In this document: positions 1 to 64,000 of the stretch, piece by piece | How the letters are laid out: the number at the start of each line of letters is the position of its first letter | How positions within the stretch are numbered: position 1 is the first letter of the stretch | Source of the DNA: Verrucomicrobiota bacterium | Lineage (GTDB): Bacteria > Verrucomicrobiota > Lentisphaeria > JABSQK01 > JAJFLO01 | Assembly (NCBI GenBank): GCA_021772635.1 | Contig: JAJFLP010000079.1 | Span: 1-64,000 of the forward strand | Direction: 5' to 3' | DNA length: 64,000 nucleotides | Notes under the pieces: generated by a model | Seen by the model: only the letters and a program-made list of their open reading frames with translations | The model's database searches: none | What the model was told of the DNA's origin: nothing | Position numbers and translations under genes: made by a program

Positions 1-228
1 CGACGGCCGTCTCCTGAACCGAGGATCGCGGGACTCCAACTGCTAAGCCGCAGTGAAAAGAAAGCGATAATATTAGGCACCAGAAAAAACATAGATTAAT
101 AGATTCAGTATGTGTAAACTTTTAGTCAGGACTTGACCAGCTAGGAGTAACTGGTTCAGCGAACTTTTCGTTCGACTTTCGCCGAGAACTCCGCGATTAT
201 TGGTATATATTGTCCCGCTTTTTATTTG

Positions 229-400
229 ATACTGCAAGCAGTACTAATTTTGGGACGACTTTGAACTTATCACCTGAGATCTATGTTGAGCCTAGCGAAA
301 TCCGCCTCGGTGGAAACGATATTTTTTAACCGGCATCATGTCGCGCCATAGCCGACCCAGGCAACGGCGGAAGTCACACGGACGACGCCTGGTCGAAAAC
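229..400. repeat. Dispersed intergenic repeat (long form of the ~93-bp element plus extra arm)
   Basis: ATACTGCAAGCAGTAC start, then ATATTTTTTAACCGGCATCATGTCGCGCCATAGCCG...GGAAGTCACACGGACGACGCCTGGTCGAA, matching the reverse complement of 28455-28595. Confidence 0.7.
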
Positions 401-545
401 TCGAAGGAGTTCGGTAGATAAGGATTCAAGAAGACCGCCCGGTTCTCGATACACGGCGGATAATTCACTGCGCGGCATATCGACGGGACTTCGTTCGTTC
501 GCACAACTTTGATCGACTAATACCAGCGCTTGGAGGATAAAAGAA

Positions 546-2261
546 TTGATGAATGTTGATTACGACTTTACGACAGCTCCGTTCAAACTTGTGGTCGCTT
601 CAGATCACGGTGGGTGGGAGCTTAAAAACGCTTTAGTTGAATATCTTGAAAGCAAGGGAGTGAACGTCGAAGACGTGGGCCCGGAAAGTCATGACCCAGT
701 CGATGACTACCCTGATTTCGCAAATCAACTTTGTCAGCGAATCATCCGTAGCGATGCGGACTCGGGTATTTTGATCTGTCGCACCGGTATCGGAATGTGC
801 ATTAACGCGAATCGCTATCATTTTATCCGTGCAGCGCTCGCGCATTCGGAAGAAAGTGCACGGCTCAGCCGCGAACACAATAACTCTAATGTCCTTGTCA
901 CAGGCGGTAATGGGATTTCACCGGAAGCCATGTTCTCAATCGTAGACACATGGCTTGCCACACCGTTTACAGGGGAAGATCGTCACGTGCGGAGACTGGA
1001 AAAAATTGAGCGCGATTCCAATGATGACATTATGCCGATACGCAGTGTCGATCCAGAGCTCGCACAGTTCCTCGATAACGAGGCACAACGGCAAAGTGAA
1101 ACTATCGAGTTAATCGCGTCCGAGAATATCGTAACGCCAGCAATTCGCGCAGCCCAGGGATCCTGCCTAACGAACAAATACGCTGAGGGTTATCCCGGTA
1201 AACGCTACTATGATGGATGTGAGCATGTCGACGACGTCGAGCGCCTGGCAATCAAACGAGTGCTGCAGATATTCGGCGCGGAATGTGCGAACGTCCAGCC
1301 GCACTCCGGGAGCCAAGCAAATATGGCTGTATATTTCGCACTTCTGGAACCGGGCGACAAAGTTCTTGCGATGGATTTAGCGCACGGCGGGCACTTAACC
1401 CACGGGCATAAGATTAATTTCAGCGGTCGCTTGTACGAGTTCACGGGATACGGTGTCGACCGCGAAACGGAACGAATCGATTATGATAACGTCGAAGCAT
1501 TAGCCCGGGAACATCGGCCGAAGATGCTTCTTGCCGGCGCCAGTGCATATCCTAGAGCGATAGATTTCGCCCGACTTAAGTCAATTGCCGACAGTGTTGA
1601 TGCTTATTTCGTCGTGGATATGGCTCATATTGCCGGACTGGTAGCCGCTGGTATTCATGACAGCCCAGTACCGTACGCCGACGCAGTCACGTCAACGGCG
1701 CATAAAACGCTGCGGGGACCGCGATCGGGATTTATTTTATGCAAGGAGCAGCATTTAAAAAAGATAAACTCTCGTGTTTTCCCGGGCATTCAGGGCGGTC
1801 CGCTAATGCACGTTATAGCGGCGAAGGCTATTTGTTTCAAAGAGGCAATGACAGACGAATTTCAGGCGTATCAGCGGCAGGTAGTCAAGAATGCAAGTTA
1901 TCTCGCGAACGAACTCGCGAAACGCGATTTTCGGATCGTCTCTGGAGGAACGGATAATCACCTTATGCTGGTCGACTTAAGGCCTCTCGGAACGACTGGA
2001 CACGCGGCGGCAACTACTTTGGACACGGCAGGGATTACGGTAAACAAGAATTTGATCCCGTTCGATCCGGAGAAACCAATGGTAACCAGCGGCCTGCGAA
2101 TCGGTACGCCCGCCGTAACAACTCGTGGTATGAAAGAGCCTGAGATGCTGAAAATTGCCGAATGGATCGACACGGTTGTGCGAAACATTGATGATGACGC
2201 GAAGCACCGCGAGATAAGAAACGAGGTTGTTGCGCTTACTCGATCGTTTCCATTGCAGTGA
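546..2261 (+). CDS. Ribose-5-phosphate isomerase B / serine hydroxymethyltransferase fusion
   Basis: N-terminal RpiB ([13 protein letters not shown]...[17 protein letters not shown]) joined in one ORF to SHMT ([20 protein letters not shown]...[18 protein letters not shown]...[12 protein letters not shown]). Confidence 0.93.
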
Positions 2262-2467
2262 TTCGGGGTACGTGATTCGTGTTGCGTGATTCGTGTTACG
2301 TGTTTCGGGGTACGTGATTCGTGGTACGTATTGCGTGGTACGTGATGCGTGGTACGTGATGCGTGGTACGTGATGCGTGGTACGTGATGCGTGGTACGTG
2401 ATGCGTGGTACGTGATGCGTGGTGCGTGATGCGTGGTACGTGATGCGTGGTGCGTATTGCGTGAAAC
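2262..2467. repeat. Heptamer/14-mer tandem array (ACGTGATGCGTGGT)
   Basis: Direct reading: repeated acgtgatgcgtggt with degenerate 7-mer NCGTGRT units. Confidence 0.9.
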
Positions 2468-2610
2468 GGACAACCTGACGGGCCCATCAAGAACGTCTAA
2501 CGCGATGATATGATAGAAAGAATCGGTCGTTCCTGGCTTTGATCACAGGTCCCCGGGTTAACGAGACCAAAAGCACGTAACGCGCAATACGTAACACTTA
2601 GGAACTAGCA

Positions 2611-3087
2611 ATGTACGAACAATCATTAGTCATTATTAAACCAGACGGGATTCAACGGCGATTAGCCGCTAAAATTCTCCAGCGATTCGAGGATTCCGGG
2701 TTCAAGATACACGCGATGAAATTCGTACAGCCGACCCGGGAACTGGCGCAGCGTCATTACGCCGAACACGTGAGTAAAGATTTCTATCCACTCGTGGAGG
2801 ATTATATAGTCTCCGGCCCAGTATTGGTTATGGTACTCGGTGCACTCGACGGAATCGCGCGAATACGGACGATGGTCGGAAACACCATACCGTCAAACGC
2901 ACTGCCCGGAACAATCCGCGGAGATTTCGCACACCAGCCGTTGGTTGATGATGACGCCGGACCAGTAAGAAATTTAATTCATGCATCGGCCAATCTGGAA
3001 GAGGCGGCGACGGAAGTCGAGATCTGGTTTTCTGATGAAGAAATTATCGAATACGATCTCATCGACGACAGATTACACAGTCGCTAA
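2611..3087 (+). CDS. ndk: Nucleoside diphosphate kinase
   Basis: SLVIIKPDGIQRRLAAKILQRFEDSGFKI...LPGTIRGDFA...RNLIHASANLEEAATEVEIWF. Confidence 0.9.
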   Translation: MYEQSLVIIKPDGIQRRLAAKILQRFEDSGFKIHAMKFVQPTRELAQRHYAEHVSKDFYPLVEDYIVSGPVLVMVLGALDGIARIRTMVGNTIPSNALPGTIRGDFAHQPLVDDDAGPVRNLIHASANLEEAATEVEIWFSDEEIIEYDLIDDRLHSR

Positions 3088-3190
3088 TATCCTGTCCAAG
3101 ACCTTTTTCGAAGAATTACTGACCTTCCCCTTCCTCTCAAAAGCAATTTCAGTAGTCCAAGCTATCATACCATGCGTGGAGAATTAATTC

Positions 3191-4384
3191 ATGGATTCCC
3201 GGATCTTAATCGAGAGGGTCGAAACATATGTAACCGACTTACTTGACCAACGGCGACACCGCCCGCGGGACATTGTCGCCAAAGCCGGTCTTTTCGTGCT
3301 CTCCCGTATCTATCGATCCATTGTTCAGTTCCGCATCTATATCTACAAGCATCGCATTTTCCGCGACCGGACCCTGGGCTGCCTGGTTGTGAGCATCGGA
3401 AATTTAACCGTCGGGGGGACAGGGAAAACCCCTGTCGTCGAGGTATTCTCGCGAACCCTCGAGAAAAACGGCCGGCGAGTCGCGATCCTAAGCCGTGGTT
3501 ATCGCAATAAGGGAAAGCCATTCGTTGAAAAAATCGTCGACATCCTCTTTAAGAAAAGTGAGGATATTCCGCCGCGTGTTGTTTCCGACGGTCAACGACT
3601 GTTATTAAATTCGGAGATGGCGGGCGATGAACCGTATATGCTCGCGAGCAACCTTAAGGACGTGATCGTACTGGTCGACAAAGATCGCGTCAAAAGTGGT
3701 CGGTACGCTATAAATACGTTCAACGCAGACACGTTGGTCTTAGACGACGGCTTTCAATATCTTCCGCTCAAACCCAGACTGAATATCCTGCTGGTAGACG
3801 CAACCAACCCGTTCCATAACCATCACCTGCTTCCACGCGGACTGCTACGCGAACCAATTAAGAACATTCGTCGGGCAGACTATATTTTCCTTACCAAATC
3901 CAATGGTGGCACGGCGTATCGGCATCTCAAAAAGTTCATCAAGAAGCACAATCAACAGGCTGAAATCATAGAGTGCACGCATCGTCCGCTTTACCTGCAG
4001 AACATCTATTCAAAAGAAATCATCGACTTGAAATATATGAACGGAAAAAGAGTTGCTTCGATATCAGGGATTGCAGCGCCGGAGAGTTTCGAGAAGTTTC
4101 TTCGAACGTTAGGAAGCGAATTGGTGAACACGGCGCGGTATGCGGATCACCACAGGTACACGCAGCAGGAAATAATAGATTTCATTAATCAGTCGATAAG
4201 AAAGGATGCTGAGCTGATACTGACCACTGAGAAAGATGCCGTCCGGTTTCCGATGCTTGATCGACGGGATCTGCCGATACTGCTGATGCGGGTTGAAATC
4301 GATATCCTGAGTGGGCAGGAGAACTTTGATCAATGTATCTCCCGTATTTGCCAGGCACAGCCGGCGAAACAGCGAACGTACTGA
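3191..4384 (+). CDS. lpxK: Tetraacyldisaccharide 4'-kinase
   Basis: [42 protein letters not shown]...[26 protein letters not shown]. Confidence 0.92.
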
Positions 4385-4460
4385 CGTGGGGCGTGATGCG
4401 TATTACGTGGGGCGTGGGCCGTGTTACGTGGGAACACGAATCACGCAATACGAAACACGT
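4378..4460. repeat. Degenerate heptamer repeat (NCGTGNN / reverse complement)
   Basis: acgtggggcgtgatgcgtattacgtggggcgtgggccgtgttacgtgggaacacgaatcacgcaatacgaaacacg. Confidence 0.75.
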
Positions 4461-4471
4461 TTTAGGTTATC

Positions 4472-5173
4472 TTAAAATGAGACAGACACTTCACCGCCGA
4501 GTTTGACTGGTTTAGTAACGAGTTTCAACCCGATCGAATCGTCCCACTGCTGATCCCAGGAACGCAGTAACAGCGGATCCGTGGGCGCGCCCCACTCGTT
4601 CATGTCGATGATGATAATGTCGTCGCGTGATGTAAAATAGATATCTATGACGGTGTCATTCGCCGGCAAAAAATCGCAAATGACTGAGACGAAATCCTTG
4701 GCACTGCACCATAGATGCTGTTGCCTTTTCCCAAGTTTAGGAACGTAGCGATCGAGATATAACTGGGACATTGCGGCGATCTTCCGATCCCGCACGAACA
4801 CGCGGAATTCGCGGTAGCGATCCATTCTACGGTAAGGGTGAAATCCAACACGCTCGGTCTTCTCGCTCTCAAACGCGCCTTGCAGCTTCGCGCTTTCCAG
4901 CAAAATTTGCCATGCGATGGCCCCGGAAGTCACGGCACCGCTGCGTTTCCGAAATGTGTCCGAGTCGGTGGGAGCACAGCAATCTGCGTGCATGAACGTA
5001 CTCCCGGGCAGCATCCCGATAGCGTGATCAAGCTTTGATACGAATTTCGTAACAACCTTTGATGACCGGGTCTTGTCCTGAATCGCTTTGATCTCATCGT
5101 CTGTTAATCGAACGAAAACCGTAGGGAAGGTGTAGTTTCCGAGAGATGTATACCAATCACTAATGCATTTCAT
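4472..5173 (-). CDS. CDC123/D123-like ATP-grasp family protein
   Basis: CISDWY...FPTVFVRLTDDEIKAI; FMHADCCAPTDSDTF (cf. F.KLNWSAPKDA); RMDRYREFRVFVRDRKIAAMSQLYLDRYVP; VIDIYFTSRDDIIIIDMNEWGAPTDPLLLRSWDQ, matching the CDC123 motif order. Confidence 0.75.
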   Translation of the reverse strand: MKCISDWYTSLGNYTFPTVFVRLTDDEIKAIQDKTRSSKVVTKFVSKLDHAIGMLPGSTFMHADCCAPTDSDTFRKRSGAVTSGAIAWQILLESAKLQGAFESEKTERVGFHPYRRMDRYREFRVFVRDRKIAAMSQLYLDRYVPKLGKRQQHLWCSAKDFVSVICDFLPANDTVIDIYFTSRDDIIIIDMNEWGAPTDPLLLRSWDQQWDDSIGLKLVTKPVKLGGEVSVSF

Positions 5174-5393
5174 AGCCTAGTTTTCCCGTTTGTTCATTTT
5201 TTCGAGTGGCTGTTCGCGGTTGATCTCACTAAATTTAGACCGCGAGTAGTCCAATTTTTTGACGACATGGTATAGTACCTGCGATTAACGGATAAACACG
5301 TCGATTAGACCACAAGCAATCGAATTTTCAAATGACGCGTCGCTTATTCCGCACGGGATTTGAACAAAAAGGCAATCAGAATATTACCTATAA

Positions 5394-7568
5394 ATGAGTA
5401 TCGTACCTAAGATATCGTTTACTGAAAACAGCCGTGAATCGTACGTGACGGCGATTCTCCTGCTGCTGACGGCTGCTTGCGTGCTCGTCCGCGCGGGCGA
5501 TTACCTATCCGGAACCGGGCCGGTCGGGAACGATTCTTCTTCGCACATCGTCGCAATCTCGACACTCGCTGACTATATCAAAAGCGGACAATTTCACTTC
5601 TGGAACCCGAACTTTAATCTCGGATTTCCACTGGCCCATTATTATCAGCCACTTCCCTATGTCATTACGGCCTTTACCTCCATCGTAATCGGCGGTCCGG
5701 ACGCGGCCGTAACAGCGTATAAACTATGGGTTTGCATCCTTCTGGCACTGACCCCTTTCTGCTATTATTTCGCGTTCTCCAGGTTAGGCCTGAATCGGTA
5801 TACAGCGTTATTGGCTGCGTTATTTTCCGGGACAATATCAAGTATCAACGACTTCGGGCTATCGACGGCGGCGTATTTCCATCTCGGGCTGTATTCAGTG
5901 TTGTTCGGCGCGGTTTTTCTCCCATGTGCTTTTACTGAATGCATTAGATATATCCGCGGAGACGGACGTGTTTCTTTGGCGATCGTCACCCTGGTCGGTC
6001 TCTACTTCTCGCACTCGTTTATGGGGACCGCCCTTATTCCGCTGCTTATTCTTTCGAGTTTAGTCTACGGACCGCGGAACGAATTCTACAGCCGATTTTT
6101 CCGCCTAAGCATATTGGGGGTTCTATTTATAGTACTTACGGCGTTTTGGACGATTCCGATGCTGCTGACAATGAAATACATGGGGGGATGGCCCTGGGTC
6201 TCAACCGAGCACATGCACGGCGTCGGAATGCTGGAGGTTCTCTCTCGATTCTTCGCTGGTGACTTTACAGATTCAGGGCGGTTCCCAATAATTTTATGCC
6301 TGTCGTTGGGAGGCATTGTATTTGCCCAGCTAAACTTTCGAAGGCAACCGCTGTTTCGAGTTATTACGCTCGGATTCCTGCTGATGATATTTTTCCTGGC
6401 AGGCCGGACCACATTCGGCGCTGCGGTAAATTGGGTGTACCCTCCGAATTTCACCTTACCAATGGAGCGTTATATCTGCATGCTGGATTTCTTCGCGATC
6501 CTCCTCGCGGCGATCGGCGGAAACTGGCTTATCGAATCGATGAAATCGCGATTTAACCTAAGGTGGTGTCTGCCGCTGCTGTTGACGGTCCAGATAGCAT
6601 TACCTGCTTTGGTTTATTGGAATGCAAGGCTTGAAAAGGGATTAAGGACTCGGGGAGACAGGACCGATGAATCAGATTTCAAGGCAATCGTCAAAGCCTT
6701 AGCCGATGAAGACGATCCGGGTCGGTATTATACGAGTAAACACCTGGGACTAAAGAACCACTGGGATATGTATCTACCTGCGATGTACTCCAAAAAACCC
6801 GGCGGCGTAAGTTACGGCAGCGGTTATCACGATTCCCTGAATTTCTTTTACCTCGACAATCTACGGCCAAAGAATCAGCGGTACCTTCGGGAGCTCTTAC
6901 GGTTGTATAATATCCGATACTTGCTCGCCAATCACGATGATCCGATTCCGTTCCTGAGTTCAGATATAATCGCTAATGCCGGAGATTATACGCTCCGTCG
7001 AGTTACGGGGGATTACGGATATTTCCAGCTTATTGGAGAACCCGCGGCGATGAAAACGGGGACGCCACGTTCGGCACGGCGATTCATCCGCGAATGGACG
7101 AACAAGAAATACCCGCGAGGCAAGCCATTTCTCAGAACGCTCCTTCCTATTAAAGCGGGTTTTCATATTGGCGGCGGCGATTCAGCGCTGGGTGTCGCTG
7201 AGTACGCCTCAATTGAATTGAAGGGGCAAGATTTCGTCCGCCCCAAAGATCCGGGGGAGACTTCGCAAGAACTCGCGGAGAATCGGAAGTTTACGAGTAC
7301 GGTAACGGTTGACAGCCAGAATACATGGTTGATTCTTAAAGTGACGATGCACCCGTTTTGGAATGCGTTCGTTGACGGGGAGAAAGTTGATATCTACGGT
7401 GTATCCCCGGCGTTCATGGGAATTCCTGTGCAACCGGGAGAACACGAGGTAGTGTTCGAATACCGTAATCCGACGTTTCAAAAACGGTTGCTCATTCTCG
7501 CGATTGCCTGTCTGGGCGCCGTGGTATACACCGATCTGCGCCGAGCTCAATGCGACCGGGTCTGTTGA
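5394..7568 (+). CDS. Large polytopic membrane protein (YfhO / 6-pyruvoyl-tetrahydropterin-synthase-related domain type)
   Basis: Many TM segments, GNDSSSHIVAISTLADYIKSGQFHFWNPNFNLGFPLAHYYQPL N-terminal motif; C-terminal soluble part NAFVDGEKVDIYGVSPAFMGIPVQPGEHEVVFEY. Confidence 0.75.
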   Translation: MSIVPKISFTENSRESYVTAILLLLTAACVLVRAGDYLSGTGPVGNDSSSHIVAISTLADYIKSGQFHFWNPNFNLGFPLAHYYQPLPYVITAFTSIVIGGPDAAVTAYKLWVCILLALTPFCYYFAFSRLGLNRYTALLAALFSGTISSINDFGLSTAAYFHLGLYSVLFGAVFLPCAFTECIRYIRGDGRVSLAIVTLVGLYFSHSFMGTALIPLLILSSLVYGPRNEFYSRFFRLSILGVLFIVLTAFWTIPMLLTMKYMGGWPWVSTEHMHGVGMLEVLSRFFAGDFTDSGRFPIILCLSLGGIVFAQLNFRRQPLFRVITLGFLLMIFFLAGRTTFGAAVNWVYPPNFTLPMERYICMLDFFAILLAAIGGNWLIESMKSRFNLRWCLPLLLTVQIALPALVYWNARLEKGLRTRGDRTDESDFKAIVKALADEDDPGRYYTSKHLGLKNHWDMYLPAMYSKKPGGVSYGSGYHDSLNFFYLDNLRPKNQRYLRELLRLYNIRYLLANHDDPIPFLSSDIIANAGDYTLRRVTGDYGYFQLIGEPAAMKTGTPRSARRFIREWTNKKYPRGKPFLRTLLPIKAGFHIGGGDSALGVAEYASIELKGQDFVRPKDPGETSQELAENRKFTSTVTVDSQNTWLILKVTMHPFWNAFVDGEKVDIYGVSPAFMGIPVQPGEHEVVFEYRNPTFQKRLLILAIACLGAVVYTDLRRAQCDRVC

Positions 7569-7888
7569 TGGGAAAGGAACGCTAAACCGTCGTCGCCAGA
7601 GGCTATGTCGAGTCAGGCGCGCGAACTCCAATACTGCTAGTATCGAACGATCTTTCCGAAAATCTACGACTCCCTTAATTCAGAACCTGGCAGCCAAACA
7701 GCGTAGGATTATCCCTACGAAAAATAAAGAAGAATTCCGACACAATTTAATTTACAAACCCCTTTAATTTCAAGCCTTTACAGATATTGTATATTCTATA
7801 ATCTAAGGCAACGGAAATATTAAATTTTTAAGCGTTCAGAATATTCGTTCGCGTGTATCCCTTCAATCCACAAGACGCAGAGGCTAAA

Positions 7889-8776
7889 ATGAATTCGATT
7901 CGTCAAACACGAAACCCGCAACTGCTGAGGTTAGCGGGTGACAGGATTTCCGGTTATACAGAATCTAACCCCAGCGGAGGTTTTAGGATTTCGGTGCTCT
8001 GTCTGTTTGCGCTCGTGTTATCGTGCGGGTTATCATACTCCGGGACCATTATCGAATTGGATCTGACCGGCCGCATACAGTCCGAAGGGGGAACGCCAAG
8101 TCTCCATGGATTCGGTGCATATGGGCTTTATTTAGGGGAGGATTTCGACAGTGGTCTGACAGGTCAGTACACCAATTGGAACTGGGATGCACTCCGCATG
8201 GCGATATTCGACAACGGCGACGCGAATATATCCGGGACAATAACCAGACACGACAGCTCCGTTTGGACCATGAATATAGACCTATTCGGCCTGGAGTTGA
8301 AAGGCGATGTCTTCAACGGTCAATCCACGGCCTACGAGGATATGGTCGCCGACCTTCTTGCCAGTGAAGAACATGGTGCGGGGCTCGAATGGAACAGCCT
8401 TTCCATGGGGTTGACCGCTCCCTATACTACATCTGTCCCGCTAACTGGCTGGACCGGATTGGCGATGCCAAACCCGGTAGAATACGGTGAGGGCGCCGGT
8501 TCCGGAAGCGGCAGTGGTTCCGGAGGTGGTCACGATAATGTTGCTGAATTGCATTTTGATACCGGCCGCGGTCTAAGTTTCGAAGCGTGGTACGAGAATA
8601 GTCTGAACTCCGGCTCTTATCAGGTAGGCGATACGAAAGCGAACGCCTTCCTCCTTCCGGGTACTCCTGACTCTCCAGTCCCGGAACCTTCCGTATGGGC
8701 GTTAATCACGCTGGGTGCGCTTGCGATAATCCTACGTAAAAAGCGAGGCCTCGGCACCGCCAAATCCCAGGCTTAG
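7889..8776 (+). CDS. PEP-CTERM sorting domain protein
   Basis: C-terminus SPVPEPSVWALITLGALAIILRKKRG; Gly/Ser linker GAGSGSGSGSGGG; ORF extends to 7853 via GTG, ATG at 7889. Confidence 0.85.
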   Translation: MNSIRQTRNPQLLRLAGDRISGYTESNPSGGFRISVLCLFALVLSCGLSYSGTIIELDLTGRIQSEGGTPSLHGFGAYGLYLGEDFDSGLTGQYTNWNWDALRMAIFDNGDANISGTITRHDSSVWTMNIDLFGLELKGDVFNGQSTAYEDMVADLLASEEHGAGLEWNSLSMGLTAPYTTSVPLTGWTGLAMPNPVEYGEGAGSGSGSGSGGGHDNVAELHFDTGRGLSFEAWYENSLNSGSYQVGDTKANAFLLPGTPDSPVPEPSVWALITLGALAIILRKKRGLGTAKSQA

Positions 8777-9066
8777 TCCACCACGAAATTGACCGAACAA
8801 GCGCCTCCGTCCTTTCTACGAATCCTGATTGCCGATGTCGAAAAGGTTCCATTATCTTCAGCCGGTGTCGGACTTCAGCCGAATTCGACGACGGTGGACG
8901 GTCTACGCCAAGTCCGAATATCAGCCTCTGCTGACACATAATAGGACCTCGATTTTCGACGTGTTTTAAAATCCCAAATCGTCAGCCGAATTCTCGGAGC
9001 GAGAATGAGACGGGCCCCGTGAATACGGGGCAACATAGTTCCAATCGAAAACTTGTCTCGCCATAG

Positions 9067-9162
9067 CTATACTAAACGCCTTCGAGTTTTCGAATTATCG
9101 TTCGGCATCCTATACGCAGTTACTTGCAAGTCGTCCAAAAATTGTACTGCTTGCAGTATAAG
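9067..9162. repeat. ~93-bp TATAC-ended intergenic element
   Basis: tatactaaacgccttcgagttttcgaattatcgttcgg...gtccaaaaattgtactgcttgcagtata. Confidence 0.8.
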
Positions 9163-9208
9163 AGCGGAGCGAAAGCGACGGCGGGTCAAAACTGCGCGTA
9201 TGCCTCCC

Positions 9209-10516
9209 CTATTCCTCACGCCCGTCATCGGGCTCCGAGTGCTTCTCGATCAAATCAGTCACAGTTTCCTGCCAGACCGACTTACGCCAGGCTTTCGACC
9301 GCGCTTCCAGAGCAAAGAATTGTCCTATCAGAAGCGTCACAATGACAGTAGACCATATCCACGCACGATGTTTTTTGCGCGCGATTCGATCATCGACCCA
9401 AACAGCAAAGAAGATTAAAAATAAGGGTATCACGGGAATTAACCAGCGAAACCCAATACACATGCCACCGTAGTTCGTGGTTTTGAATATATAGAGTAAG
9501 ATCATGGCCACACCTGCGCCTGCGATCGCTAGCGTTTCGCGAAACAGATGATCGCGATTCTTCAGAATTCGAATCTTCGCGAATAGGGCGGGTATAAGTG
9601 CCGGAGTCATACTGTAGATACCATGGTGTCCAATCAGAGAATGCAGTGCATAGATTAATTTCGGTTCATCGATGGAGTCGAATTCATCCGGGGATTTCCA
9701 GTAGGACCCGGCATAGTGGTAAAGTTCTCCACGTAGATAGATCGGAACGATTGAACCGGTTGAAAGATAGGTAAGGACCAGATTTGCCGCGAGCGGCAAA
9801 GCGGCGATCGGAAGAAAGATCTGCAGAGTTCGACGCCGGTCGGTGCCGATTAGATAGACAGCGATACCACACGTGATGATCGCCGACGGAATATCCAATG
9901 TGGGGAGTAGCCCAAGAAAAAATCCCGATAGAATCCAGTCGCAGACTGTTGAATCGTGTTCGATACCAATCCGAAACGCATAGTAGACGCCAATCATCGC
10001 CGCGGCGGCAGCGGGCGTATGATTATTTAGTTCGGTCGCGTATCCGATTCCGAAGAATCCGAATCCCAATACGCCTAACCCTGCGATGACCGCAGACTCC
10101 GAGAGCCTGAATAATAGCAATAGTTTGTAGAAGTAAATCAGCAGGAAGGCGAAAGGGACAGCGCCCATTATCAGATTGCAGAACCATACGACATTCTTCT
10201 CATTATCCACGATGTCATTTCCGGTCGCGACGCGGTAGAGCCAGTACACTCCCGCGGTCAGCGTCGGAAGCATCGGCGGTTTACTGGAATAATAGTGCTC
10301 TCCAATTTTGACTTTATCGACAGCCCACCTTCCCTTATACCGCGTGTCATCTATCTTAAAGGTCCCGTAGTTGACCAAAGCCTCGACGGTCGCGAACCGG
10401 CTTCCCGGATTCGTGTATCGAATAGACCCGTCCCGGGTATACGACGCGATGCCGCCGATGCTCAGCGTGATAAGTATTAACGCGATTATAGTGGTCGAGT
10501 TCGTTCTTTCAGGCAT
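9209..10516 (-). CDS. Polytopic membrane protein, GT39/ArnT-like glycosyltransferase
   Basis: N-terminal TM then YTRDGSIRYTNPGSRFATVEALVNYGTFKIDDTRY..KVKIGEHYYSSKPPMLPTLTAGVYWLY; multiple TM helices. Confidence 0.65.
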   Translation of the reverse strand: MPERTNSTTIIALILITLSIGGIASYTRDGSIRYTNPGSRFATVEALVNYGTFKIDDTRYKGRWAVDKVKIGEHYYSSKPPMLPTLTAGVYWLYRVATGNDIVDNEKNVVWFCNLIMGAVPFAFLLIYFYKLLLLFRLSESAVIAGLGVLGFGFFGIGYATELNNHTPAAAAAMIGVYYAFRIGIEHDSTVCDWILSGFFLGLLPTLDIPSAIITCGIAVYLIGTDRRRTLQIFLPIAALPLAANLVLTYLSTGSIVPIYLRGELYHYAGSYWKSPDEFDSIDEPKLIYALHSLIGHHGIYSMTPALIPALFAKIRILKNRDHLFRETLAIAGAGVAMILLYIFKTTNYGGMCIGFRWLIPVIPLFLIFFAVWVDDRIARKKHRAWIWSTVIVTLLIGQFFALEARSKAWRKSVWQETVTDLIEKHSEPDDGREE

Positions 10517-10532
10517 GATTGGTAGGTGACGT

Positions 10533-10622
10533 GGTTGCGTGTTCCGTGTTCCGTGTTCCGTGTTCCGTGTTACGTGTTGCGTGTTACGTGTTGCGTGTCG
10601 GGTGTTACGTGTTGCGTGCTCC
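10533..10622. repeat. Heptamer array (TGTTNCG)
   Basis: gcgtgttccgtgttccgtgttccgtgttccgtgttacgtgttgcgtgttacgtgttgcgtg. Confidence 0.85.
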
Positions 10623-10731
10623 TTAGCTGAGTACTTTATCGTCTATACCGGTCGATTTTCAATGATTCCTTTATATATTGGTACGAACACATAGTGGTGT
10701 CTTATACGAATATACTCCTGGGAGGCATAAG

Positions 10732-10974
10732 ATGGTTAGAACCCAAATCTACTTAACCGAATACGAGCGCCAAGCGTTATCCGACATTTCAATGACCACC
10801 GTAAAGAAGCTATGTGAATTGATCAGAGAAGCCGTTAGTACGTATATAAGTAACCGTAAATCTAAAAGCTGCCAAGCGATTCTTAAGCCTATGATAGGTG
10901 TTTGGAAAGATCATCGTACCTTAGTGGGCCTAAGAGGAATTCGTGCGGAATGGGATCGGGTATCGTCACAATGA
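10732..10974 (+). CDS. Ribbon-helix-helix (CopG-type) DNA-binding protein, no adjacent toxin
   Basis: MVRTQIYLTEYERQALSDISMTTVKKLCELIREAVSTYI; GGAGG 7 nt before ATG. Confidence 0.75.
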   Translation: MVRTQIYLTEYERQALSDISMTTVKKLCELIREAVSTYISNRKSKSCQAILKPMIGVWKDHRTLVGLRGIRAEWDRVSSQ

Positions 10975-11927
10975 CTTCCGTATCAGAAAATCAAACAATA
11001 CGTATTTCCGCAGTAATTCCAACGTATAACGAAGCGGAAAGCCTCGTCGAACTCACGTCTGAAATCGTTTCCGTTTTCGAGCCGATGGACGGTACGTATG
11101 AGATTATTTTCGTTGATGACGGGAGTACGGACGACACCCCTGCGATCATCCGATCGTTGGCTGAGAACAACCCGCATATCAGATATATACGGTTCAGAAA
11201 GAACTTCGGAAAAAGCGCCGCTTTGTCAGCGGGATTTGGTGAGGCACGTGGCGAGATTATTGCAACTCTGGACGGTGATCTTCAGGACGACCCGAAAGAA
11301 GTCCCGAAATTGATGTCAAAACTCGATGACTCCCTCGACTTAGTTTGCGGCTGGAAGTTTCCACGGCGGGATCCGTGGCGAAAGAGAATTCCCAGTCTCG
11401 TTATCAATTGGATGACCTCACGACTAACCGGGGTTCCGATACACGATATGAACTGCGGGCTCAAGATTTATAAGCGAGAGGTGGTGGAAAATCTGAGAAT
11501 CTACGGGGAACAGCACCGGTTTATACCTGCACTCGCCAGCGACAAGGGATTCAAGATCGGCGAATCCAAGGTCAACCACAGGCCACGTAAATTCGGTTAT
11601 ACGAAGTTCGGCGCGCGTCGAATTTTAACGGGTTTTTTCGACCTGACTACGGTATTATTTCTGTCGCGCTTCGTTAACAAACCACTCCATATCTTCGGAA
11701 TCTTTGGAGTCGTGCCATTAATGACGGGGTCAGCTATTGTAACGTACCTGTTATATTTGCGTGTGGTGTATGGCAGTATCCTCGATCGTCACCCACTTCT
11801 TATGGGCGGTATAATGCTGGTAATCGCTGGCTTGCAGCTAATACTAACTGGATTGCTGGCGGAGATGATTACTCTCCGGTCCGACCGAAACTGGAAACAC
11901 CTTTATTCCGTTAAAGAGAAGATTTGA
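10971..11927 (+). CDS. Family 2 glycosyltransferase (dolichyl/undecaprenyl-phosphate sugar transferase type)
   Basis: ISAVIPTYNEAESLVELTSEI...EIIFVDDGSTDDTPAIIRSLA...GEIIATLDGDLQDDP, two C-terminal TM segments; start inferred at ATGA overlap with RHH gene. Confidence 0.88.
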   Translation: MTSVSENQTIRISAVIPTYNEAESLVELTSEIVSVFEPMDGTYEIIFVDDGSTDDTPAIIRSLAENNPHIRYIRFRKNFGKSAALSAGFGEARGEIIATLDGDLQDDPKEVPKLMSKLDDSLDLVCGWKFPRRDPWRKRIPSLVINWMTSRLTGVPIHDMNCGLKIYKREVVENLRIYGEQHRFIPALASDKGFKIGESKVNHRPRKFGYTKFGARRILTGFFDLTTVLFLSRFVNKPLHIFGIFGVVPLMTGSAIVTYLLYLRVVYGSILDRHPLLMGGIMLVIAGLQLILTGLLAEMITLRSDRNWKHLYSVKEKI

Positions 11928-12040
11928 TTCGGAATGAACCGTTTCCATACGTTAAGTGAGTAAGTTCCCCCCAAAGCGATGGTTTCGCGTCAATCGTGGG
12001 AATATTTTTGTCGCTCGGATTTAGCGAACTTCGCGATTAA

Positions 12041-12132
12041 ACTGCAAGCAGTGGAATTTTTGGACGGCTTTCGATTAATCACCCAAGGGATTCCGAACGA
12101 TATTTCGAAAACCTGAGTGCGTTGGGTATAAT
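12041..12132. repeat. ~93-bp TATAC-ended intergenic element
   Basis: actgcaagcagtggaatttttggacggctttcgattaatcacccaagggattccgaacgatatttcgaaaacctgagtgcgttgggtata. Confidence 0.8.
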
Positions 12133-12189
12133 GGCGGCAAGCGCTCAATCGGAAAGCACGGACGCGACGATCCACAGTGAAAATTCGCT

Positions 12190-13371
12190 ATGATCAATAT
12201 CCTATACGTCACTACAAGTCTCTCGACTCGCGGCGGTATTGAAGAGACTCTGCGGTTGCTAACACGTAAACTGGATCCCGGGCGTTTCAAAATCGGAATC
12301 TGCGTGATCCGCGACAATGTCGAACAAATCCTCCAGGAGTTTTCAACCCCAGATGTCACGGTCTATTGCGGTTCACGCCGTGGCGCCTTATATAGCCTAT
12401 CCTGTACGCTTTGGGTGAGGAAGGTGATTCGTGACTTTGACGCTGATATCGTCCATACCCATACGGCGAAAGGTGACTTTCACGGTCGAATAGCGGCGTT
12501 TTCCCTGCCGAACGTGAAAATCGTAACGACCTTTCACGATATGGGCCATGCATACTGCTCAGGAACTGATCGGTCGTCGCCCAGTTCCCACCTGGGATCG
12601 GCAGCGAGCGATGGGCGTATTCCGACTCCGACGTTCGTGTCGAAACTGTATTCGTTCATAAATATTAATCTCACCTGCCTGAATTCGAAGGTAATCACAG
12701 TGGCAGATAGCGTTAGGGCGGTATACACTGCTTCGCCCGAGGACACGCGATTTCAAACCGTCCGACGGGGATATGACGAGACGAGATTCCAGTATAACAA
12801 TGAGCGATTTAAGGGCGACGAAATCGTGATCGGAACGATCGGTCGTTTAGTGTGGCAGAAAGGATACCAGTATCTCCTCGAAGCATTCTCGGTCGTGTCG
12901 AGGGAGAACCCGCAAGTTAAGTTAGTGATCGGTGGAACGGGAGCGATGCGCAGTGAACTCGAGTCATTTGTTCGCGCGAATTCGTTAGAGTCCAACGTTC
13001 AATTTTGCGGGGAGATTTCCGACACCAGAACTTTTTTAGACGCCATCGATCTGTACGTACAACCTTCGCTGTCCGAGGGCTGCCCGTTTACAATTTTGGA
13101 AGCGATGGGAAGCGGACTGCCAATTGTCGCAAGTCGATTGGCGGGAATCGAAGAAATTATAGAACACAACAAAACCGGAATACTCGTACCCCCCGCGAAC
13201 GCCTCGGCGCTGGCCAGTGCGATACTCTCACTGATCAACAATAAAGATAAAGCTCTACAACTGGGCGAGGCAGGCTACAAACACGCGAGAGCGAACTTTA
13301 CATCGGAACAGTTCGTAACCAACCTTAGCGATGTATATACGTCGTTATTATCGGCAACGACGGATAAATAG
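12190..13371 (+). CDS. Family 4 glycosyltransferase
   Basis: ILYVTTSLSTRGGIEETLRLL...IGTIGRLVWQKGYQYLLEAF...LYVQPSLSEGCPFTILEAMGSGLPIVASRLAGIEEII. Confidence 0.9.
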   Translation: MINILYVTTSLSTRGGIEETLRLLTRKLDPGRFKIGICVIRDNVEQILQEFSTPDVTVYCGSRRGALYSLSCTLWVRKVIRDFDADIVHTHTAKGDFHGRIAAFSLPNVKIVTTFHDMGHAYCSGTDRSSPSSHLGSAASDGRIPTPTFVSKLYSFININLTCLNSKVITVADSVRAVYTASPEDTRFQTVRRGYDETRFQYNNERFKGDEIVIGTIGRLVWQKGYQYLLEAFSVVSRENPQVKLVIGGTGAMRSELESFVRANSLESNVQFCGEISDTRTFLDAIDLYVQPSLSEGCPFTILEAMGSGLPIVASRLAGIEEIIEHNKTGILVPPANASALASAILSLINNKDKALQLGEAGYKHARANFTSEQFVTNLSDVYTSLLSATTDK

Positions 13372-13539
13372 ACCGCGAGCGCCCCGCCTCCGGTCCGGAT
13401 AGCGCGGAGGTATTCGCAGCGTACACGGGCGTGTCTGGAGAAAATGAAACCTGCTCTGCGTGCTCTGCTTAAACATATCAAGGCAGAAGCTAGAGCCGAT
13501 CCCCGCGAGGGGAGAGACGGGCGGGAGTAACTGGTTACT

Positions 13540-13667
13540 GGTTGCTTCGTTGGGTTTTCTTCGTAATCGTAATCATAATCGTAATCGTAATCCCTTTCCA
13601 AATTTCACCTCGAAAAACGAGAAAGATTACGAGTAAGAGTACGAATCGGGATGTTCGCTTTTATTAG
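13540..13667. repeat. Hairpin element with hexamer arms (H family, diverged ends)
   Basis: ttcttcgtaatcgtaatcataatcgtaatcgtaatccctttccaaatttcacctcgaaaaacgagaaagattacgagtaagagtacgaatcgggatgttcgct. Confidence 0.75.
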
Positions 13668-13713
13668 CGGTACGCAGCATTGAAATTAGTGAAGAAACAA
13701 GGGTTCCCGTTCG

Positions 13714-15564
13714 ATGAAACACCGTTTCGCGATTCTACTACTCTCTGATTCGGGGTATCAACCTCAATTCCTCGGCCGCAAGGACTGGGATGCCATCGAT
13801 TTTTTCCCGGGCAGTCGGTTAAAGAACTACCTCGAAGTTCTGACCGGATTCGGTATTCCCTTTGAAGTCCGGGATATCAGAGACCTTCGCCATGAGGATA
13901 TCATCGGCGAAGATCAGGTCAATTTCAGTACCATTCTCTTCACTTCCCCAATCGCGGAAATTCGATCCAGTCACCTGGAATTTTTCAAAGAATGCTCTCG
14001 GAGTCACGGGATTTCGCTGATTCTCGACGCATTCCTTCTGGCAAATGAAGAATTCGGGAGTGCATTCGGAATCAAAAAATGCTCGGGTCTCCGAATCGGA
14101 TTACAGCATATCAAAGACCATAGGGGAAGTACGATATACAAAACGAAACTGCTTCCTCACTCGAGCATCGGCGTTGACATTGGTATCCGCCCGGTCATTC
14201 GTTTACTCATGCAAAGCTGGTTTTCGAGAAGAATATCCACTGACGGCGACGTTTCTGATTATCTTGCGCAAACCGAGTCAGCCAACGCCCCTGTGCTTTC
14301 GTACACGTTCGGCAATGCCGTGAACTTCTGTTTTAATTTCCATCCGTCGCTGGTGCTCGCCAGTGCGAATCGGTTCCATACGCTGCTTCGTGAGATGTTC
14401 GAGTCGAACCCGCATTTTTCAGCCGCATCCCTTAGCCTCGAAAATCTAGGGTGCTTACGGATCGATGACCCGGGTTCCAGCGAGCGCGTACACCTGGAGG
14501 GGTTCAATGATGGCGTGCTTTCGGCGCGGACATGGAAAGAGATGATAGACCTTCTGGAACGCCATAGTGCGAAGCTTAACGTGGCCTATGTTCCAGGTTG
14601 GATTGACGACGGCGACGAAACCCGCGGAACGTTGGCGGTGGAAGGCGAGCCAATCAAATCCCGCACCCCCGGTAAGCGCTACGATTCATGGAAGGTGACC
14701 TACTCCAAATCCGGTCGTCCGAACTCCCATGATCATGCGTCCGAATATCGCGCGATTAAGGAGGGCGTCGAGTTGGGTACGCTCACAATTCTCAGCCATG
14801 GATTAACTCACATGACGACTGATCTAGGCGCATGGCTGAGCGCGAGCAACCGCTATACCGAGCGTGAGTGGTTCCGGGAATTCAAGGAGCGGGTTACCCG
14901 AAAACAACCGCCACCTGAACGCATTAGTGAGAAAATCAGAGAAAGCCTGGCTGCGATCAATGAAGCATTCGGCGTCGAAACCAAGATTCTCGTTCCCAGC
15001 GCTCATGAACATACAGAAGAGACTCCCGGAATCGCAAAGAACTCGGGGATCCGTCTATTCTCGAGTCGGGCAACGTATCTGATAGGGAATCGAGAAACCG
15101 TCAAGAACAGAAAGATCAAGGCCTTTTACCCGGAAGATATGCCGGAGGGAATGGCGTATAGTAAAGCAGGCTACCCGATCGTCTTCGTGTTTCATGACTT
15201 CGATACTTATAAACACGGCGCCGGGTGGTTGGAGAGTCAGATAGAATCATTGAAAGGACATGGTATCAAATCGTTCCCGTCAATGGACACCTTCGCTGCC
15301 TTATTAATGGCGAAAATTGAAGTCGTGAGCGAAGATAAGAACACGATCCGAGTTACGGTGGAATTCGACGATTTGATCGATACAGACCGATTTAGCGGTG
15401 ATATTCCGCTTAGAATCCACGGCCAAATTTCCGACACCATGGTAAACGGAAAACCGTTTGCGGGGGAACCGACGGTGGTTGACGGCGTATCCCTTATTTC
15501 TATTCCGTTTTCCTACATCAAAAACTCCATGTTGACGATCACAGCGCAGGTGAGCGGAAAATGA
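13714..15564 (+). CDS. Polysaccharide-deacetylase-like protein
   Basis: GCLRIDDPGSSERVHLEG...GTLTILSHGLTHMTTDLGAWLSASNRYTEREWFREF...PSAHEHTEETPGIAKNSGIRLFSSRAT; family assignment by motif resemblance. Confidence 0.6.
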   Translation: MKHRFAILLLSDSGYQPQFLGRKDWDAIDFFPGSRLKNYLEVLTGFGIPFEVRDIRDLRHEDIIGEDQVNFSTILFTSPIAEIRSSHLEFFKECSRSHGISLILDAFLLANEEFGSAFGIKKCSGLRIGLQHIKDHRGSTIYKTKLLPHSSIGVDIGIRPVIRLLMQSWFSRRISTDGDVSDYLAQTESANAPVLSYTFGNAVNFCFNFHPSLVLASANRFHTLLREMFESNPHFSAASLSLENLGCLRIDDPGSSERVHLEGFNDGVLSARTWKEMIDLLERHSAKLNVAYVPGWIDDGDETRGTLAVEGEPIKSRTPGKRYDSWKVTYSKSGRPNSHDHASEYRAIKEGVELGTLTILSHGLTHMTTDLGAWLSASNRYTEREWFREFKERVTRKQPPPERISEKIRESLAAINEAFGVETKILVPSAHEHTEETPGIAKNSGIRLFSSRATYLIGNRETVKNRKIKAFYPEDMPEGMAYSKAGYPIVFVFHDFDTYKHGAGWLESQIESLKGHGIKSFPSMDTFAALLMAKIEVVSEDKNTIRVTVEFDDLIDTDRFSGDIPLRIHGQISDTMVNGKPFAGEPTVVDGVSLISIPFSYIKNSMLTITAQVSGK

Positions 15565-15580
15565 TCCCGACTAACTTAGA

Positions 15581-16780
15581 TTGGATATTTCGAGATTGTC
15601 TCAGCGAATAAACATACTCCACATCACTACGACTTTATCCACTCATTTCGGGATCTCGGAAACACTGCGCCTGCTTTGTCGGGGGCTCGATCCGGATCGA
15701 TTCAAAATCGGCCTTTGCTCGATCAACGGTCGGCCGCACCAGATCGTGCCGGAACTCCGCGAGACAGGTGCGACGACCTATAGCATTGGGCGGAGCGGTC
15801 ATGTGTTTGACTTTTTCACCGTCCTGGAATTGCGAAAGGTTATCAACGCATTCGGGGCCGACGTTGTACACACCCACCGTAACAAAGGAAATCTACATGG
15901 GCGTATCGCCGCATACTTGTCGCCAGAGGTGTCGATTGCTACCACCCATCATGACATGAGCGATATTAAGTTTTCGAGAACAGCATCGCTTAAGCACCGT
16001 CCGAATTTCACCACCAACGACACATTCGATGATGGTCGACCGAACATAATGACCTCGGTGATTTATCCGTATTTGACAATCACGTTAAATCGCCTGAATC
16101 ACAAGGTAATCGGCGTCTCAGACAGTGTTAGAGCAATTTACACAGCGGATCCGACGGACAACCGATTTGAAACGGTGTACGCGCCCTACGACGAGGCGAT
16201 TTTTAAACCGCAACGTCGCCGACGTGAAACGAAAAAGATCGTCATTGGTACTGTCGGGCGCCTGGTTAAGCCGAAGGGATATATCTACCTTCTACAGGCT
16301 GCCGGCAAACTCATCCAAGCCAATAAAGGAATTCGGATCGAGATCATCGGAGATGGTCCGATGCGTGGAGAACTGGAGGGTTACATTCGCGAAAATAGCC
16401 TGACCGATTATATCACCCTGCCCGGGGTGCGCCCCCACGATGCTGATTTGTTTGAGAAATTCGACGTATACGTTCAACCATCGATCTCGGAGGGGTGTTC
16501 GATTACGTTGCTTGAGGCAATGGGTTGCGGACTTCCTGTGGTTGCGAGTGACATCGATGGCCCCAGGGAACTCATTGTTTCCGGTAAATCCGGCATTCTC
16601 GTTCCACCGAAGAATCCACTACTTCTCGCTGACGCTATACTCGATCTAATCAACGACACGGATAAATCGCGAGAACTCGGTCGGGCGGCGGCGGAACGAG
16701 TCTTGAACAACTACTCTTCAAAGGTCTTTGCATCCAGAATGTCAAAGATTTACGAGGAAATAACGGCAGACCGTCGTTAA
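15581..16780 (+). CDS. Family 4 glycosyltransferase, paralog of 12190-13371
   Basis: ILHITTTLSTHFGISETLRLLCRGLDPDRFKIGLCSI...VYVQPSISEGCSITLLEAMGCGLPVVASDIDGPRELI. Confidence 0.9.
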   Translation: MDISRLSQRINILHITTTLSTHFGISETLRLLCRGLDPDRFKIGLCSINGRPHQIVPELRETGATTYSIGRSGHVFDFFTVLELRKVINAFGADVVHTHRNKGNLHGRIAAYLSPEVSIATTHHDMSDIKFSRTASLKHRPNFTTNDTFDDGRPNIMTSVIYPYLTITLNRLNHKVIGVSDSVRAIYTADPTDNRFETVYAPYDEAIFKPQRRRRETKKIVIGTVGRLVKPKGYIYLLQAAGKLIQANKGIRIEIIGDGPMRGELEGYIRENSLTDYITLPGVRPHDADLFEKFDVYVQPSISEGCSITLLEAMGCGLPVVASDIDGPRELIVSGKSGILVPPKNPLLLADAILDLINDTDKSRELGRAAAERVLNNYSSKVFASRMSKIYEEITADRR

Positions 16781-16820
16781 GTTTTCGTTGTGCAATTATT
16801 AACTATTTAGAGGTTTTTTC

Positions 16821-18323
16821 ATGTCTTTCGGTAAAAAGATCGTTAGCGGTCTCCTCTGGGGCCAGGTCGGCATGACCGGCCGAACGGTGATGTGCTTCTT
16901 TATATCGATACTTGTCGTGCGCACGTTGGGTGCCCGCAATTATGGGATATACGTGGCCCTGCTTTGTTTGATCGAAATTCTGATCAAGTTCACGGAAATA
17001 GGGATTCAATCAATTTTCAGTACCTACATTCCGCGATTCATTAATAATAACCAATTGGGCGAATGCAGTTATGTCGTGCGGAGAGTGATAATTCTCCGAG
17101 TAATCGTATCCACTCTTACGGCAGGACTCCTGCAACTTCTTGCAGGCCCATTAGTAGCATACATAGGTAACCCGGAGATCTACCAATACGTTTTGCTTAC
17201 TTCAGTTTGGTTCTTCTTCCGCAGCTTGATGGATTGCTTTATCTTCATCGTGACGTCGAAGATGGACATGAAATTCTATAGCGCCGTAGAAATGGGCGTT
17301 TCCGTTTTCCAGCTCATTGGAGTTCTCATACTCCTGCGTACGGGGTTGACGATAAGCTCATTGATCATTCTTATGATTGCCGTTAACGCTGTTCAGACGG
17401 TATTCTACGCGATCGGTTCGCTTGACATGATTACACCAAAATCGGTGCGATTGGAGATCGGACCGATCGCGAAGTTCGGCGTAATTACCTGGCTCAGTTC
17501 AATCGTTCAGTATTTTCGTTTTAAAAGTATTGATGTGTTCCTGATTCTGTATTTCTTGAGAGATCCGTCAAACGTTGCGTACTACGATATCGCCTACTTG
17601 CTTGTTATAACCGGGGGTTCCGTTTTATTGACATCGGCGGATCGTTTACTACTACCGATTTTTTCAGAAACGCACTCGCGTCTAGGATTGGATGGGTTGC
17701 GAAAAATCTGGGATTCCATGACGAAATTGACAATTTATCTCGCGGTCCCCATTTATGCCTTCCTGATAGTTCATGCGGACACGATTATCTCTCTTTTTTA
17801 CACGGACGCATATTTAACGGCATCGCCGCTCGTTGTCGTCTTTTCAAGTTTCATGATCGCGTGTGTGTTTTTCGCCGGAGAAACTTCGATAACAGTCGTT
17901 TTTCCACTCAATAAAGAACAATTTTTCCTCTATCTTCGAGGGATTGGTGGCGTGCTCAACTTCGTTTTCAATATAATTTTTATCCCGAAATTCGGCATCA
18001 TGGGCGCCGTACTTGGTACAAGCGGAGCAATGCTCATAACAACGATTCTCGAATTGGCTGTCGCGAATAAACTTATCTCCGCTCGACTCCCCTATCGTTT
18101 CATAGCGACGCTCTCTTTAATTATTATCGTATCTCTATCCTGGACTATATTTATCAAGGATATGAATATCATACAACTAGGCGTTGTTGCAGTGAGTTAT
18201 GGAGTCGTAACAACATTGTTGCTCCTGAAGTTCTATGCCTTTGACGACGACGAGAAGAAGATCGTCCAGGAGTTTAATCCCAGCGTATATGATAAATTAA
18301 TAAAATATAGACTGCTTCGGTAG
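16821..18323 (+). CDS. Polysaccharide flippase (Wzx/MATE-like)
   Basis: ~12 TM helices; GLLWGQVGMTGRTVMCFFISILVVRTLGARNYGIYVALLCLIEIL. Confidence 0.85.
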   Translation: MSFGKKIVSGLLWGQVGMTGRTVMCFFISILVVRTLGARNYGIYVALLCLIEILIKFTEIGIQSIFSTYIPRFINNNQLGECSYVVRRVIILRVIVSTLTAGLLQLLAGPLVAYIGNPEIYQYVLLTSVWFFFRSLMDCFIFIVTSKMDMKFYSAVEMGVSVFQLIGVLILLRTGLTISSLIILMIAVNAVQTVFYAIGSLDMITPKSVRLEIGPIAKFGVITWLSSIVQYFRFKSIDVFLILYFLRDPSNVAYYDIAYLLVITGGSVLLTSADRLLLPIFSETHSRLGLDGLRKIWDSMTKLTIYLAVPIYAFLIVHADTIISLFYTDAYLTASPLVVVFSSFMIACVFFAGETSITVVFPLNKEQFFLYLRGIGGVLNFVFNIIFIPKFGIMGAVLGTSGAMLITTILELAVANKLISARLPYRFIATLSLIIIVSLSWTIFIKDMNIIQLGVVAVSYGVVTTLLLLKFYAFDDDEKKIVQEFNPSVYDKLIKYRLLR

Positions 18324-18332
18324 ACGATCGCC

Positions 18333-19415
18333 ATGCCTATGACATATCATCTAATAGTCACCCGAAGAGAATTCGAGGGGATAAAAGAAAGCTGGAACAA
18401 ACTCCTCAAGGAAAGTGCCAGCGATACGATTTTTCTCACTTGGGAGTGGCAGTTTTCCTGGTGGGCGGCTTTCGGTGGCGGACTGTACATTATCGCCGTA
18501 TATGAGAATGAAGAACTCGTTGCGATACTCCCATTTACTCGCGCTTACAGATTGAATTATTACCAGCTACGACTAATAGGTGACCCCCACTCGGATTATC
18601 TTGATTTCATTATCCGGAGATCGTATGAAACACAAATCCTCCGATTCTTTTTTGAGGATTTCATCGATCAAAACCCGGAAATCGGTACAATTCGACTGGC
18701 GTCAGTCAATGAACGCTCCCCAAATTTTGACTACTTCCAAAATTCATTGCCGACAACTGGCTTCCAAATCGAGAAAACGGAAAAAATCTGTCCTTATATT
18801 TCTCTTCCGGAATCGTGGCAAGACTATTTTCAATCGCTCTCCGCGAGTACCAGATACGCGCTCAAAAGAAAGCAGAGAAAACTCGAAAAGGAATTCGCCG
18901 TGAAATTCGGCGTGGCAGAGGACATCAATGAGGTGCAACGGCGCATGCCGCACTTTATTGCGCAACATCAGAAAGTCTGGAATCTCCGGGGAGCTTCAGG
19001 CGCCTTTAAGTCGAAACAATTTAGAGAATTTCACCTGACCGTGTCGGAGCTTCTGTTCAAACGAGGGCAGCTACAACTCTTCTATCTGGAGGTGAATGAC
19101 ACGCCGATTTCAAGCTATTACGTATTCCGTTACGATCGTACTTTCCTTTATTATCTGAGCGGCTTTGAGCCGGAATTTTCTAAGTACAGCCCGAGTGTCG
19201 TTCTGCTAGCATGGGCAGTGAAAGATGCTATCGACAACGGAATGAGGGAGTTCGATCTACTTCGCGGCGAAGGCGCTTACAAATTTAAGTGGACAAAGAG
19301 AAACCGCGTCAATATTACATTTCTGATAAAACGCGATATTTTGCGGGTAAATCTTTACTATTGGTGTATTAACGCGGTAAGAAACGCATTCAGAATTTAT
19401 AGGGGATTGAGATGA
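18333..19415 (+). CDS. FemAB/BcsL-like GNAT acetyltransferase
   Basis: FLTWEWQFSWWAAFGGG...STRYALKRKQRKLEKE...PISSYYVFRYDRTFLYYLSGFEPEFSKYSPSVVLLAWAVKDAIDNGMREFDLLRGEGAYKFKW. Confidence 0.85.
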   Translation: MPMTYHLIVTRREFEGIKESWNKLLKESASDTIFLTWEWQFSWWAAFGGGLYIIAVYENEELVAILPFTRAYRLNYYQLRLIGDPHSDYLDFIIRRSYETQILRFFFEDFIDQNPEIGTIRLASVNERSPNFDYFQNSLPTTGFQIEKTEKICPYISLPESWQDYFQSLSASTRYALKRKQRKLEKEFAVKFGVAEDINEVQRRMPHFIAQHQKVWNLRGASGAFKSKQFREFHLTVSELLFKRGQLQLFYLEVNDTPISSYYVFRYDRTFLYYLSGFEPEFSKYSPSVVLLAWAVKDAIDNGMREFDLLRGEGAYKFKWTKRNRVNITFLIKRDILRVNLYYWCINAVRNAFRIYRGLR

Positions 19416-20152
19416 AGTTCATTAGAAAGCTAACCCGAAGCGTGAAAGACGTCGGACTCGGCGCGACCTTAAGGAAGATTCTTAATAGACTCGTATTCGA
19501 ATTGAAACCGTCGTTTCAAGCACACAGGATCGAAAAAATCCGGGGGAGACGGTTCGATCGAAAGTATGGTATCGACACGCAGGGAGTCATTGATGTTTCC
19601 GAAATGAACATTCCCCGTGATGCCGCGTCGCACAGTTGTTACTACGGGCCGACACCCATGACACTTTTCGCGGACATCGTCCTGAACCTTTCAATTAATG
19701 ATAAAGAGTTTGTGTTTCTTGACTACGGCTCAGGTAAAGGCCGAACGTTATTGCTAGCCTCTAATTATCGGTTCCAAAAAATCATTGGCATCGAATTAGC
19801 CCCCCGCATTAATGAGACGGCCTGTAAGAATATTGATATTTACTGTAAGCAGGTGGGAAGGGATTCCAGCGAAATTGTGTCGATCTGTGCCAACGCTACG
19901 GATTTTCCACTACCGACGGAAAATCTGGTGATTTATTTCTATAATCCGTTCGACGAAGTTATTATGCGACAGGTATTATCGAATATAGAGAAATCGTTCG
20001 TGGAGGCCCCGCGCATGATGTACATCGTATACGTGAATCCGATACACCGTAAATTGGTAGAAGACTCTGGCTCTTTTGAATTACTGAAGCGGTGTCAGAA
20101 TATCCTCGTAGAGTACTTTATTTTTAGAATAAGACCGTCGTTATTGGAGTAA
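19412..20152 (+). CDS. SAM-dependent methyltransferase-like protein
   Basis: FVFLDYGSGKGRTLLLASNYRFQKIIGIELAPRINETACKNI...NLVIYFYNPF. Confidence 0.75.
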   Translation: MKFIRKLTRSVKDVGLGATLRKILNRLVFELKPSFQAHRIEKIRGRRFDRKYGIDTQGVIDVSEMNIPRDAASHSCYYGPTPMTLFADIVLNLSINDKEFVFLDYGSGKGRTLLLASNYRFQKIIGIELAPRINETACKNIDIYCKQVGRDSSEIVSICANATDFPLPTENLVIYFYNPFDEVIMRQVLSNIEKSFVEAPRMMYIVYVNPIHRKLVEDSGSFELLKRCQNILVEYFIFRIRPSLLE

Positions 20153-20183
20153 TACATCCTCGATCAAGCGCTGCGACTGAAGA

Positions 20184-21296
20184 TTGAAGTTTATAAAAAT
20201 GGATAATATCAGGATCGAACATGTAAGCGGAGCGCAGGGATTGCGATCGATAAGAGATCGTTGGCTCGAGTTAACCGAACGATTAGACAACGGCGCGTTC
20301 TATCAACATTACTACTTCTTCGAGAGTTTCCTCGAGGGGTTTGATGACGGGAAAACGGATTATTATTTCTTCACCCTGTACAAGGGCGAAACGCTCATCG
20401 GGGTCATTCCGCTACGTCAGATCCGGCTCAAATGCTTCGGCCTTAAGATTGCGGCGCTTGAGATTCCGTGGGACTACGATGTAGCTCTTTGTGATATCAT
20501 CGTCGAGGACGATTCCATTCCTGTGTTCAACTTGATCTTCGAGTACTGCAGGCGAGTCGGGATACCGGTCGACGTTGTGCGCGGAAAATTCGTATTGCAA
20601 AACGCGCATCTGCTAAGCGTATTGGCCAATCAATCGGAAACGCGATATCTGACGATTTTTCAGGCTGTGAACGATTATCTGGAAAGACAACAGATCGAAC
20701 TGGTGTATGCCAAATCGAAAAAGAAATCGCGCAGCGTTTATCGAAAGCAACAAAAACTCCGCAAACTTGGGGAGGTCCAGTTCGTTACCGCCAACGCTAC
20801 CGACGATATTGAGTCCGCATATCGCGATCTGCTAGAGATAGAGAACTCTGGATGGAAGAACCGCGCGGGGAGTGCGACCGAGTTTTATCCGATGTCGAAG
20901 GTTTTTTTCGCTAAACTCGTAGAGAATTTTTCGAAGATCGGCGCATGCACGATCACGAGCCTAAAACTGGATGGCAAGACGATCGCGTCAAAACTGAGCG
21001 TTGTACTAAACGATCGATGCTATTATTTGAAAATAGGATATGACGAAACCTACGCAAAGATGTCGCCGGGTGTGCTTCTTATCGAGAACGTGCTCGCGTC
21101 GCTCGCCGAGAACACGGGTGTTAAGGAGTACAATTTCATAACCCATCACGACTACTATCAGCAATGGGATCCGATGCATGCAAAGAAGTATGAGGTCTAC
21201 GTTCCAGCTGGTACGACTCGTGGAAGACTGGCTCACTACTGGTTCAGTTGCAAGAAACTGTTGCGACGTGACCCGGATCACTTAACGATGATTTGA
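20184..21296 (+). CDS. FemAB/BcsL-like GNAT acetyltransferase
   Basis: RDRWLELTERLDNGAFYQHYYFFESFLEGF...KKSRSVYRKQQKLRKLG...YYLKIGYDETYAKMSPGVLLIENVLASLAENTGVKEYNF. Confidence 0.8.
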   Translation: MKFIKMDNIRIEHVSGAQGLRSIRDRWLELTERLDNGAFYQHYYFFESFLEGFDDGKTDYYFFTLYKGETLIGVIPLRQIRLKCFGLKIAALEIPWDYDVALCDIIVEDDSIPVFNLIFEYCRRVGIPVDVVRGKFVLQNAHLLSVLANQSETRYLTIFQAVNDYLERQQIELVYAKSKKKSRSVYRKQQKLRKLGEVQFVTANATDDIESAYRDLLEIENSGWKNRAGSATEFYPMSKVFFAKLVENFSKIGACTITSLKLDGKTIASKLSVVLNDRCYYLKIGYDETYAKMSPGVLLIENVLASLAENTGVKEYNFITHHDYYQQWDPMHAKKYEVYVPAGTTRGRLAHYWFSCKKLLRRDPDHLTMI

Positions 21297-21311
21297 TCGT
21301 TTATTTTGGGA

Positions 21312-21332
21312 CTAGCCTAATCTATGCATGAA
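21312..21332. repeat. Fragment of CTAG-terminated MITE-like element
   Basis: ctagcctaatctatgcatgaa, TIR of the 183-bp family. Confidence 0.6.
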
Positions 21333-21463
21333 TCTCTTCGTAATCGTACTCGTAATCATAATCGTAATCCCTTTCCAAATTCCTGACCTTCCCTCGAAAA
21401 ACCAGAAAGATTACGATTACGAGTAAGATTACGAATCGGAATGTTCGCTTATTTTGGGGCTAG
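21333..21463. repeat. Hairpin element with hexamer arms (H family), left end truncated
   Basis: cttcgtaatcgtactcgtaatcataatcgtaatccctttccaaa...cgaaaaaccagaaagattacgattacgagtaagattacgaatcggaatgttcgcttattttggggctag. Confidence 0.85.
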
Positions 21464-21642
21464 CCTGCATTATGCACAAATTTCGTCATGAGAATACGTA
21501 GCTAGTTTTAGATCAAAGAGTTATGGAGGTTGTCGGGGTGAAAGAATATTGAAATATTTCGAGATCCGACGTTCTCTGTAACTCGTTTATATGAAATAAG
21601 ATACGTGTTCGTAATAGAAAGTTTATGAATAATGTAGGCTAG
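21460..21642. mobile_element. MITE-like element, 183 bp, CTAG-terminated
   Basis: ctagcctgcattatgcacaaa...tttatgaataatgtaggctag inverted termini; near-identical inverted copy at 31703-31885. Confidence 0.85.
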
Positions 21643-22466
21643 TCGTCCATCCACTCGGGTCGAAAGAGCTGGTTTAGCAGCTTAGGATTTTCTACAGTGT
21701 TCGCCAGTACTCGCGACCGCGCAATAAGTTTAGGGATGAACATAATCGCGATTCCGACTCCGTACACGGCCACATACGCGCTCTCTTGCCGCACAATTAC
21801 CGCCAGCAATAAGAGGTAGAACATACATGGTTGAGAGAATAAAGCACCCAATACGGTGGTTACGAAATTGTTCCCAACGCCGTGGTCGGGTTGGGCGTCA
21901 GGACTGACGTCCTCAATCTCGGGTTTCGCCGATAACGCTTTTAGGCATAGTAAGAGTTTTACATTTTCCTGCATCTTGGTCAACGGTGTAACTAATGCGG
22001 TCGCGACTAACCCACAAACGATGACGGGTAATTTCTCGCCTCCTACGATAAAAGAAAATGTGAGGCTCCCGAAAATCAGCGGGAACAGAATCTCGTGGCC
22101 CACCATATCCAGGAAATTGCCAACCACGGAGAACTGTCTCTTATATCTGGCAAGTTCGCCATCGACGTTATCGAGTATCCACGCCAGGTACAAAATACAG
22201 ATCGCTACCAGCGATAGGGAGCGTTCGCCGTAAGCCAGAATAACCGATCCCGCTATCTGAAGTAATACCCAAAATACGGTTACGTGGGTCGGAGCTACGA
22301 AACTATCTTTTAACAGAAATGTTATCCAAATCGAAATCTTGCGAGTGATGTAAATACGTTCCCAATTCGAAATATCCCGTCTGTACTCATCTGACTGCTT
22401 TTCGACGTCCCAGCAAAGCTTTTGAAATTCTTGTATTTTCATACGTATCCAGCCTGAATAATTCAC
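21639..22466 (-). CDS. CDP-alcohol phosphatidyltransferase family protein
   Basis: WILDNVDGELARYKRQFSVVGNFLDMVGHEI (DGxxAR...GxxxD CDP-OH-P motif); TM helices; start may be ATG at 22442. Confidence 0.88.
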   Translation of the reverse strand: MNYSGWIRMKIQEFQKLCWDVEKQSDEYRRDISNWERIYITRKISIWITFLLKDSFVAPTHVTVFWVLLQIAGSVILAYGERSLSLVAICILYLAWILDNVDGELARYKRQFSVVGNFLDMVGHEILFPLIFGSLTFSFIVGGEKLPVIVCGLVATALVTPLTKMQENVKLLLCLKALSAKPEIEDVSPDAQPDHGVGNNFVTTVLGALFSQPCMFYLLLLAVIVRQESAYVAVYGVGIAIMFIPKLIARSRVLANTVENPKLLNQLFRPEWMDD

Positions 22467-22630
22467 CGGTATTCTGCTACGAGCCCTAATCTCTGCTCAA
22501 ATAAGACGATTGGCTTGACTTCACATCTTAGTGAATGAAAATTCACTTTCACCGTGGCGCCTTCTCCAATCGTCTTATTATGAACGAGTTAAGTTCTCTC
22601 GCGGCGAATCGCGTGGATTAATCAGGCTAG
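22449..22630. mobile_element. MITE-like element, 182 bp, CTAG-type sub-family
   Basis: ccagcctgaataattcacc...gtggattaatcaggctag inverted termini; internal aataagacgattgg/ccaatcgtcttatt inverted pair. Confidence 0.7.
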
Positions 22631-22679
22631 ACGATATCCTGACGTGTTATCAGCGATTGCCGGTGAAACAATTATTTCG

Positions 22680-22770
22680 ACTGCGAGCAGTACAATTCCT
22701 GGTGGATTTAACCTTAACCACGGGAGAGATTCCGAATGATAACTCGACGCAAATCAGTATATACTGCCCA
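22680..22770. repeat. Diverged ~93-bp TATAC-type element
   Basis: actgcgagcagtacaattcctggtggatttaaccttaaccacgggagagattccgaatgataac. Confidence 0.55.
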
Positions 22771-22931
22771 CGATCTCATCCTGAATCGGGATGAAGACGT
22801 TCAGTATAAAAACCCGGTAGCCTGGTGAATGAACATTATAATCCGTATTGAGCTAATCTTCTAGATTATCAGTGATTTGAAGTAGATAAATACTATATCC
22901 ATCAGTACCGTGAAGACTACCGATATAAAAA

Positions 22932-23024
22932 TATACTGCAAGCAGTACAATTTTTGGACATCTTTCAACTAACCACCCGAGAGAAATCGAACGATATTTC
23001 GAAAACCTGATGATTGTTGGTATA
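22932..23024. repeat. ~93-bp TATAC-ended intergenic element
   Basis: tatactgcaagcagtacaatttttggacatctttcaactaaccacccgagagaaatcgaacgatatttcgaaaacctgatgattgttggtata. Confidence 0.85.
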
Positions 23025-23208
23025 TCAACAAAACATTCGAGCGCAGAGTCAGCACCTGAGAACCGATCGTTCGGCTACTGATTGCCTTCACGTTTTCGAG
23101 TCACCGTTCGACATACCCTGCGCAGTCACGATTGAGAAGTCCGAGAATTCGACTGCTTGGCGTCCAACCTCTGCCTCGGATTGACGAGACGAAGAAAAAA
23201 TTACGACT

Positions 23209-24261
23209 ATGCCCTATATCCGCGCCAACGAAACTGAAAGAGTAACGGCACCCGGCCGCCGTGTGCTGGTAACTGGCGCAAGCGGATTCGTCGGCGGTCA
23301 TATTGTCCGAAAACTGCAGGCGGACGGATACGTAGTGAGGGCCATGGTACGTAAGTCTTCTAACCTGGACTTGATCCGAGACGCTGTAACCGAAACGTTC
23401 GAGGGAGATTTGACGGTTGCCGAGTCGTTAGAGAATTGTTGCGACAATGTCGATGCGGTTATCCATTCTGCCTGCGCTGTCGCGAGCACGTTTGATGCAG
23501 GGCGCAGCGCAGAGGCGGAATTTATGCGCGTCAATCGTGATGGCACCGCGAATTTAGCACGGGAGGCCGCCAAACATCCGGGCTTGCGCATGGTTCATAT
23601 CTCGAGTACTGCCGCCATGGGAACTCCGGAGAAATCCGTTGTAAACGAAGACTCGCCGTGTAACCCGACGACACCATACCAGCGATCCAAACGGGCGGGA
23701 GAGTTAGAATTACTTAAACTACACGAAGAACACGAGCTGAATGTCGTTATTATCCGCCCGTGCGTAATTGCCGGCGAGGGGAAAGATCGATCCGAACTCC
23801 TGTCCCTCTTCAAGATGGTTCGCCGCGGTCTCTTACCCTATATCGGTTATAATATGGATCTACAAAAACCGATGATCATGATAGACGATCTCGCGCAGGC
23901 GTGTATCGCAGGCATAGAAAAAGGCACTTCCGGCCAGATATATCTTGTTCATTCAGATGGTCAACATACGATGCGCGAAATCCTGAAAGTTGCAGGAGAT
24001 CTAACGGGGTCGTCGAGGACACACATAAATATCCCGATTCCAGTCGCTCGACTCGCGGCTTTAGTATGTGCGACTGCCGGTAAGCTCGCACCGGATTGGA
24101 ACCCCCCGATTACGCAGAGACGAATTGATTTATTCATTAAGAATCGCGATATCGATATTACCAAAGCGCGGAGAGAATTGGACTTTCAGCCCAAGTTTCA
24201 GAATCTGGAGGAGATGTTGGGCAGAACATACCGGTATTACCGGGACAAAGGGTTGGTTTAG
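23209..24261 (+). CDS. NAD-dependent epimerase/dehydratase (extended SDR)
   Basis: RVLVTGASGFVGGHIVRKLQADGYVVRAMVRKSSN...STAAMGT...YQRSKRAGELELLKL. Confidence 0.9.
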   Translation: MPYIRANETERVTAPGRRVLVTGASGFVGGHIVRKLQADGYVVRAMVRKSSNLDLIRDAVTETFEGDLTVAESLENCCDNVDAVIHSACAVASTFDAGRSAEAEFMRVNRDGTANLAREAAKHPGLRMVHISSTAAMGTPEKSVVNEDSPCNPTTPYQRSKRAGELELLKLHEEHELNVVIIRPCVIAGEGKDRSELLSLFKMVRRGLLPYIGYNMDLQKPMIMIDDLAQACIAGIEKGTSGQIYLVHSDGQHTMREILKVAGDLTGSSRTHINIPIPVARLAALVCATAGKLAPDWNPPITQRRIDLFIKNRDIDITKARRELDFQPKFQNLEEMLGRTYRYYRDKGLV

Positions 24262-24347
24262 AATTTTCGATTTCTGATTTTCGATTTTCGATTTTGGAAA
24301 ATAATGGGGGAGTGAGAATCCTGTCCACGTTTCAAGGAAACTTCATC

Positions 24348-24545
24348 ATGAAATACGCCAACGAGAGCAATAGAGAAGGGGGCAATACATCAGATCCGGA
24401 GGAAGCAGTCGATCGCCTAGCCCCGGGTGACCGTCTGGAGTCTAAACGAATAGCCGGTTTAGATCAGGGATTGGTCGAGTTCGCCGGTGAATTTAACTCA
24501 CCGCTGAGCGATGAACAATTGTCGGAGTTCGAAGGAACGCTATGA
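24348..24545 (+). CDS. Small acidic hypothetical protein (65 aa)
   Basis: ORF MKYANESNREGGN...LSEFEGTL; TGA overlaps ATG of the next gene (ATGA). Confidence 0.5.
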   Translation: MKYANESNREGGNTSDPEEAVDRLAPGDRLESKRIAGLDQGLVEFAGEFNSPLSDEQLSEFEGTL

Positions 24546-25336
24546 ATATTGCCGTCAAAGAAACTGAACCACTCGGAATAACCTACGACAGACTCAGATT
24601 GGACAAGGTATTGACGCACCTTGTTGAGAAATACGAGATTAAAAAGGCGCTGGAACTGCCAACCGATGGCGCAAAGGCGATGCCCGGCATCTACAGCCTG
24701 GCGTTAGCACGCGCAGGTTGCCATGTATATCTGTATAATCCGGAGCCGCAAGGACTGGAGGTTTGGCGACGACTGGGATTGGAAGACATGTTCACGGTCG
24801 TTGAGGGCAATGACCCGGCGAACACAGGGTTGGCGACGGGAGAATACGATCTCGTCTGGAATTTCGTTACCGTTGGGTTTCGTGAGAATTTTGCAGATAT
24901 CATCGCGGAAATGTCACGACTCACGAGTCGCTTTACCATGACCGTTCATTGCAACGGGTATAACTATGGTTACCCCTGGCACCGATTTCTGCACTGGCTT
25001 TTCAGGCTCGAATGGACGCATGGCGAAACGGCGTACTTCTTCCCGAAATGCGTGCGCTCAGTTTACGAAGAATCCGGGCTGAATCCGATTGATTTTGGAC
25101 TGCTCGATATGCCTTGGTGGCCGGACCCGCCGGGCTTCCGCGACGTGAGATTGCATCTCAGTGGCGGTGACGACGTAAAAAGTCGCGAATGGACCGCCCC
25201 CATTGAGGAGGTCTACGCGAGCGGTCGCGTCCCAGACTTACTTCGGTTTCTATCGGCGATCGAGAATTCGCCGGTCCCGAAACCGGTTCGATACATTTTT
25301 AGCCATCTCTTCTACGTCCTCGGAGAAAAGAAGTAG
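24542..25336 (+). CDS. Methyltransferase-like protein
   Basis: ALELPTDGAKAMPGIYSLALARAGCHVYLYNPEPQGLEVWRRLGLEDMFTVVEGN...YDLVWNFVTVGFRENFADIIAEMSRL. Confidence 0.65.
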   Translation: MNIAVKETEPLGITYDRLRLDKVLTHLVEKYEIKKALELPTDGAKAMPGIYSLALARAGCHVYLYNPEPQGLEVWRRLGLEDMFTVVEGNDPANTGLATGEYDLVWNFVTVGFRENFADIIAEMSRLTSRFTMTVHCNGYNYGYPWHRFLHWLFRLEWTHGETAYFFPKCVRSVYEESGLNPIDFGLLDMPWWPDPPGFRDVRLHLSGGDDVKSREWTAPIEEVYASGRVPDLLRFLSAIENSPVPKPVRYIFSHLFYVLGEKK

Positions 25337-25401
25337 ATTGCGAAACCCGCTAACAATGTAGACGGGATTCGGCATGGGAGATCTTATTTCAGCGACATTA
25401 G

Positions 25402-25494
25402 TATACTGAACGCCTTCGAGTTTTCGAAATATCGTTTGGAACCTCATAGTCAGTTACATTTAGGTTATCCAAAAATTCTACTGCTTGCAGTATA
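25402..25494. repeat. ~93-bp TATAC-ended intergenic element
   Basis: tatactgaacgccttcgagttttcgaaatatcg...ttatccaaaaattctactgcttgcagtata. Confidence 0.85.
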
Positions 25495-25526
25495 AACTGT
25501 CGTTGCCCGCGGTGCTCATAACCATG

Positions 25527-25620
25527 ATATGCCGAACGTCTTCGAGTTTTCGAAAAATCGTTCGGAGTCTCTTACGCAGTCATTTTACAGCCGTCCGAAA
25601 ATTGTACCGCTTGCGGTATA
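25527..25620. repeat. ~93-bp element overlapping 3' end of ATPase gene
   Basis: atatgccgaacgtcttcgagttttcgaaaaatcgttcgg...ccgtccgaaaattgtaccgcttgcggtata. Confidence 0.85.
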
Positions 25621-26794
25621 GCTGTTTAATAAACGCTTCTAGCCCAATCGCCTGTGTCGTTGAATTCATTTGATAGGCATCGCCTTCCGGAATCACGTAG
25701 TATCGATTCGTCGCCTTTATATCATCACAGGCAATCTGGAATCCCTTTTGAACTGACGGGCTGAGAGATCGCTTTACTTCCACCGCTATCCGTTTAGCAC
25801 CCGGACCCTCTAATATGAGATCTATTTCTGCGCCGGCGCCGGTGCGATAGTAGCTTGGAGCCCAATCATCGCCAGCAACAGAAATAATATTCTCAATAAC
25901 GAATCCTTCCCAGGATGGCCCGCAAAGAGGATGGCCGAAAAGATCATTCAGTTTCTTCACTCCTGCCAGAGCATGTAGTAATCCGGTGTCGCGCACATAG
26001 ACCTTCGGCGCTTTAACCAGACGTTTTCGGACGTTTCCGTGCCAAGGCGATAGTTGGCGAATCATATACAAATCTGTTAACACATCAATATAAAATCTGA
26101 CTGTATTCCCACTTACGCCCAGTCCGCTCGCAAGCCGGGCAGCGTTCAATAGACCTCCCTGGTCATGTCCCAACATTGTCCATAATCGGCGAACACGTTC
26201 ATGCGGTAACCTCGGCCCAATGAGTGGGATATCCCGCTCCAGATAGGTCGTGATAAATTGCTTCCGCCAATTTAGACTGGCAGACTCTGATTTAGCTAGA
26301 AAACTATCTGGAAATCCGCCTCTCATCCAGAGTGAATCAATCGTTTTGGCGTCCGGGCCAGTATCGGTTGTAACTTCTGGTATCGTAAACGGAGTTAACG
26401 GTAGAAAAGCGATACGTCCCGCTAAACTCTCGGACGATTGATGAAGTAGATCCTGGGATGCCGAGCCGAGTACTAGAAAATGTGCGTTTCGCTCTCCTTT
26501 ACGTCGCCGCAAGTCAACGAGACTTCTCAATAAGGGAAACAATTCTGGAATTCGTTGAATTTCATCGAGTACGACGAGTTCATTTTCGAAGCGTTTCAGA
26601 AAGAGTTCCGGCTCTTTCAATTTCGCCCTGTCGGAATCCAATTCCAGATCTAGATATAAGCACGGTTTTTCGAGTTGCTCTTGTATGCTGAATGCCAAAG
26701 TAGTCTTCCCGACCTGTCTGGGCCCGAGAATAGCGACAACGGGAAAGTCATCCAGAAAGTCCATAAGTTCCGATTGTATATTCCTGGCAATCAT
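25580..26794 (-). CDS. AAA+ ATPase with DUF4143
   Basis: VAILGPRQVGKTTLAFSIQEQLEKPCLYLDLELDSDRAKL...LVVLDEIQRIPELFPLLRSLVD...FVIENII...YYRTGAGAEIDLILEGPGAKRIAVEVK. Confidence 0.92.
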   Translation of the reverse strand: MIARNIQSELMDFLDDFPVVAILGPRQVGKTTLAFSIQEQLEKPCLYLDLELDSDRAKLKEPELFLKRFENELVVLDEIQRIPELFPLLRSLVDLRRRKGERNAHFLVLGSASQDLLHQSSESLAGRIAFLPLTPFTIPEVTTDTGPDAKTIDSLWMRGGFPDSFLAKSESASLNWRKQFITTYLERDIPLIGPRLPHERVRRLWTMLGHDQGGLLNAARLASGLGVSGNTVRFYIDVLTDLYMIRQLSPWHGNVRKRLVKAPKVYVRDTGLLHALAGVKKLNDLFGHPLCGPSWEGFVIENIISVAGDDWAPSYYRTGAGAEIDLILEGPGAKRIAVEVKRSLSPSVQKGFQIACDDIKATNRYYVIPEGDAYQMNSTTQAIGLEAFIKQLYRKRYNFRTAVK

Positions 26795-26898
26795 TATTGC
26801 AAATATGAATCAGAACTTAATAATTGCAATGTAAATTCGGTTTTTCTTGGGGATATTTACAGTTGAACCTGGAACTTCCGAACGATGAACAGTTAGCC

Positions 26899-27810
26899 CT
26901 AATCCTGATACAATTCCTGTGCGAAACCAATCGTCCAATAGATCATTCCGAGACCTACAATTACCAGCACGTGCGGGTGCCGTAAGACAATTGAAGGTTT
27001 CCACCGGATCGTGCGAAAAATAACACGCAGCAACTTCGGTATCGGCGCGATCGGCAGCAGTAGAGTTAAGAGTGCCCGTTTCGCCACCAACCCCGACCAC
27101 CTCATATCTGTCGATCTCAAAATCTGAACTCCGCCGCGCCCGATTTTAATCTGGTGACGCTTGAAATCCGAGAAACTATATCGGTGATAATGATCAACTG
27201 TGATCGTCGGATCGATAAACAAAGGCTTCCCGGTCCGCTGCATCAGTATCCAGTTAAAATATCGATCATCCTGTGCCGGGAAGTCTTCCGGGAACCCGCC
27301 GGCCTCTTCGAAAACACGCTTCTCAATGAGGTAGTTCCCGGAAGGTACATGATTCGTGACGGTTGGTTTGCCGTGCGCGAAAAATTCACAAAACTCCAAC
27401 ATGTATCCTGCCCAGCTTACCGCGCCCTCAGGATTAGCGTTGGAAACCGACCCGCCCACGGCGCAGTAATCGTCGGAATGGATTGCAAGCAGCCGTTCCA
27501 ACCAGTCAGACGCGACAATGCAATCCGAGTCGAGAAATGCTACGTACCTGCCGGCAGCATTTCCAGCACCGATATTTCTCGCGGGGCCAGCGAGAGTCGG
27601 CACCTTAAGCTGAATTAAGGTTACGCTTGGAAACTGTTCCCGAACAATCGTCGCCGTTGAATCCTCGGAACTATTGACGACAATGACTTCATAGCCGAAA
27701 GTTGTCTTCTGCGCCATTAGTGACGCCAAAGTTTTATCGATCGTGTCCTCCGACTTATAGCTGGGAATCACGACGGATACGAGAACATCTTTGGTTTCAT
27801 ATGAATTCAT
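26899..27810 (-). CDS. Family 2 glycosyltransferase
   Basis: VLVSVVIPSYKSEDTIDKTLASLMAQ...VIVVNSSEDST...GPARNIGAGNAAGRYVAFLDSDCIV. Confidence 0.9.
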   Translation of the reverse strand: MNSYETKDVLVSVVIPSYKSEDTIDKTLASLMAQKTTFGYEVIVVNSSEDSTATIVREQFPSVTLIQLKVPTLAGPARNIGAGNAAGRYVAFLDSDCIVASDWLERLLAIHSDDYCAVGGSVSNANPEGAVSWAGYMLEFCEFFAHGKPTVTNHVPSGNYLIEKRVFEEAGGFPEDFPAQDDRYFNWILMQRTGKPLFIDPTITVDHYHRYSFSDFKRHQIKIGRGGVQILRSTDMRWSGLVAKRALLTLLLPIAPIPKLLRVIFRTIRWKPSIVLRHPHVLVIVGLGMIYWTIGFAQELYQD

Positions 27811-27878
27811 GAAATATCCTGGAGGGATAACTCTAATACTGTTGCCAAAATGCACACATTCTGCTATATTAGAGCGTT

Positions 27879-28142
27879 ATGTTATTTGATTGGGATAACG
27901 AGAAGGTTCAATGGCTGCAGGAAAATCGAGGAATCTGTTTTCTGGATGTAATCTTTCACATCGGAAACGGAGATTTACTGGATGAACGCAGGCACCCGAA
28001 CAAGAGCAAATATCCTCAAAAAAGAATCTTTATAGTGAGGATATACAAATACGTCTATATTATCCCGTTTGTAAAACAGAAAGATAAGTATTTTTTAAAA
28101 ACAATCATACCGAGTCGTAAGGAAACCCGGAGGTATTTATGA
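27879..28142 (+). CDS. BrnT-like toxin of type II TA system
   Basis: FDWDNEKVQWLQENRGICFLDVI...LLDERRHPNKSKYPQKRIFIVRI...FLKTIIPSRKETRRYL. Confidence 0.8.
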   Translation: MLFDWDNEKVQWLQENRGICFLDVIFHIGNGDLLDERRHPNKSKYPQKRIFIVRIYKYVYIIPFVKQKDKYFLKTIIPSRKETRRYL

Positions 28143-28402
28143 CGCGCGATCTAAAATCGAGTAGTGATGAGAAGATATTATTAGAAGAAATCGAAACTGA
28201 AGAATGGATATCGGTTGTAGAATCTTCAGCCGACCTAGACAAGTACGCTGAAGTCGCCAGAAATACGTTACGAAAGGATAAGAGAGTAAATATTCGAATC
28301 AGTGATCGAGACTTACGATCGCTAAAGAAAATCGCCGTAAAAGAAGGTCTCCCCTATCAGACGCTGATATCGAGCATACTCCACAAATACGTAAATAATT
28401 AA
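28139..28402 (+). CDS. CopG/BrnA-like antitoxin
   Basis: RNTLRKDKRVNIRISDRDLRSLKKIAVKEGLPYQTLISSILHKYV; GGAGG before ATG; ATGA-type overlap with toxin. Confidence 0.82.
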   Translation: MTRDLKSSSDEKILLEEIETEEWISVVESSADLDKYAEVARNTLRKDKRVNIRISDRDLRSLKKIAVKEGLPYQTLISSILHKYVNN

Positions 28403-28454
28403 ACTGTAAACGGTTGAAATTTAAAAGACTCGAATCTGACTGTATATAAGATAT

Positions 28455-28595
28455 TCGACCAGGCGTCGTCCGTGTGACTTCCACCTTCGCCTTGCGGCTA
28501 TGGCGCGACATGATGCCGGTTAAAAAATACCGTTCGATATCTCTTACGTTGGTTAGTCCAAAGTCGTTCCAGTATTGGACTGCTTGCAGTCTAAA
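28455..28595. repeat. Dispersed intergenic repeat, inverted copy of 229-400
   Basis: gaccaggcgtcgtccgtgtgacttcc...ggctatggcgcgacatgatgccggttaaaaaatacc...gactgcttgcagtc. Confidence 0.75.
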
Positions 28596-28627
28596 TTACG
28601 ACAAACCTCACTGGTAAGTAAATTTCT

Positions 28628-29941
28628 ATGAAGCTTCGCGACTATCTATTCGAAATAGCAACCAAAATCCCGAAGTACGAAGCGGTTCGACGTGGCTGGT
28701 CTCGAACCGCACAGCCTCTAACGCTTACATTCTCCGTTACCGCAGCATGCCAGAGCCGTTGCAAAACCTGCAATATCGGAAATGTCTATCTCGCGAATCC
28801 GAGGATAGCAAAAGATAACCTGTCGCTTGAGGAAATCGAAAAGACCTTCAAGTCCTTGGGGCATATCTATTTTTTCAACGTCTCCGGCGGCGAGCCGTTT
28901 ATGCGTAAGGATCTCGCCGAAATCATCCGGCTTGCCTGCATTCACCTGAAGCCGCGACTCATTCATATCCCGACCAACGCGTTGGCACCAAAATTTATCG
29001 GTAAAACGACACGTAAGATCCTGGAGTATATGGGCGAGCATCTTCCGGCATCTGTACCTATTTCGATCAAACCCTCAATCGACGGTATCGGTGCGATGCA
29101 CGATTATGTACGCGGTATCGACGGAAATTTCGAGAAACTTGAAAAAACGATCGACGTGTTGCTCGAGATTCGTCGGGAGAATCCACGCCTGCACGTTGAC
29201 CTCGGGACGGTGATCTCAAACCTCAACATTCACCACCTGGATGATATTGAAGACTGGGTTCACGCCCGCGGCATCGAATCCTATCGGCACGAGATCGCGG
29301 AGCAGCGCGCTGAATTTCATAACCTTGGCGACCCGATCACGCCACCGCCGGAAGTCTACGAAGAACTGACGGGCCGATTTAAAAACATGGTCATCCAGAA
29401 CATTAAGAATAAAGCATTCCTAACCAGGACAACTGAAGCGGTTCGCGTAACATACTACGAAATCGCGGTCGAAATCCTAAAGCAAAAGAGACAAGTCTCC
29501 CCGTGTTACGGCGGGATCTCGAATATCCACCTCAATTATAACGGTGAGATCTGGCCGTGTTGCGTGCTTGGCGGCGAACAGGCGTTGGGCCGGGTACGCG
29601 ACACAAATTACGATATGCAAAGCATTTTGCGTTCAGTACAAGCAAAAAAAGCACGCAAATACATCGCTGACGGAAATTGCGCATGCCCGCTAGCGAATCA
29701 ATGGTTGAACAACGTCTTACTCACCCCACGTCATATGATGAAAGCGCTTTATACGTTATTTTTTCGCTTTCCTTTCGCGAAAGCGGACGATAAATATCGG
29801 CGTGCGCATCGTGTGGTTGATCCCAAAGACGTCAAAGTACACATCGGAGAAACGTCGCCTCGCTCAGCAATCGTCATGCGAAAACTGGGAACAATCCCGG
29901 ACGCTGAACAAGTTGAACTACCCGTTGTGACCAATGATTAA
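28628..29941 (+). CDS. Radical SAM protein with C-terminal SPASM-like Cys region
   Basis: TFSVTAACQSRCKTCNIGNVYL (CxxxCxxC); FNVSGGEPFMRKDL; C-terminal GEIWPCCVLGGEQALGRV...NCACP. Confidence 0.9.
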   Translation: MKLRDYLFEIATKIPKYEAVRRGWSRTAQPLTLTFSVTAACQSRCKTCNIGNVYLANPRIAKDNLSLEEIEKTFKSLGHIYFFNVSGGEPFMRKDLAEIIRLACIHLKPRLIHIPTNALAPKFIGKTTRKILEYMGEHLPASVPISIKPSIDGIGAMHDYVRGIDGNFEKLEKTIDVLLEIRRENPRLHVDLGTVISNLNIHHLDDIEDWVHARGIESYRHEIAEQRAEFHNLGDPITPPPEVYEELTGRFKNMVIQNIKNKAFLTRTTEAVRVTYYEIAVEILKQKRQVSPCYGGISNIHLNYNGEIWPCCVLGGEQALGRVRDTNYDMQSILRSVQAKKARKYIADGNCACPLANQWLNNVLLTPRHMMKALYTLFFRFPFAKADDKYRRAHRVVDPKDVKVHIGETSPRSAIVMRKLGTIPDAEQVELPVVTND

Positions 29942-30683
29942 TTCCATTCGCCTGCCATGGTTTGTTGTTGTTTTGTTCGTCATTGACTTCGCGCTCGCCG
30001 GCGTCTTCATCACTGATTATTTCATCGGTAGCCCTGTCCAAGCGTTAAGCAATTTCATTGACCTCGACGGAGAATGCAATTTTAGTGCCTGGTATTCGTC
30101 ACTCCAGTTATTCGCCGTCGGACTTTTACTCGGAGTCTTCGCATACTTTAATTTCAAACGCACAGATGCGAAATCTTGGGTATTCGTATTCCTCCCGGCG
30201 ATTTTTTTCCTCCTCTCATTAGACGAGAGCGCTCAAATTCATGAATGGATCGCTGAACAAAGCGATACTTTTTTGCCCGGTAAAAGCCGGGAGAATACAC
30301 CGTTCCCCGTGACTGGTATCTGGATATTTTTTCTTGGCTTTCCGTTCTTGGCGCTAATGCTCTTCATCTTTATTAAACTTAAGGTTCTGATTCGAGGGCG
30401 CGGACATGTACTCGCAATGTTTCTGGCCGGGGTAACGGTGTTCCTAGGTTCCGCAACGACACTTGATTTACTTGAGAATTTTTTACCCAGCGAGGGCACA
30501 CTGCGTACGCTGCAGATCATGTTCGAGGAGCTGGGAGAAATGGTCGGTGTTACAATTCTTATTTGGGCCAGTTGCGAACTGTTACGATCGTATAATTTAA
30601 AAGTCTCTATGAATCCGATCGTCGATGCGTCGACGAATTCATTTGACAGGCAGGAAAGCGGAGAAAGTAACGAAACGCGTTAG
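29934..30683 (+). CDS. Multi-TM hypothetical membrane protein
   Basis: Several hydrophobic helices; LDGECNFSAWYSSLQLFAVGLLLGVFAYFNFK; start overlaps stop of upstream gene. Confidence 0.6.
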   Translation: MINSIRLPWFVVVLFVIDFALAGVFITDYFIGSPVQALSNFIDLDGECNFSAWYSSLQLFAVGLLLGVFAYFNFKRTDAKSWVFVFLPAIFFLLSLDESAQIHEWIAEQSDTFLPGKSRENTPFPVTGIWIFFLGFPFLALMLFIFIKLKVLIRGRGHVLAMFLAGVTVFLGSATTLDLLENFLPSEGTLRTLQIMFEELGEMVGVTILIWASCELLRSYNLKVSMNPIVDASTNSFDRQESGESNETR

Positions 30684-30692
30684 GTAGTCCCT

Positions 30693-30812
30693 GTCCGGAA
30701 ACCTCGGCTCGCCGGGACTCTCGCCCTCCAATGAGACAAACGAAGATTACATTTTGAGGCGGGAGGGCGAGAGTCCCCGTGAGCCGTCTTCTGAAAACCG
30801 GAGTTTCCGGAC
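30693..30812. repeat. Long imperfect intergenic palindrome
   Basis: GTCCGGAAAC(30693)/GTTTCCGGAC(30803) and GGCTCGCCGGGACTCTCGCCCTCC(30706)/GGAGGGCGAGAGTCCCCGTGAGCC(30762). Confidence 0.85.
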
Positions 30813-30876
30813 CGGCTTTAGGTATCACACCATCGAAAAGCTGGTTCGATAGGATAGCATGGTTCGCTTTCGCGAG

Positions 30877-31140
30877 TCACTCATAATGCGTCCACATCCG
30901 TATAATTTTGACGACCTTTTCATCGTCGTAAACTTGATAAACTAACCGATGTTGAATGTTTATTCGGCGGCTATAGGCTCCGCTTAGGTCACCGATCAGT
31001 TTTTCGTAAGCAGGAGGCGACTGAAAAGGATTTTCACCCAAAATGGCCAATAGCTTCTCGACTTGTGGCCGTAGTCCGGAAGTGGCTATCTTCTTCGCGT
31101 CTTTTTTCGCCTGTTTCGTGTAGACCAGTTTCCAGGTCAC
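30877..31140 (-). CDS. YoeB/Txe-family toxin
   Basis: WKLVYTKQAKKDAKKIATSGLRPQVEKLLAILGENPFQSPPAYEKLIGDLSGAYSRRINIQHRLVYQVY..VVKIIRMWTHYE. Confidence 0.92.
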   Translation of the reverse strand: MTWKLVYTKQAKKDAKKIATSGLRPQVEKLLAILGENPFQSPPAYEKLIGDLSGAYSRRINIQHRLVYQVYDDEKVVKIIRMWTHYE

Positions 31141-31379
31141 CAGTCCAATTCCTCATCACATTGATCGACACGTGTAGCCAACCCATCGCGAATGCTCTCC
31201 CGCATGCCGGGAACGGAAAGTAGATGCATCGTTTCTTGAATTGCTCGCCAATCGCCTTCCCCGACCAAGACCGCCTGCGCCTTGCGTCCCGAGATTATTA
31301 CGGGTTCGTGCGAGTTATTCACCTCGTCAACGAGTTGGTAAAGATTACTTCTTGCTTGTGTGGTGGATATAGTAGTCAT
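31137..31379 (-). CDS. YefM/Phd-family antitoxin
   Basis: ISTTQARSNLYQLVDEVNNSHEPVIISGRKAQAVLVGEGDWRAIQETMHLLSVPGM. Confidence 0.92.
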   Translation of the reverse strand: MTTISTTQARSNLYQLVDEVNNSHEPVIISGRKAQAVLVGEGDWRAIQETMHLLSVPGMRESIRDGLATRVDQCDEELDW

Positions 31380-31702
31380 AGCTGTACCTCCAGTTTAATC
31401 CGTACGCTATAACGTACGCTAATTCCATCAACTCGTCAAGTCTTACTTCAGCGAACGGTTTGGATGATGCACTTCATACAGGAGCGCCGCGAGCGTATTA
31501 AGTTGAATCAATCCGATTGTTCGGCAAAATCATATCCTTGATTTCCGAGGCAAAGTCAACAACGCTGATGTAATCTGTTGCAGACTTTCCATATTATATA
31601 CTGCAAGCCAGTAGTGTTCGGCATGCTTAATGCTCGCCTCGGGGTCGGTACTAAGTTTTTGATATTCATTCCCTCCGAATATCGAAAATAGGCCTGACCC
31701 CA

Positions 31703-31885
31703 CTAGCCTACATTATGCATAAACTTTCTATTGCAAATGGGTATCTTGTTTCATATAAATGAGTTACAGAGAACGCCGGATCTCAAAATATTTTAATATT
31801 TTTTCGTCCCGGCAACCTCCATAACTCTTTGATCTAAAGCAAGCTACGCATTCTCATGACGAAATTTGTGCATAATGCAGGCTAG
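31703..31885. mobile_element. MITE-like element, 183 bp, CTAG-terminated
   Basis: ctagcctacattatgcataaac...gtgcataatgcaggctag; inverted near-copy of 21460-21642. Confidence 0.85.
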
Positions 31886-31932
31886 TGCCCGCGCAAGAGC
31901 ATAACCCATGCCGAACACAACTGGCCTGCAGT

Positions 31933-33756
31933 TCATAACGTGGAAAAGTAATCCTCCAGGGCTACCAGAAACAGTCCCATATCATCAATGGTTAAATCTC
32001 CGATGGTGCCGATACGAAAGGTGTTCGTATCCTGTAGCTTCCCCGGGTAAATAGTAAAGCCCCGGTCTAACAGATAATCGTGCATCGCCTCGAAAGAATA
32101 TCCTGGCTTGTCAGGCTCAGCAATGGCAGTGATCAGCCTGCTTTGATGATCAACCGGTATCAAACAGTTTAATTCCAATCTCTGCAGCCCATCGACTAAT
32201 ACTTGCCAGATTGCGGTATATCGTTGATAACGGCACTCAATCCCTTCAATTTTAGTCTCGATAACTGCCTGTCTCAGTGCATATAATGTCTGCACCGGCG
32301 GGGTAAACCGCATTTGCCGATTCTTTCTCATAAAATAGTATTCCGCGTATAAATCAAGGTAATAATTACGCCGTTTGAAATCGGATGTCCTTTCCAGTTT
32401 TTCTTTCTCAGCAACGACGAAACTGACCCCGGGAAGTCCCTGGAGATTCTTATTCGATGACGCCGCCAGACATGCCACATTTTGATCGACCATATCAATA
32501 GGAAGGGCGGCATAAGAACTCATTGCATCGACCAGTAACGTTATACCGCGTCGTCGGCAGCAATCACCGATCGCGGTGAGATCGTTAACAAGTCCTGTAG
32601 TGGTTTCGTGATGAACGACGGCCAGGTACCCGATTTTATCCGTCTGCGCGTCGATTACTTTCTCTAATTCTTCCAGTTTCAGCGCCTCAGTCCAGGGACT
32701 TTTGTACTCAACCGTTGTCAAGTCGTATGCGTGCGCGATCTCGCACATACGACGGCCATAGGCACCATTTTCGATGATCAGAACCGGTCGTTCATCAACA
32801 ACCGAACTCAACATGGACTCAACCGCGGCTGTTCCAGATCCGTTTAACAGGACTGCGGTAAATCGATCAGTTGGCGCGACGAAGGCGGTAAGCTCATCTG
32901 TCAGGTAGGATAGTAAATCGCCAAACGCCTTCTCACGGGGACACTGGTCGGTGACGATTTGGCTCCGTTTAACGCTGTTGGTCGTGGTCGCCGGTCCCGG
33001 TGTATAGAGTATGGACCGTATCGGGAAGCCGATGTTCTCGGTAACATGGAGTTTCGGCGCGATCTGCGTTTTGGCGATCGACAAATGATGTTCGTCATCA
33101 ACCTCGCACCAGACGAGATTCGGTACCTTAATGATATGTATCGGAATTTCGGGAGCGAGTGCGGTTAAAACATCTTCGTAGTTTAAAAGCGGCGACCTCG
33201 AACGAAGGATGAAATCTGTTGCTTCGAGAAACGTTCTATGGGATATTCTGGATATCCCGACGAGAACGCCGTAAGGTTCTCGGATTGCGTCCCGATCTTT
33301 CGTCATTGACGTTAAGTTATATCGTTCATCAGCTTCGAGAAACACTTCGTCGCCGTAGGAAGTCTCACCGCTCGCCAGTATACAGTCGGGCCGGTTGTGA
33401 AAGATTAAAGTTTGCAACGCCAACGGTTCGTAGAGAATATCCGATTCCAGCAACAGAAAATCTTCTGTTATGAGGTTTTCAAATCGAACCAACGTCGCGG
33501 CGCTTCCCGTAGAGCTGAAGTGAGGGTTTTCGAGACACTCAATAAAAGGAAATTGAATCTTGAGTTCCTCATAAAATTCCTTCTTGAAGCCCGTACCGAC
33601 AAATATTTTTTCGATCCCGTTTGCCAGCAGATTACGGATTGAGCGCTCAATCAACGTTATTCCGTCTACAGGCAAGAACCCCTTTGGTTGGGATTCCCAT
33701 AACTTCCCGAGGCGGGTGCCGATCCCGGCAGCCAAAATAAGTGCGGTTCTGATCAT
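31933..33756 (-). CDS. PntC-PhnW-type fusion: phosphonate nucleotidyltransferase + 2-aminoethylphosphonate transaminase
   Basis: N-term LILAAGIGTRLGKLWESQPKGFLPVDGITLIERSI; C-term LYTPGPATTTNSVK...GSGTAAVESMLSSVV...ASSNKNLQGLPGVSFVVAEKEKL (PhnW-type aminotransferase). Confidence 0.85.
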   Translation of the reverse strand: MIRTALILAAGIGTRLGKLWESQPKGFLPVDGITLIERSIRNLLANGIEKIFVGTGFKKEFYEELKIQFPFIECLENPHFSSTGSAATLVRFENLITEDFLLLESDILYEPLALQTLIFHNRPDCILASGETSYGDEVFLEADERYNLTSMTKDRDAIREPYGVLVGISRISHRTFLEATDFILRSRSPLLNYEDVLTALAPEIPIHIIKVPNLVWCEVDDEHHLSIAKTQIAPKLHVTENIGFPIRSILYTPGPATTTNSVKRSQIVTDQCPREKAFGDLLSYLTDELTAFVAPTDRFTAVLLNGSGTAAVESMLSSVVDERPVLIIENGAYGRRMCEIAHAYDLTTVEYKSPWTEALKLEELEKVIDAQTDKIGYLAVVHHETTTGLVNDLTAIGDCCRRRGITLLVDAMSSYAALPIDMVDQNVACLAASSNKNLQGLPGVSFVVAEKEKLERTSDFKRRNYYLDLYAEYYFMRKNRQMRFTPPVQTLYALRQAVIETKIEGIECRYQRYTAIWQVLVDGLQRLELNCLIPVDHQSRLITAIAEPDKPGYSFEAMHDYLLDRGFTIYPGKLQDTNTFRIGTIGDLTIDDMGLFLVALEDYFSTL

Positions 33757-33803
33757 TGAAAAAGCATCTTTTAGAGTGCAAGTGGTCGGGGTTTTCGCCC
33801 GGA

Positions 33804-33995
33804 TTAGCGGTAGTCACGCATAAATTTTCGAACTTTTTTAACAGACGTCATGTCTCGCCGCGTCTCCAGTCGTAGTCCCAACCCCTTGTTAATCGCGGCG
33901 TTAATCAGGCCTTTAAGATACGAGCACGGGACACCCGTAAATATCGTGAATCCGTGTTCCTTTAATCGTCCCGTAATGGCGCTGGTTGTTAGCAT
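33804..33995 (-). pseudogene. Truncated phosphonopyruvate decarboxylase (N-terminal remnant)
   Basis: [36 protein letters not shown] matches the Ppd N-terminus (FxGVPCSxLKxLIN), but ORF is only 63 aa; start overlaps pepM stop. Confidence 0.75.
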
Positions 33996-35587
33996 GTGAA
34001 ACCACTGGCCTTCTGAAGATCCACAATCGTGTTGATGTCCAACCACGAACCACTTACGAATTGAACGGCAATTGAGGTCGTCTTCGCAAGCTCTCTCAAC
34101 AGGTCGGCAACCGTCATCTTGGGCAGATCCTCCGTTTCGCTAAGGCGCGCCATAAGGTCGGCAAGTTGGCGTGCGCCGTTTTTAGACACTTTCCAGAGTC
34201 CGACGAACTCACCCGATCGGTCTTGAATCGGGAGTTCCGTAGAAATCTCGACCATTGTAATGCTACGGGCAAAAAATGATTGAGCGTACAGGACATCTGT
34301 CCGCACCCAGTATGCTGTTCGACTTTCAGATTCACTGTGTGCATCGACGACTATCGTTACATCGGCGGGAGCGTTAAGCAAGTCGACCAACATATGCCTC
34401 TTGAAGATTATATCGCCGAAACTGATTATCGTTTCTTTGTTTAAATATTTCTTCGCACAGAATAATGAGTATGCTTCCCCGGATTCCAGGTACTGAGAAT
34501 TTTCGATTTTGATAATATTGTCAAGGTTAATCTTATCCTTTTCAAACCCGCAAACAACAATCGTCTCGTCCGTTCCTTGTCGCCTGAACGCCTCGGTTTG
34601 ATGCTGTATGATCGGTTTACCATCCACTTTCAGCATCGCTTTGGGAATATTATCAGTCAGTACGCCAAGTTCGCCCTGAGACGCTGCCAGAATGACAGTA
34701 TTCGTATCGCGTTTGCCCGTTGGCATATACTTTTTCTCCGCGATCGCGAGCTCCCGCGAATTCTGCAGTTCGAATATATGCCCAACCCCGGCGATTTTGT
34801 CCTCCACATCCAGTATCGACTGTTCCCGGTAGATGCGCCCAAGTATGTCCTCCATCGAGCTTGTTGCTGCACGTAGCGAGTGGTTTGCCCAGATGACGGT
34901 ATTGACATTGAAAGACCGGAACAAATCGGTCGGGGTCGTGTAATAAGCCGTTGGCACGAGCACGACTGGATGACAGTTGTCCCAGGCCTTCAGAAACTGT
35001 TCAATCTCGTTGAAATCTGGTTGTTTACTGTGAATTAAAATGGCATCTGCGCCCGCCTCCCGGTAAGCATACGCACGCTCGAGAGCGGCCTCAACGTCTA
35101 AGCCAGCGATCAGAGCTTCCACCCGAGCAACGACGACGAAATCGTCGTCACGCTGTGTATCTTTTGCCGCTTTAATCTTGCCACAAAACTCATCGACATC
35201 GGCTAAGCTTTGTTTCTGATTCTTCAACAATGAGTTACGTTTCGGAAACAGCTTATCTTCGATACAAACTCCGGAGATATCGCGCTGTTCCAATTTCTTG
35301 ACCAGCCGCCGGACGTTGTTAAAATCTCCATAACCGGTATCTCCGTCCAGCAAGATCGGGATATCGATAGCGTCGTTCATAAAATCTAACACCTCCAGAA
35401 TCTGTGTCCACGACGCTTCATTATTATCACGGACACCCATTGAAGCCGAAATTGTCAGGCTACTGGCCCAGATCCCTTTGAATCCGGTATTTTCAACGAT
35501 CTTTGCCGATAAGCCGTTGTGAGCCTCCATCAAAAAGTCTAATTCCGGCCCCGTGACGATTGCTCTCAGTTGTGTAGTTTTCTTCAT
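33989..35587 (-). CDS. Phosphoenolpyruvate mutase / nucleotidyltransferase fusion
   Basis: PepM motif [16 protein letters not shown] (EDKx5NS), [22 protein letters not shown]-term [36 protein letters not shown] extends to 35602 via TTG. Confidence 0.92.
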
Positions 35588-35700
35588 AGATGACTTTCCC
35601 AATATATGCCCATCGTCATTGTTTTTTTAACCGGCCATCTCCATCTGGGCGACGGCTGTTCGAAAACAAAGCCACCCCTGGGCAACAGTCGTCAGTTGAG

Positions 35701-38379
35701 CTATTTCTCGGTGTACTCCCAGTTGTCCTCGTCATAGACATCGTCACGGACCTGAACGTAGCGCTTTACGCGGAACTTCTTCTTTTGTCGCCAATCCCAG
35801 TTGCCATGTTGTGTTATTGCGTGTTCCACCACACGATTCTCTGCTGGTTTTCGTATCGGATCCTCCCCGATCCCCTCACAACCGCCGATTGTAGAGCACA
35901 ATATAGCCGCAATATCAGCATTGCTCATCAACTGCTTTGAAACGTGAAGGCTTCCCCGTTCATTGAAATCTTTGACCATCAACAATGCGAAAATAGCCTC
36001 GTGATCCCATTTCCTGCCGCGACCGCTACTCCCGTGATCGGAGGCAATGATGATTTTTGTGTTGTCGTACACGTTATTTACCTTCATCCAATCGAACCAA
36101 TCTGAAAGTGCCTGGAGCGCACATGCCATATGATAAGTGTATTCCTCATCTCCGTCCTTGTCGTACTCACCTCGTAAATAATCATCGACCGCCGGCCCGC
36201 ACCCGGCGGATTGTGAACCTCCTCGAATGGTGGCTCGGCTCCAAAAGAATTTCAGCGTCGGTTTATCAGATATCGCATTGCTGACTTCATCAAGTAAATC
36301 CAGTATCGGCCAGAATTTGAGATAGGAATTCAACATCCAGTTGGCCGTCCCGTTTTTTTGGACCTTCTCAATGTAAGAGGAATTGAATGCCGGATCATCC
36401 TCTGACGACAATAAATTCAGCAAGGGCGTGTTCTGCATAGACCATTGGGTTTTCGCAGATGAGCGGTTCAGAGTAGCGTTAATTCGTCGATAATGACAGG
36501 CTTTTACGAACCCCGGCATACTCTTAAATAGTGACAACTGCCACAGCGTCTCGTCGTAAAAACTGGCGGATATCGATGCCTCCATAGACAGCACCTTTTT
36601 CTTACGCCAATATGGTATGTACTGACCATAATGATGGACATTTACGCCGCGGTCAACTAAAAGTCGCTCAAAATCCTTGGTGATCCACTGAGGGTCTATG
36701 AAGGAAATTGAGTATCCCATCCCGCCGAAAACATGGGGATATAATGACCAGGCTTCATCAATAAATTCGCCGACCGTTTTTTCGTTATCATTATTCTTCT
36801 GACGCACCGTATATCGGTGGCCTCCGACCAGAGCGGCTGTAGAAGGTAACGTGAACCCGCCGGTTGATACCGTATTTCTAAACCACGTAAAGCCGTCAAG
36901 ACCTTCAATTAAGTCGGATCGAACCATGAGCAACTCACTCAGCAATTGTGCCGGGAATGCATCCAGTATAAACACCACGATATTCGGATGGTCTCGCGAA
37001 AAAGAAAATACCTCACCCGTGTTTTCAGGCAGCGTCGGAACTGGTTTTTGCTCCGCTGTGAGAGATCCGCGGTCAAAAAGCGCCTTGTAGTTGTGGACAA
37101 ATTTTATTGCATCCACCGACTGCAATACCAACACCACAGCCAGAAACAGCGCAACGGGTTTCACGATCTGGTGGTAGTATCTCAGGACACCTGCAAATAG
37201 ACTAATGAGCAATAGAGCTTCTATAATTTTCGATGAAAGACTCATGCCGGCGAGTACCTCTATATTGGTAAAGCTCACACCGCGAATTATACCCAGATTA
37301 TAGTCGACAGCATAGCCAAAGATGTATACGACGACAGCAACCGCTAAACTTAGCCGTGTAAGAATACTGGACAGTGGCCCGACGAACACGGTAATAAGAT
37401 ACATCCCAACACCTCCGACAAGACATTTACCGACCATCGTTACAATGTGAGTGATAAACAGGCTCTCGGAATTGATGCCGAACGAATCGGGGCTGGAATA
37501 GTAGATATACAGGGGATTGAGTACGGCGACGACATAAATTATCGCGCAGTAAAAGTAGGCGAAGGGTAGGAATCCAGGGCGGCTACCCGATTTCGAGCCG
37601 ACATCGAATATATGATCGGCTGTACGTTGGCACCAAACCTTGATATCGCTTACGAAATTTTCATTGGGTCTGTCTTTAACCTCCATTGCCGGGCTCTGCA
37701 AGTATTGCAGATTAAAGAAGTGCCCAATCCCGTTCTTCATCATCGAAAAGAGATTATTGAGTGTCCAGTAAAACACCAGGCCAGCGGACGCGCTGTAAAG
37801 AACCACAAGAAATATCAGCGCCAACACCCACAGTTGCATCTTCTCCTTGTGATCCATCCGGGCAGCGTAGACATACGCGGAAAGGATATTCACCGCGGTC
37901 ATGACGATAGGGAGAACGTTTATCGCGGTGTCGCCGAACGTCGCAAGCCGATCGGGAGCGCCCAAGTCTTTAATGAAAAGGAAACCAACACCCTCGAACG
38001 CGGGGAAGTTTAGCAGGAGATGATAGGCGGCGAAAAAGAAAGGTATCTGAATTAAGAAGCCGAAGGACACTTTAATCGGTGACAAGGGATGGTAGTTAAA
38101 TCGCCGATAGACCGCTCTGATATAAAAATACCGCTCTTGCCCTTTCGAATGTTTCTTTATCGACGAAAGCTCGGATGCCATCTGTGCGTGCTTTCCTTTA
38201 ACGTCGACTTTCCACTTCTCCGCCAGGAAATACAGTGGCAGTAAAACGGCGTTAACCAGTACGCTTAGGATCACGAGTGACACGCCGTAGCTGTCCGTGA
38301 CCGCGTACGCCGAGTCCAACGCCACTTTCATCGCCGCTTCCAGCGGAAATATAAAAATCAAATGGAGGATATGCGTCAT
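35701..38379 (-). CDS. YidC/Oxa1-like membrane domain fused to LtaS/sulfatase-like (alkaline-phosphatase superfamily) domain
   Basis: N-term YGVSLVILSVLVNAVLLPLYFLAEKWKVDVKGK...LSPIKVSFGFLIQIPFFFAAYHLL...LVFYWTLNNLFSMMKN; C-term PNIVVFILDAFPAQLL...VSTGGFTLPSTAALVGGHRY...IIIASDHGSSGRGRKWDHEAI. Confidence 0.88.
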   Translation of the reverse strand: MTHILHLIFIFPLEAAMKVALDSAYAVTDSYGVSLVILSVLVNAVLLPLYFLAEKWKVDVKGKHAQMASELSSIKKHSKGQERYFYIRAVYRRFNYHPLSPIKVSFGFLIQIPFFFAAYHLLLNFPAFEGVGFLFIKDLGAPDRLATFGDTAINVLPIVMTAVNILSAYVYAARMDHKEKMQLWVLALIFLVVLYSASAGLVFYWTLNNLFSMMKNGIGHFFNLQYLQSPAMEVKDRPNENFVSDIKVWCQRTADHIFDVGSKSGSRPGFLPFAYFYCAIIYVVAVLNPLYIYYSSPDSFGINSESLFITHIVTMVGKCLVGGVGMYLITVFVGPLSSILTRLSLAVAVVVYIFGYAVDYNLGIIRGVSFTNIEVLAGMSLSSKIIEALLLISLFAGVLRYYHQIVKPVALFLAVVLVLQSVDAIKFVHNYKALFDRGSLTAEQKPVPTLPENTGEVFSFSRDHPNIVVFILDAFPAQLLSELLMVRSDLIEGLDGFTWFRNTVSTGGFTLPSTAALVGGHRYTVRQKNNDNEKTVGEFIDEAWSLYPHVFGGMGYSISFIDPQWITKDFERLLVDRGVNVHHYGQYIPYWRKKKVLSMEASISASFYDETLWQLSLFKSMPGFVKACHYRRINATLNRSSAKTQWSMQNTPLLNLLSSEDDPAFNSSYIEKVQKNGTANWMLNSYLKFWPILDLLDEVSNAISDKPTLKFFWSRATIRGGSQSAGCGPAVDDYLRGEYDKDGDEEYTYHMACALQALSDWFDWMKVNNVYDNTKIIIASDHGSSGRGRKWDHEAIFALLMVKDFNERGSLHVSKQLMSNADIAAILCSTIGGCEGIGEDPIRKPAENRVVEHAITQHGNWDWRQKKKFRVKRYVQVRDDVYDEDNWEYTEK

Positions 38380-38380
38380 T

Positions 38381-38563
38381 CTAGCCTGACCTATGCTTGA
38401 ATTTCGTTGCGAGAGCGCTCAGTCTTCTTGAAATCGAGGAGTTATGAAGGTTGTGAGGGCGAAGGAATATAGATATATTTTGAGATCTCAGGTTCTTCAT
38501 AACTCATTTAGTTCGAGGATAATCCGTGCTCGGAGTAGAAAGTTCATGCATAGGTCAGGCGAG
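38381..38563. mobile_element. MITE-like element, 183 bp
   Basis: ctagcctgacctatgcttgaa...ttcatgcataggtcaggcgag inverted termini. Confidence 0.82.
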
Positions 38564-39799
38564 TTCCTTCATAATCTGGAGGAGCTGCTCCGCGGCGGTC
38601 TCTCCTGCATTGCCGAAGTTATACACGTATTTTTCTCTCAGCTTGTCCAAATCAATGGGACTCTGATCGCTGACCAGTTTACGCAGTATCGCGGGCAGCT
38701 CGTCAAAATCCGTTTCATTGAGCGGGTGCCCGACCTGGTTTTGGATAAATAGTTCGTCAATATAATCCGGGATATATTCACCTTCGAAGCCGTCGAAGTT
38801 GAGTTCACAATCGACGGTTACAACGGGCTTTTTCAGGAGAAATACGCAATCGAATACAATCGCGGAAAAATCGGTTATCACGATATCGGACTCCGCTAGT
38901 ACCGCCGCGGGTGACGGTGCGGTATCAATCGTCACGTCTCGGTATTCGCGAAGCTCCGATTTTATTTCGTTAAATAATTCGATTTGCGAGACGAGTGTCT
39001 GCGGATGCGGTCGAAATATGACCTTAAATTCGGGGTTGTTTAACAAGGCCCGGAAGAAATCTATCCCGAAGCGGGTGATCGATGCGTTTACTCCCCATGA
39101 CGGCGCGACAAGTACGGTAATCTCCCCATCCTTTTTCGCAGGCGGGGTCGTCTTATCACCGAGCATGCTATCGAAGTATGTAAGACCGGTCTGAAGAAGC
39201 AGCTTTCGCGGGGTGCCACGGGCCTCTTCGAGTTTTCTAATGCTATCGACCTGGTGAGGACCGGAACACAGAACCGAGTCGAAGTAGTCGAAGGCGAAAC
39301 GTTGAAACGTCAGTATTTCGCCTGACGTATGCATAATATGCGCGTAGTGATCTACGTTCTTCGATCGACGTAGATGGAAGATATCCAGTTGCGGTGTGGT
39401 CATCGCCACGATTTTCGCACTGATATTATTCAGGTAGGCGGCCAACCGATAATGACCGCCGATACATTTGGTAAAGACGTGTTCTAACTCACAATCTAAA
39501 CCGGGGTCATTTTCGTCGGACGAGATATAGACGCACGGCACCGCCCTTTCATTCAAGGCTTTAATCACGGGAGCGAATACGCGCCAGTAGTGCCCGCCCT
39601 CCGAGTAAAAAACAATTTCCGCGCCCGGGATAGTCTCGAATTTCGCCGCAACCGTGCCGAAAATTACAGCAGCGAGTCTGTAGTAAGCACCGCGGACGGC
39701 ATACAGCATAGAGCTCACGAGACCGATAATTGCGTAAATCAGCATACTTCCGGTACCGGGATCGATATAGGCAAGATTGTAGAGTGGTGTGCTATTCAT
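38555..39799 (-). CDS. CDP-glycerol glycerophosphotransferase (TagB/SpsB)-like
   Basis: IVFYSEGGHYWRVFAPVIKALNERAVPCVYISSDENDPG...VLVAPSWGVNAS..FKVIFRPHPQT...VTIDTAPSPAAVLAESDIVITDFSAIVFDCVFLLKKPVV. Confidence 0.82.
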   Translation of the reverse strand: MNSTPLYNLAYIDPGTGSMLIYAIIGLVSSMLYAVRGAYYRLAAVIFGTVAAKFETIPGAEIVFYSEGGHYWRVFAPVIKALNERAVPCVYISSDENDPGLDCELEHVFTKCIGGHYRLAAYLNNISAKIVAMTTPQLDIFHLRRSKNVDHYAHIMHTSGEILTFQRFAFDYFDSVLCSGPHQVDSIRKLEEARGTPRKLLLQTGLTYFDSMLGDKTTPPAKKDGEITVLVAPSWGVNASITRFGIDFFRALLNNPEFKVIFRPHPQTLVSQIELFNEIKSELREYRDVTIDTAPSPAAVLAESDIVITDFSAIVFDCVFLLKKPVVTVDCELNFDGFEGEYIPDYIDELFIQNQVGHPLNETDFDELPAILRKLVSDQSPIDLDKLREKYVYNFGNAGETAAEQLLQIMKELA

Positions 39800-40116
39800 C
39801 GATTGGGCGCTTAGCTAAATCACAGGATTCATCAAGAGATCTTCAATACCTGAAAGTGCAGAATCCGACACCGTTTCACGAATTGATAAAGAACTTGTGG
39901 GTACGGAGCAGGGCTTACATTCGGACAAATATTATTGGATCAACCTCAAGGCAGCGGAGAGCCCTACCCGATCGGCAATTTCCGGCCAGAAGAGGAGAGC
40001 ACAGACAGTCTGTTGAGATATTAACTTACGTAGCGGCTAACTAGAGATTCGGGTTAAGTAATGACGGCTTGGGCTTTTTCGGCGTAATCGATCCGCGACC
40101 CGATTTCGGCGGAATT

Positions 40117-40208
40117 ATACCAACAATCGCGGAGTTTTCGAAATCCGCGAGAGAATCTACTCCTTGAGTTCGTCGCCGATGTTCGAAAATTTGACTGCCT
40201 GCAGTTTA
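40117..40208. repeat. ~93-bp TATAC-ended intergenic element
   Basis: tataccaacaatcgcggagttttcgaaatccgcgagag...gttcgaaaatttgactgcctgcagttta. Confidence 0.8.
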
Positions 40209-40224
40209 GCCTGAATTAATCAGT

Positions 40225-40992
40225 TTAGACCCGAAAAGTGTCGGCCGACCGGGCGTCCGCGGCTTGATTGGGCGGGTAGCTTTTCCACTTGTCCGTATAA
40301 TAGGCTTCACGATGGTCGCCTGCGGATTCGCGGTTAAACGTAAGGAAGATATTTCGCCGGTAACGGTTGCTGGTATTGGCCGGCGAACCGTGTGGAATAT
40401 ACGAATCAAAGACAACGACATCACCGGGCTCGAGTTCCAGTACCTCGTATTCATCTGCGGACAGATCAGCCATGTCATCGTCTGATAACGGCTCCCAGGT
40501 CTCTGTCATCAATTCTTTTCGATAATCTCCAGTTTTCATGATACTCATAGCCGCGTTCTCGCGCGTATTCGGATCGACCGCGATTACCATAGTCAGAAAA
40601 TAATCGCAATATGTACTCCAACCTGCCGCCTGATCCTGGTGAAGACTATCGGCTCTGCCTCCTGGCGGCTTATTATTGACCTTGTCTTTAAACAACACCG
40701 GCCGCTCGCCAAGCAATTGCTGCAAACACTGCAGGGGCTTGTCACCCATCAGCAACTCCTGCAGCTCGGGATGGTAGTCGCCTACGATGTGCTCTACCCT
40801 CAGAAGCACACTTGCACCGGTGAGCTCGCTTCGCTCGTAATACCTAGCCTCCTCTCCCGGAAGCACCGTTTTTGACTCGAGCGTATCCAGACGATCTGAA
40901 ATGGTCGATATCGTTTTAGCGTCGAAGAAGTTTCTAAGTACAATGAATCCCAAGTCCCGAAATTTCTGCATCTCGTCAGTATCAATTGTCAT
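40225..40992 (-). CDS. Phytanoyl-CoA dioxygenase (PhyH) family Fe(II)/2OG oxygenase
   Basis: FRDLGFIVLRNFFDAKTISTISDRLDTL...LHQDQAAGWSTYCDYFLTMVIAVDPNTRENAAMSI...ELEPGDVVVFDSYIPHGSPANTSNRYRRNIFLTFN. Confidence 0.88.
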   Translation of the reverse strand: MTIDTDEMQKFRDLGFIVLRNFFDAKTISTISDRLDTLESKTVLPGEEARYYERSELTGASVLLRVEHIVGDYHPELQELLMGDKPLQCLQQLLGERPVLFKDKVNNKPPGGRADSLHQDQAAGWSTYCDYFLTMVIAVDPNTRENAAMSIMKTGDYRKELMTETWEPLSDDDMADLSADEYEVLELEPGDVVVFDSYIPHGSPANTSNRYRRNIFLTFNRESAGDHREAYYTDKWKSYPPNQAADARSADTFRV

Positions 40993-41369
40993 ATGCTAAT
41001 CGTCTCCATTATTATAGCTCTGGTTATAGACCCCGTTCGAAAAGGACTCGCGCCCGGGCGCCAGCCTATATTGTACGGAATATAATTCCTGCCCTATATT
41101 TTTTATGAAATTACGCCCATTTCAATCATCGGATCGCTACTAAACTGAAAGCAATTGAGATTTTGAATGACTTGAATCTCACTGCGCATAAGATTTTGAA
41201 CGAATTTTTTAACCGGCATTCTTTTGGCCAGCAGAATGCCAAGTCGAAAGCTCGAAGATTTTCAGTATATAAATCGTACCGGAGAAACATTTCGGCACGA
41301 GCGTGTCTCCCAGTCGCTGCATCGCCATCGAATTCAGTTTCGTAGTCGAGACCGACGAAGGCAGATACG

Positions 41370-41918
41370 TCACCTCTCCTTCTCCCCTGGGTCGCGATTA
41401 CCGGCCAGGAAGAGGGTCGAGATTACAAACGCCGTGACTGCGATTAGTCCCAACATACAAAGCCCTGCGGTAGGCATCGCCAACCATTTTAAAGATTCCT
41501 TTGCCAACCCTGTGCTACCGAGGCCCGGAGCCCTCATACCGGCGAACATCCAGAACATCGAGTAGCCAAGGCTACCAATTCCCAGCATCAGCGCTGTCGC
41601 CGATTTAAGCCTGGCTCGCACCGGGAGGTAACAAAGTACAAGGATTAACGCGAGAGATGTTGTCCCAAGTCCATTCGCATGTATATGCGCCCGTTTGAAA
41701 TAGACCCACGATTTACTCGTTATCTTCTCCACTTTCGCTCGGTCCCCGTCATATACAGGCACTAGCACCGCGTCGGCCTGTTCCTGCAGATATCCCTTGA
41801 TACCGTCTTCGTAAATTCCAAAGGTCGCGCCCAACCCGAAGCCGTACAGCAATGTGATTAGCGCGAATAATAATCCGTATCGCATATTCGCTAAATCTTT
41901 CTCGAGGCTATTTATCAT
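41370..41918 (-). CDS. Hypothetical membrane protein
   Basis: Hydrophobic segments LLFALITLLYGFGLGATFGIYED, FKRAHIHANGLGTTSLALILVLCYLP; no firm family. Confidence 0.65.
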   Translation of the reverse strand: MINSLEKDLANMRYGLLFALITLLYGFGLGATFGIYEDGIKGYLQEQADAVLVPVYDGDRAKVEKITSKSWVYFKRAHIHANGLGTTSLALILVLCYLPVRARLKSATALMLGIGSLGYSMFWMFAGMRAPGLGSTGLAKESLKWLAMPTAGLCMLGLIAVTAFVISTLFLAGNRDPGEKER

Positions 41919-42080
41919 CGTATCTCAATCCTTTGGTTTTAGACTGATCCTAAAATTTAACACAATCCCTCCGACCGAACAAAGGTGATCACACCGGGAG
42001 GTCCACTACCTTACAGCAATGACAGGTTGTAGCAAATGGTCCAGGCCTAAACGTAAACTGATCGATTTCGGGTCTATGGT

Positions 42081-44666
42081 CTATGGGAAATAAAGGCCGG
42101 AATCGGCTAGATGCTGAAGAACGAACTGCCGACGATTGGGGAGCCAATCCTTACCAACGGATCCGTCGTAACCGCTTTGGTCATCAAAGCCATCGATCAC
42201 TGGCTTCATGATCATCGCCAACCTCTTAAACTCTGCAGTAATTTTCCCGTCAGTTAATGCACCACCGCCCAAAAAATGGTATTTTACGCGGCGGGAGAAA
42301 AGGTTTCGAAACGGGTTGTCTACCGTGTGTCGGATAGCGACCAACTCGACATCGAGCGAAAAATCCGAGCTGGAAAGATTACGGTTATGCCCTTGGATAC
42401 TGATCACATTCCAACCCGGTTTAAGTAGGGGAATGTGAGCGCTGATGTCGAAAACCTCTGGTCCATTCGCCTCGTGCTCTGTACGAGAAAGTTGGTCGTA
42501 CGCCGGAAATCGACCGCTGCGATCCAGTCCAGCCGTTCGCATTACTTCATGACCGTTGATGTAGGCAACGAAGCTATCGTCGTAGTCCGCATTTAAGAAT
42601 AGTTGTTGAAATTCGGGGTCTTCGTCGACATGAAACTTCTTTCGGAGGTAGACCGAGCTGTAATTCATTCTCATGTCCTCCAGAATCGTCGCGTCGTCGC
42701 TGTCACCGTATCCAAAGCCTGCAGTGCCGGTGGGCCAAAGCGAGTCGTCGTAGTCGAGCTTCAGCCAAGCACTGGCAACCGTCGACGGCTCCTGTGTGCC
42801 TTTAAGATACCGCCACTCATCGCTCGTTTCCACGAGCACCGTGCAGTCCGGTCCGGAGATAAGCGCACGAAATAAACGTGGAATATCCGTTCCATATTTG
42901 TTGTATAGCGGCTTAATTCTGAATAGGTCCGAAATAATGTTGTCGTGCGATGGCGTTCGGCGCGCCCGCCCGAATGCGCCTTCAGCGTCCCATACCATGA
43001 AATCAAACTTTCCCGCGGGTTTACGTCTCCGAACTGCTGCCCAGTTATTTTGTGGCCAATCATGGGTTCCGGCATATATGTTCAATAAGAGATAGTCAAC
43101 AAAATTGGTTACATTGATCTTGTCGCTAATCCGGTCGTAATGGTCGCGGTTGGTTAGAAATTGACGCGGGATCAATGACATCAACTCAAGCCACGCGTCG
43201 AGGTCTCCATTTACAACGTTTCGATGCTGCCTGATCACGTCCCAGCGTTCCGAGGTCCCGCGTAAGGAGTTCAGGTAATCCTCATCAATTCTCTCTGTAA
43301 TATTGTAGTAGCCCTTGTATTCACCATTGATTAGCAGATTAGCAAAGGTCCCGAGGGCACTTTGATATCCCATCGCATCCCATAGCCGTCTCGTTAACTC
43401 ATCGCGGACAAACGGATTCTCTTGATCGTCAACACCGGCTCGGAGGACGACTTTATTAAGCGCTGCCGGACGCGCCCCGGGAATAAACACTGACGATAAC
43501 GTCGGAGTTCCGTACTCCGGTCGCAAATATAGTCGATATGAAAGCTTGCTGTCTCTGCAGGTTAACCTCCTCGTATTGTTGCTCCCACTCAAGCGAATAC
43601 CGCAATCGATAGCAAAATCGTGACCGTCCGTCGAGTTAAAGTACTCAACGGAGACCGATCTTTCCCACGAGCGACCGCGATTGATCGGGTTAAAGTATTC
43701 CGGGTATGGATGGTCCCGCCGGTACCAACGCGAACAGTCGCCGTTAACCCGTGTGTTGTCGCTCATACCGGCGATTCCAGTTGGCCCGACCAGGTTTTCT
43801 GTATCGGTCGCAATCGATACCACGGGAAGACTGCTTAATAAACGACCCTGATCGATTGAATAGGTCCGGGTGGTTACATCAAATGTTGCAAAATTCTCCC
43901 TGAATACAGCCGCTCTTAACACCTTCGACTCTTGGATTTCAATAGGGGTCTTATAGGCGAATCCGGTGCGGGCGGTTGGTGCGCTTCCGTCCGTTGTATA
44001 CCGTATGTTCGCAACTCGATCATCGGTTGATAACGTTACCCGTAGCGGACGCGCATAAATCCCATGCGGTTCACTAAATTCGACGCGACCGGTAAAATCG
44101 ATGTAAGAATTTGTGTTATTCGGAGCCCCGGGCGTCGGCGGAGAAAAGAAACGAAACGTTGAACTCAATTCGGAGTAGCCGTAAGAGTAATCTGGTCGTT
44201 GCGGCGGATACCGTGGCGAAATAAAACTGACAAGATTTCCCTGCCGACTATTGTCAATCACCCCAAGAAACTCTCCCGCACCTGACAACTTAAAATTAGT
44301 ATGTAAGTTCTTTGAGTAGCGGTCGGTCCGGTCCTTCCCGCTTGCAAAAACAATCAGATACGAACGCGCCGGTATGGCCACATCTGGAAAGACCCATTTG
44401 CGAGCATCCATTATATTATCCGTTAGCGACCAACCTCTTAATGGCACGGCCTTTTCTGAACGGTTATAGAGTTCGATCCAGTCTGAGGCCTCGCCATCCT
44501 CGTCCTTGAGCCCGTGGCTATTGAACGCCATGAATTCATTTATGATAATATTCTGCGCGTGCCCGCACCATGTAGTGACCAAACAGCAGCAGATCGTGAA
44601 TAGGGTAAGTTGTCGAAAAATTGTCATTAGATTCAGAACGCGATCCGGCCAGGCCGCTCTGTGCAC
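42081..44666 (-). CDS. CotH-kinase-like protein with lamin-tail and chitobiase-like domains
   Basis: NIIINEFMAFNSHGLKDEDGEASDWIELYNRSEKAVPLRGWSLTDN (LTD); VANIRYTTDGSAPT (CHB_HEX_C); FVRDELTRRLWDAMGYQSA...INGEYKGYYNITERIDEDYL (CotH). Confidence 0.88.
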   Translation of the reverse strand: MHRAAWPDRVLNLMTIFRQLTLFTICCCLVTTWCGHAQNIIINEFMAFNSHGLKDEDGEASDWIELYNRSEKAVPLRGWSLTDNIMDARKWVFPDVAIPARSYLIVFASGKDRTDRYSKNLHTNFKLSGAGEFLGVIDNSRQGNLVSFISPRYPPQRPDYSYGYSELSSTFRFFSPPTPGAPNNTNSYIDFTGRVEFSEPHGIYARPLRVTLSTDDRVANIRYTTDGSAPTARTGFAYKTPIEIQESKVLRAAVFRENFATFDVTTRTYSIDQGRLLSSLPVVSIATDTENLVGPTGIAGMSDNTRVNGDCSRWYRRDHPYPEYFNPINRGRSWERSVSVEYFNSTDGHDFAIDCGIRLSGSNNTRRLTCRDSKLSYRLYLRPEYGTPTLSSVFIPGARPAALNKVVLRAGVDDQENPFVRDELTRRLWDAMGYQSALGTFANLLINGEYKGYYNITERIDEDYLNSLRGTSERWDVIRQHRNVVNGDLDAWLELMSLIPRQFLTNRDHYDRISDKINVTNFVDYLLLNIYAGTHDWPQNNWAAVRRRKPAGKFDFMVWDAEGAFGRARRTPSHDNIISDLFRIKPLYNKYGTDIPRLFRALISGPDCTVLVETSDEWRYLKGTQEPSTVASAWLKLDYDDSLWPTGTAGFGYGDSDDATILEDMRMNYSSVYLRKKFHVDEDPEFQQLFLNADYDDSFVAYINGHEVMRTAGLDRSGRFPAYDQLSRTEHEANGPEVFDISAHIPLLKPGWNVISIQGHNRNLSSSDFSLDVELVAIRHTVDNPFRNLFSRRVKYHFLGGGALTDGKITAEFKRLAMIMKPVIDGFDDQSGYDGSVGKDWLPNRRQFVLQHLADSGLYFP

Positions 44667-44840
44667 CAGGCACCATACTTTTCGGCCGCAGCCGCGATCA
44701 AATTATAATGCTTTCTGTTAGATTTTTCTCACGGATTGGACTATTATGCTATACATAACCAATTTCCAGTTGGGCTTCGCAAATCCTAAGAATCAAATTC
44801 TTCGACATCATTATTGAAGCCCTGTATTCATCATCTCAGT

Positions 44841-44932
44841 TATACCGAAAATCATCAGGTTTTCGAAATATCGTTCGAATTCCCTCGCGTGGTTAGTTGA
44901 GAGTTATCCAAAAATTGTACTGCTTGCAGTAT
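44841..44932. repeat. ~93-bp TATAC-ended intergenic element
   Basis: tataccgaaaatcatcaggttttcgaaatatcgttcgaattccctcgcgtggttagttgagagttatccaaaaattgtactgcttgcagtata. Confidence 0.88.
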
Positions 44933-44966
44933 ATCAACTGAGAAAAAGAGGATCCCAATCGACTTT

Positions 44967-45653
44967 ATGAACGCATTCAAACTCAGCATCCGGAAATTCG
45001 TAACGGACGCAGTTAATGAGGTCCAGTTTTTCGACTTTCTCCTGCATCTGATAATGGCAGTTATTCTCGGAGTGATCCTGCAACAACTTTATATTCGATG
45101 TGGCAACTCGGTATCGAATCGTCGAAAGACAGCGTCAAACTTCGTATTACTAGCATGCGTTACGATGATCGTTATTTCGATTGTTAAGTCGTCACTGGCG
45201 TTGTCTCTCGGGTTGGTCGGAGCATTGTCAATTGTTAGGTTTCGAGCAGCAATCAAGGAACCGGAGGAGCTGACCTACCTGTTCATTGCGATTTCGATCG
45301 GCTTAGGCATGGGTGCCGGGCAACCCGGGATTACCTGTACCGGATTCGGGGTGATTTCTTTACTTATCCTGCCCAGATTTTTTTCCAGAAAATTACATTT
45401 GGATAACGGCTTTCTGTTAACAGTGTCTAACGAGTCAAGTGATGGTATCAAACTCAGCGAGATTACCGAAGTATTGGAAAAATATTGCAGCAACGTCCGG
45501 CTGAATCGCTACGACTATCCCGGGACTCGATCAGATTTCGCGTTTCACGTCCAGATTGATGACACGAACAGACTCGACTCGATCAGAACGGATCTTGTAG
45601 CAATCAACGATCAGTTTCACGTCGCCTGCCTGAACACTGATGATTTTGTGTAA
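44967..45653 (+). CDS. DUF4956 membrane protein
   Basis: SSLALSLGLVGALSIVRFRAAIKEPEELTYLFIAISIGLGMGAGQ. Confidence 0.88.
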   Translation: MNAFKLSIRKFVTDAVNEVQFFDFLLHLIMAVILGVILQQLYIRCGNSVSNRRKTASNFVLLACVTMIVISIVKSSLALSLGLVGALSIVRFRAAIKEPEELTYLFIAISIGLGMGAGQPGITCTGFGVISLLILPRFFSRKLHLDNGFLLTVSNESSDGIKLSEITEVLEKYCSNVRLNRYDYPGTRSDFAFHVQIDDTNRLDSIRTDLVAINDQFHVACLNTDDFV

Positions 45654-45948
45654 TTTACTCCTCTCAATAGGGAATTCTATTTAAGCAATTTCGAGAGTAT
45701 CGTTGTCCATGAATGCAGACTGGGGGCGGCCGAATTTTCGGGCATCGTAAATGGTACCGCCGACGGGATTCCGACGGGATTTTAATCGGCGTCGCATCGG
45801 TCATAGTACACGCTGTACCTCAAAAAAGGCGGAAGACACTCGGGCAACGCCGGGTCGTAATCTCCGAAATAATTAGTACACTCCTGGAACCACTCCGCTC
45901 AACAATCCCGGCCCCTCGTGCCCATTAACACGCGTAGAAACGGCTACT

Positions 45949-46641
45949 ATGGATACCCAGTCACACTATCGGTTCGAACGAAAGTATTCGACAACCAGAT
46001 ACTCAAGTCACCAAGTTGAAGCTCTCGTCAACCATCATCCGGCGTTATTTCGGGAGATATTTCATCCCCGCTCGGTAAACAACATGTATTGGGATACAAT
46101 TGGCCTGGGTGCCTATTTCGAACACACTATCGGATCCTATCAACGAACAAAGACACGGGTGCGATGGTATGGAGATCTGTACGGGACGACGAAGTCGCCG
46201 AAACTGGAGTTGAAAAAGAAGAACACTAATGTCGGATACAAAAAACGATACCCTCTTGAGAACTTTCATTTGCAGGCAGGGGATCTCGCCTCGTACCTGT
46301 ACCAGGAGATTGTGCAGGACGGCGTTCACCCGGAGGTGAAGCAACGACTCGCAAGTCTGACTCCAACGTTAATAAATAGTTATAAACGCAAGTACTTTCG
46401 CTCGTTATGCGGTCGTTTTCGGATTACAATCGATTCAGATGTTTCCTGTTATCCGTTACTGGGGGTAGCCTCATTGCCTGTAAACGGCATCAAGAATTCC
46501 CGATTAGTTATAATAGAACTCAAGTACTCACATCTGGATGACCTCCTCGCCACTGAGATTGCAGATAGCCTTCCGTTTACATTAACAAGAAATTCTAAAT
46601 ATATAAATGGCCTCCAGTTGCTATACAATTGGGTCCGATAA
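45949..46641 (+). CDS. VTC-domain (polyphosphate polymerase-like) protein
   Basis: RFERKYSTTRYSSHQVEALVNHHP...NNMYWDTIGLGAYFEHTIGSYQRTKTRVRWYGD...PKLELKKK...LVIIELKY. Confidence 0.87.
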   Translation: MDTQSHYRFERKYSTTRYSSHQVEALVNHHPALFREIFHPRSVNNMYWDTIGLGAYFEHTIGSYQRTKTRVRWYGDLYGTTKSPKLELKKKNTNVGYKKRYPLENFHLQAGDLASYLYQEIVQDGVHPEVKQRLASLTPTLINSYKRKYFRSLCGRFRITIDSDVSCYPLLGVASLPVNGIKNSRLVIIELKYSHLDDLLATEIADSLPFTLTRNSKYINGLQLLYNWVR

Positions 46642-46688
46642 ATATGTTTTATCGGTTGTCGTAAAATAAACTGCCGCGAGCAATAAAT

Positions 46689-47750
46689 ATGTACCGACGA
46701 CTACCGCATCCGAGAGTTCGTTCGTTATACCGTCGAACACCCACTCAGCACCATGACAGTCCATTTCTATTCGCTTACGCACGAACTGCACTGAAATACG
46801 GTATTCGCTCGCTAAATTTAGTCGAGAAGGACATCGTTCTGGTACCCGAATTTGTGTGTGACTCAGTAATTCACCCACTTGATCAGCTTAAACTGGACGT
46901 TCGTTATTACCCGGTCACGGACACGCTAGAACCTGCTTGGGATGAACTGGAAATACTGATCGCCGATGGAGCCCATGCAGTTTTAATGGTTCACTATTTC
47001 GGACAACCCCAGGACATTCAAAGATTCCGGTCAATCTGTGACGCACATAAAATATATTTATTAGAAGATAACGCGCATGGTTTCAGCGGGTTGTGTGGAG
47101 GTGGATTACTGGGAACCTTTGGTGACATTGGGATCTCATCGCCGCGGAAAAGCCTCCCGATCCTTACCGGCGGATACCTGTATATAAACTCAGACCGATC
47201 GGCAAGGATACCGGACTTGCCACTTCGTCCGTTGAATCGGTTGTCGAGATCCGTCAAACTTATTGCGAGCTCCGTAGTCGACCATTTCCCAAGTGCTTTT
47301 AGGTTCTTGCGGAGAATGCCGGATTATAACTCACAGGACGCGTTCCGGGAACCCGGGATTCCCGATTGGGGGATGGACCGCTCGGCACAACTGATGATTG
47401 AGAGTCAGAATCCAGCAAGCATCCGCAAGACGCGGCAGGCGATTTACAGGGTTTGGCTCGAATGGAGCGGTTTTCATCAACTACGCCCTGTATTTCCCGC
47501 GCTCGCTCCCGACTGTGCGCCACTCGTTTTTCCAGCCTACACCAAGTCTGACGAAGAGACGATAAAATGGTTCGAATGGGGTTGGCAGAACGATATTTCT
47601 ATTCATTCATGGCCGACATTTCCGAGCGAAATACTGCAATCTAAATCGGAAGCGATACAGTATTGGAAAAGAATGCTCTGTTTTCCGATCCACCAGCAAA
47701 TGAGGCCGAAAGAATTAGAGAATACGCTCAGCCGACTGACGTTCGATTAA
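46689..47750 (+). CDS. DegT/DnrJ/EryC1-type PLP-dependent aminotransferase-like protein
   Basis: DIVLVPEFVCDSVIHPL...AVLMVHYFGQPQDIQRFRSICDAHKIYLLEDNAHGF...GTFGDIGISSPRKSLPILTGGYLY. Confidence 0.82.
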   Translation: MYRRLPHPRVRSLYRRTPTQHHDSPFLFAYARTALKYGIRSLNLVEKDIVLVPEFVCDSVIHPLDQLKLDVRYYPVTDTLEPAWDELEILIADGAHAVLMVHYFGQPQDIQRFRSICDAHKIYLLEDNAHGFSGLCGGGLLGTFGDIGISSPRKSLPILTGGYLYINSDRSARIPDLPLRPLNRLSRSVKLIASSVVDHFPSAFRFLRRMPDYNSQDAFREPGIPDWGMDRSAQLMIESQNPASIRKTRQAIYRVWLEWSGFHQLRPVFPALAPDCAPLVFPAYTKSDEETIKWFEWGWQNDISIHSWPTFPSEILQSKSEAIQYWKRMLCFPIHQQMRPKELENTLSRLTFD

Positions 47751-47940
47751 AACACAATCTTGGATTTTAAGGGGTCTCGTGTCTGGCTTCAACGCGATAA
47801 GCAGCGCAAGTGAAGGCCGAGATCAATTTCCTATTCAAACTGGATATTTCTGTTATCTGAAGAATTTTTGTTCGACTACGGGAAAAAATGGGCTCAATTT
47901 ATCTATTTTCTCGCTACGATCCCTAAAGTCCGACAGACTC

Positions 47941-48104
47941 CTAGCCCCAGATCAAGCGAACTTTCCGATTTCGTACTCGTACTCTTACTCGGACTCGTAA
48001 TCTTCCTGGTTTTTCGAGGTGAAATTTGGGAAGGGATTACGATTATGATTACGAGTACGATTACGAAGAAAATCCAATGAAAAGTTCGCTGGATTTGGGC
48101 CTAG
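47941..48104. repeat. Hairpin element with hexamer arms, complete copy (H family, 164 bp)
   Basis: CTAGCCCCAGATCAAGCGAAC...GTTCGCTGGATTTGGGCCTAG inverted termini; arms cgtactcgtactcttactcggactcgtaatc / gattacgattatgattacgagtacgattacg. Confidence 0.9.
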
Positions 48105-48283
48105 CCTGATCTATGCACGAACTTTCTACTGCGAGCACGCATTGTACATGACCTAAATGAGTTACAAAGAACTCAAGACTTTGAAATAACTCGCTATTCC
48201 TTCAGCCTTGAAACCTTCGTAACTCATTGATCTCAATCACACTGCGAACTCTCGTGACGAAATTCGTGCATAGATCAGGCTAG
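48101..48283. mobile_element. MITE-like element, 183 bp, CTAG-terminated
   Basis: ctagcctgatctatgcacgaa...ttcgtgcatagatcaggctag, perfect 21-bp inverted termini. Confidence 0.9.
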
Positions 48284-48345
48284 CCTGAATAATTCACCAG
48301 CATTCTGCCCCGAGCCCTAATCTCTGCTCAAATAAACCGATTGGG
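48280..48345. repeat. Partial copy of the 22449-22630 MITE sub-family
   Basis: gcctgaataattcaccagcattctgccccgagccctaatctctgctcaaataaaccgattgg vs 22452-22514. Confidence 0.8.
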
Positions 48346-48361
48346 AAAGCCAAGTTTTAAT

Positions 48362-49498
48362 ATGAGAATTACGATCTTCCCTTCATTTTCTGAAGCAGAA
48401 CCGGCATGGAGAAATTTTGAGAACCTCTCGAATCACTATGGTTTTCAGAGTTTCGCATGGCAGCGCTGTTGTTACGAGTCCTTCGGCAAGGAATTGGGAA
48501 TCGAACCGTGCATTGTACTCGTGGAAGACGACGACGGTGACCCCTTATTCTTAATGCCTCTAGGGATTCAGGTAAAATGCGGTACCCGCGTACTCTTGTT
48601 TATTGGCGACCGAGTAACCGACTATAATGCGCCGCTAATGCGGCGCAGCAAACCCGGAGTCATCACCTCCAAAAGGACGTTCGCCGAGATTTGGGAAGCC
48701 GTTCTCGATAGCCTACCGCCGTTCGATCTAATTCAGCTCGTGAAAATGCCTGAGTTCATACGGACGCAGCCAAATCCATTCTCCAATCTCGGATGGACAC
48801 CGTACGAATCTGGTTGCTCAATCGATTTAACGGGCGACTGGAAGTCGTACAGCGAACAACATTTGGACAGCAAATTTCGCGCCGATACACGTCGGCGCAG
48901 ACGAAGATTGGAAGAAGTTGGCGAAGTCAAGTTTATCATCGCCGATGAGATTAGTTTGCGCGAAAGCCTGCTCACTCAACTAATAGAGCAGAAAGAGCGG
49001 CGTTATCGCGAAACCGGGGTACTCAATTTGTTCGCGAATGAGGGGATCCGTCGTTTCTACCGTGAAATGACCCTGGGGGATAACACGAGGGATATGATCC
49101 AACTGTCGGCATTGAGTTGTGATGACCAGATCGTGGCGACAAATTGGGCAATGCTCATGGGCGAGGATTTCTATCATATTCTCCCCACGTATAAGGGCGG
49201 TAAATGGAATCGATATGCGTGCGGTAGAATTCTACAGGAGCACCTTGTTAGATGGTGCTTTGATAATAATTACCGTGTCTTCGACTTTACTATCGGCGGC
49301 GAGGGCTACAAACGGGTGTGGTATAACCGTAAGATGACCCTGTTCCGTTGGACGATGCCGAGGACTTATAAAGGCCGGCTATACAGCGCATGGCTCGAAT
49401 TAAAGGAAAGAGTAAAACGGAACGCGCATATTTATGCACCGCTAAGACGTTGCCATTCTTGGCTCGACGAGTTTATAAGAAGATCGAAACAAGGATAG
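48362..49498 (+). CDS. FemAB/BcsL-like GNAT acetyltransferase
   Basis: QSFAWQRCCYESFGKELGIEPCIVLVEDDDGDPLFLMPLGI...DSKFRADTRRRRRRLEEVG...NNYRVFDFTIGGEGYKRVW; ORF extends to 48341 via TTG. Confidence 0.85.
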   Translation: MRITIFPSFSEAEPAWRNFENLSNHYGFQSFAWQRCCYESFGKELGIEPCIVLVEDDDGDPLFLMPLGIQVKCGTRVLLFIGDRVTDYNAPLMRRSKPGVITSKRTFAEIWEAVLDSLPPFDLIQLVKMPEFIRTQPNPFSNLGWTPYESGCSIDLTGDWKSYSEQHLDSKFRADTRRRRRRLEEVGEVKFIIADEISLRESLLTQLIEQKERRYRETGVLNLFANEGIRRFYREMTLGDNTRDMIQLSALSCDDQIVATNWAMLMGEDFYHILPTYKGGKWNRYACGRILQEHLVRWCFDNNYRVFDFTIGGEGYKRVWYNRKMTLFRWTMPRTYKGRLYSAWLELKERVKRNAHIYAPLRRCHSWLDEFIRRSKQG

Positions 49499-49502
49499 AC
49501 CG

Positions 49503-49659
49503 CAAGCCTTAAAATAAGCGAACATTCCGATTCGTAATCTTACTCGTAATCGTAATCTTACTGGTTTTTCGAGGTGAAATTTGGAAAGGGATTACGATTA
49601 TGATTATGAGTACGAGTACGAAAAAAATCCGACGAAAAGTTCGCTGGATTTGGGGCGAG
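49503..49659. repeat. Hairpin element with hexamer arms (H family)
   Basis: caagccttaaaataagcgaacattccgattcgtaatcttactcgtaatcgtaatcttactggtttttcgaggtgaaatttggaaaggg...gttcgctggatttggggcgag. Confidence 0.88.
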
Positions 49660-49992
49660 CAGTCTGGAATGTGGGAGGCCTACCATTCTTAGCCGGTTTT
49701 GGCGCGCGCTTCGTTGTTCCAAGCCTTGTTCGAACTTCCCCAGGGCCACGGACGGGTGAGAGATGGGATAATTGGAGGCTAGCCAAGCTTCGCCTCAAAC
49801 CGACAAGTTTTCGCGATCCTGGATACTGGTTGCTAGATGCCGGATAAAGAAAGTAGCGTCCAGCTAGTCTCCAGAATCAGGCATCCAGTATCAACATCTT
49901 TAAGGCAGAGCCGCACAAAACTCATCCGTTTTGTGTCGGTTTCGCCCTTTAAAGGTGTCTAGTTGATGACCAATTCCAACCCTTCCCGACTG

Positions 49993-51165
49993 TCACCTTC
50001 CCCGCTTAATCAGAATCTTTACGCCGATCGCCTCAATCGTTTCAAGCATAGCATCCCACGAGTATTTCTTATTCTCCGCGCGAATATTCCCGGGAAAATC
50101 GACGAAGTCCCGATCCTTGTAGTATTTACGAACTGCCATCGCGATGGCATCGGCATCCGATGGTGCAACGAGATACCCAGTCTGACCATCCGCAACTACC
50201 TCCGGCAAACCGCCCACTGTCGTTGCGATTACGGGTTTTTCGAAGCCGTAGGCGATCTGGATAATCCCACTCTGAGTAGCGGTCAAGTATGGGACAACGA
50301 CAACGTCGGCCGCCTCGAAATAACGGGATACCTCTTCGTTCGGGACGTAGTGATCGACTAGCGTCAGTTGCCCACTCGACTTCAGCCGGTTAATAGAAAG
50401 AGAGTACTTCTCCTGATCCTCATAGAATTCGCCTACTACGAGAAGATGAAATCCGTCTTCAGTCGGCAATTTCTCCATCGCCTGAAGTAAATACTCCAGC
50501 CCTTTGTACTCCCGTATATACCCGAAGAAAAGAAGGACTTTCTTATCTCGTAACCCAAGGTCATCCCGCAGATCTGCGCCATTCGAATCTGTATTCTCCG
50601 AGAATACACCATAGGTCGGATGCGGATTCTTATGAACGTCGGCATCAGGTTTAATCCCGATCAAATTCTCTCGATCTTCCTCACTGTGCACAATAAAAGT
50701 ATCGGTAACTGCGAAGGTCGTTCGTAATAGGAAAACGTCGATCATCGACCGCTCATGCGGGATGACGTTGTGGCATAGGAAACAACTCGGAATGCCTGAA
50801 ATCAACTTTGCCAACCATGAAATCGACCCGAATGCGGGAGCGAAGAACGGGTTCCACCATGAGAATAAGATGAAATCCGGTTGCAGCCGACGGATTTTAA
50901 CGAAAGTCGCAATCCATGTTATTGGGTTAATAGAGTCAATGCATGCGTTATTCGGGACCGTGAACGACTGCTGCGAGAGATCTTTCTGTGTCTTCCCGGG
51001 GAATAGCAGGTCAGGATACTGACGGTTAAGCGAAAAAAACGTCACATCGTGCTTCGACGCCAGCGTCTTGTATAACAGGGTCGTGTAATGGGAGATTCCG
51101 CCGCGAAACGGGTAGGTCAATCCGATAAGCGCGATCTTAAGGCTAGGCTCTTTTTCAGTCATCAA
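49993..51165 (-). CDS. Family 4 glycosyltransferase
   Basis: IALIGLTYPFRGGISHYTTLLYKTL...VLLFFGYIREYKGLEYLLQAMEKL...VVVPYLTATQSGIIQIAYGFEKPVIATTVGGLPEVV. Confidence 0.9.
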   Translation of the reverse strand: MMTEKEPSLKIALIGLTYPFRGGISHYTTLLYKTLASKHDVTFFSLNRQYPDLLFPGKTQKDLSQQSFTVPNNACIDSINPITWIATFVKIRRLQPDFILFSWWNPFFAPAFGSISWLAKLISGIPSCFLCHNVIPHERSMIDVFLLRTTFAVTDTFIVHSEEDRENLIGIKPDADVHKNPHPTYGVFSENTDSNGADLRDDLGLRDKKVLLFFGYIREYKGLEYLLQAMEKLPTEDGFHLLVVGEFYEDQEKYSLSINRLKSSGQLTLVDHYVPNEEVSRYFEAADVVVVPYLTATQSGIIQIAYGFEKPVIATTVGGLPEVVADGQTGYLVAPSDADAIAMAVRKYYKDRDFVDFPGNIRAENKKYSWDAMLETIEAIGVKILIKRGR

Positions 51166-51224
51166 TCAAGCTTTCCCTTAACAGTGCGAAGAACTGAACG
51201 TGCATACCGCGTGGGCTAATCGGG

Positions 51225-51866
51225 TTAAGGTTGTTCGGGCGGCCATACTGTTCCCTCACGCCGTCCGTGGCGCGTGCTGATATCGTAACGGGCGTCCAAA
51301 TCCCTGTACTTACGAAGTATCATCTGAGCATCGAATTCAGCCAAAGCGCGCAATACCACACATGATTCGTCTGCGGATGCAATCAATACTTCCGCGATCT
51401 CGGCGCCTGCAGAGAGCGCGTGCGCTTTGTGTTGATTCTCATGCGCCTTGAGAGTCCTGATGAAATGTTCCCACTGTTTATATAGCGGCGAGGTACGATG
51501 ATCCACGCCTGGCTCCCACCGCGGCAGGGTCATCTCGGAGGCAACCGTTACATGCACGTTCGTCCCCCTGCACATACCATCCTGTTTCGCATAATCGAAA
51601 TCCCAATCCACACGCCAAGAGGTATATCCGTATGCCATTTTTCCGTTTACCGTGGTTAGTTTTCTTTTTTTCATCGACTGATACAAATCGCTTGCGGTAG
51701 CCCCGTTTACATCGTAATAAATTACTTCGTGCTTCTCCGCTAACCCGGAGCGGACCGAGTATTCCAATGAAGAATCGAGAGATCTGCACCCGAGCCAAAA
51801 GATACAAATCAGGCAAAAGAAAATCGCAGAAACGTGACTGGAAAGATTAGACGAAGGAACCATCAT
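51225..51866 (-). CDS. DUF922-domain lipoprotein
   Basis: Lipobox FWLGC; HEVIYYDVNGATASDLYQSMKKR...AYGYTSWRVDWDFDYAKQDGMCRGTNVHVTVASEMTLPRW...LKAHENQHKAHA. Confidence 0.78.
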   Translation of the reverse strand: MMVPSSNLSSHVSAIFFCLICIFWLGCRSLDSSLEYSVRSGLAEKHEVIYYDVNGATASDLYQSMKKRKLTTVNGKMAYGYTSWRVDWDFDYAKQDGMCRGTNVHVTVASEMTLPRWEPGVDHRTSPLYKQWEHFIRTLKAHENQHKAHALSAGAEIAEVLIASADESCVVLRALAEFDAQMILRKYRDLDARYDISTRHGRREGTVWPPEQP

Positions 51867-51931
51867 TTTAGGGCGTGAAATCGAGTCGTGTGTAGACTGC
51901 AAGCAGTCGAATTTTTGGACAACTCATAATG

Positions 51932-52018
51932 TATACCAACAATCATCAGGTTTTCGAAATATCGTTCGATTTCTCTCGGGTAGTTAGTTGAAAGATGTCC
52001 AAGAATTGGATTGCCCTG
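51932..52018. repeat. ~93-bp TATAC-type element plus an opposed partial copy at about 51893-51928
   Basis: tataccaacaatcatcaggttttcgaaatatcgttcgatttctctcgggtagttagttgaaagatgtccaagaattgg. Confidence 0.8.
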
Positions 52019-52182
52019 GTCGCCTATTAATCGCCTTTGGCGATATGGCGCCGCCGGAGGCTTGCCCGTCCTTTGGCGCGGCGGGTAAACTTTCAGTTTA
52101 TCCATACTTCGGCCGGAATCGCTACCACCCTGATTATAACTTTTCGTCGTAACGCTTTCAAGAAGTCCATGTTTAAAATAAA

Positions 52183-52212
52183 GAAGGGAAAGACGAAACC
52201 GTCTTTCCCTTC
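52183..52212 (-). terminator. Intrinsic terminator downstream of 52272-54926
   Basis: GAAGGGAAAGAC-gaaacc-GTCTTTCCCTTC, 12-bp perfect stem, T-rich tail on minus strand (TTTATTTT). Confidence 0.75.
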
Positions 52213-52271
52213 TCAGTAAGTCGCCATCCGGTTCGTTCACTGAACCTACCGGTTAGCTTCCCGGGCACATC

Positions 52272-54926
52272 TTAGTTTCCACTACCCGAACCACTACCGG
52301 ACCCATTCCCGGACCCATTCCCGGAACCATTCCCGGAGCCGTTGCCGGACCCATTCCCGGACCCATTCCCGGAACCATTGCCGGAGCCGTTGCCGGAGCC
52401 GCTGCCGGAACCGCTGCCGGAATCAGTAGCACATCCCGAACCACAGTTGCTGGCGGAGTCATTAGAGCCGTACTCAGTTACCGTTGAGCCCACAGCGGTG
52501 ATACACACATACCAATGCCCCATTGACGAGCCTCCGGAGTGCCCATTAAACAGTTTGAGCGTGATCGTCCCGCCACAGATTTCGACGGGTTTGTTGCCCA
52601 GATCATATTTCTCTCCGTTCAACACAATCGCATTCCCATTGCTCTTCGGACGAACGAATACCCGGGTAGCGGCGCCGTCATACGACGTTACCGTACCGTT
52701 CTTCAAGTCATCCCGGCCAAATGAGCCAGATCCGGTCTCAACACAGAACTGATTATTATTGCTATTACCAGGATTGATATTGATTTCAGCCAGGTTCTCT
52801 CCGTCAACCGTCCCGCAGGTTCCTGCGGCATACGCAAAGGCGCTCACCGCGATCGTCCCGGTAGCGCTTTCTGACAACCCGGTGCTGGAGTCGGTGATCG
52901 TGTAAGAGAAGACTGTATCGCCTTCAAACCCGGTTTCGCCAGCTTCCGAATCGAACGCCGGAGGCGTATACGTAACGGTCGTACCGTTAGTACTCACCGC
53001 GCCGGAGCCGGAGCTTAGAGATGCTGCTGTGACCGACAGATTACTGCCGGTGTCATTGGCCATGACATCTATGGTAACCGCTGATTCATTGTCAGTCGAT
53101 CCGGTATCATTGTTCGCAACCGGTGCGACAGCCGGTGCCGCACCGACAGTGACGCTTACCGTTGCATTCCCGGACGTATCCGTGCCATCCGTTGCCTTGT
53201 ACGTGAACGTGTCCGAACCGCTGAAACCACTATTCGGTGTATACGTCACATTCGACCCGCTGCCCGCAACTGATCCGTTACTCCCCTGGGTTACCGCAGA
53301 AATACTTAGAGAGTCACCGTCCGCGTCAGTGTCATTAGCCAGTACAGCAATCGAGACTACCGTTGCATAGTCCGTTGACGCACTGTCGGCAACAGCAACA
53401 GGGGCATTATTTGTCACAGCCGCTGCGGTCACCGTAATCGTGACTTGACCCTCATCATCGTTAAGTGATGGATCAGTCGCTTTGTACTTGAACTTATCCT
53501 CTCCCGTAAAGTCGGCGTTTGACGTGTAAGAAAATGCCCCGGTCGCTAATAACGTCAGCGTCCCATCATCGACGTCATTACTTAATACTGCCGTTAGCGC
53601 GTCGTTTTCAGGATCGGAATCATTTGTCAAGACGCCGTCCGCCGAAACCGTCAGGGTAGCCCCGGATTCTACGGTATACGTATCGTCGTTCGCCGTGGGT
53701 TTTTCGTTTTCGTCATTCTGGAACGTAACTACAACACGCATGTGATCGTTCGCCGTGACGATAAATGAGCTGACCGCACCGATAGCTGTCAGTCCGTAGG
53801 TCTCGCCGTCCTCGATATCGTCCGCGTCATCGTCGTAATCGCTCTGCGCACCGACGTACACGCCGGCAATTACCTTGCCGTCTTCCGGTGTGACCGTGAA
53901 TTGTTTGCTGCCGGCCTCCTGAACGAGACTAACGCCTTCCGAACTGATACTTCCATGATTTTCCGCTGACGCCCAAATAGTGACGAAACAGGTGTAATCC
54001 TTTATGAACCCCCTGTAAGCATCGCCGATATCCCGGTCTTCCGTGTGAGATATGGTCTTGGTAATCCCGTCGGTGTTGGTAAACTCGCCTGTTCCCCATT
54101 TACCTTCCATTTTATCGAGCTTATTAATATTGAGATTAGTGCCATCGGTGAAGTACACTTTATGCGTGTCAATGTTGACGTTCGCATCGCCGTCGGTGCT
54201 CACATCGGTGATTTCATAGTACGGGCAGCACTCCTCCAACGAAAAGTTCTCCGTAGTAGTGTCGTCCTCCTCACCGGAAAATGTGATCGTCGTGCCTTCG
54301 CAGTCGCTCGATCCGGTCACGATATCCGTAGCCGGTTGGCGATAGACCTCCAAACTCACCACCAGCGTCTCTCGTGCGTCCGCCGGTTTCTCGAACGGCC
54401 AGGCGATCTCTCCGTAGATTGTCGCATTTACGCTGCCGTCAGCATTCTCCGTTACGGTTTTCCATGTCCGAATGACCGACTGGAAATCAACCGCACTGTC
54501 CGTCAGTTGCTGGGCGAGGAACAATCCAGAGTTAGTCGCGCTACTGATACTCATCGACGAATCCGCGGCGATAATCACATTGCCTGAAGAGTACAACGCG
54601 TTTCCAGTAGCGAACTGGACACCGTTCTCTGCCGAAGCGGAAGCCTTCGTACCGTTTTTGAAGTAATTGACGAACTCCCAGTTACTATTGATTTGACTCG
54701 CGCTGTACCGCATCCAATTCTCAAGTAGATCGCCAGCGAAAGCCCGTGACCGCGACTCCTTCTGTGAGTCTAAACCGAGCGGGAGGATGCTAATCGCCAC
54801 AACCATCCCAACGATTATGATGACCAGACCGAACATTACCTCGATCATATTCAGGTGATGTTTAATCGTACCGTGTCCGGCGCGATTCCTCTTGGTTCTT
54901 GTTACATTTCCGATTCCTGTTAACAT
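52272..54926 (-). CDS. Giant pilin-like surface protein A (N-terminal prepilin helix, cadherin/Big_9-like repeats, Gly-Ser-Asn tail)
   Basis: HLNMIEVMFGLVIIIVGMVVAISILPLGLDSQKESRSRAFAGDLLENWMRYSASQ; PTANDDTYTVESGATLTV...GVLTNDSDPENDALTAVL, NAPVAVADSASTDYATVVSIAVLANDTDADGDSLSI; tail (GSGNGS)n; RBS before ATG 54926. Confidence 0.85.
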   Translation of the reverse strand: MLTGIGNVTRTKRNRAGHGTIKHHLNMIEVMFGLVIIIVGMVVAISILPLGLDSQKESRSRAFAGDLLENWMRYSASQINSNWEFVNYFKNGTKASASAENGVQFATGNALYSSGNVIIAADSSMSISSATNSGLFLAQQLTDSAVDFQSVIRTWKTVTENADGSVNATIYGEIAWPFEKPADARETLVVSLEVYRQPATDIVTGSSDCEGTTITFSGEEDDTTTENFSLEECCPYYEITDVSTDGDANVNIDTHKVYFTDGTNLNINKLDKMEGKWGTGEFTNTDGITKTISHTEDRDIGDAYRGFIKDYTCFVTIWASAENHGSISSEGVSLVQEAGSKQFTVTPEDGKVIAGVYVGAQSDYDDDADDIEDGETYGLTAIGAVSSFIVTANDHMRVVVTFQNDENEKPTANDDTYTVESGATLTVSADGVLTNDSDPENDALTAVLSNDVDDGTLTLLATGAFSYTSNADFTGEDKFKYKATDPSLNDDEGQVTITVTAAAVTNNAPVAVADSASTDYATVVSIAVLANDTDADGDSLSISAVTQGSNGSVAGSGSNVTYTPNSGFSGSDTFTYKATDGTDTSGNATVSVTVGAAPAVAPVANNDTGSTDNESAVTIDVMANDTGSNLSVTAASLSSGSGAVSTNGTTVTYTPPAFDSEAGETGFEGDTVFSYTITDSSTGLSESATGTIAVSAFAYAAGTCGTVDGENLAEININPGNSNNNQFCVETGSGSFGRDDLKNGTVTSYDGAATRVFVRPKSNGNAIVLNGEKYDLGNKPVEICGGTITLKLFNGHSGGSSMGHWYVCITAVGSTVTEYGSNDSASNCGSGCATDSGSGSGSGSGNGSGNGSGNGSGNGSGNGSGNGSGNGSGNGSGSGSGSGN

Positions 54927-54975
54927 GATATTTTCTCCTTTTGGTTTTTGGATTTCCTGTATTCCTGTTTCAATT

Positions 54976-55161
54976 TCACGGTGTAATACAGATCGCCTGA
55001 GTGGCTGGCCGATCGCCAGGCTTCTGGCAGCTGTCGACCGTTTGGCGCGTTGATCCGAAAACAACCGTTTTCTTACCGCCCGCTACATTATTGCGGGGCA
55101 GAAGATCATCGAGTTTGATCAGCGCGGGTTTTTCAGTTGTGTTCGTTCCGATCTCTTTCAT
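54976..55161 (-). CDS. Small protein with KLDDLLPRNNVAGGKKTVVFGSTR motif (61 aa)
   Basis: MKEIGTNTTEKPALIKLDDLLPRNNVAGGKKTVVFGSTRQTVDSCQKPGDRPATQAICITP; AAGGAGGTG Shine-Dalgarno upstream; homolog at 60235-60384. Confidence 0.75.
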   Translation of the reverse strand: MKEIGTNTTEKPALIKLDDLLPRNNVAGGKKTVVFGSTRQTVDSCQKPGDRPATQAICITP

Positions 55162-55379
55162 TTGCTTTGCGTTTCACCTCCTTCTATTCGCTTTCTTAGC
55201 GTAACATAATTCTTGTTAGAAATTCATACACTGTTTTCGTATGCTCACTGGAAGACATAGCAAAAGCCATGCCATCAGCACCCTATGTATCATAAATAAC
55301 TCATTTCGAATGCCTTATAAAATTATTATCCTGGTTTTCATCTATCAAGAATATAACGCCCCCTAAGATTAGTCTATTA

Positions 55380-55400
55380 ACGATACATGACATGTATCGT
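55380..55400. other. Short perfect palindrome
   Basis: ACGATACATG-A-CATGTATCGT, 10-bp arms. Confidence 0.7.
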
Positions 55401-55426
55401 TTTGATCCCACTAACCCGTGTGAGCC

Positions 55427-55925
55427 TCCTTGAAACTTAAAGGATTGACGATTGGTATATTTCGGAATTTCAGCAAAGGACTACGGTAAAAAATTCCCAA
55501 TATCCAACAAGGAATATCCAATAACCAAGGGAAAAGAATAGAATCTGCCAGATCGACGGTTTTATGATTATCTTGTTCAAATATTACGCCTGTGAAACTT
55601 CGTGGAAATCTTCGACATTGAGAGCCCGTTTCGCATCGCAGCTGTCCCGTCGTAGTTACCCGAACGAAGACGGACGTGTCCGACGTAGCCTTGGCGAAGA
55701 CGGATAAAATGTGGGGTAAAAAGGAAACCCACTGGTGGGCTCCTGTGAAACTTGAGTAATTTGACTGAGAGTTTCACCATGAAGGACATGAAGAGCATGA
55801 AGTAAAGACTTTTTATATTTTCCCATTCATGCTCTTCATGTCCTTCATGGTTGTAAAGCATTATTCGGTTGGCAGATTGCTTCTGTGAAACTTGGTCATT
55901 TTGACACACTAAAGTGTGAACTCCA
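55427..55925. repeat. Long intergenic duplication, copy 1
   Basis: Shares aaaaaattcccaatatccaacaaggaatatccaataaccaa...agaatctgccagatcgacggttttatgattatcttgttcaaatatta and the palindrome block with 62040-62460; extra ~75-bp insert. Confidence 0.9.
55776..55851. repeat. Long perfect inverted repeat (26-bp arms)
   Basis: ACCATGAAGGACATGAAGAGCATGAA (55776-55801) / TTCATGCTCTTCATGTCCTTCATGGT (55826-55851). Confidence 0.95.
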
Positions 55926-56002
55926 ACGGGCGCTACTCGCATACCAAAAGACAAGTGTTGTTAAGGTCCCCCGTTGGAGTTCGAAACAAGGATAGACTGC
56001 AA

Positions 56003-56203
56003 GCAGTCTGATCTATGCATCAATTTCGTCACGAGCGCTTTTAGCTGGCCTGAGATTAATGAGTTACGAAGGTTGTACGACTGAAGAAATATTGGCTGGA
56101 TCTCTTAGCTAGTCCCGTGACCGCGGGATCGTACGTTCTTTGTAACTCATTTAGATTAGGTCTGATACATGCTCGAAAAAATTTCATGCATAGATCAGGC
56201 TAG
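56003..56203. mobile_element. MITE-like element, ~201 bp variant
   Basis: tctgatctatgcatcaatttcgtcacgagcg...aatttcatgcatagatcaggctag; same family as 48101-48283. Confidence 0.78.
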
Positions 56204-56232
56204 CAAACAGATTGTTTACGCGGTTTAAAAAG

Positions 56233-56266
56233 AAAAAAGAGGAAGGACGAATCCTTCCTCTTTTTT
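56233..56266. terminator. Bidirectional-type intrinsic terminator downstream of 56343-60104
   Basis: AAAAAAGAGGAAGGA-cgaa-TCCTTCCTCTTTTTT. Confidence 0.85.
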
Positions 56267-56342
56267 ATAGTTTGTACTTTACGTGTGTTTAAGACAGCTA
56301 CTGCTAAGAACGCTGGCAGAAGCCGGTTAGTGGCGAATAAAA

Positions 56343-59300
56343 TTACGCCCCGGAACCCGAGCCGCTGCCGGAACCTTCACCGGAACCCTCGCCTTCAGCT
56401 TCTGCACTGCCGGAACCTTCACCGGAACCCTCGTCTTCAGCTTCTGCACTGCCGGAACCTTCACCGCTACCCGAGTCGTCGCCAGTATCGCAACCGGAAC
56501 CGCAGTTACTTGCTGAATCATTGGAGCCATACTCGGTTACCGTGGAACCTGTGGCGGTGATACAGACATACCAGTGTCCCATTGCGGACCCGCCGGAATG
56601 CGCGTTGAATAACTTCAGCGTTATCGTACCACCACATATCTCGACCGGTTTATTCGGCAGATCATATTTTTCGCCATCCAGGATCATTGCATTCCCGTTG
56701 CTCTTCGGACGAACAAAAATACGCGTCGCACTACCATCATATGACGTTACCGATCCATCCTTTAACTCATCCCGACCAAATGAATCAGACCCGGTTTCGA
56801 CACAGAACTGATTATTATTGCTGTTTCCCGGGTTAATATTAATCTCAGCCAAGTCCTCACCACCAACCGTCGCACAGGTTCCTGGAGTGGACGTAAATGC
56901 ACTAACCGTAATAGTTCCGGTCGCGCTATCCGTCTGGCTCGTGCTGGAATCAGTAATCGTATATGAGAACACCGCGTCGCCTTCGAACCCGCTCTCACCG
57001 GCTCCTGAATCGAATGACGGCGGCGTATAGGTAACGGTCGTACCATTAGTACTTACTGTACCGTCCCCAGAGGTAAGCGATACGGCGGTAACACTCAAAT
57101 TACTACCAGTATCGTTGTCCATAACACTTACGGAGACCGCGGATTCGTTGTCCGTCGACCCAGTGTCGTTGATGGCATCTGGGGCAATACTTGATGACAC
57201 CGCAGCAAAAACAGCGTGGATGGTATGATTCGCATTAACGTTACTAAAGGTATAGGACGATTGTGCGCCAACTGATACTCCGTCAACAACCAAATCCGTG
57301 ATTTCATAGCATGCGTCATCGCCCGCAGCGCCACCGCCAAGGCCAAACCCACTAACACTGCCGCTCTGAGAATCGTCATCGGTCAGAGCAGATCCTCCGC
57401 CTGCACCGGACCCGCTGCCGGACCCTTCCCCGCTGCCGGAGGATGCTCCGCTACCAGAGTCCGCTCCACTGCCGGACCCTTCCCCGCTGCCGGAGGATGC
57501 TCCGCTGCCAGAGTCGTCCCCGCTACCGGAGGATGCCCCGCTGCCGGAGGATGCTCCGCTGCCAGAGTCGTCCCCGCTACCGGAGGATGCCCCGCTGCCG
57601 GAGGATGCTCCGCTGCCGGAGTCGTCGCCTGCACAGGCGTCAGGGGTAAGATTAAAGGTTAAAGATCCGTCTGCATCAACGGTAACAATGCCGCTCGGAC
57701 TGATCGTTCCACCAGAAGTCGTTGTACTTGTGATGGTATAGGTAACGGCCGGCGCCGCATTTACGGTAACCGTGACTGTTACGCTGCCGGAAGAATCTGT
57801 ACCGTCGGTTGCAACGTATGTAAATGAATCGGTGCCGCTAAAGCCGGCGTTAGGCGTATAATTCGCATTTGAGCCGCTGACCACGACGCTACCGTTGGCG
57901 CCTTGCGTAACTGATGCGATACTCAAAGAATCTCCGTCGGCGTCGGTATCGTTGCCGAGAACCGAACAAGATACGGATGTTTCATAATCTGCTGACGCGC
58001 TATCATCCGCGGCCACAGGTGCGTTATTCGCGGCAGCCGGGGCAGAAACCGTAACCGTAACCGTCACGCTCTCGGAGTTATCGGTACCGTCTGTGGCGAC
58101 GTATGTGAATGTTTCCGTACCAACCGCCGTAGGCGTGAATTCTACACTCGAACCGTTGATAGTGACCGTACCACCGTTACTGCCCTGCGTGACTGACGCG
58201 ATGCTTAAGGTGTCGCCATCAGAGTCTACATCGTTACCGAGCACAGCAACGGATACCAGGGTTCCAGGTGTTGTGTCCGCACTGTCGGCTACCGCAACAG
58301 GCGCGTTATTCGGAGGCGGCGCCGCGTTGACCGTAACGGTTACAGTCGCACTTCCGGAGATGTCCGTCCCATCCGTTGCTGCGTATGTAAAACTATCGTT
58401 TCCGGTAAAACCAGCGTCCGGTGTGTAACTCACATTCGAAGCCGAGGCTGTAACCTCTCCGTTGCTAGCCTGAGTAACTGATGAAATACTTAAAGAATCG
58501 CCATCAGCGTCAGTATCGTTCGTAAGCACCGAAATCGTTACTGTCGTTTCGGCAATCGTTGATGCGCTGTCATCAACCGCATCTGGTGCACTGTTCGCTA
58601 CGGTGACAGTAATTCTGACCTCGGCCTTATCATCGTTCCCGGCTGGATCAGTCGCATTGTACTTGAACTTGTCTTCTCCCGCGAAATCGGCATTCGACAC
58701 ATAAGAAAATGCCCCGGTCGCTAATAACGTCAGCGTCCCGTCATCGACATCATCGTCCAATATTGCCGTTAGGGTAGCATTTTCAGGATCGGAATCATTT
58801 GTCAAGACCCCGGCCGCTGAAACCGTCAGGGTAGCCCCGGATTCTACCGTATAGGTATCGTCGTTCGCAATGGGATCTTCGTCTTCTGCATTCTGGAACG
58901 TGGCTATTACACGCATGTGATCGGTCGCCGTGACGATAAATGAGCTGACCGCACCGATGGCTGTCAGTCCGTAGGTCTCGCCGTCCTCGATATCGTCCGC
59001 GTCTTCGTCGTATTGTTCCTGAGCGCCGACGTACACGCCGGCAATTTCCTTGCCGGAATCCGGTGTGACCGTAAACTGCTTGCTGCCGGCCTCCTGAACG
59101 AGACTAACACCTTCCGAACTGATACTTCCATGATTTTCCGCTGACGCCCAAATAGTGACGAAACAGGTGTAGTCCTTTATGAACCCCCTGTAAGCATCGC
59201 CGATGTCGCGATCCTGCGTATGTGATATCGTTTTTGTTATCCCTGCGTCATCGGTAAACTCGCTGACTCCCCATTTTCCAACCATATCATCAAGCTTATT

Positions 59301-60104
59301 GAGAGTCACATTCGTGCCATCGGTGAAGTATACCTTATGATTGTCGATGTTCACATTGGCATCGCCGTCGGCGGTAACATCGGTGATTTCATAGTACGGG
59401 CAGCATTCTTCCAACTCAAAATTCTCGGTTGTCGTATCATCTTCCTCACCGGAAAATGTTGTCGTGGTGCCTTCGCAATCGCTCGATCCGGTCACGATAT
59501 CGGAAACCGGCTGACGGTAGACTTCGAGGCTCACGACCAGCGATTCACGGGTAGCAGCAGGTTTCTCAAACGGCCAGCTTACTTCGCCGTATATGCTCGC
59601 TTCAATACTGCCGTCGGCGTTTGTGGTCACGATTTTCCAGGTCCGAATGCTCGCCTGAAAGTCAACAGTGTTGCCCGAATACTGCTGTGCAAGGAATAAT
59701 CCGGAGTTGCCGGTACTGCTATTTATATCCATGCTGGAGTCGGCAGCGATAATGACATTGCCTGAAGAGTAGATCGGGTTGCCGGTATCATACTGGACAC
59801 CCGTTTCGGCGGAATCCGGTGCCTTGGAATTATCCCTAAAGTAATTGGTGTAATCCCAGTTTTTATTAATCTCGAACGCAGACTGTCGCATATAGTTTTC
59901 GAGTAAGTCCCCGGCGAATGCACGTGATCTCGCGGCATCCTGCGAATCCAACCCGAGCGGAAGTAAACTGAGTGCGGCGACCATCCCAACAATGATGATA
60001 ACCAATCCGAACATTACTTCGATCATGTTCAATCTAAATTTTACAAGTCCGGACCCGAGCGTTGAAATACGTCCTGTGAGATTTTTGCTTGGCTGTGATA
60101 ACAT
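56343..60104 (-). CDS. Giant pilin-like surface protein B (prepilin helix, several cadherin/Big_9-like repeats, internal and terminal Gly-Ser low complexity)
   Basis: RLNMIEVMFGLVIIIVGMVAALSLLPLGLDSQDAARSRAFAGDLLENYMRQSAFE; repeated NAPVA.DDSAS...VLGNDTDADGDSLSIASVTQG; internal DDSGSGASSGSG array; RBS before ATG 60104. Confidence 0.87.
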   Translation of the reverse strand: MLSQPSKNLTGRISTLGSGLVKFRLNMIEVMFGLVIIIVGMVAALSLLPLGLDSQDAARSRAFAGDLLENYMRQSAFEINKNWDYTNYFRDNSKAPDSAETGVQYDTGNPIYSSGNVIIAADSSMDINSSTGNSGLFLAQQYSGNTVDFQASIRTWKIVTTNADGSIEASIYGEVSWPFEKPAATRESLVVSLEVYRQPVSDIVTGSSDCEGTTTTFSGEEDDTTTENFELEECCPYYEITDVTADGDANVNIDNHKVYFTDGTNVTLNKLDDMVGKWGVSEFTDDAGITKTISHTQDRDIGDAYRGFIKDYTCFVTIWASAENHGSISSEGVSLVQEAGSKQFTVTPDSGKEIAGVYVGAQEQYDEDADDIEDGETYGLTAIGAVSSFIVTATDHMRVIATFQNAEDEDPIANDDTYTVESGATLTVSAAGVLTNDSDPENATLTAILDDDVDDGTLTLLATGAFSYVSNADFAGEDKFKYNATDPAGNDDKAEVRITVTVANSAPDAVDDSASTIAETTVTISVLTNDTDADGDSLSISSVTQASNGEVTASASNVSYTPDAGFTGNDSFTYAATDGTDISGSATVTVTVNAAPPPNNAPVAVADSADTTPGTLVSVAVLGNDVDSDGDTLSIASVTQGSNGGTVTINGSSVEFTPTAVGTETFTYVATDGTDNSESVTVTVTVSAPAAANNAPVAADDSASADYETSVSCSVLGNDTDADGDSLSIASVTQGANGSVVVSGSNANYTPNAGFSGTDSFTYVATDGTDSSGSVTVTVTVNAAPAVTYTITSTTTSGGTISPSGIVTVDADGSLTFNLTPDACAGDDSGSGASSGSGASSGSGDDSGSGASSGSGASSGSGDDSGSGASSGSGEGSGSGADSGSGASSGSGEGSGSGSGAGGGSALTDDDSQSGSVSGFGLGGGAAGDDACYEITDLVVDGVSVGAQSSYTFSNVNANHTIHAVFAAVSSSIAPDAINDTGSTDNESAVSVSVMDNDTGSNLSVTAVSLTSGDGTVSTNGTTVTYTPPSFDSGAGESGFEGDAVFSYTITDSSTSQTDSATGTITVSAFTSTPGTCATVGGEDLAEININPGNSNNNQFCVETGSDSFGRDELKDGSVTSYDGSATRIFVRPKSNGNAMILDGEKYDLPNKPVEICGGTITLKLFNAHSGGSAMGHWYVCITATGSTVTEYGSNDSASNCGSGCDTGDDSGSGEGSGSAEAEDEGSGEGSGSAEAEGEGSGEGSGSGSGSGA

Positions 60105-60234
60105 ACTTTTTTCTCCCATTCTATTTTTTGTTGTTTTTCGCTATACACACTCACCGCCTGTTGCCCCCGACGGAGGCTTGCCCACCAGTCTTGCCACAAT
60201 GGGTAAGCTTCGCTGTCTAGTTTCTAGATTGGAA

Positions 60235-60384
60235 CTACCCGCGCCGCCTCCGCGTCTGATCCGCGGATCGCGTCGATCCAAAGATCACTTTTCCCTTTCC
60301 CCCTTTCACATTGTCGCGCGGAAGTAGATCGTCGAGTTTTACCGGTATTTCTTTTAGCTTTTTCTTGTCTGTTGAATTTTCCAT
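60235..60384 (-). CDS. Small protein with KLDDLLPRDNVKGGKGKVIFGSTR motif (49 aa; not in supplied ORF track)
   Basis: Own translation: MENSTDKKKLKEIPVKLDDLLPRDNVKGGKGKVIFGSTRSADQTRRRRG*; GGAGGG upstream of ATG; homolog of 54976-55161. Confidence 0.75.
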   Translation of the reverse strand: MENSTDKKKLKEIPVKLDDLLPRDNVKGGKGKVIFGSTRSADQTRRRRG

Positions 60385-60722
60385 TATCTCGCCCTCCATG
60401 GCGATTTCTGATAAAATATTAATTTTGTAATGTGCTATACCAATTGCAGTCTAATCTCAAAATCCAGTAAAGCTCGCCCAACGCGGTTCCTTGAACTGCA
60501 GATTTTACGCCATACTGACAAAAACTTATATAAAATACCTAAACTACAGATATTTACGGCTATTTTCAGCAAACCCCTTCTAGAAAAACCGTACATATAC
60601 GAGACTATCAGAGTCTAAATGCAATACATGAGCGGTGCAATTTCGAGACATACCCCCATCGCAGGTAAATAGTTAGACTCTGTTCGGGAGGTGGGGGTAC
60701 GAATGCCAGGCTAGCGCATGAA

Positions 60723-60892
60723 CTAGTCGTAAAATAAGCGAACATTCCGATTTCGTAATCTTACTCTTACTCGTACTCGTAATCTTCTTGGTTTTCCGAG
60801 GTGAAATTTGGAAAGGGATTACGATTACGGGTAGGAGTGCGAGTACGATTACGAAGAAAGTCCGACGAAAAGTTCGCTGTATTTGGGGCTAG
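60723..60892. repeat. Hairpin element with hexamer arms (H family, 170 bp)
   Basis: ctagtcgtaaaataagcgaacattccgatttcgtaatcttactcttactcgtactcgtaatcttcttggttttccgaggtgaaatttggaaaggg...gttcgctgtatttggggctag. Confidence 0.88.
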
Positions 60893-60921
60893 CTTACATT
60901 ATGCATAAACTTTCTATTGCG
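60889..60921. repeat. Terminal fragment of 183-bp MITE family
   Basis: ctagcttacattatgcataaactttctattgcg, matches left end of 31703-31885. Confidence 0.75.
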
Positions 60922-60928
60922 AAACGAC

Positions 60929-61756
60929 CTATTCTTCGTCCTCTGGATCGAGGCTCATCTTATCGATCGTAAGGAATTTTACCCCGCCGGTAAATCCGTT
61001 CACTTTCAAGGTGACCTGATTCGCGCAGCTCTTAAACTTATCCGGCTCGGTTGCGGCTCCGGGATTTACAATAATCCAGTCATTCGGGACGCCGGCAAAA
61101 TATTCAGCTTCTCCGACGGTTATATAACGGTGGGACGGTGTCGCCTGCTTTAATCGACCGGAAGGCTTAAAAATAACGGCACGGCAGGAGAGGACAGAAC
61201 CGTCTACATAGGTGTTGTCAGGAACCAGAGGTTCGCCAATTTGAGGCTCGCCTCCGTTTGCGGCGCGGTCGATTGTAATCGTGACGTAAAGTGGATCATC
61301 ATTCGGATATACAGAATAAAACTTCGAATTCGTTCCACTATCATAGCCCTTAATGCCGGTATCTCCGTCCGCCTCCATGATAGAACAACTGGTCGGCAGG
61401 AAAATCCACTTGGAACCGTCAATCCAGGAGTCAAAGTCCGAATTCGAATCGACATATGCGAGGCGGCAGATGGAATACATATATTCTTCCGTCAAATTCG
61501 TCATCTGGTCGTCGGGCATCAGGAGGGCAACGTACTTGCCGCTTGTCTGCGCGTATTGATGGGCAAGGCTCAGTTGACCGGCGATGATTTTCGCCCCGGC
61601 ATTTATTCGAGACCCGGCCATCATCTTTTCGAATTGCGGGATGAACATGCCGAGCATAATGCCGGCGATAACCATGACCAATAGAAGCTCAATAATTGTA
61701 AACGAGCGGCACCGTATTCTGGTAGCTGTAAACGGCCTTCCTGTCATTTGCATCAC
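60929..61756 (-). CDS. Prepilin-type N-terminal cleavage/methylation protein (GspH/FimT-like)
   Basis: CRSFTIIELLLVMVIAGIMLGMFIPQFEKMMAGSRINAGAKIIAGQLSLAHQYAQTSGKYVALLMP. Confidence 0.85.
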   Translation of the reverse strand: MMQMTGRPFTATRIRCRSFTIIELLLVMVIAGIMLGMFIPQFEKMMAGSRINAGAKIIAGQLSLAHQYAQTSGKYVALLMPDDQMTNLTEEYMYSICRLAYVDSNSDFDSWIDGSKWIFLPTSCSIMEADGDTGIKGYDSGTNSKFYSVYPNDDPLYVTITIDRAANGGEPQIGEPLVPDNTYVDGSVLSCRAVIFKPSGRLKQATPSHRYITVGEAEYFAGVPNDWIIVNPGAATEPDKFKSCANQVTLKVNGFTGGVKFLTIDKMSLDPEDEE

Positions 61757-62039
61757 TGTTGGATTAGGGTTTCACGTAGCCGGACCGAAGCATCAATTCC
61801 TACCCGCGGCACCGTTCACCTAATATAATAAGTCTCTTGCAAATGTCTATTCGAAACCGGACTGAGGCGGACAGGACCGCCTGTGAAACTTAAAGGATTG
61901 TCGATTGATATGATTGCTGGATTGACGATTGGAATATTCCGGAATTCTTCCAAATGATTACCATAAAAAAGTTTCGTTAAATATTAACCGGGCCGGCACG
62001 GCCCGGACGGTTACTTCTCTGAAACTTAGGGGAATTTTA

Positions 62040-62460
62040 GATTTATGATTTTCGATTTGTATATTTCGGTATTTCAGCAAAGGATTGTGGTAAAAAATTC
62101 CCAATATCCAACAAGGAATATCCAATAACCAACGGAAAAGAATAGGATCTGCCAGATCGACGGTTTTATGATTATCTTGTTCAAATATTACTCATCTGAA
62201 ACTTGGCTCAAATCTTCGATATTGTGAGCCCGTTTCTTATTTTAAAATGTGGGTTAAAAATGAAACCCACTGGTGGGGCTCCTGTGAAACTTGAGTAATT
62301 TGACTGAGATTTTCACCATGAAGGACATGAAGAGCATGAAGTAAAGACTTTTTATATTTTCCCCTTCATGCTCTTCATGTCCTTCATGGTTGTAAAGCAT
62401 TATTCGGTTGGCAGATTGCTTCTGTCAAACTTGAGTAATTTGACACACTAAAGTGTGAAC
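62040..62460. repeat. Long intergenic duplication, copy 2 (direct orientation)
   Basis: See 55427-55925; includes the 26-bp-arm palindrome at 62315-62340 / 62365-62390. Confidence 0.9.
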
Positions 62461-62813
62461 TCTCCGCACGAGCGGAGAGTTCACGCTTCAGCGTGTCTTA
62501 ACCCAAGTTTCGTCACGTATTAACCGGGTCAAACATGGCCTAGCCGGTGGCTCATCTGAAACTTGCCTCAAATCTTCGATACTGTGAGCCCATTTCGTTA
62601 GAACGTGTCGAAAACCTGGTTGAAAACAGTATATTTACGCAACGCGACGATCAAACAGACTGCACGCAGTCGATCTGCGGGTGGTCTGACAGGGCTCGCG
62701 CGCATCGGGTTTCGAACGATATTTTCCGGTCGACATCGTTTCGGCACGACAGGTAAACGCTGAATTGTCGAATAAGGGTTGGGCGAAAAGAAGGAGTTGA
62801 GCATATCTGGACA

Positions 62814-63638
62814 ATGGCGATAATATCAGGGGTGATTCTGGCAACGATGTCATGGTACGCCGTAAAGTTTCGGGTAACGGTCCCCAAAGTATATAGGACG
62901 GTCTATCAGGCGATTTTTTATAATCATACAGCTACGATTGCCTGGGCATCGGTGGCGTTAGTATTCGTGATCGGAAGTAACGTCCGAGTCCAACCGGGGG
63001 GGATGAAACTCAAAGATTCGAAGAATAAGGGAGAATTACACGTATCCCGATCGCTCGGAAAATATCTTGCCGGACACTTCTCTGAAGTCGCTGCCCGTAA
63101 GACCGAGGTACTCATCATTGATCGGGTGAACGAGAGTATCCGGATGGAACATCATAAAGCCTTTGTCGCGGGGTTTGAGGCGGGGATCACAAAGAATATT
63201 ACGAAGGTCTCGGTTGCAAAAATACCCCTCGCTAACAACGCCGCGGGGGCTGACGCAAACACGATCGCGGACGCATCAGAAATCACCGCGAATTTATTCG
63301 ATGAAATACTCGCGGAATACCCAGATACGAACATGGTTGTTTCGCTGGTCGGCTTACCGACAAATTACGAGGGCAGCAAACTCTGGGGGCGAGTGGCTCG
63401 AGGTGAAAGCCTTATCGCTGTTGTCACCGACGATGTTTATCTGCACGGAGAAATGCTGGTGAATGGAGAGATTTCCGCGTTTGTCGTGCCGAAACCGGTA
63501 TCGGAGTATACAAGTTTTACGGGTGCCGAGTCTTACGAGACCGTATTTGATAGCCGTTACAGCTTTATAGACGCGGATAATCTTATTCTTAAAATCAAGA
63601 AAAACCGGATTCTATTTAAGATGTCGAAGGTGTTTTGA
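62814..63638 (+). CDS. Hypothetical membrane-anchored protein
   Basis: One ORF, N-terminal TM (ATIAWASVALVFVIGSNV), soluble body; no family recognised. Confidence 0.6.
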   Translation: MAIISGVILATMSWYAVKFRVTVPKVYRTVYQAIFYNHTATIAWASVALVFVIGSNVRVQPGGMKLKDSKNKGELHVSRSLGKYLAGHFSEVAARKTEVLIIDRVNESIRMEHHKAFVAGFEAGITKNITKVSVAKIPLANNAAGADANTIADASEITANLFDEILAEYPDTNMVVSLVGLPTNYEGSKLWGRVARGESLIAVVTDDVYLHGEMLVNGEISAFVVPKPVSEYTSFTGAESYETVFDSRYSFIDADNLILKIKKNRILFKMSKVF

Positions 63639-63668
63639 TTTGATACCCTCGCACACGGTTTCTGCGGC

Positions 63669-64000
63669 TTAGCCGTCTTCTAACTCCTTTTTCAACAACT
63701 CCGTCGCGACCTGCGGATTCGCCTTGCCCTTACTGAGCTTCATTATCTGCCCGACTAGAAAGTTAAGCGCTTTATTATTGCCATCTCGAAACTCTTGTAC
63801 CGGCCGCGGATTGGAATCGATTACGGCTCTGGCAAAGTCAGCTATTTCGGTCGTATCTGTAACTTGAACAAGTCCCTTTTCCTCAACGATATCGCCAGGC
63901 ATCTTTCCGCTGGAAAACATTTCGGCGAATACGACCTTCGCGATCTTTCCGTTTATAGTCCCAGCTTCAATTAACTTTATGAGCGCAGCGAAACTTTCGG
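63669..64000 (-). CDS. gatB: Aspartyl/glutamyl-tRNA amidotransferase subunit B, C-terminal part (runs off window)
   Basis: LIKLIEAGTINGKIAKVVFAEMFSSGKMPGDIVEEKGLVQVTDTTEI...NPRPVQEFRDGNNKALNFLVGQIMKLSKGKANPQVATELLKKEL; frame open to position 64000. Confidence 0.93.
   Translation of the reverse strand, partial: ESFAALIKLIEAGTINGKIAKVVFAEMFSSGKMPGDIVEEKGLVQVTDTTEIADFARAVIDSNPRPVQEFRDGNNKALNFLVGQIMKLSKGKANPQVATELLKKELEDG

What the first reader, a model, noticed from the sequence alone, without database searches (positions are those of the whole stretch)
31933..40992. Candidate phosphonate-decorated envelope polymer cluster with unusual fusions
Minus-strand cluster encodes PepM ([10 protein letters not shown] motif) fused to a nucleotidyltransferase, a PntC-type nucleotidyltransferase fused to PhnW, a YidC-LtaS/sulfatase-like fusion, a TagB/SpsB-like glycerophosphotransferase and a PhyH-type dioxygenase. 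Family knowledge: PepM makes phosphonopyruvate, PhnW interconverts AEP and phosphonoacetaldehyde, PntC activates AEP as CMP-AEP. Inference: the cluster makes, activates, possibly hydroxylates, and transfers a phosphonate onto a surface glycan or teichoic-like polymer, with the fusion protein as candidate transferase.
Basis: partly seen in the sequence, partly recalled or inferred. Interest (0 to 1): 0.78.

Follow-up and report, generated by a model that had tools for sequence, protein, structure and literature searches.

The report
Phosphonate-coating cluster with YidC-fused transferases
A bacterial gene cluster makes and activates a carbon-phosphorus compound and carries, beside it, a membrane machine of three domain types (a cytosolic teichoic-type transferase, a relative of the YidC protein insertase, and an external LtaS-like transferase) that recurs with these genes in distant bacteria and probably puts the compound on the cell surface, a step for which no enzyme is known.

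Summary
Minus-strand genes at 31933-40992 encode PntC-PhnW (full-length relative of the solved T. denticola enzyme), PepM-nucleotidyltransferase, YidC fused to an LtaS-like domain, a Glyphos_transf (TagB-type) protein and a PhyH dioxygenase. The PepM and PntC-PhnW fusions are known. The PepM-fused nucleotidyltransferase lacks the catalytic Arg, and Ppd lies on another contig.

The new part is the transferase half. The YidC-LtaS fusion is a real family, found in 6 of 196 clostridial genomes; 5 of those 6 carry pepM (13 of 196 overall, p=3e-6). One clostridial operon has the window's set: YidC-LtaS, TagB-like, PntC-like, PhnW, PepM, plus Ppd. The same three domains are also fused as YidC-TagB (20 of 80 loci have pepM, most within 2 kb) and as LtaS-YidC-TagB. 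Other copies sit beside choline-kinase or glycerol-phosphate-activation genes, so the module is not phosphonate-specific; it appears to handle whichever CDP/CMP-activated head group is made next door. In 18 of 18 YidC-LtaS fusions the groove's basic residue is replaced by Asn, Gln or Ser, while the transferase-type Thr is invariant.

Best reading: surface decoration with (hydroxy-)aminoethylphosphonate, with YidC coupling an inner to an outer transferase. The YidC role is inferred.

The parts
31933..33756 (-). Gene A: PntC-type CTP:AEP cytidylyltransferase (residues 1-240, 33037-33756) fused to PhnW/AEPT transaminase (residues 246-607, 31933-33021)
   Evidence: TIGR03301 over cut-off; full-length match to 6pd1 E=7e-170; GTR and PK nucleotide-binding motifs and SSNK PLP site present
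33989..35602 (-). Gene B: PEP mutase PepM (residues 1-290, 34733-35602) fused to a PF12804 nucleotidyltransferase-like domain with an altered nucleotide loop (residues 296-537, 33989-34717)
   Evidence: TIGR02320 over cut-off; 1m1b E=1e-117; [10 protein letters not shown]; loop AASQGELG lacks the catalytic Arg
35701..38379 (-). Gene C: YidC-like domain (residues 1-230, 37690-38379) fused to an LtaS-like protein with its own transmembrane helices and an external alkaline-phosphatase-superfamily domain (residues 241-892, 35701-37659)
   Evidence: 60KD_IMP 80 bits; 18-member fusion family with D473, T510, D781, H782 invariant and groove residue N/Q/S; LtaS 2w5q profile match 4.5e-13; AF2 core pLDDT >90, Foldseek to PbgA/LtaP/LtaS
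38555..39799 (-). Gene D: TagB-type CDP/CMP-X:acceptor transferase (Glyphos_transf) with N-terminal AYIDPGTGSML element; candidate cytosolic phosphonate transferase
   Evidence: PF04464; RPHPQ at residue 263 and TDFS at residue 309, conserved with the YidC-TagB fusions; adjacent to C in Clostridia too
40225..40992 (-). Gene E: PhyH-type Fe(II)/2OG dioxygenase, candidate phosphonate hydroxylase
   Evidence: PF05721; best NCBIfam match methylphosphonate hydroxylase 110 bits, sub-cut-off; HQD at residue 118, His201 and the Arg-rich RYRR consistent with the Fe/2OG site

Best explanation
The cluster makes 2-aminoethylphosphonate (AEP), possibly 1-hydroxylated, activates it as CMP-AEP and attaches it to an envelope polymer. 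Steps: PepM (B) makes phosphonopyruvate; Ppd from the second locus on contig C74 decarboxylates it (in trans, inferred); PhnW (A) aminates it; PhyH (E) may hydroxylate it; PntC (A) makes CMP-AEP. The TagB-type enzyme (D), in the cytosol, uses the CMP-activated head group; the LtaS-like domain of C, outside the cytoplasmic membrane, passes the group through its invariant Thr to the final acceptor. The YidC-like domain sits between the two and couples them across the membrane, most simply by letting a head-group-bearing lipid carrier cross. Shown here: gene content, families, active-site conservation, recurrent fusion and operon linkage. Inferred: substrates, acceptor, order of the two transfers, and the role of the YidC domain.
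For: Same gene set in one clostridial operon, L207: C, D, NTP, PhnW, PepM, Ppd contiguous on one strand; L205: C, NTP-PepM, Fe-ADH, Ppd, D in one operon. Kiritimatiellae L060: Ppd, PntC, PhnW, PepM, YidC-TagB fusion, LtaS-like. Triple fusions LtaS-YidC-TagB, L157 (1200 aa) and L155 (1466 aa, with pepM). pepM in 5 of 6 genomes with the YidC-LtaS fusion against 13 of 196, p=3e-6; in 20 of 80 YidC-TagB loci against 17 of 289 genomes of the window's phylum that have pepM anywhere. Thr nucleophile in 46 of 50 LtaS-like proteins (Ser in 4, Cys in none) and in 18 of 18 YidC-LtaS fusions. No TagD over cut-off in the window's genome, so CDP-glycerol is an unlikely donor. The fusion orders fit YidC N-out/C-in: TagB stays inside and the LtaS-like domain outside. 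Purified E. coli YidC scrambles lipids (PMC10491306).
Against: No biochemistry. Ppd is not in the cluster and the MAG is 91% complete. The module also occurs without pepM (60 of 80 YidC-TagB loci; several D-C pairs). Window C lacks a His near residue 722 that the other YidC-LtaS fusions keep, so this copy could be impaired. Enrichment figures do not correct for relatedness of genomes. The closest whole-fold match, PbgA, is, from general knowledge, a non-catalytic lipid/LPS-binding member of the superfamily.
Confidence: 0.6

Rival explanations
1. The TagB-like and LtaS-like proteins build an ordinary glycerol- or sugar-phosphate (teichoic-type) backbone, and the phosphonate genes supply only a substituent added by some other transferase.
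For: TagB and LtaS families act on glycerol phosphate; one YidC-TagB copy in L103 lies beside a true TagD (TIGR01518 205 bits).
Against: No TagD over cut-off in the window's genome; copies without pepM often lie beside choline-kinase or CobD-like genes with their own cytidylyltransferase, so the neighbour, not glycerol, seems to set the head group; no other candidate transferase inside the conserved operon L207.
Confidence: 0.2
2. The CMP-activated phosphonate goes to a phosphonolipid through the CDP-alcohol phosphotransferase at 21639-22466, and genes C and D belong to an unrelated envelope pathway.
For: CDP-OH_P_transf gene 10 kb away; similar genes near pepM in L066, L068 and L075.
Against: C and D are contiguous with the phosphonate genes here and in Clostridia, whereas the CDP-alcohol gene is distant and separated by genes on the other strand.
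Confidence: 0.12
3. The YidC-like domain is still a membrane-protein insertase or chaperone tethered to its client, and plays no part in moving glycan or lipid intermediates.
For: It scores above the TIGR03592 subfamily cut-off (85.4 vs 84.3) and keeps the YidC fold in the model.
Against: The genome has another YidC (C27); the domain forms its own clade (support 1.0); the groove residue described as strictly conserved and positive (PMC8920935) is Asn/Gln/Ser in 18 of 18, though that paper shows the charge itself is not always needed; repeated fusion to both transferase types fits a pathway role better.
Confidence: 0.3
4. The LtaS-like part of C is a degenerate, non-catalytic sensor like PbgA/YejM, and D alone transfers the phosphonate.
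For: Best Foldseek hit is PbgA; two His positions conserved in most LtaS-like relatives are not His in C.
Against: Asp473, Thr510, Asp781 and His782 are invariant across the fusion family.
Confidence: 0.15

Closest known systems
Phosphonyl tailoring (Pnt) pathway of Treponema denticola, Olsenella uli and Atopobium rimae (Rice et al. 2019, PMC6697681)
   Same: PepM with fused nucleotidyltransferase, PntC fused to AEPT, CMP-AEP as activated intermediate, surface destination proposed
   Different: Downstream transfer step was left unknown there (LicD-like proteins or glycosyltransferases noted); no YidC, TagB-type or LtaS-like module was described
Lic phosphocholine pathway (LicA, LicC, LicD)
   Same: CTP activation of a small zwitterionic head group followed by transfer to an envelope glycan; related YidC-TagB loci carry cytidylyltransferase-choline kinase fusions
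   Different: No LicD was identified in the window; transferase candidates are TagB-type and LtaS-like with a YidC domain
Wall teichoic acid polymerases TagB/TagF (Glyphos_transf, PF04464)
   Same: Family and RPHP/TD[FWY]S motifs
   Different: No TagD in the genome; linked to CMP-phosphonate synthesis; in relatives fused to YidC
LtaS / EptA-type Thr-nucleophile transferases of the alkaline phosphatase superfamily
   Same: N-terminal transmembrane helices, external domain, Thr nucleophile and metal ligands
   Different: Fused to a YidC domain; very divergent in sequence; auxiliary His residues changed
YidC/Oxa1/Alb3 insertases
   Same: 60KD_IMP fold and length
   Different: Separate clade, groove Arg/Lys replaced by Asn/Gln/Ser, fused to polymer-tailoring enzymes

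Membership tests
PEP mutase (PepM) | EDKxxxxxNS motif and TIGR02320 above cut-off | tested here: met
PntC-AEPT fusion | LicC-type nucleotidyltransferase with GxGTR...PK loop followed by PhnW; full-length match to 6pd1 | tested here: met
Active nucleotidyltransferase (PepM-fused domain) | Catalytic Arg of the GxGTR loop | tested here: not met
   AASQGELG in the window and AATQGKFG in L094
Surface phosphonate (Pnt) pathway | pepM, ppd, PntC and AEP transaminase in one genome | tested here: met
   ppd is on contig C74, the rest in the window
Surface phosphonate (Pnt) pathway | C-P compound on the cell surface | not testable with these tools
   needs 31P NMR
YidC insertase | Conserved YidC/Oxa1 C-terminal domain (TIGR03592) | tested here: met
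   85.4 bits against a cut-off of 84.3
[quoted passage not shown]
   Asn43 in the window; N/Q/S in 18 of 18 fusions; R or K in all 28 canonical YidC examined
Sulfatase (PF00884, formylglycine type) | Cys (or Ser) nucleophile in a C/S-x-P/A-x-R motif | tested here: not met
   Thr at this position in 18 of 18 fusions
LtaS/EptA-type transferase | Thr nucleophile with Asp and Asp-His metal ligands | tested here: met
   D473, T510, D781, H782
LtaS/EptA-type transferase | Transfer activity from a lipid donor | not testable with these tools
   biochemistry needed
CDP-glycerol glycerophosphotransferase (TagB/TagF) | Glyphos_transf domain with RPHP motif | tested here: met
CDP-glycerol glycerophosphotransferase (TagB/TagF) | CDP-glycerol supply by TagD in the genome | tested here: not met
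   no match over cut-off, genome 91% complete
AEP/phosphonate hydroxylase (PhnY/PhnY* type PhyH) | Curated family score | tested here: inconclusive
   110 bits against a cut-off of 500, but the best NCBIfam match by far

The most novel reading that the evidence does not exclude
The YidC fold has been recruited out of protein insertion into a dedicated transmembrane conduit of a general head-group tailoring machine. A cytosolic TagB-type enzyme loads a CMP/CDP-activated group (phosphonate, phosphocholine, glycerol phosphate) onto a lipid carrier, the YidC-like groove lets the loaded carrier cross the membrane, and an LtaS-like domain outside moves the group to a surface polymer. Gene duplication and exchange of the activating genes next door set which group is shown.
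Probability: 0.3. Interest if true: 0.9.

Novelty: new variant of a known kind. Interest (0 to 1): 0.74.

Why it matters
The enzymes that carry activated phosphonates to the bacterial surface were left unidentified by the study that defined PntC (PMC6697681). Here the same two candidate transferases recur, fused in three different orders and operon-linked to pepM, in Lentisphaeria-type, Kiritimatiellae and Firmicutes genomes, including cultured gut isolates. That makes the missing step directly testable. It would also give the YidC/Oxa1 superfamily a role outside protein insertion and fit the finding that insertases scramble lipids. I found no description of these fusions in the open-access library searched; subscription papers were not searchable.

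Tried and rejected
A genome-contig scan with the single C protein found nothing because its patterns were too specific; the scan was repeated with YidC-TagB fusions. A phylum search with whole C returned only canonical YidC proteins, and its C-terminal domain alone gave only two distant hits; the family was found only after locating L104. 'Ordinary sulfatase' was rejected because the nucleophile is Thr. 'Fusion is an assembly artefact' was rejected: 17 loci with 860-930 aa open frames. 'Module exclusive to phosphonates' was rejected. No PhyH relative turned up in the related loci searched by tblastn, so hydroxylation has no comparative support. PHROGs gave nothing for the 182-aa and 249-aa membrane proteins. 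In L090 the 972-aa frame that appears to join PepM to YidC-TagB is only an open upstream frame, not a fusion, because PepM is in a different frame (judged from coordinates).
Full report
CHECK OF THE OBSERVATION. Pfam and NCBIfam give: A, NTP_transf_3 + PhnW; B, PepM + NTP_transf_3; C, 60KD_IMP (YidC) with no Pfam hit on its C-terminal two thirds; D, Glyphos_transf; E, PhyH. PepM has [10 protein letters not shown] and scores above the TIGR02320 cut-off. A aligns over residues 1-605 with 6pd1, the T. denticola PntC-AEPT enzyme, at E=7e-170. That paper (PMC6697681) shows this fusion making CMP-AEP and reports that about a third of PepM proteins are fused to PF12804. The phosphonate half is therefore known.

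REFINEMENTS. The PF12804 domain fused to PepM in B has AASQGELG where active relatives have the GxGTR loop; its closest relative, L094, has AATQGKFG, so it is probably not a normal nucleotidyltransferase. No Ppd gene lies in the window. The genome has one clear Ppd, on contig C74, next to a PF01467-PepM fusion and a PhnW-methyltransferase fusion. AEP synthesis therefore needs this second locus in trans, or a gene missing from the 91% complete MAG. E has the Fe/2OG-type residues (HQD at 118, His201, RYRR) and is nearest to methylphosphonate hydroxylase, but well below that family's cut-off.

THE TRANSFERASE HALF RECURS. Of 17 PepM-bearing genomes among 289 of the window's phylum, one locus (L060, a Kiritimatiellae MAG by contig match) has Ppd, PntC, PhnW, PF01467-PepM, a 630-aa YidC-TagB fusion and an LtaS-like protein in a row. 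In the window YidC is fused to the LtaS-like protein instead. A scan of about 85,000 species genomes with the YidC-TagB fusions found 379 relatives; the best 80 loci are from Kiritimatiellae, Lentisphaerae, a MAG labelled Planctomycetia, Clostridia and Coriobacteriia. Of these 80, 20 have pepM within the fetched flanks, 14 of them within 1.1 kb, and 48 have an LtaS-like protein. Two loci carry all three domains in one protein, LtaS-YidC-TagB: L157 (1200 aa) and L155 (1466 aa, followed by nucleotidyltransferase, PepM and Ppd).

THE WINDOW'S OWN ARRANGEMENT ALSO RECURS. L104 (Clostridiales MAG RUG10998) has a TagB-like + YidC-LtaS pair in the window's gene order. A profile of three such fusions finds 17 loci in 6 of 196 genomes of that class, all with 860-930 aa open frames. 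PepM is present in 13 of the 196 and in 5 of the 6; hypergeometric p=3e-6, not corrected for kinship. Locus L207 is a tight operon: YidC-LtaS 8623-11361, TagB-like 11354-12646, nucleotidyltransferase 12612-13484, PhnW 13494-14645, PepM 14657-15952, Ppd 15984-17153, then a polysaccharide flippase-family gene. L205 has YidC-LtaS, nucleotidyltransferase-PepM, Fe-ADH, Ppd and TagB-like in one operon. L094 has a 62%-identical PepM with fused NTP domain, Ppd, PntC, PhnW, YidC-TagB and the start of an LtaS-like gene.

NOT ONLY PHOSPHONATES. Copies of the module without pepM sit beside cytidylyltransferase-choline kinase fusions (L098, L114, L121, L206), nucleotidyltransferase-CobD-like fusions (L139, L142, L208) or, in L103, a true glycerol-3-phosphate cytidylyltransferase. 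Within single genomes (G417, G439) paralogous pairs lie beside different activating genes. The simplest reading is a head-group-tailoring module whose cargo is set by its neighbours. In the window those neighbours make CMP-AEP, and no TagD passes its cut-off in the genome, which argues against CDP-glycerol as donor.

ACTIVE SITES AND TOPOLOGY. In the LtaS-like family the nucleophile position is Thr in 46 of 50 and Ser in 4, never Cys. In 18 YidC-LtaS fusions Asp473, Thr510, Asp781 and His782 (window numbering) never vary. A profile matches LtaS best among solved structures, and the AlphaFold model has a confident alkaline-phosphatase-type core whose structural matches include PbgA, LtaP and LtaS. 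The auxiliary His residues of the wider family are changed in this subfamily, and a His kept in the other fusions is absent from the window protein. The YidC-like domains of the two fusion types form separate, fully supported clades distinct from canonical YidC. The groove residue is R or K in 28 canonical YidC, K (once R) in YidC-TagB and N, Q or S in all YidC-LtaS. Assuming the usual YidC topology (N-out, C-in) and five helices before the LtaS-type domain, every fusion order keeps TagB inside and the LtaS-like domain outside. This is inference from family knowledge.

MECHANISM. Established here: gene content, conserved operon and fusion linkage, and active-site conservation. Inferred: CMP-AEP as donor for D; a loaded lipid or glycan intermediate; the LtaS-like Thr as relay on the outside; and the YidC-like domain as the part that couples the two sides. 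E. coli YidC and other Oxa1-family proteins scramble lipids in liposomes (PMC10491306), which makes a carrier-crossing role possible. PMC8920935 describes the groove's positive residue as strictly conserved but shows the charge itself can be dispensable, so its loss does not by itself exclude insertion activity.

TAXONOMY. The contig length of G259, which is in the window's class, equals that of SUWA01000004.1 (Lentisphaerae SIG86), and that of G254 equals CACWVU010000009.1 (RUG10963). The window is therefore probably from a Lentisphaeria-type MAG. This is inference.

VERDICT.

Noticed in passing
L103:7576-8712 and 9896-11032: Two YidC-TagB genes in opposite orientation share a 95% identical 1.14-kb inverted repeat around a tyrosine recombinase (8942-9850); one gene leads into the phosphonate operon, the other into tagD. 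Possibly an invertible switch between head groups.
   Followed up: partly
G000 contig C74, L006:9502-14000: Second phosphonate locus: PhnW fused to a methyltransferase, PF01467-PepM fusion and Ppd. The methyltransferase fusion suggests an N-methylated aminophosphonate.
   Followed up: partly
window 21639-22466 (-): CDP-alcohol phosphotransferase 10 kb from the cluster; could use CMP-AEP to make a phosphonolipid.
   Followed up: no
window 42081-46641: CotH protein with lamin-tail domain, then DUF4956 and VTC-domain genes on the other strand: a CotH/DUF4956/VTC (polyphosphate-type) neighbourhood next to the cluster.
   Followed up: no
window 546-2261 (+): RpiB-type isomerase fused to serine hydroxymethyltransferase in one 571-aa protein.
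   Followed up: no
window 52272-55064 and 56343-60119 (-): Two related large proteins with a pilin-like N-terminal segment, repeated bacterial Ig/cadherin-like domains and long Gly-Ser tails.
   Followed up: no
window 38555-39799 N-terminus; LtaS-like proteins in L119, L135, L146 and others: The AY[IV]DP[SG] element at the start of gene D is shared with 23 of 49 LtaS-like proteins of YidC-TagB loci, another sign of part exchange within the module.
   Followed up: partly
L162:12231-14240: Single protein joining PF12804, PF01467 and PepM, followed by an iron alcohol dehydrogenase and Ppd and no PhnW: a likely 2-hydroxyethylphosphonate version of the cluster.
   Followed up: partly

Follow-up and report, generated by a model that had tools for sequence, protein, structure and literature searches.

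Why should a bacterium with an ordinary YidC also encode a YidC-type core joined, in one polypeptide, to an enzyme of the alkaline phosphatase (AP) superfamily? The question is raised by a gene in a 64,000-nucleotide stretch of DNA from a Verrucomicrobiota bacterium (contig JAJFLP010000079.1; the whole stretch is termed the window here). The original prediction, made from the letters of the window, was of an insertase core repurposed as the membrane part of a phospho- or phosphono-transferase. The reading that we favor, and to which we give a probability of about one half, takes the fusion for the membrane-bound and periplasmic portion of a machine that decorates a surface glycan with a CDP- or CMP-activated phospho- or phosphono-group, its YidC core carrying the lipid-bound group across the membrane.

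The fusion protein

The gene starts with ATG and is uninterrupted (Table 1). Its N-terminal part matches PF02096 over residues 31-215 (E 2.8e-22; 79.9 bits against a cut-off of 35) and TIGR03592 (85.4 against 84.3 bits), and by sequence its nearest entries in the PDB are structures of YidC, B. halodurans YidC2 being a phmmer match at E 2.9e-8. An AF2 model (mean pLDDT 78.7) contains the YidC core, then a second set of five TM helices, and an AP fold, with pLDDT about 79-96 for the YidC core (residues 11-220), about 86-97 for the AP core and poor values in loops. In the model the helices at residues 31-221 form a five-TM core with a cytoplasmic helical hairpin, so the fold on which the original prediction had staked its case is present. 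The order that it foresaw, a YidC-type core, then extra TM helices, then an AP-superfamily domain, also holds, and the usual large periplasmic domain of YidC (P1) is absent as claimed.

Foldseek with the whole model returned PbgA/YejM, sulfatases, LtaS, MCR-1 and phosphonate monoester hydrolase (E 1e-5 to 1e-7); the top 50 matches are to the AP fold only, and the YidC fold of the window protein is taken from sequence and model helices. A scan with PF02096 and PF00884 had been proposed, and while the former is over its cut-off, the latter falls below it in the window copy (E 0.02; 14.6 bits against 25), with 25.2 bits for locus L068 and 38.2 for the AP protein of L118.

Table 1. The fusion gene, its parts and its neighbors in the window
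Feature	Position	Strand	Details
YidC-AP fusion protein	35701..38379	minus	892 aa ORF
YidC/Oxa1 core	37729..38358	minus	residues 8-217; five TM helices and cytoplasmic hairpin; PF02096, model helices
Second set of five TM helices	37072..37578	minus	residues 268-436; membrane part of AP module; model helices, alignment with stand-alone AP proteins L034-L036
Periplasmic AP-superfamily transferase domain	35704..37014	minus	residues 456-892; columns of 41 fusions, Foldseek
TagF-like CDP-group transferase, N-terminal membrane stretch	38555..39799	minus	upstream of fusion; PF04464 E 8.2e-8, 32.0 against cut-off 22.1 bits
PepM-NTP: PEP mutase fused to PntC-like nucleotidyltransferase	33989..35602	minus	downstream; TIGR02320 E 2.3e-111, NTP_transf_3
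NTP-AepT: nucleotidyltransferase fused to 2-AEP aminotransferase	31933..33756	minus	downstream; TIGR03301 E 2.3e-110, NTP_transf_3
PhyH-type 2OG oxygenase	40225..40992	minus	further upstream; PF05721 E 2.8e-20; NF052437 methylphosphonate hydroxylase E 9e-32, below cut-off

Phosphonate and other head-group genes

A link with pepM had been suspected, and the PepM-NTP and NTP-AepT genes do adjoin the fusion. Phosphonopyruvate decarboxylase (Ppd) is encoded on contig C74, not beside the others (497 bits against a cut-off of 312.5). As PepM, Ppd, AepT and a PntC-like domain are all present, the genome has what is needed for 2-aminoethylphosphonate (AEP) and probably also for CMP-AEP. The PhyH-type oxygenase may belong to this pathway as an AEP hydroxylase. 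The TagF-like gene next to the fusion is the sole PF04464 gene of this genome.

The same enzymes, with the same fusions of PepM and AepT to nucleotidyltransferases, are known from the Pnt phosphonyl tailoring pathway of PepM, Ppd, AepT and PntC (PMC6697681). The published work on that pathway ends at CMP-AEP, with LicD-like enzymes and glycosyltransferases named nearby; phosphonates made by bacteria are believed to go mostly into tailoring of the cell surface, the later steps of which have been called enigmatic (PMC6697681).

At other loci the neighboring genes point to several CDP-activated head groups, and the fusion is therefore not tied to phosphonates. PepM, Ppd or AepT genes are near the fusion or its variants at five loci (L085, L093, L098, L101 and L119), a nucleotidyltransferase with a choline kinase at three (L118, L091 and L107), a nucleotidyltransferase fused to an aminotransferase of class I/II at four (L090, L112, L078 and L115), and a PF01467 cytidylyltransferase-like protein at two (L080 and L121). 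All of these gene sets fit activation as a CDP or CMP derivative, though the exact products are deduced from gene content; the activated group in the window is probably CMP-aminoethylphosphonate, with other head groups elsewhere.

Distribution

Against 198 genomes of the window's class, the N-terminal half of the window protein matched canonical YidC and, apart from the window copy, nothing else; its C-terminal half, against 388 genomes of the phylum, gave three distant stand-alone AP proteins; the single protein gave no match in a genome contig scan, and plasmid records held ordinary YidC only. An alignment of these three stand-alone AP proteins with residues 268-892 of the window protein, used as query in the contig scan, found 60 loci, and at 41 of these (49 ORFs) YidC and AP are in one ORF. 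This query is free of YidC sequence, so that finding YidC at AP loci is not circular.

The hosts include Treponema and further spirochaetes, Lachnospiraceae and further Clostridia, Bacteroidota, Draconibacterium, Desulfovibrionaceae, Mailhella, a Coriobacteriaceae and others. In the family of one Treponema locus 72 of 118 genomes have the fusion; for the families of a Lachnospiraceae locus and of the Draconibacterium locus the figures are 6 of 150 and 2 of 100. Tandem copies occur, with three intact ones in L068 (6729-15201) and several, some broken by stops, in genome G529 (contig C1, 2064051-2083250).

The weak PF00884 match of the window copy, and its being alone in its class in our sample, could be thought to reflect a chimera of assembly, or an ordinary sulfatase or hydrolase with a chance YidC-like N-terminus. 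The 41 loci with the same fusion, and its presence in most genomes of one family, rule out the chimera. Type I sulfatases have a Cys/Ser-x-Pro-x-Arg formylglycine site that is absent here: the window protein has Thr510-Leu-Pro-Ser-Thr, and the nucleophile is a threonine in all 41 fusions. Taken together, these explanations are barely credible.

Three modules in exchangeable arrangements

The commonest arrangement is that of the window, YidC-AP with TagF. A TagF-like gene is on the fetched stretch at 28 of the 41 fusion loci, within 300 bases at 23; the other 13 have none on that stretch, partly owing to short contigs. At eight loci (L111, L114, L117, L118, L121, L122, L123 and L125) it is the TagF-like enzyme that carries the YidC core, and separate AP proteins adjoin. 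The YidC-TagF fusion of L118 was checked with Pfam; its model (pLDDT 80.5) has TagF (3l7k) as first Foldseek match and B. halodurans YidC at rank 45 (TMt 0.69). One 1466-aa ORF (L103:7944-12344) has AP, YidC and TagF-like domains together, in a genome that also has a YidC-AP fusion, and at L119 and L120 the three are separate genes, the AP frame of L120 being in two pieces. In all 14 fusion genomes counted, which have 1 to 8 PF04464 genes each, a TagF-like gene is within 5 kb of the fusion, where about 0.25 would be expected by chance; these genomes were hand-picked and the figure is indicative.

The swapping of the same three parts among fusions suggests that they work together, and the TagF-like enzyme, the YidC core and the AP transferase very probably form one decoration machine. 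The original prediction needs amending here: the YidC core and the AP transferase are real, but to call the core the membrane part of the enzyme is too simple, since the AP module has five TM helices of its own, like LtaS and EptA, and AP relatives without YidC exist. The YidC core is a third module, elsewhere fused to a TagF-like transferase instead. The same facts bear on the idea that the core has no task but to help fold the TM helices of its AP partner, as a built-in chaperone. Fusion to a ten-helix membrane protein gives that idea some appeal, but at the eight loci just listed the core is joined to a cytoplasmic enzyme, and there are AP relatives that have the same five helices but no such core; we regard the idea as very unlikely.

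Active site and relatives of the AP module

Asp473, Thr510 (36850-36852) and Asp781-His782 (36034-36039) are invariant in the 41 fusions, and by comparison of sequences Thr510 is assigned as nucleophile and the Asp/Asp/His set as metal ligands. The column of residue 718, which we take to be equivalent to His416 of LtaS, a substrate-side histidine, is His in 40 of 41 fusions; the window copy, with Ile718 (36226-36228), is the exception. The stretch around it is otherwise rewritten too, WSRATIRGG replacing the usual NxxTHEP. With this conserved histidine missing, the activity of the window copy itself is uncertain, and its AP domain may have a different substrate or reduced activity.

Stand-alone AP relatives had been expected to be near a YidC and a TagF-like gene as well. 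This expectation failed at L149-L153: four of these loci (L149, L151, L152 and L153) have neither nearby and a methyltransferase-like protein adjoins, and L150 has none of the three. At L108 an AP protein is accompanied by a YidC paralogue and a methyltransferase-like protein in a genome with no PF04464 gene; a second paralogue of this type was not found among 229 genomes of its class (E 1e-25). Thus AP relatives with no TagF-like gene nearby are mostly also without YidC, L108 being an exception, and YidC is no general requirement of the AP family. Where YidC does occur it is mostly in company with the TagF-like enzyme, in keeping with a group that is loaded at the cytoplasmic face and has to be moved from there.

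The YidC core: conservation, groove and origin

A canonical YidC elsewhere in the genome had been anticipated, and a 583 aa ORF on contig C27 is the sole other PF02096 gene. A further YidC outside the system is present not only there but in all 20 host genomes tested, and housekeeping insertion is thereby covered.

Among 41 full-length fusions the median pairwise identity is 0.50 for the YidC core, 0.36 for the AP domain and 0.22 for the second TM part, against 0.29 for canonical YidC cores of the same hosts. The fused core is the most conserved part of the protein, which argues that it is no idle anchor. The position of the groove arginine is Asn43 in the window fusion (38251-38253) and Asn, Ser, Thr or Gln in all 41 fusions, none having Arg or Lys. 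Inside the core helices polar residues are kept (N43 or Ser/Thr, N154, N164, N208 and N209). In canonical YidCs Arg or Lys is present in 30 of 30 from the window's class and in 16 of 20 from other hosts, the remaining four, from Clostridia, having Asn (3) or Tyr (1). The notion that the charge is universal in canonical YidC was dropped on account of these four, and its loss in the fusions is accordingly no proof of lost insertion.

That leaves room for a core that is still an insertase or chaperone and supplies the AP domain with newly inserted lipoproteins or membrane proteins, which themselves receive the phospho- or phosphono-group. Membership of PF02096 and the known function of the family speak for this, as do the four clostridial canonical YidCs that lack the groove Arg or Lys. 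The glycolipid MPIase, which acts with YidC in protein integration in E. coli, is a YidC-glycolipid link that also leans this way (PMC10881803). Against it are the constant partnership with a TagF-like CDP enzyme, suggestive of cytosolic loading of a small group, the uniform absence of groove charge in the fusions and the separate YidC that is always at hand. On balance it is unlikely.

The core might instead be a scaffold on which the TagF-like enzyme and the AP transferase meet so that substrate can be handed over, with no movement of lipid; this has somewhat better prospects, though it too is doubtful. Docking alone would account for a core fused to either partner, and the loss of groove charge from all YidC-AP fusions is in keeping with it. 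A scaffold would not be expected to be more conserved than the catalytic domain or to keep polar residues inside its helices, and a cytoplasmic product would still have to reach a periplasmic enzyme.

The YidC-AP cores make up a single clade in the tree (100/100) and form one group with the free-standing paralogues of L108, L119 and L120 (100/98), while the cores fused to TagF branch from within the canonical YidCs of Clostridia. A single clade of all fused cores and paralogues is rejected (AU p 5.6e-5; 4.8e-4 with the paralogues left out), values that serve as guides given the long branches and the choice of groups after a first tree. This suggests that the same machine acquired a YidC core on two or more occasions.

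A proposed route from cytoplasm to surface

LtaS and EptA take the group that they transfer from an outer-leaflet phospholipid. For a CDP-dependent enzyme the inner leaflet is the only one within reach for loading. In vitro, members of the Oxa1 family, YidC included, scramble lipids, and they appear to do so by way of the insertion groove (PMC10491306). The simplest joint reading of these three points is loading, crossing and transfer. In the window PepM, Ppd and AepT would make AEP and the PntC-like domain would convert it to CMP-AEP; the TagF-like enzyme would then place AEP from CMP-AEP on what is presumably a membrane lipid, on the cytoplasmic side. The polar groove of the YidC core would let the polar head of the lipid cross the bilayer, the cargo in this proposal being lipid and not protein. 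Finally, the AP domain would take AEP off the lipid via a phosphonyl-threonine intermediate at Thr510 and pass it to an acceptor that we suppose to be a surface glycan.

Whether the core provides the crossing step for a lipid-bound group is, in our estimate, evenly balanced. Since all Oxa1-family proteins tested scramble in vitro, the activity may be a by-product. Other points that count against the proposal are L108, the 13 fusion loci with no TagF-like gene on their stretch and the missing His718 of the window copy. Bacteria also usually build such lipids with CDP-alcohol phosphotransferases and not TagF-like enzymes.

The wider proposition is that a twice-recruited YidC-family core is a dedicated translocator of lipid-bound phospho- or phosphono-groups from a cytoplasmic CDP-group transferase to a periplasmic AP transferase, which would supply the late steps still missing from phosphonate surface tailoring and, for the Oxa1 superfamily, a natural case of lipid transport; we hold it tentatively, at a shade under even odds. 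If the core does move lipid, the function is categorically new. Whether proteins of the YidC type move lipids in living cells, a question raised by the scrambling in vitro (PMC10491306), can be asked of this machine in a natural context. It also offers testable candidates for the late steps of phosphonate tailoring, namely loading, crossing and final attachment. Since its head-group genes differ from place to place, and since it is frequent in Treponema and scattered among gut Clostridia, the machine may serve as a general route of surface decoration.

Relation to known systems

With LtaS, the EptA/MCR phosphoethanolamine transferases and PbgA/YejM the fusion shares five TM helices and an extracytoplasmic AP domain with a Thr nucleophile and Asp/Asp/His ligands. 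It differs from them in its N-terminal YidC core and TagF-like partner gene, and in a head group that would come from a CDP or CMP donor instead of PG or PE. What it has in common with the YidC/Oxa1/Alb3 insertases is a PF02096 match over cut-off and the five-helix core with cytoplasmic hairpin; in contrast to them it is joined to enzymes, has neither P1 nor groove Arg/Lys, and is additional to a canonical YidC. The partner enzyme shares PF04464 with TagF/TagB CDP-glycerol glycerophosphotransferases and TagF-like capsule polymerases, TagF being the top structural match of the L118 model, but it is short, is beside or fused to a YidC core and here probably has CMP-AEP as donor; a polymerase role is not implied.

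Each module is from a known family, and the three-part machine is apparently undescribed as well as widespread. The literature searched, which took in neither preprints nor most subscription journals, has no description of YidC fused to an AP transferase or TagF, of the swapped architectures or of the link to phosphonate tailoring.

Other genes at these loci

A short membrane stretch with the motif YIDP(G/S) forms the N-terminus of the TagF-like protein in the window (38555-39799) and is a separate small protein at L118 (9171-9755); perhaps it is a fourth module. Also beside the phosphonate genes of the window, at 42081-46641, are a CotH kinase protein with a lamin-tail domain (42081-44666), a DUF4956 protein (44967-45653) and a VTC domain (45949-46641), and at 28628-30683 a radical SAM/SPASM protein is followed by a 249-aa membrane protein of no clear family.

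The methyltransferase-like protein near stand-alone AP transferases is 460-520 aa long (L149:7417-8808, L151:8044-9561, L152:7942-9510 and L153:10753-12192). It is also found at L067 (1809-3203) and L108 (8810-10234), in both with SFRDPGG near the start, and its pairing with AP is perhaps a second, different decoration system.
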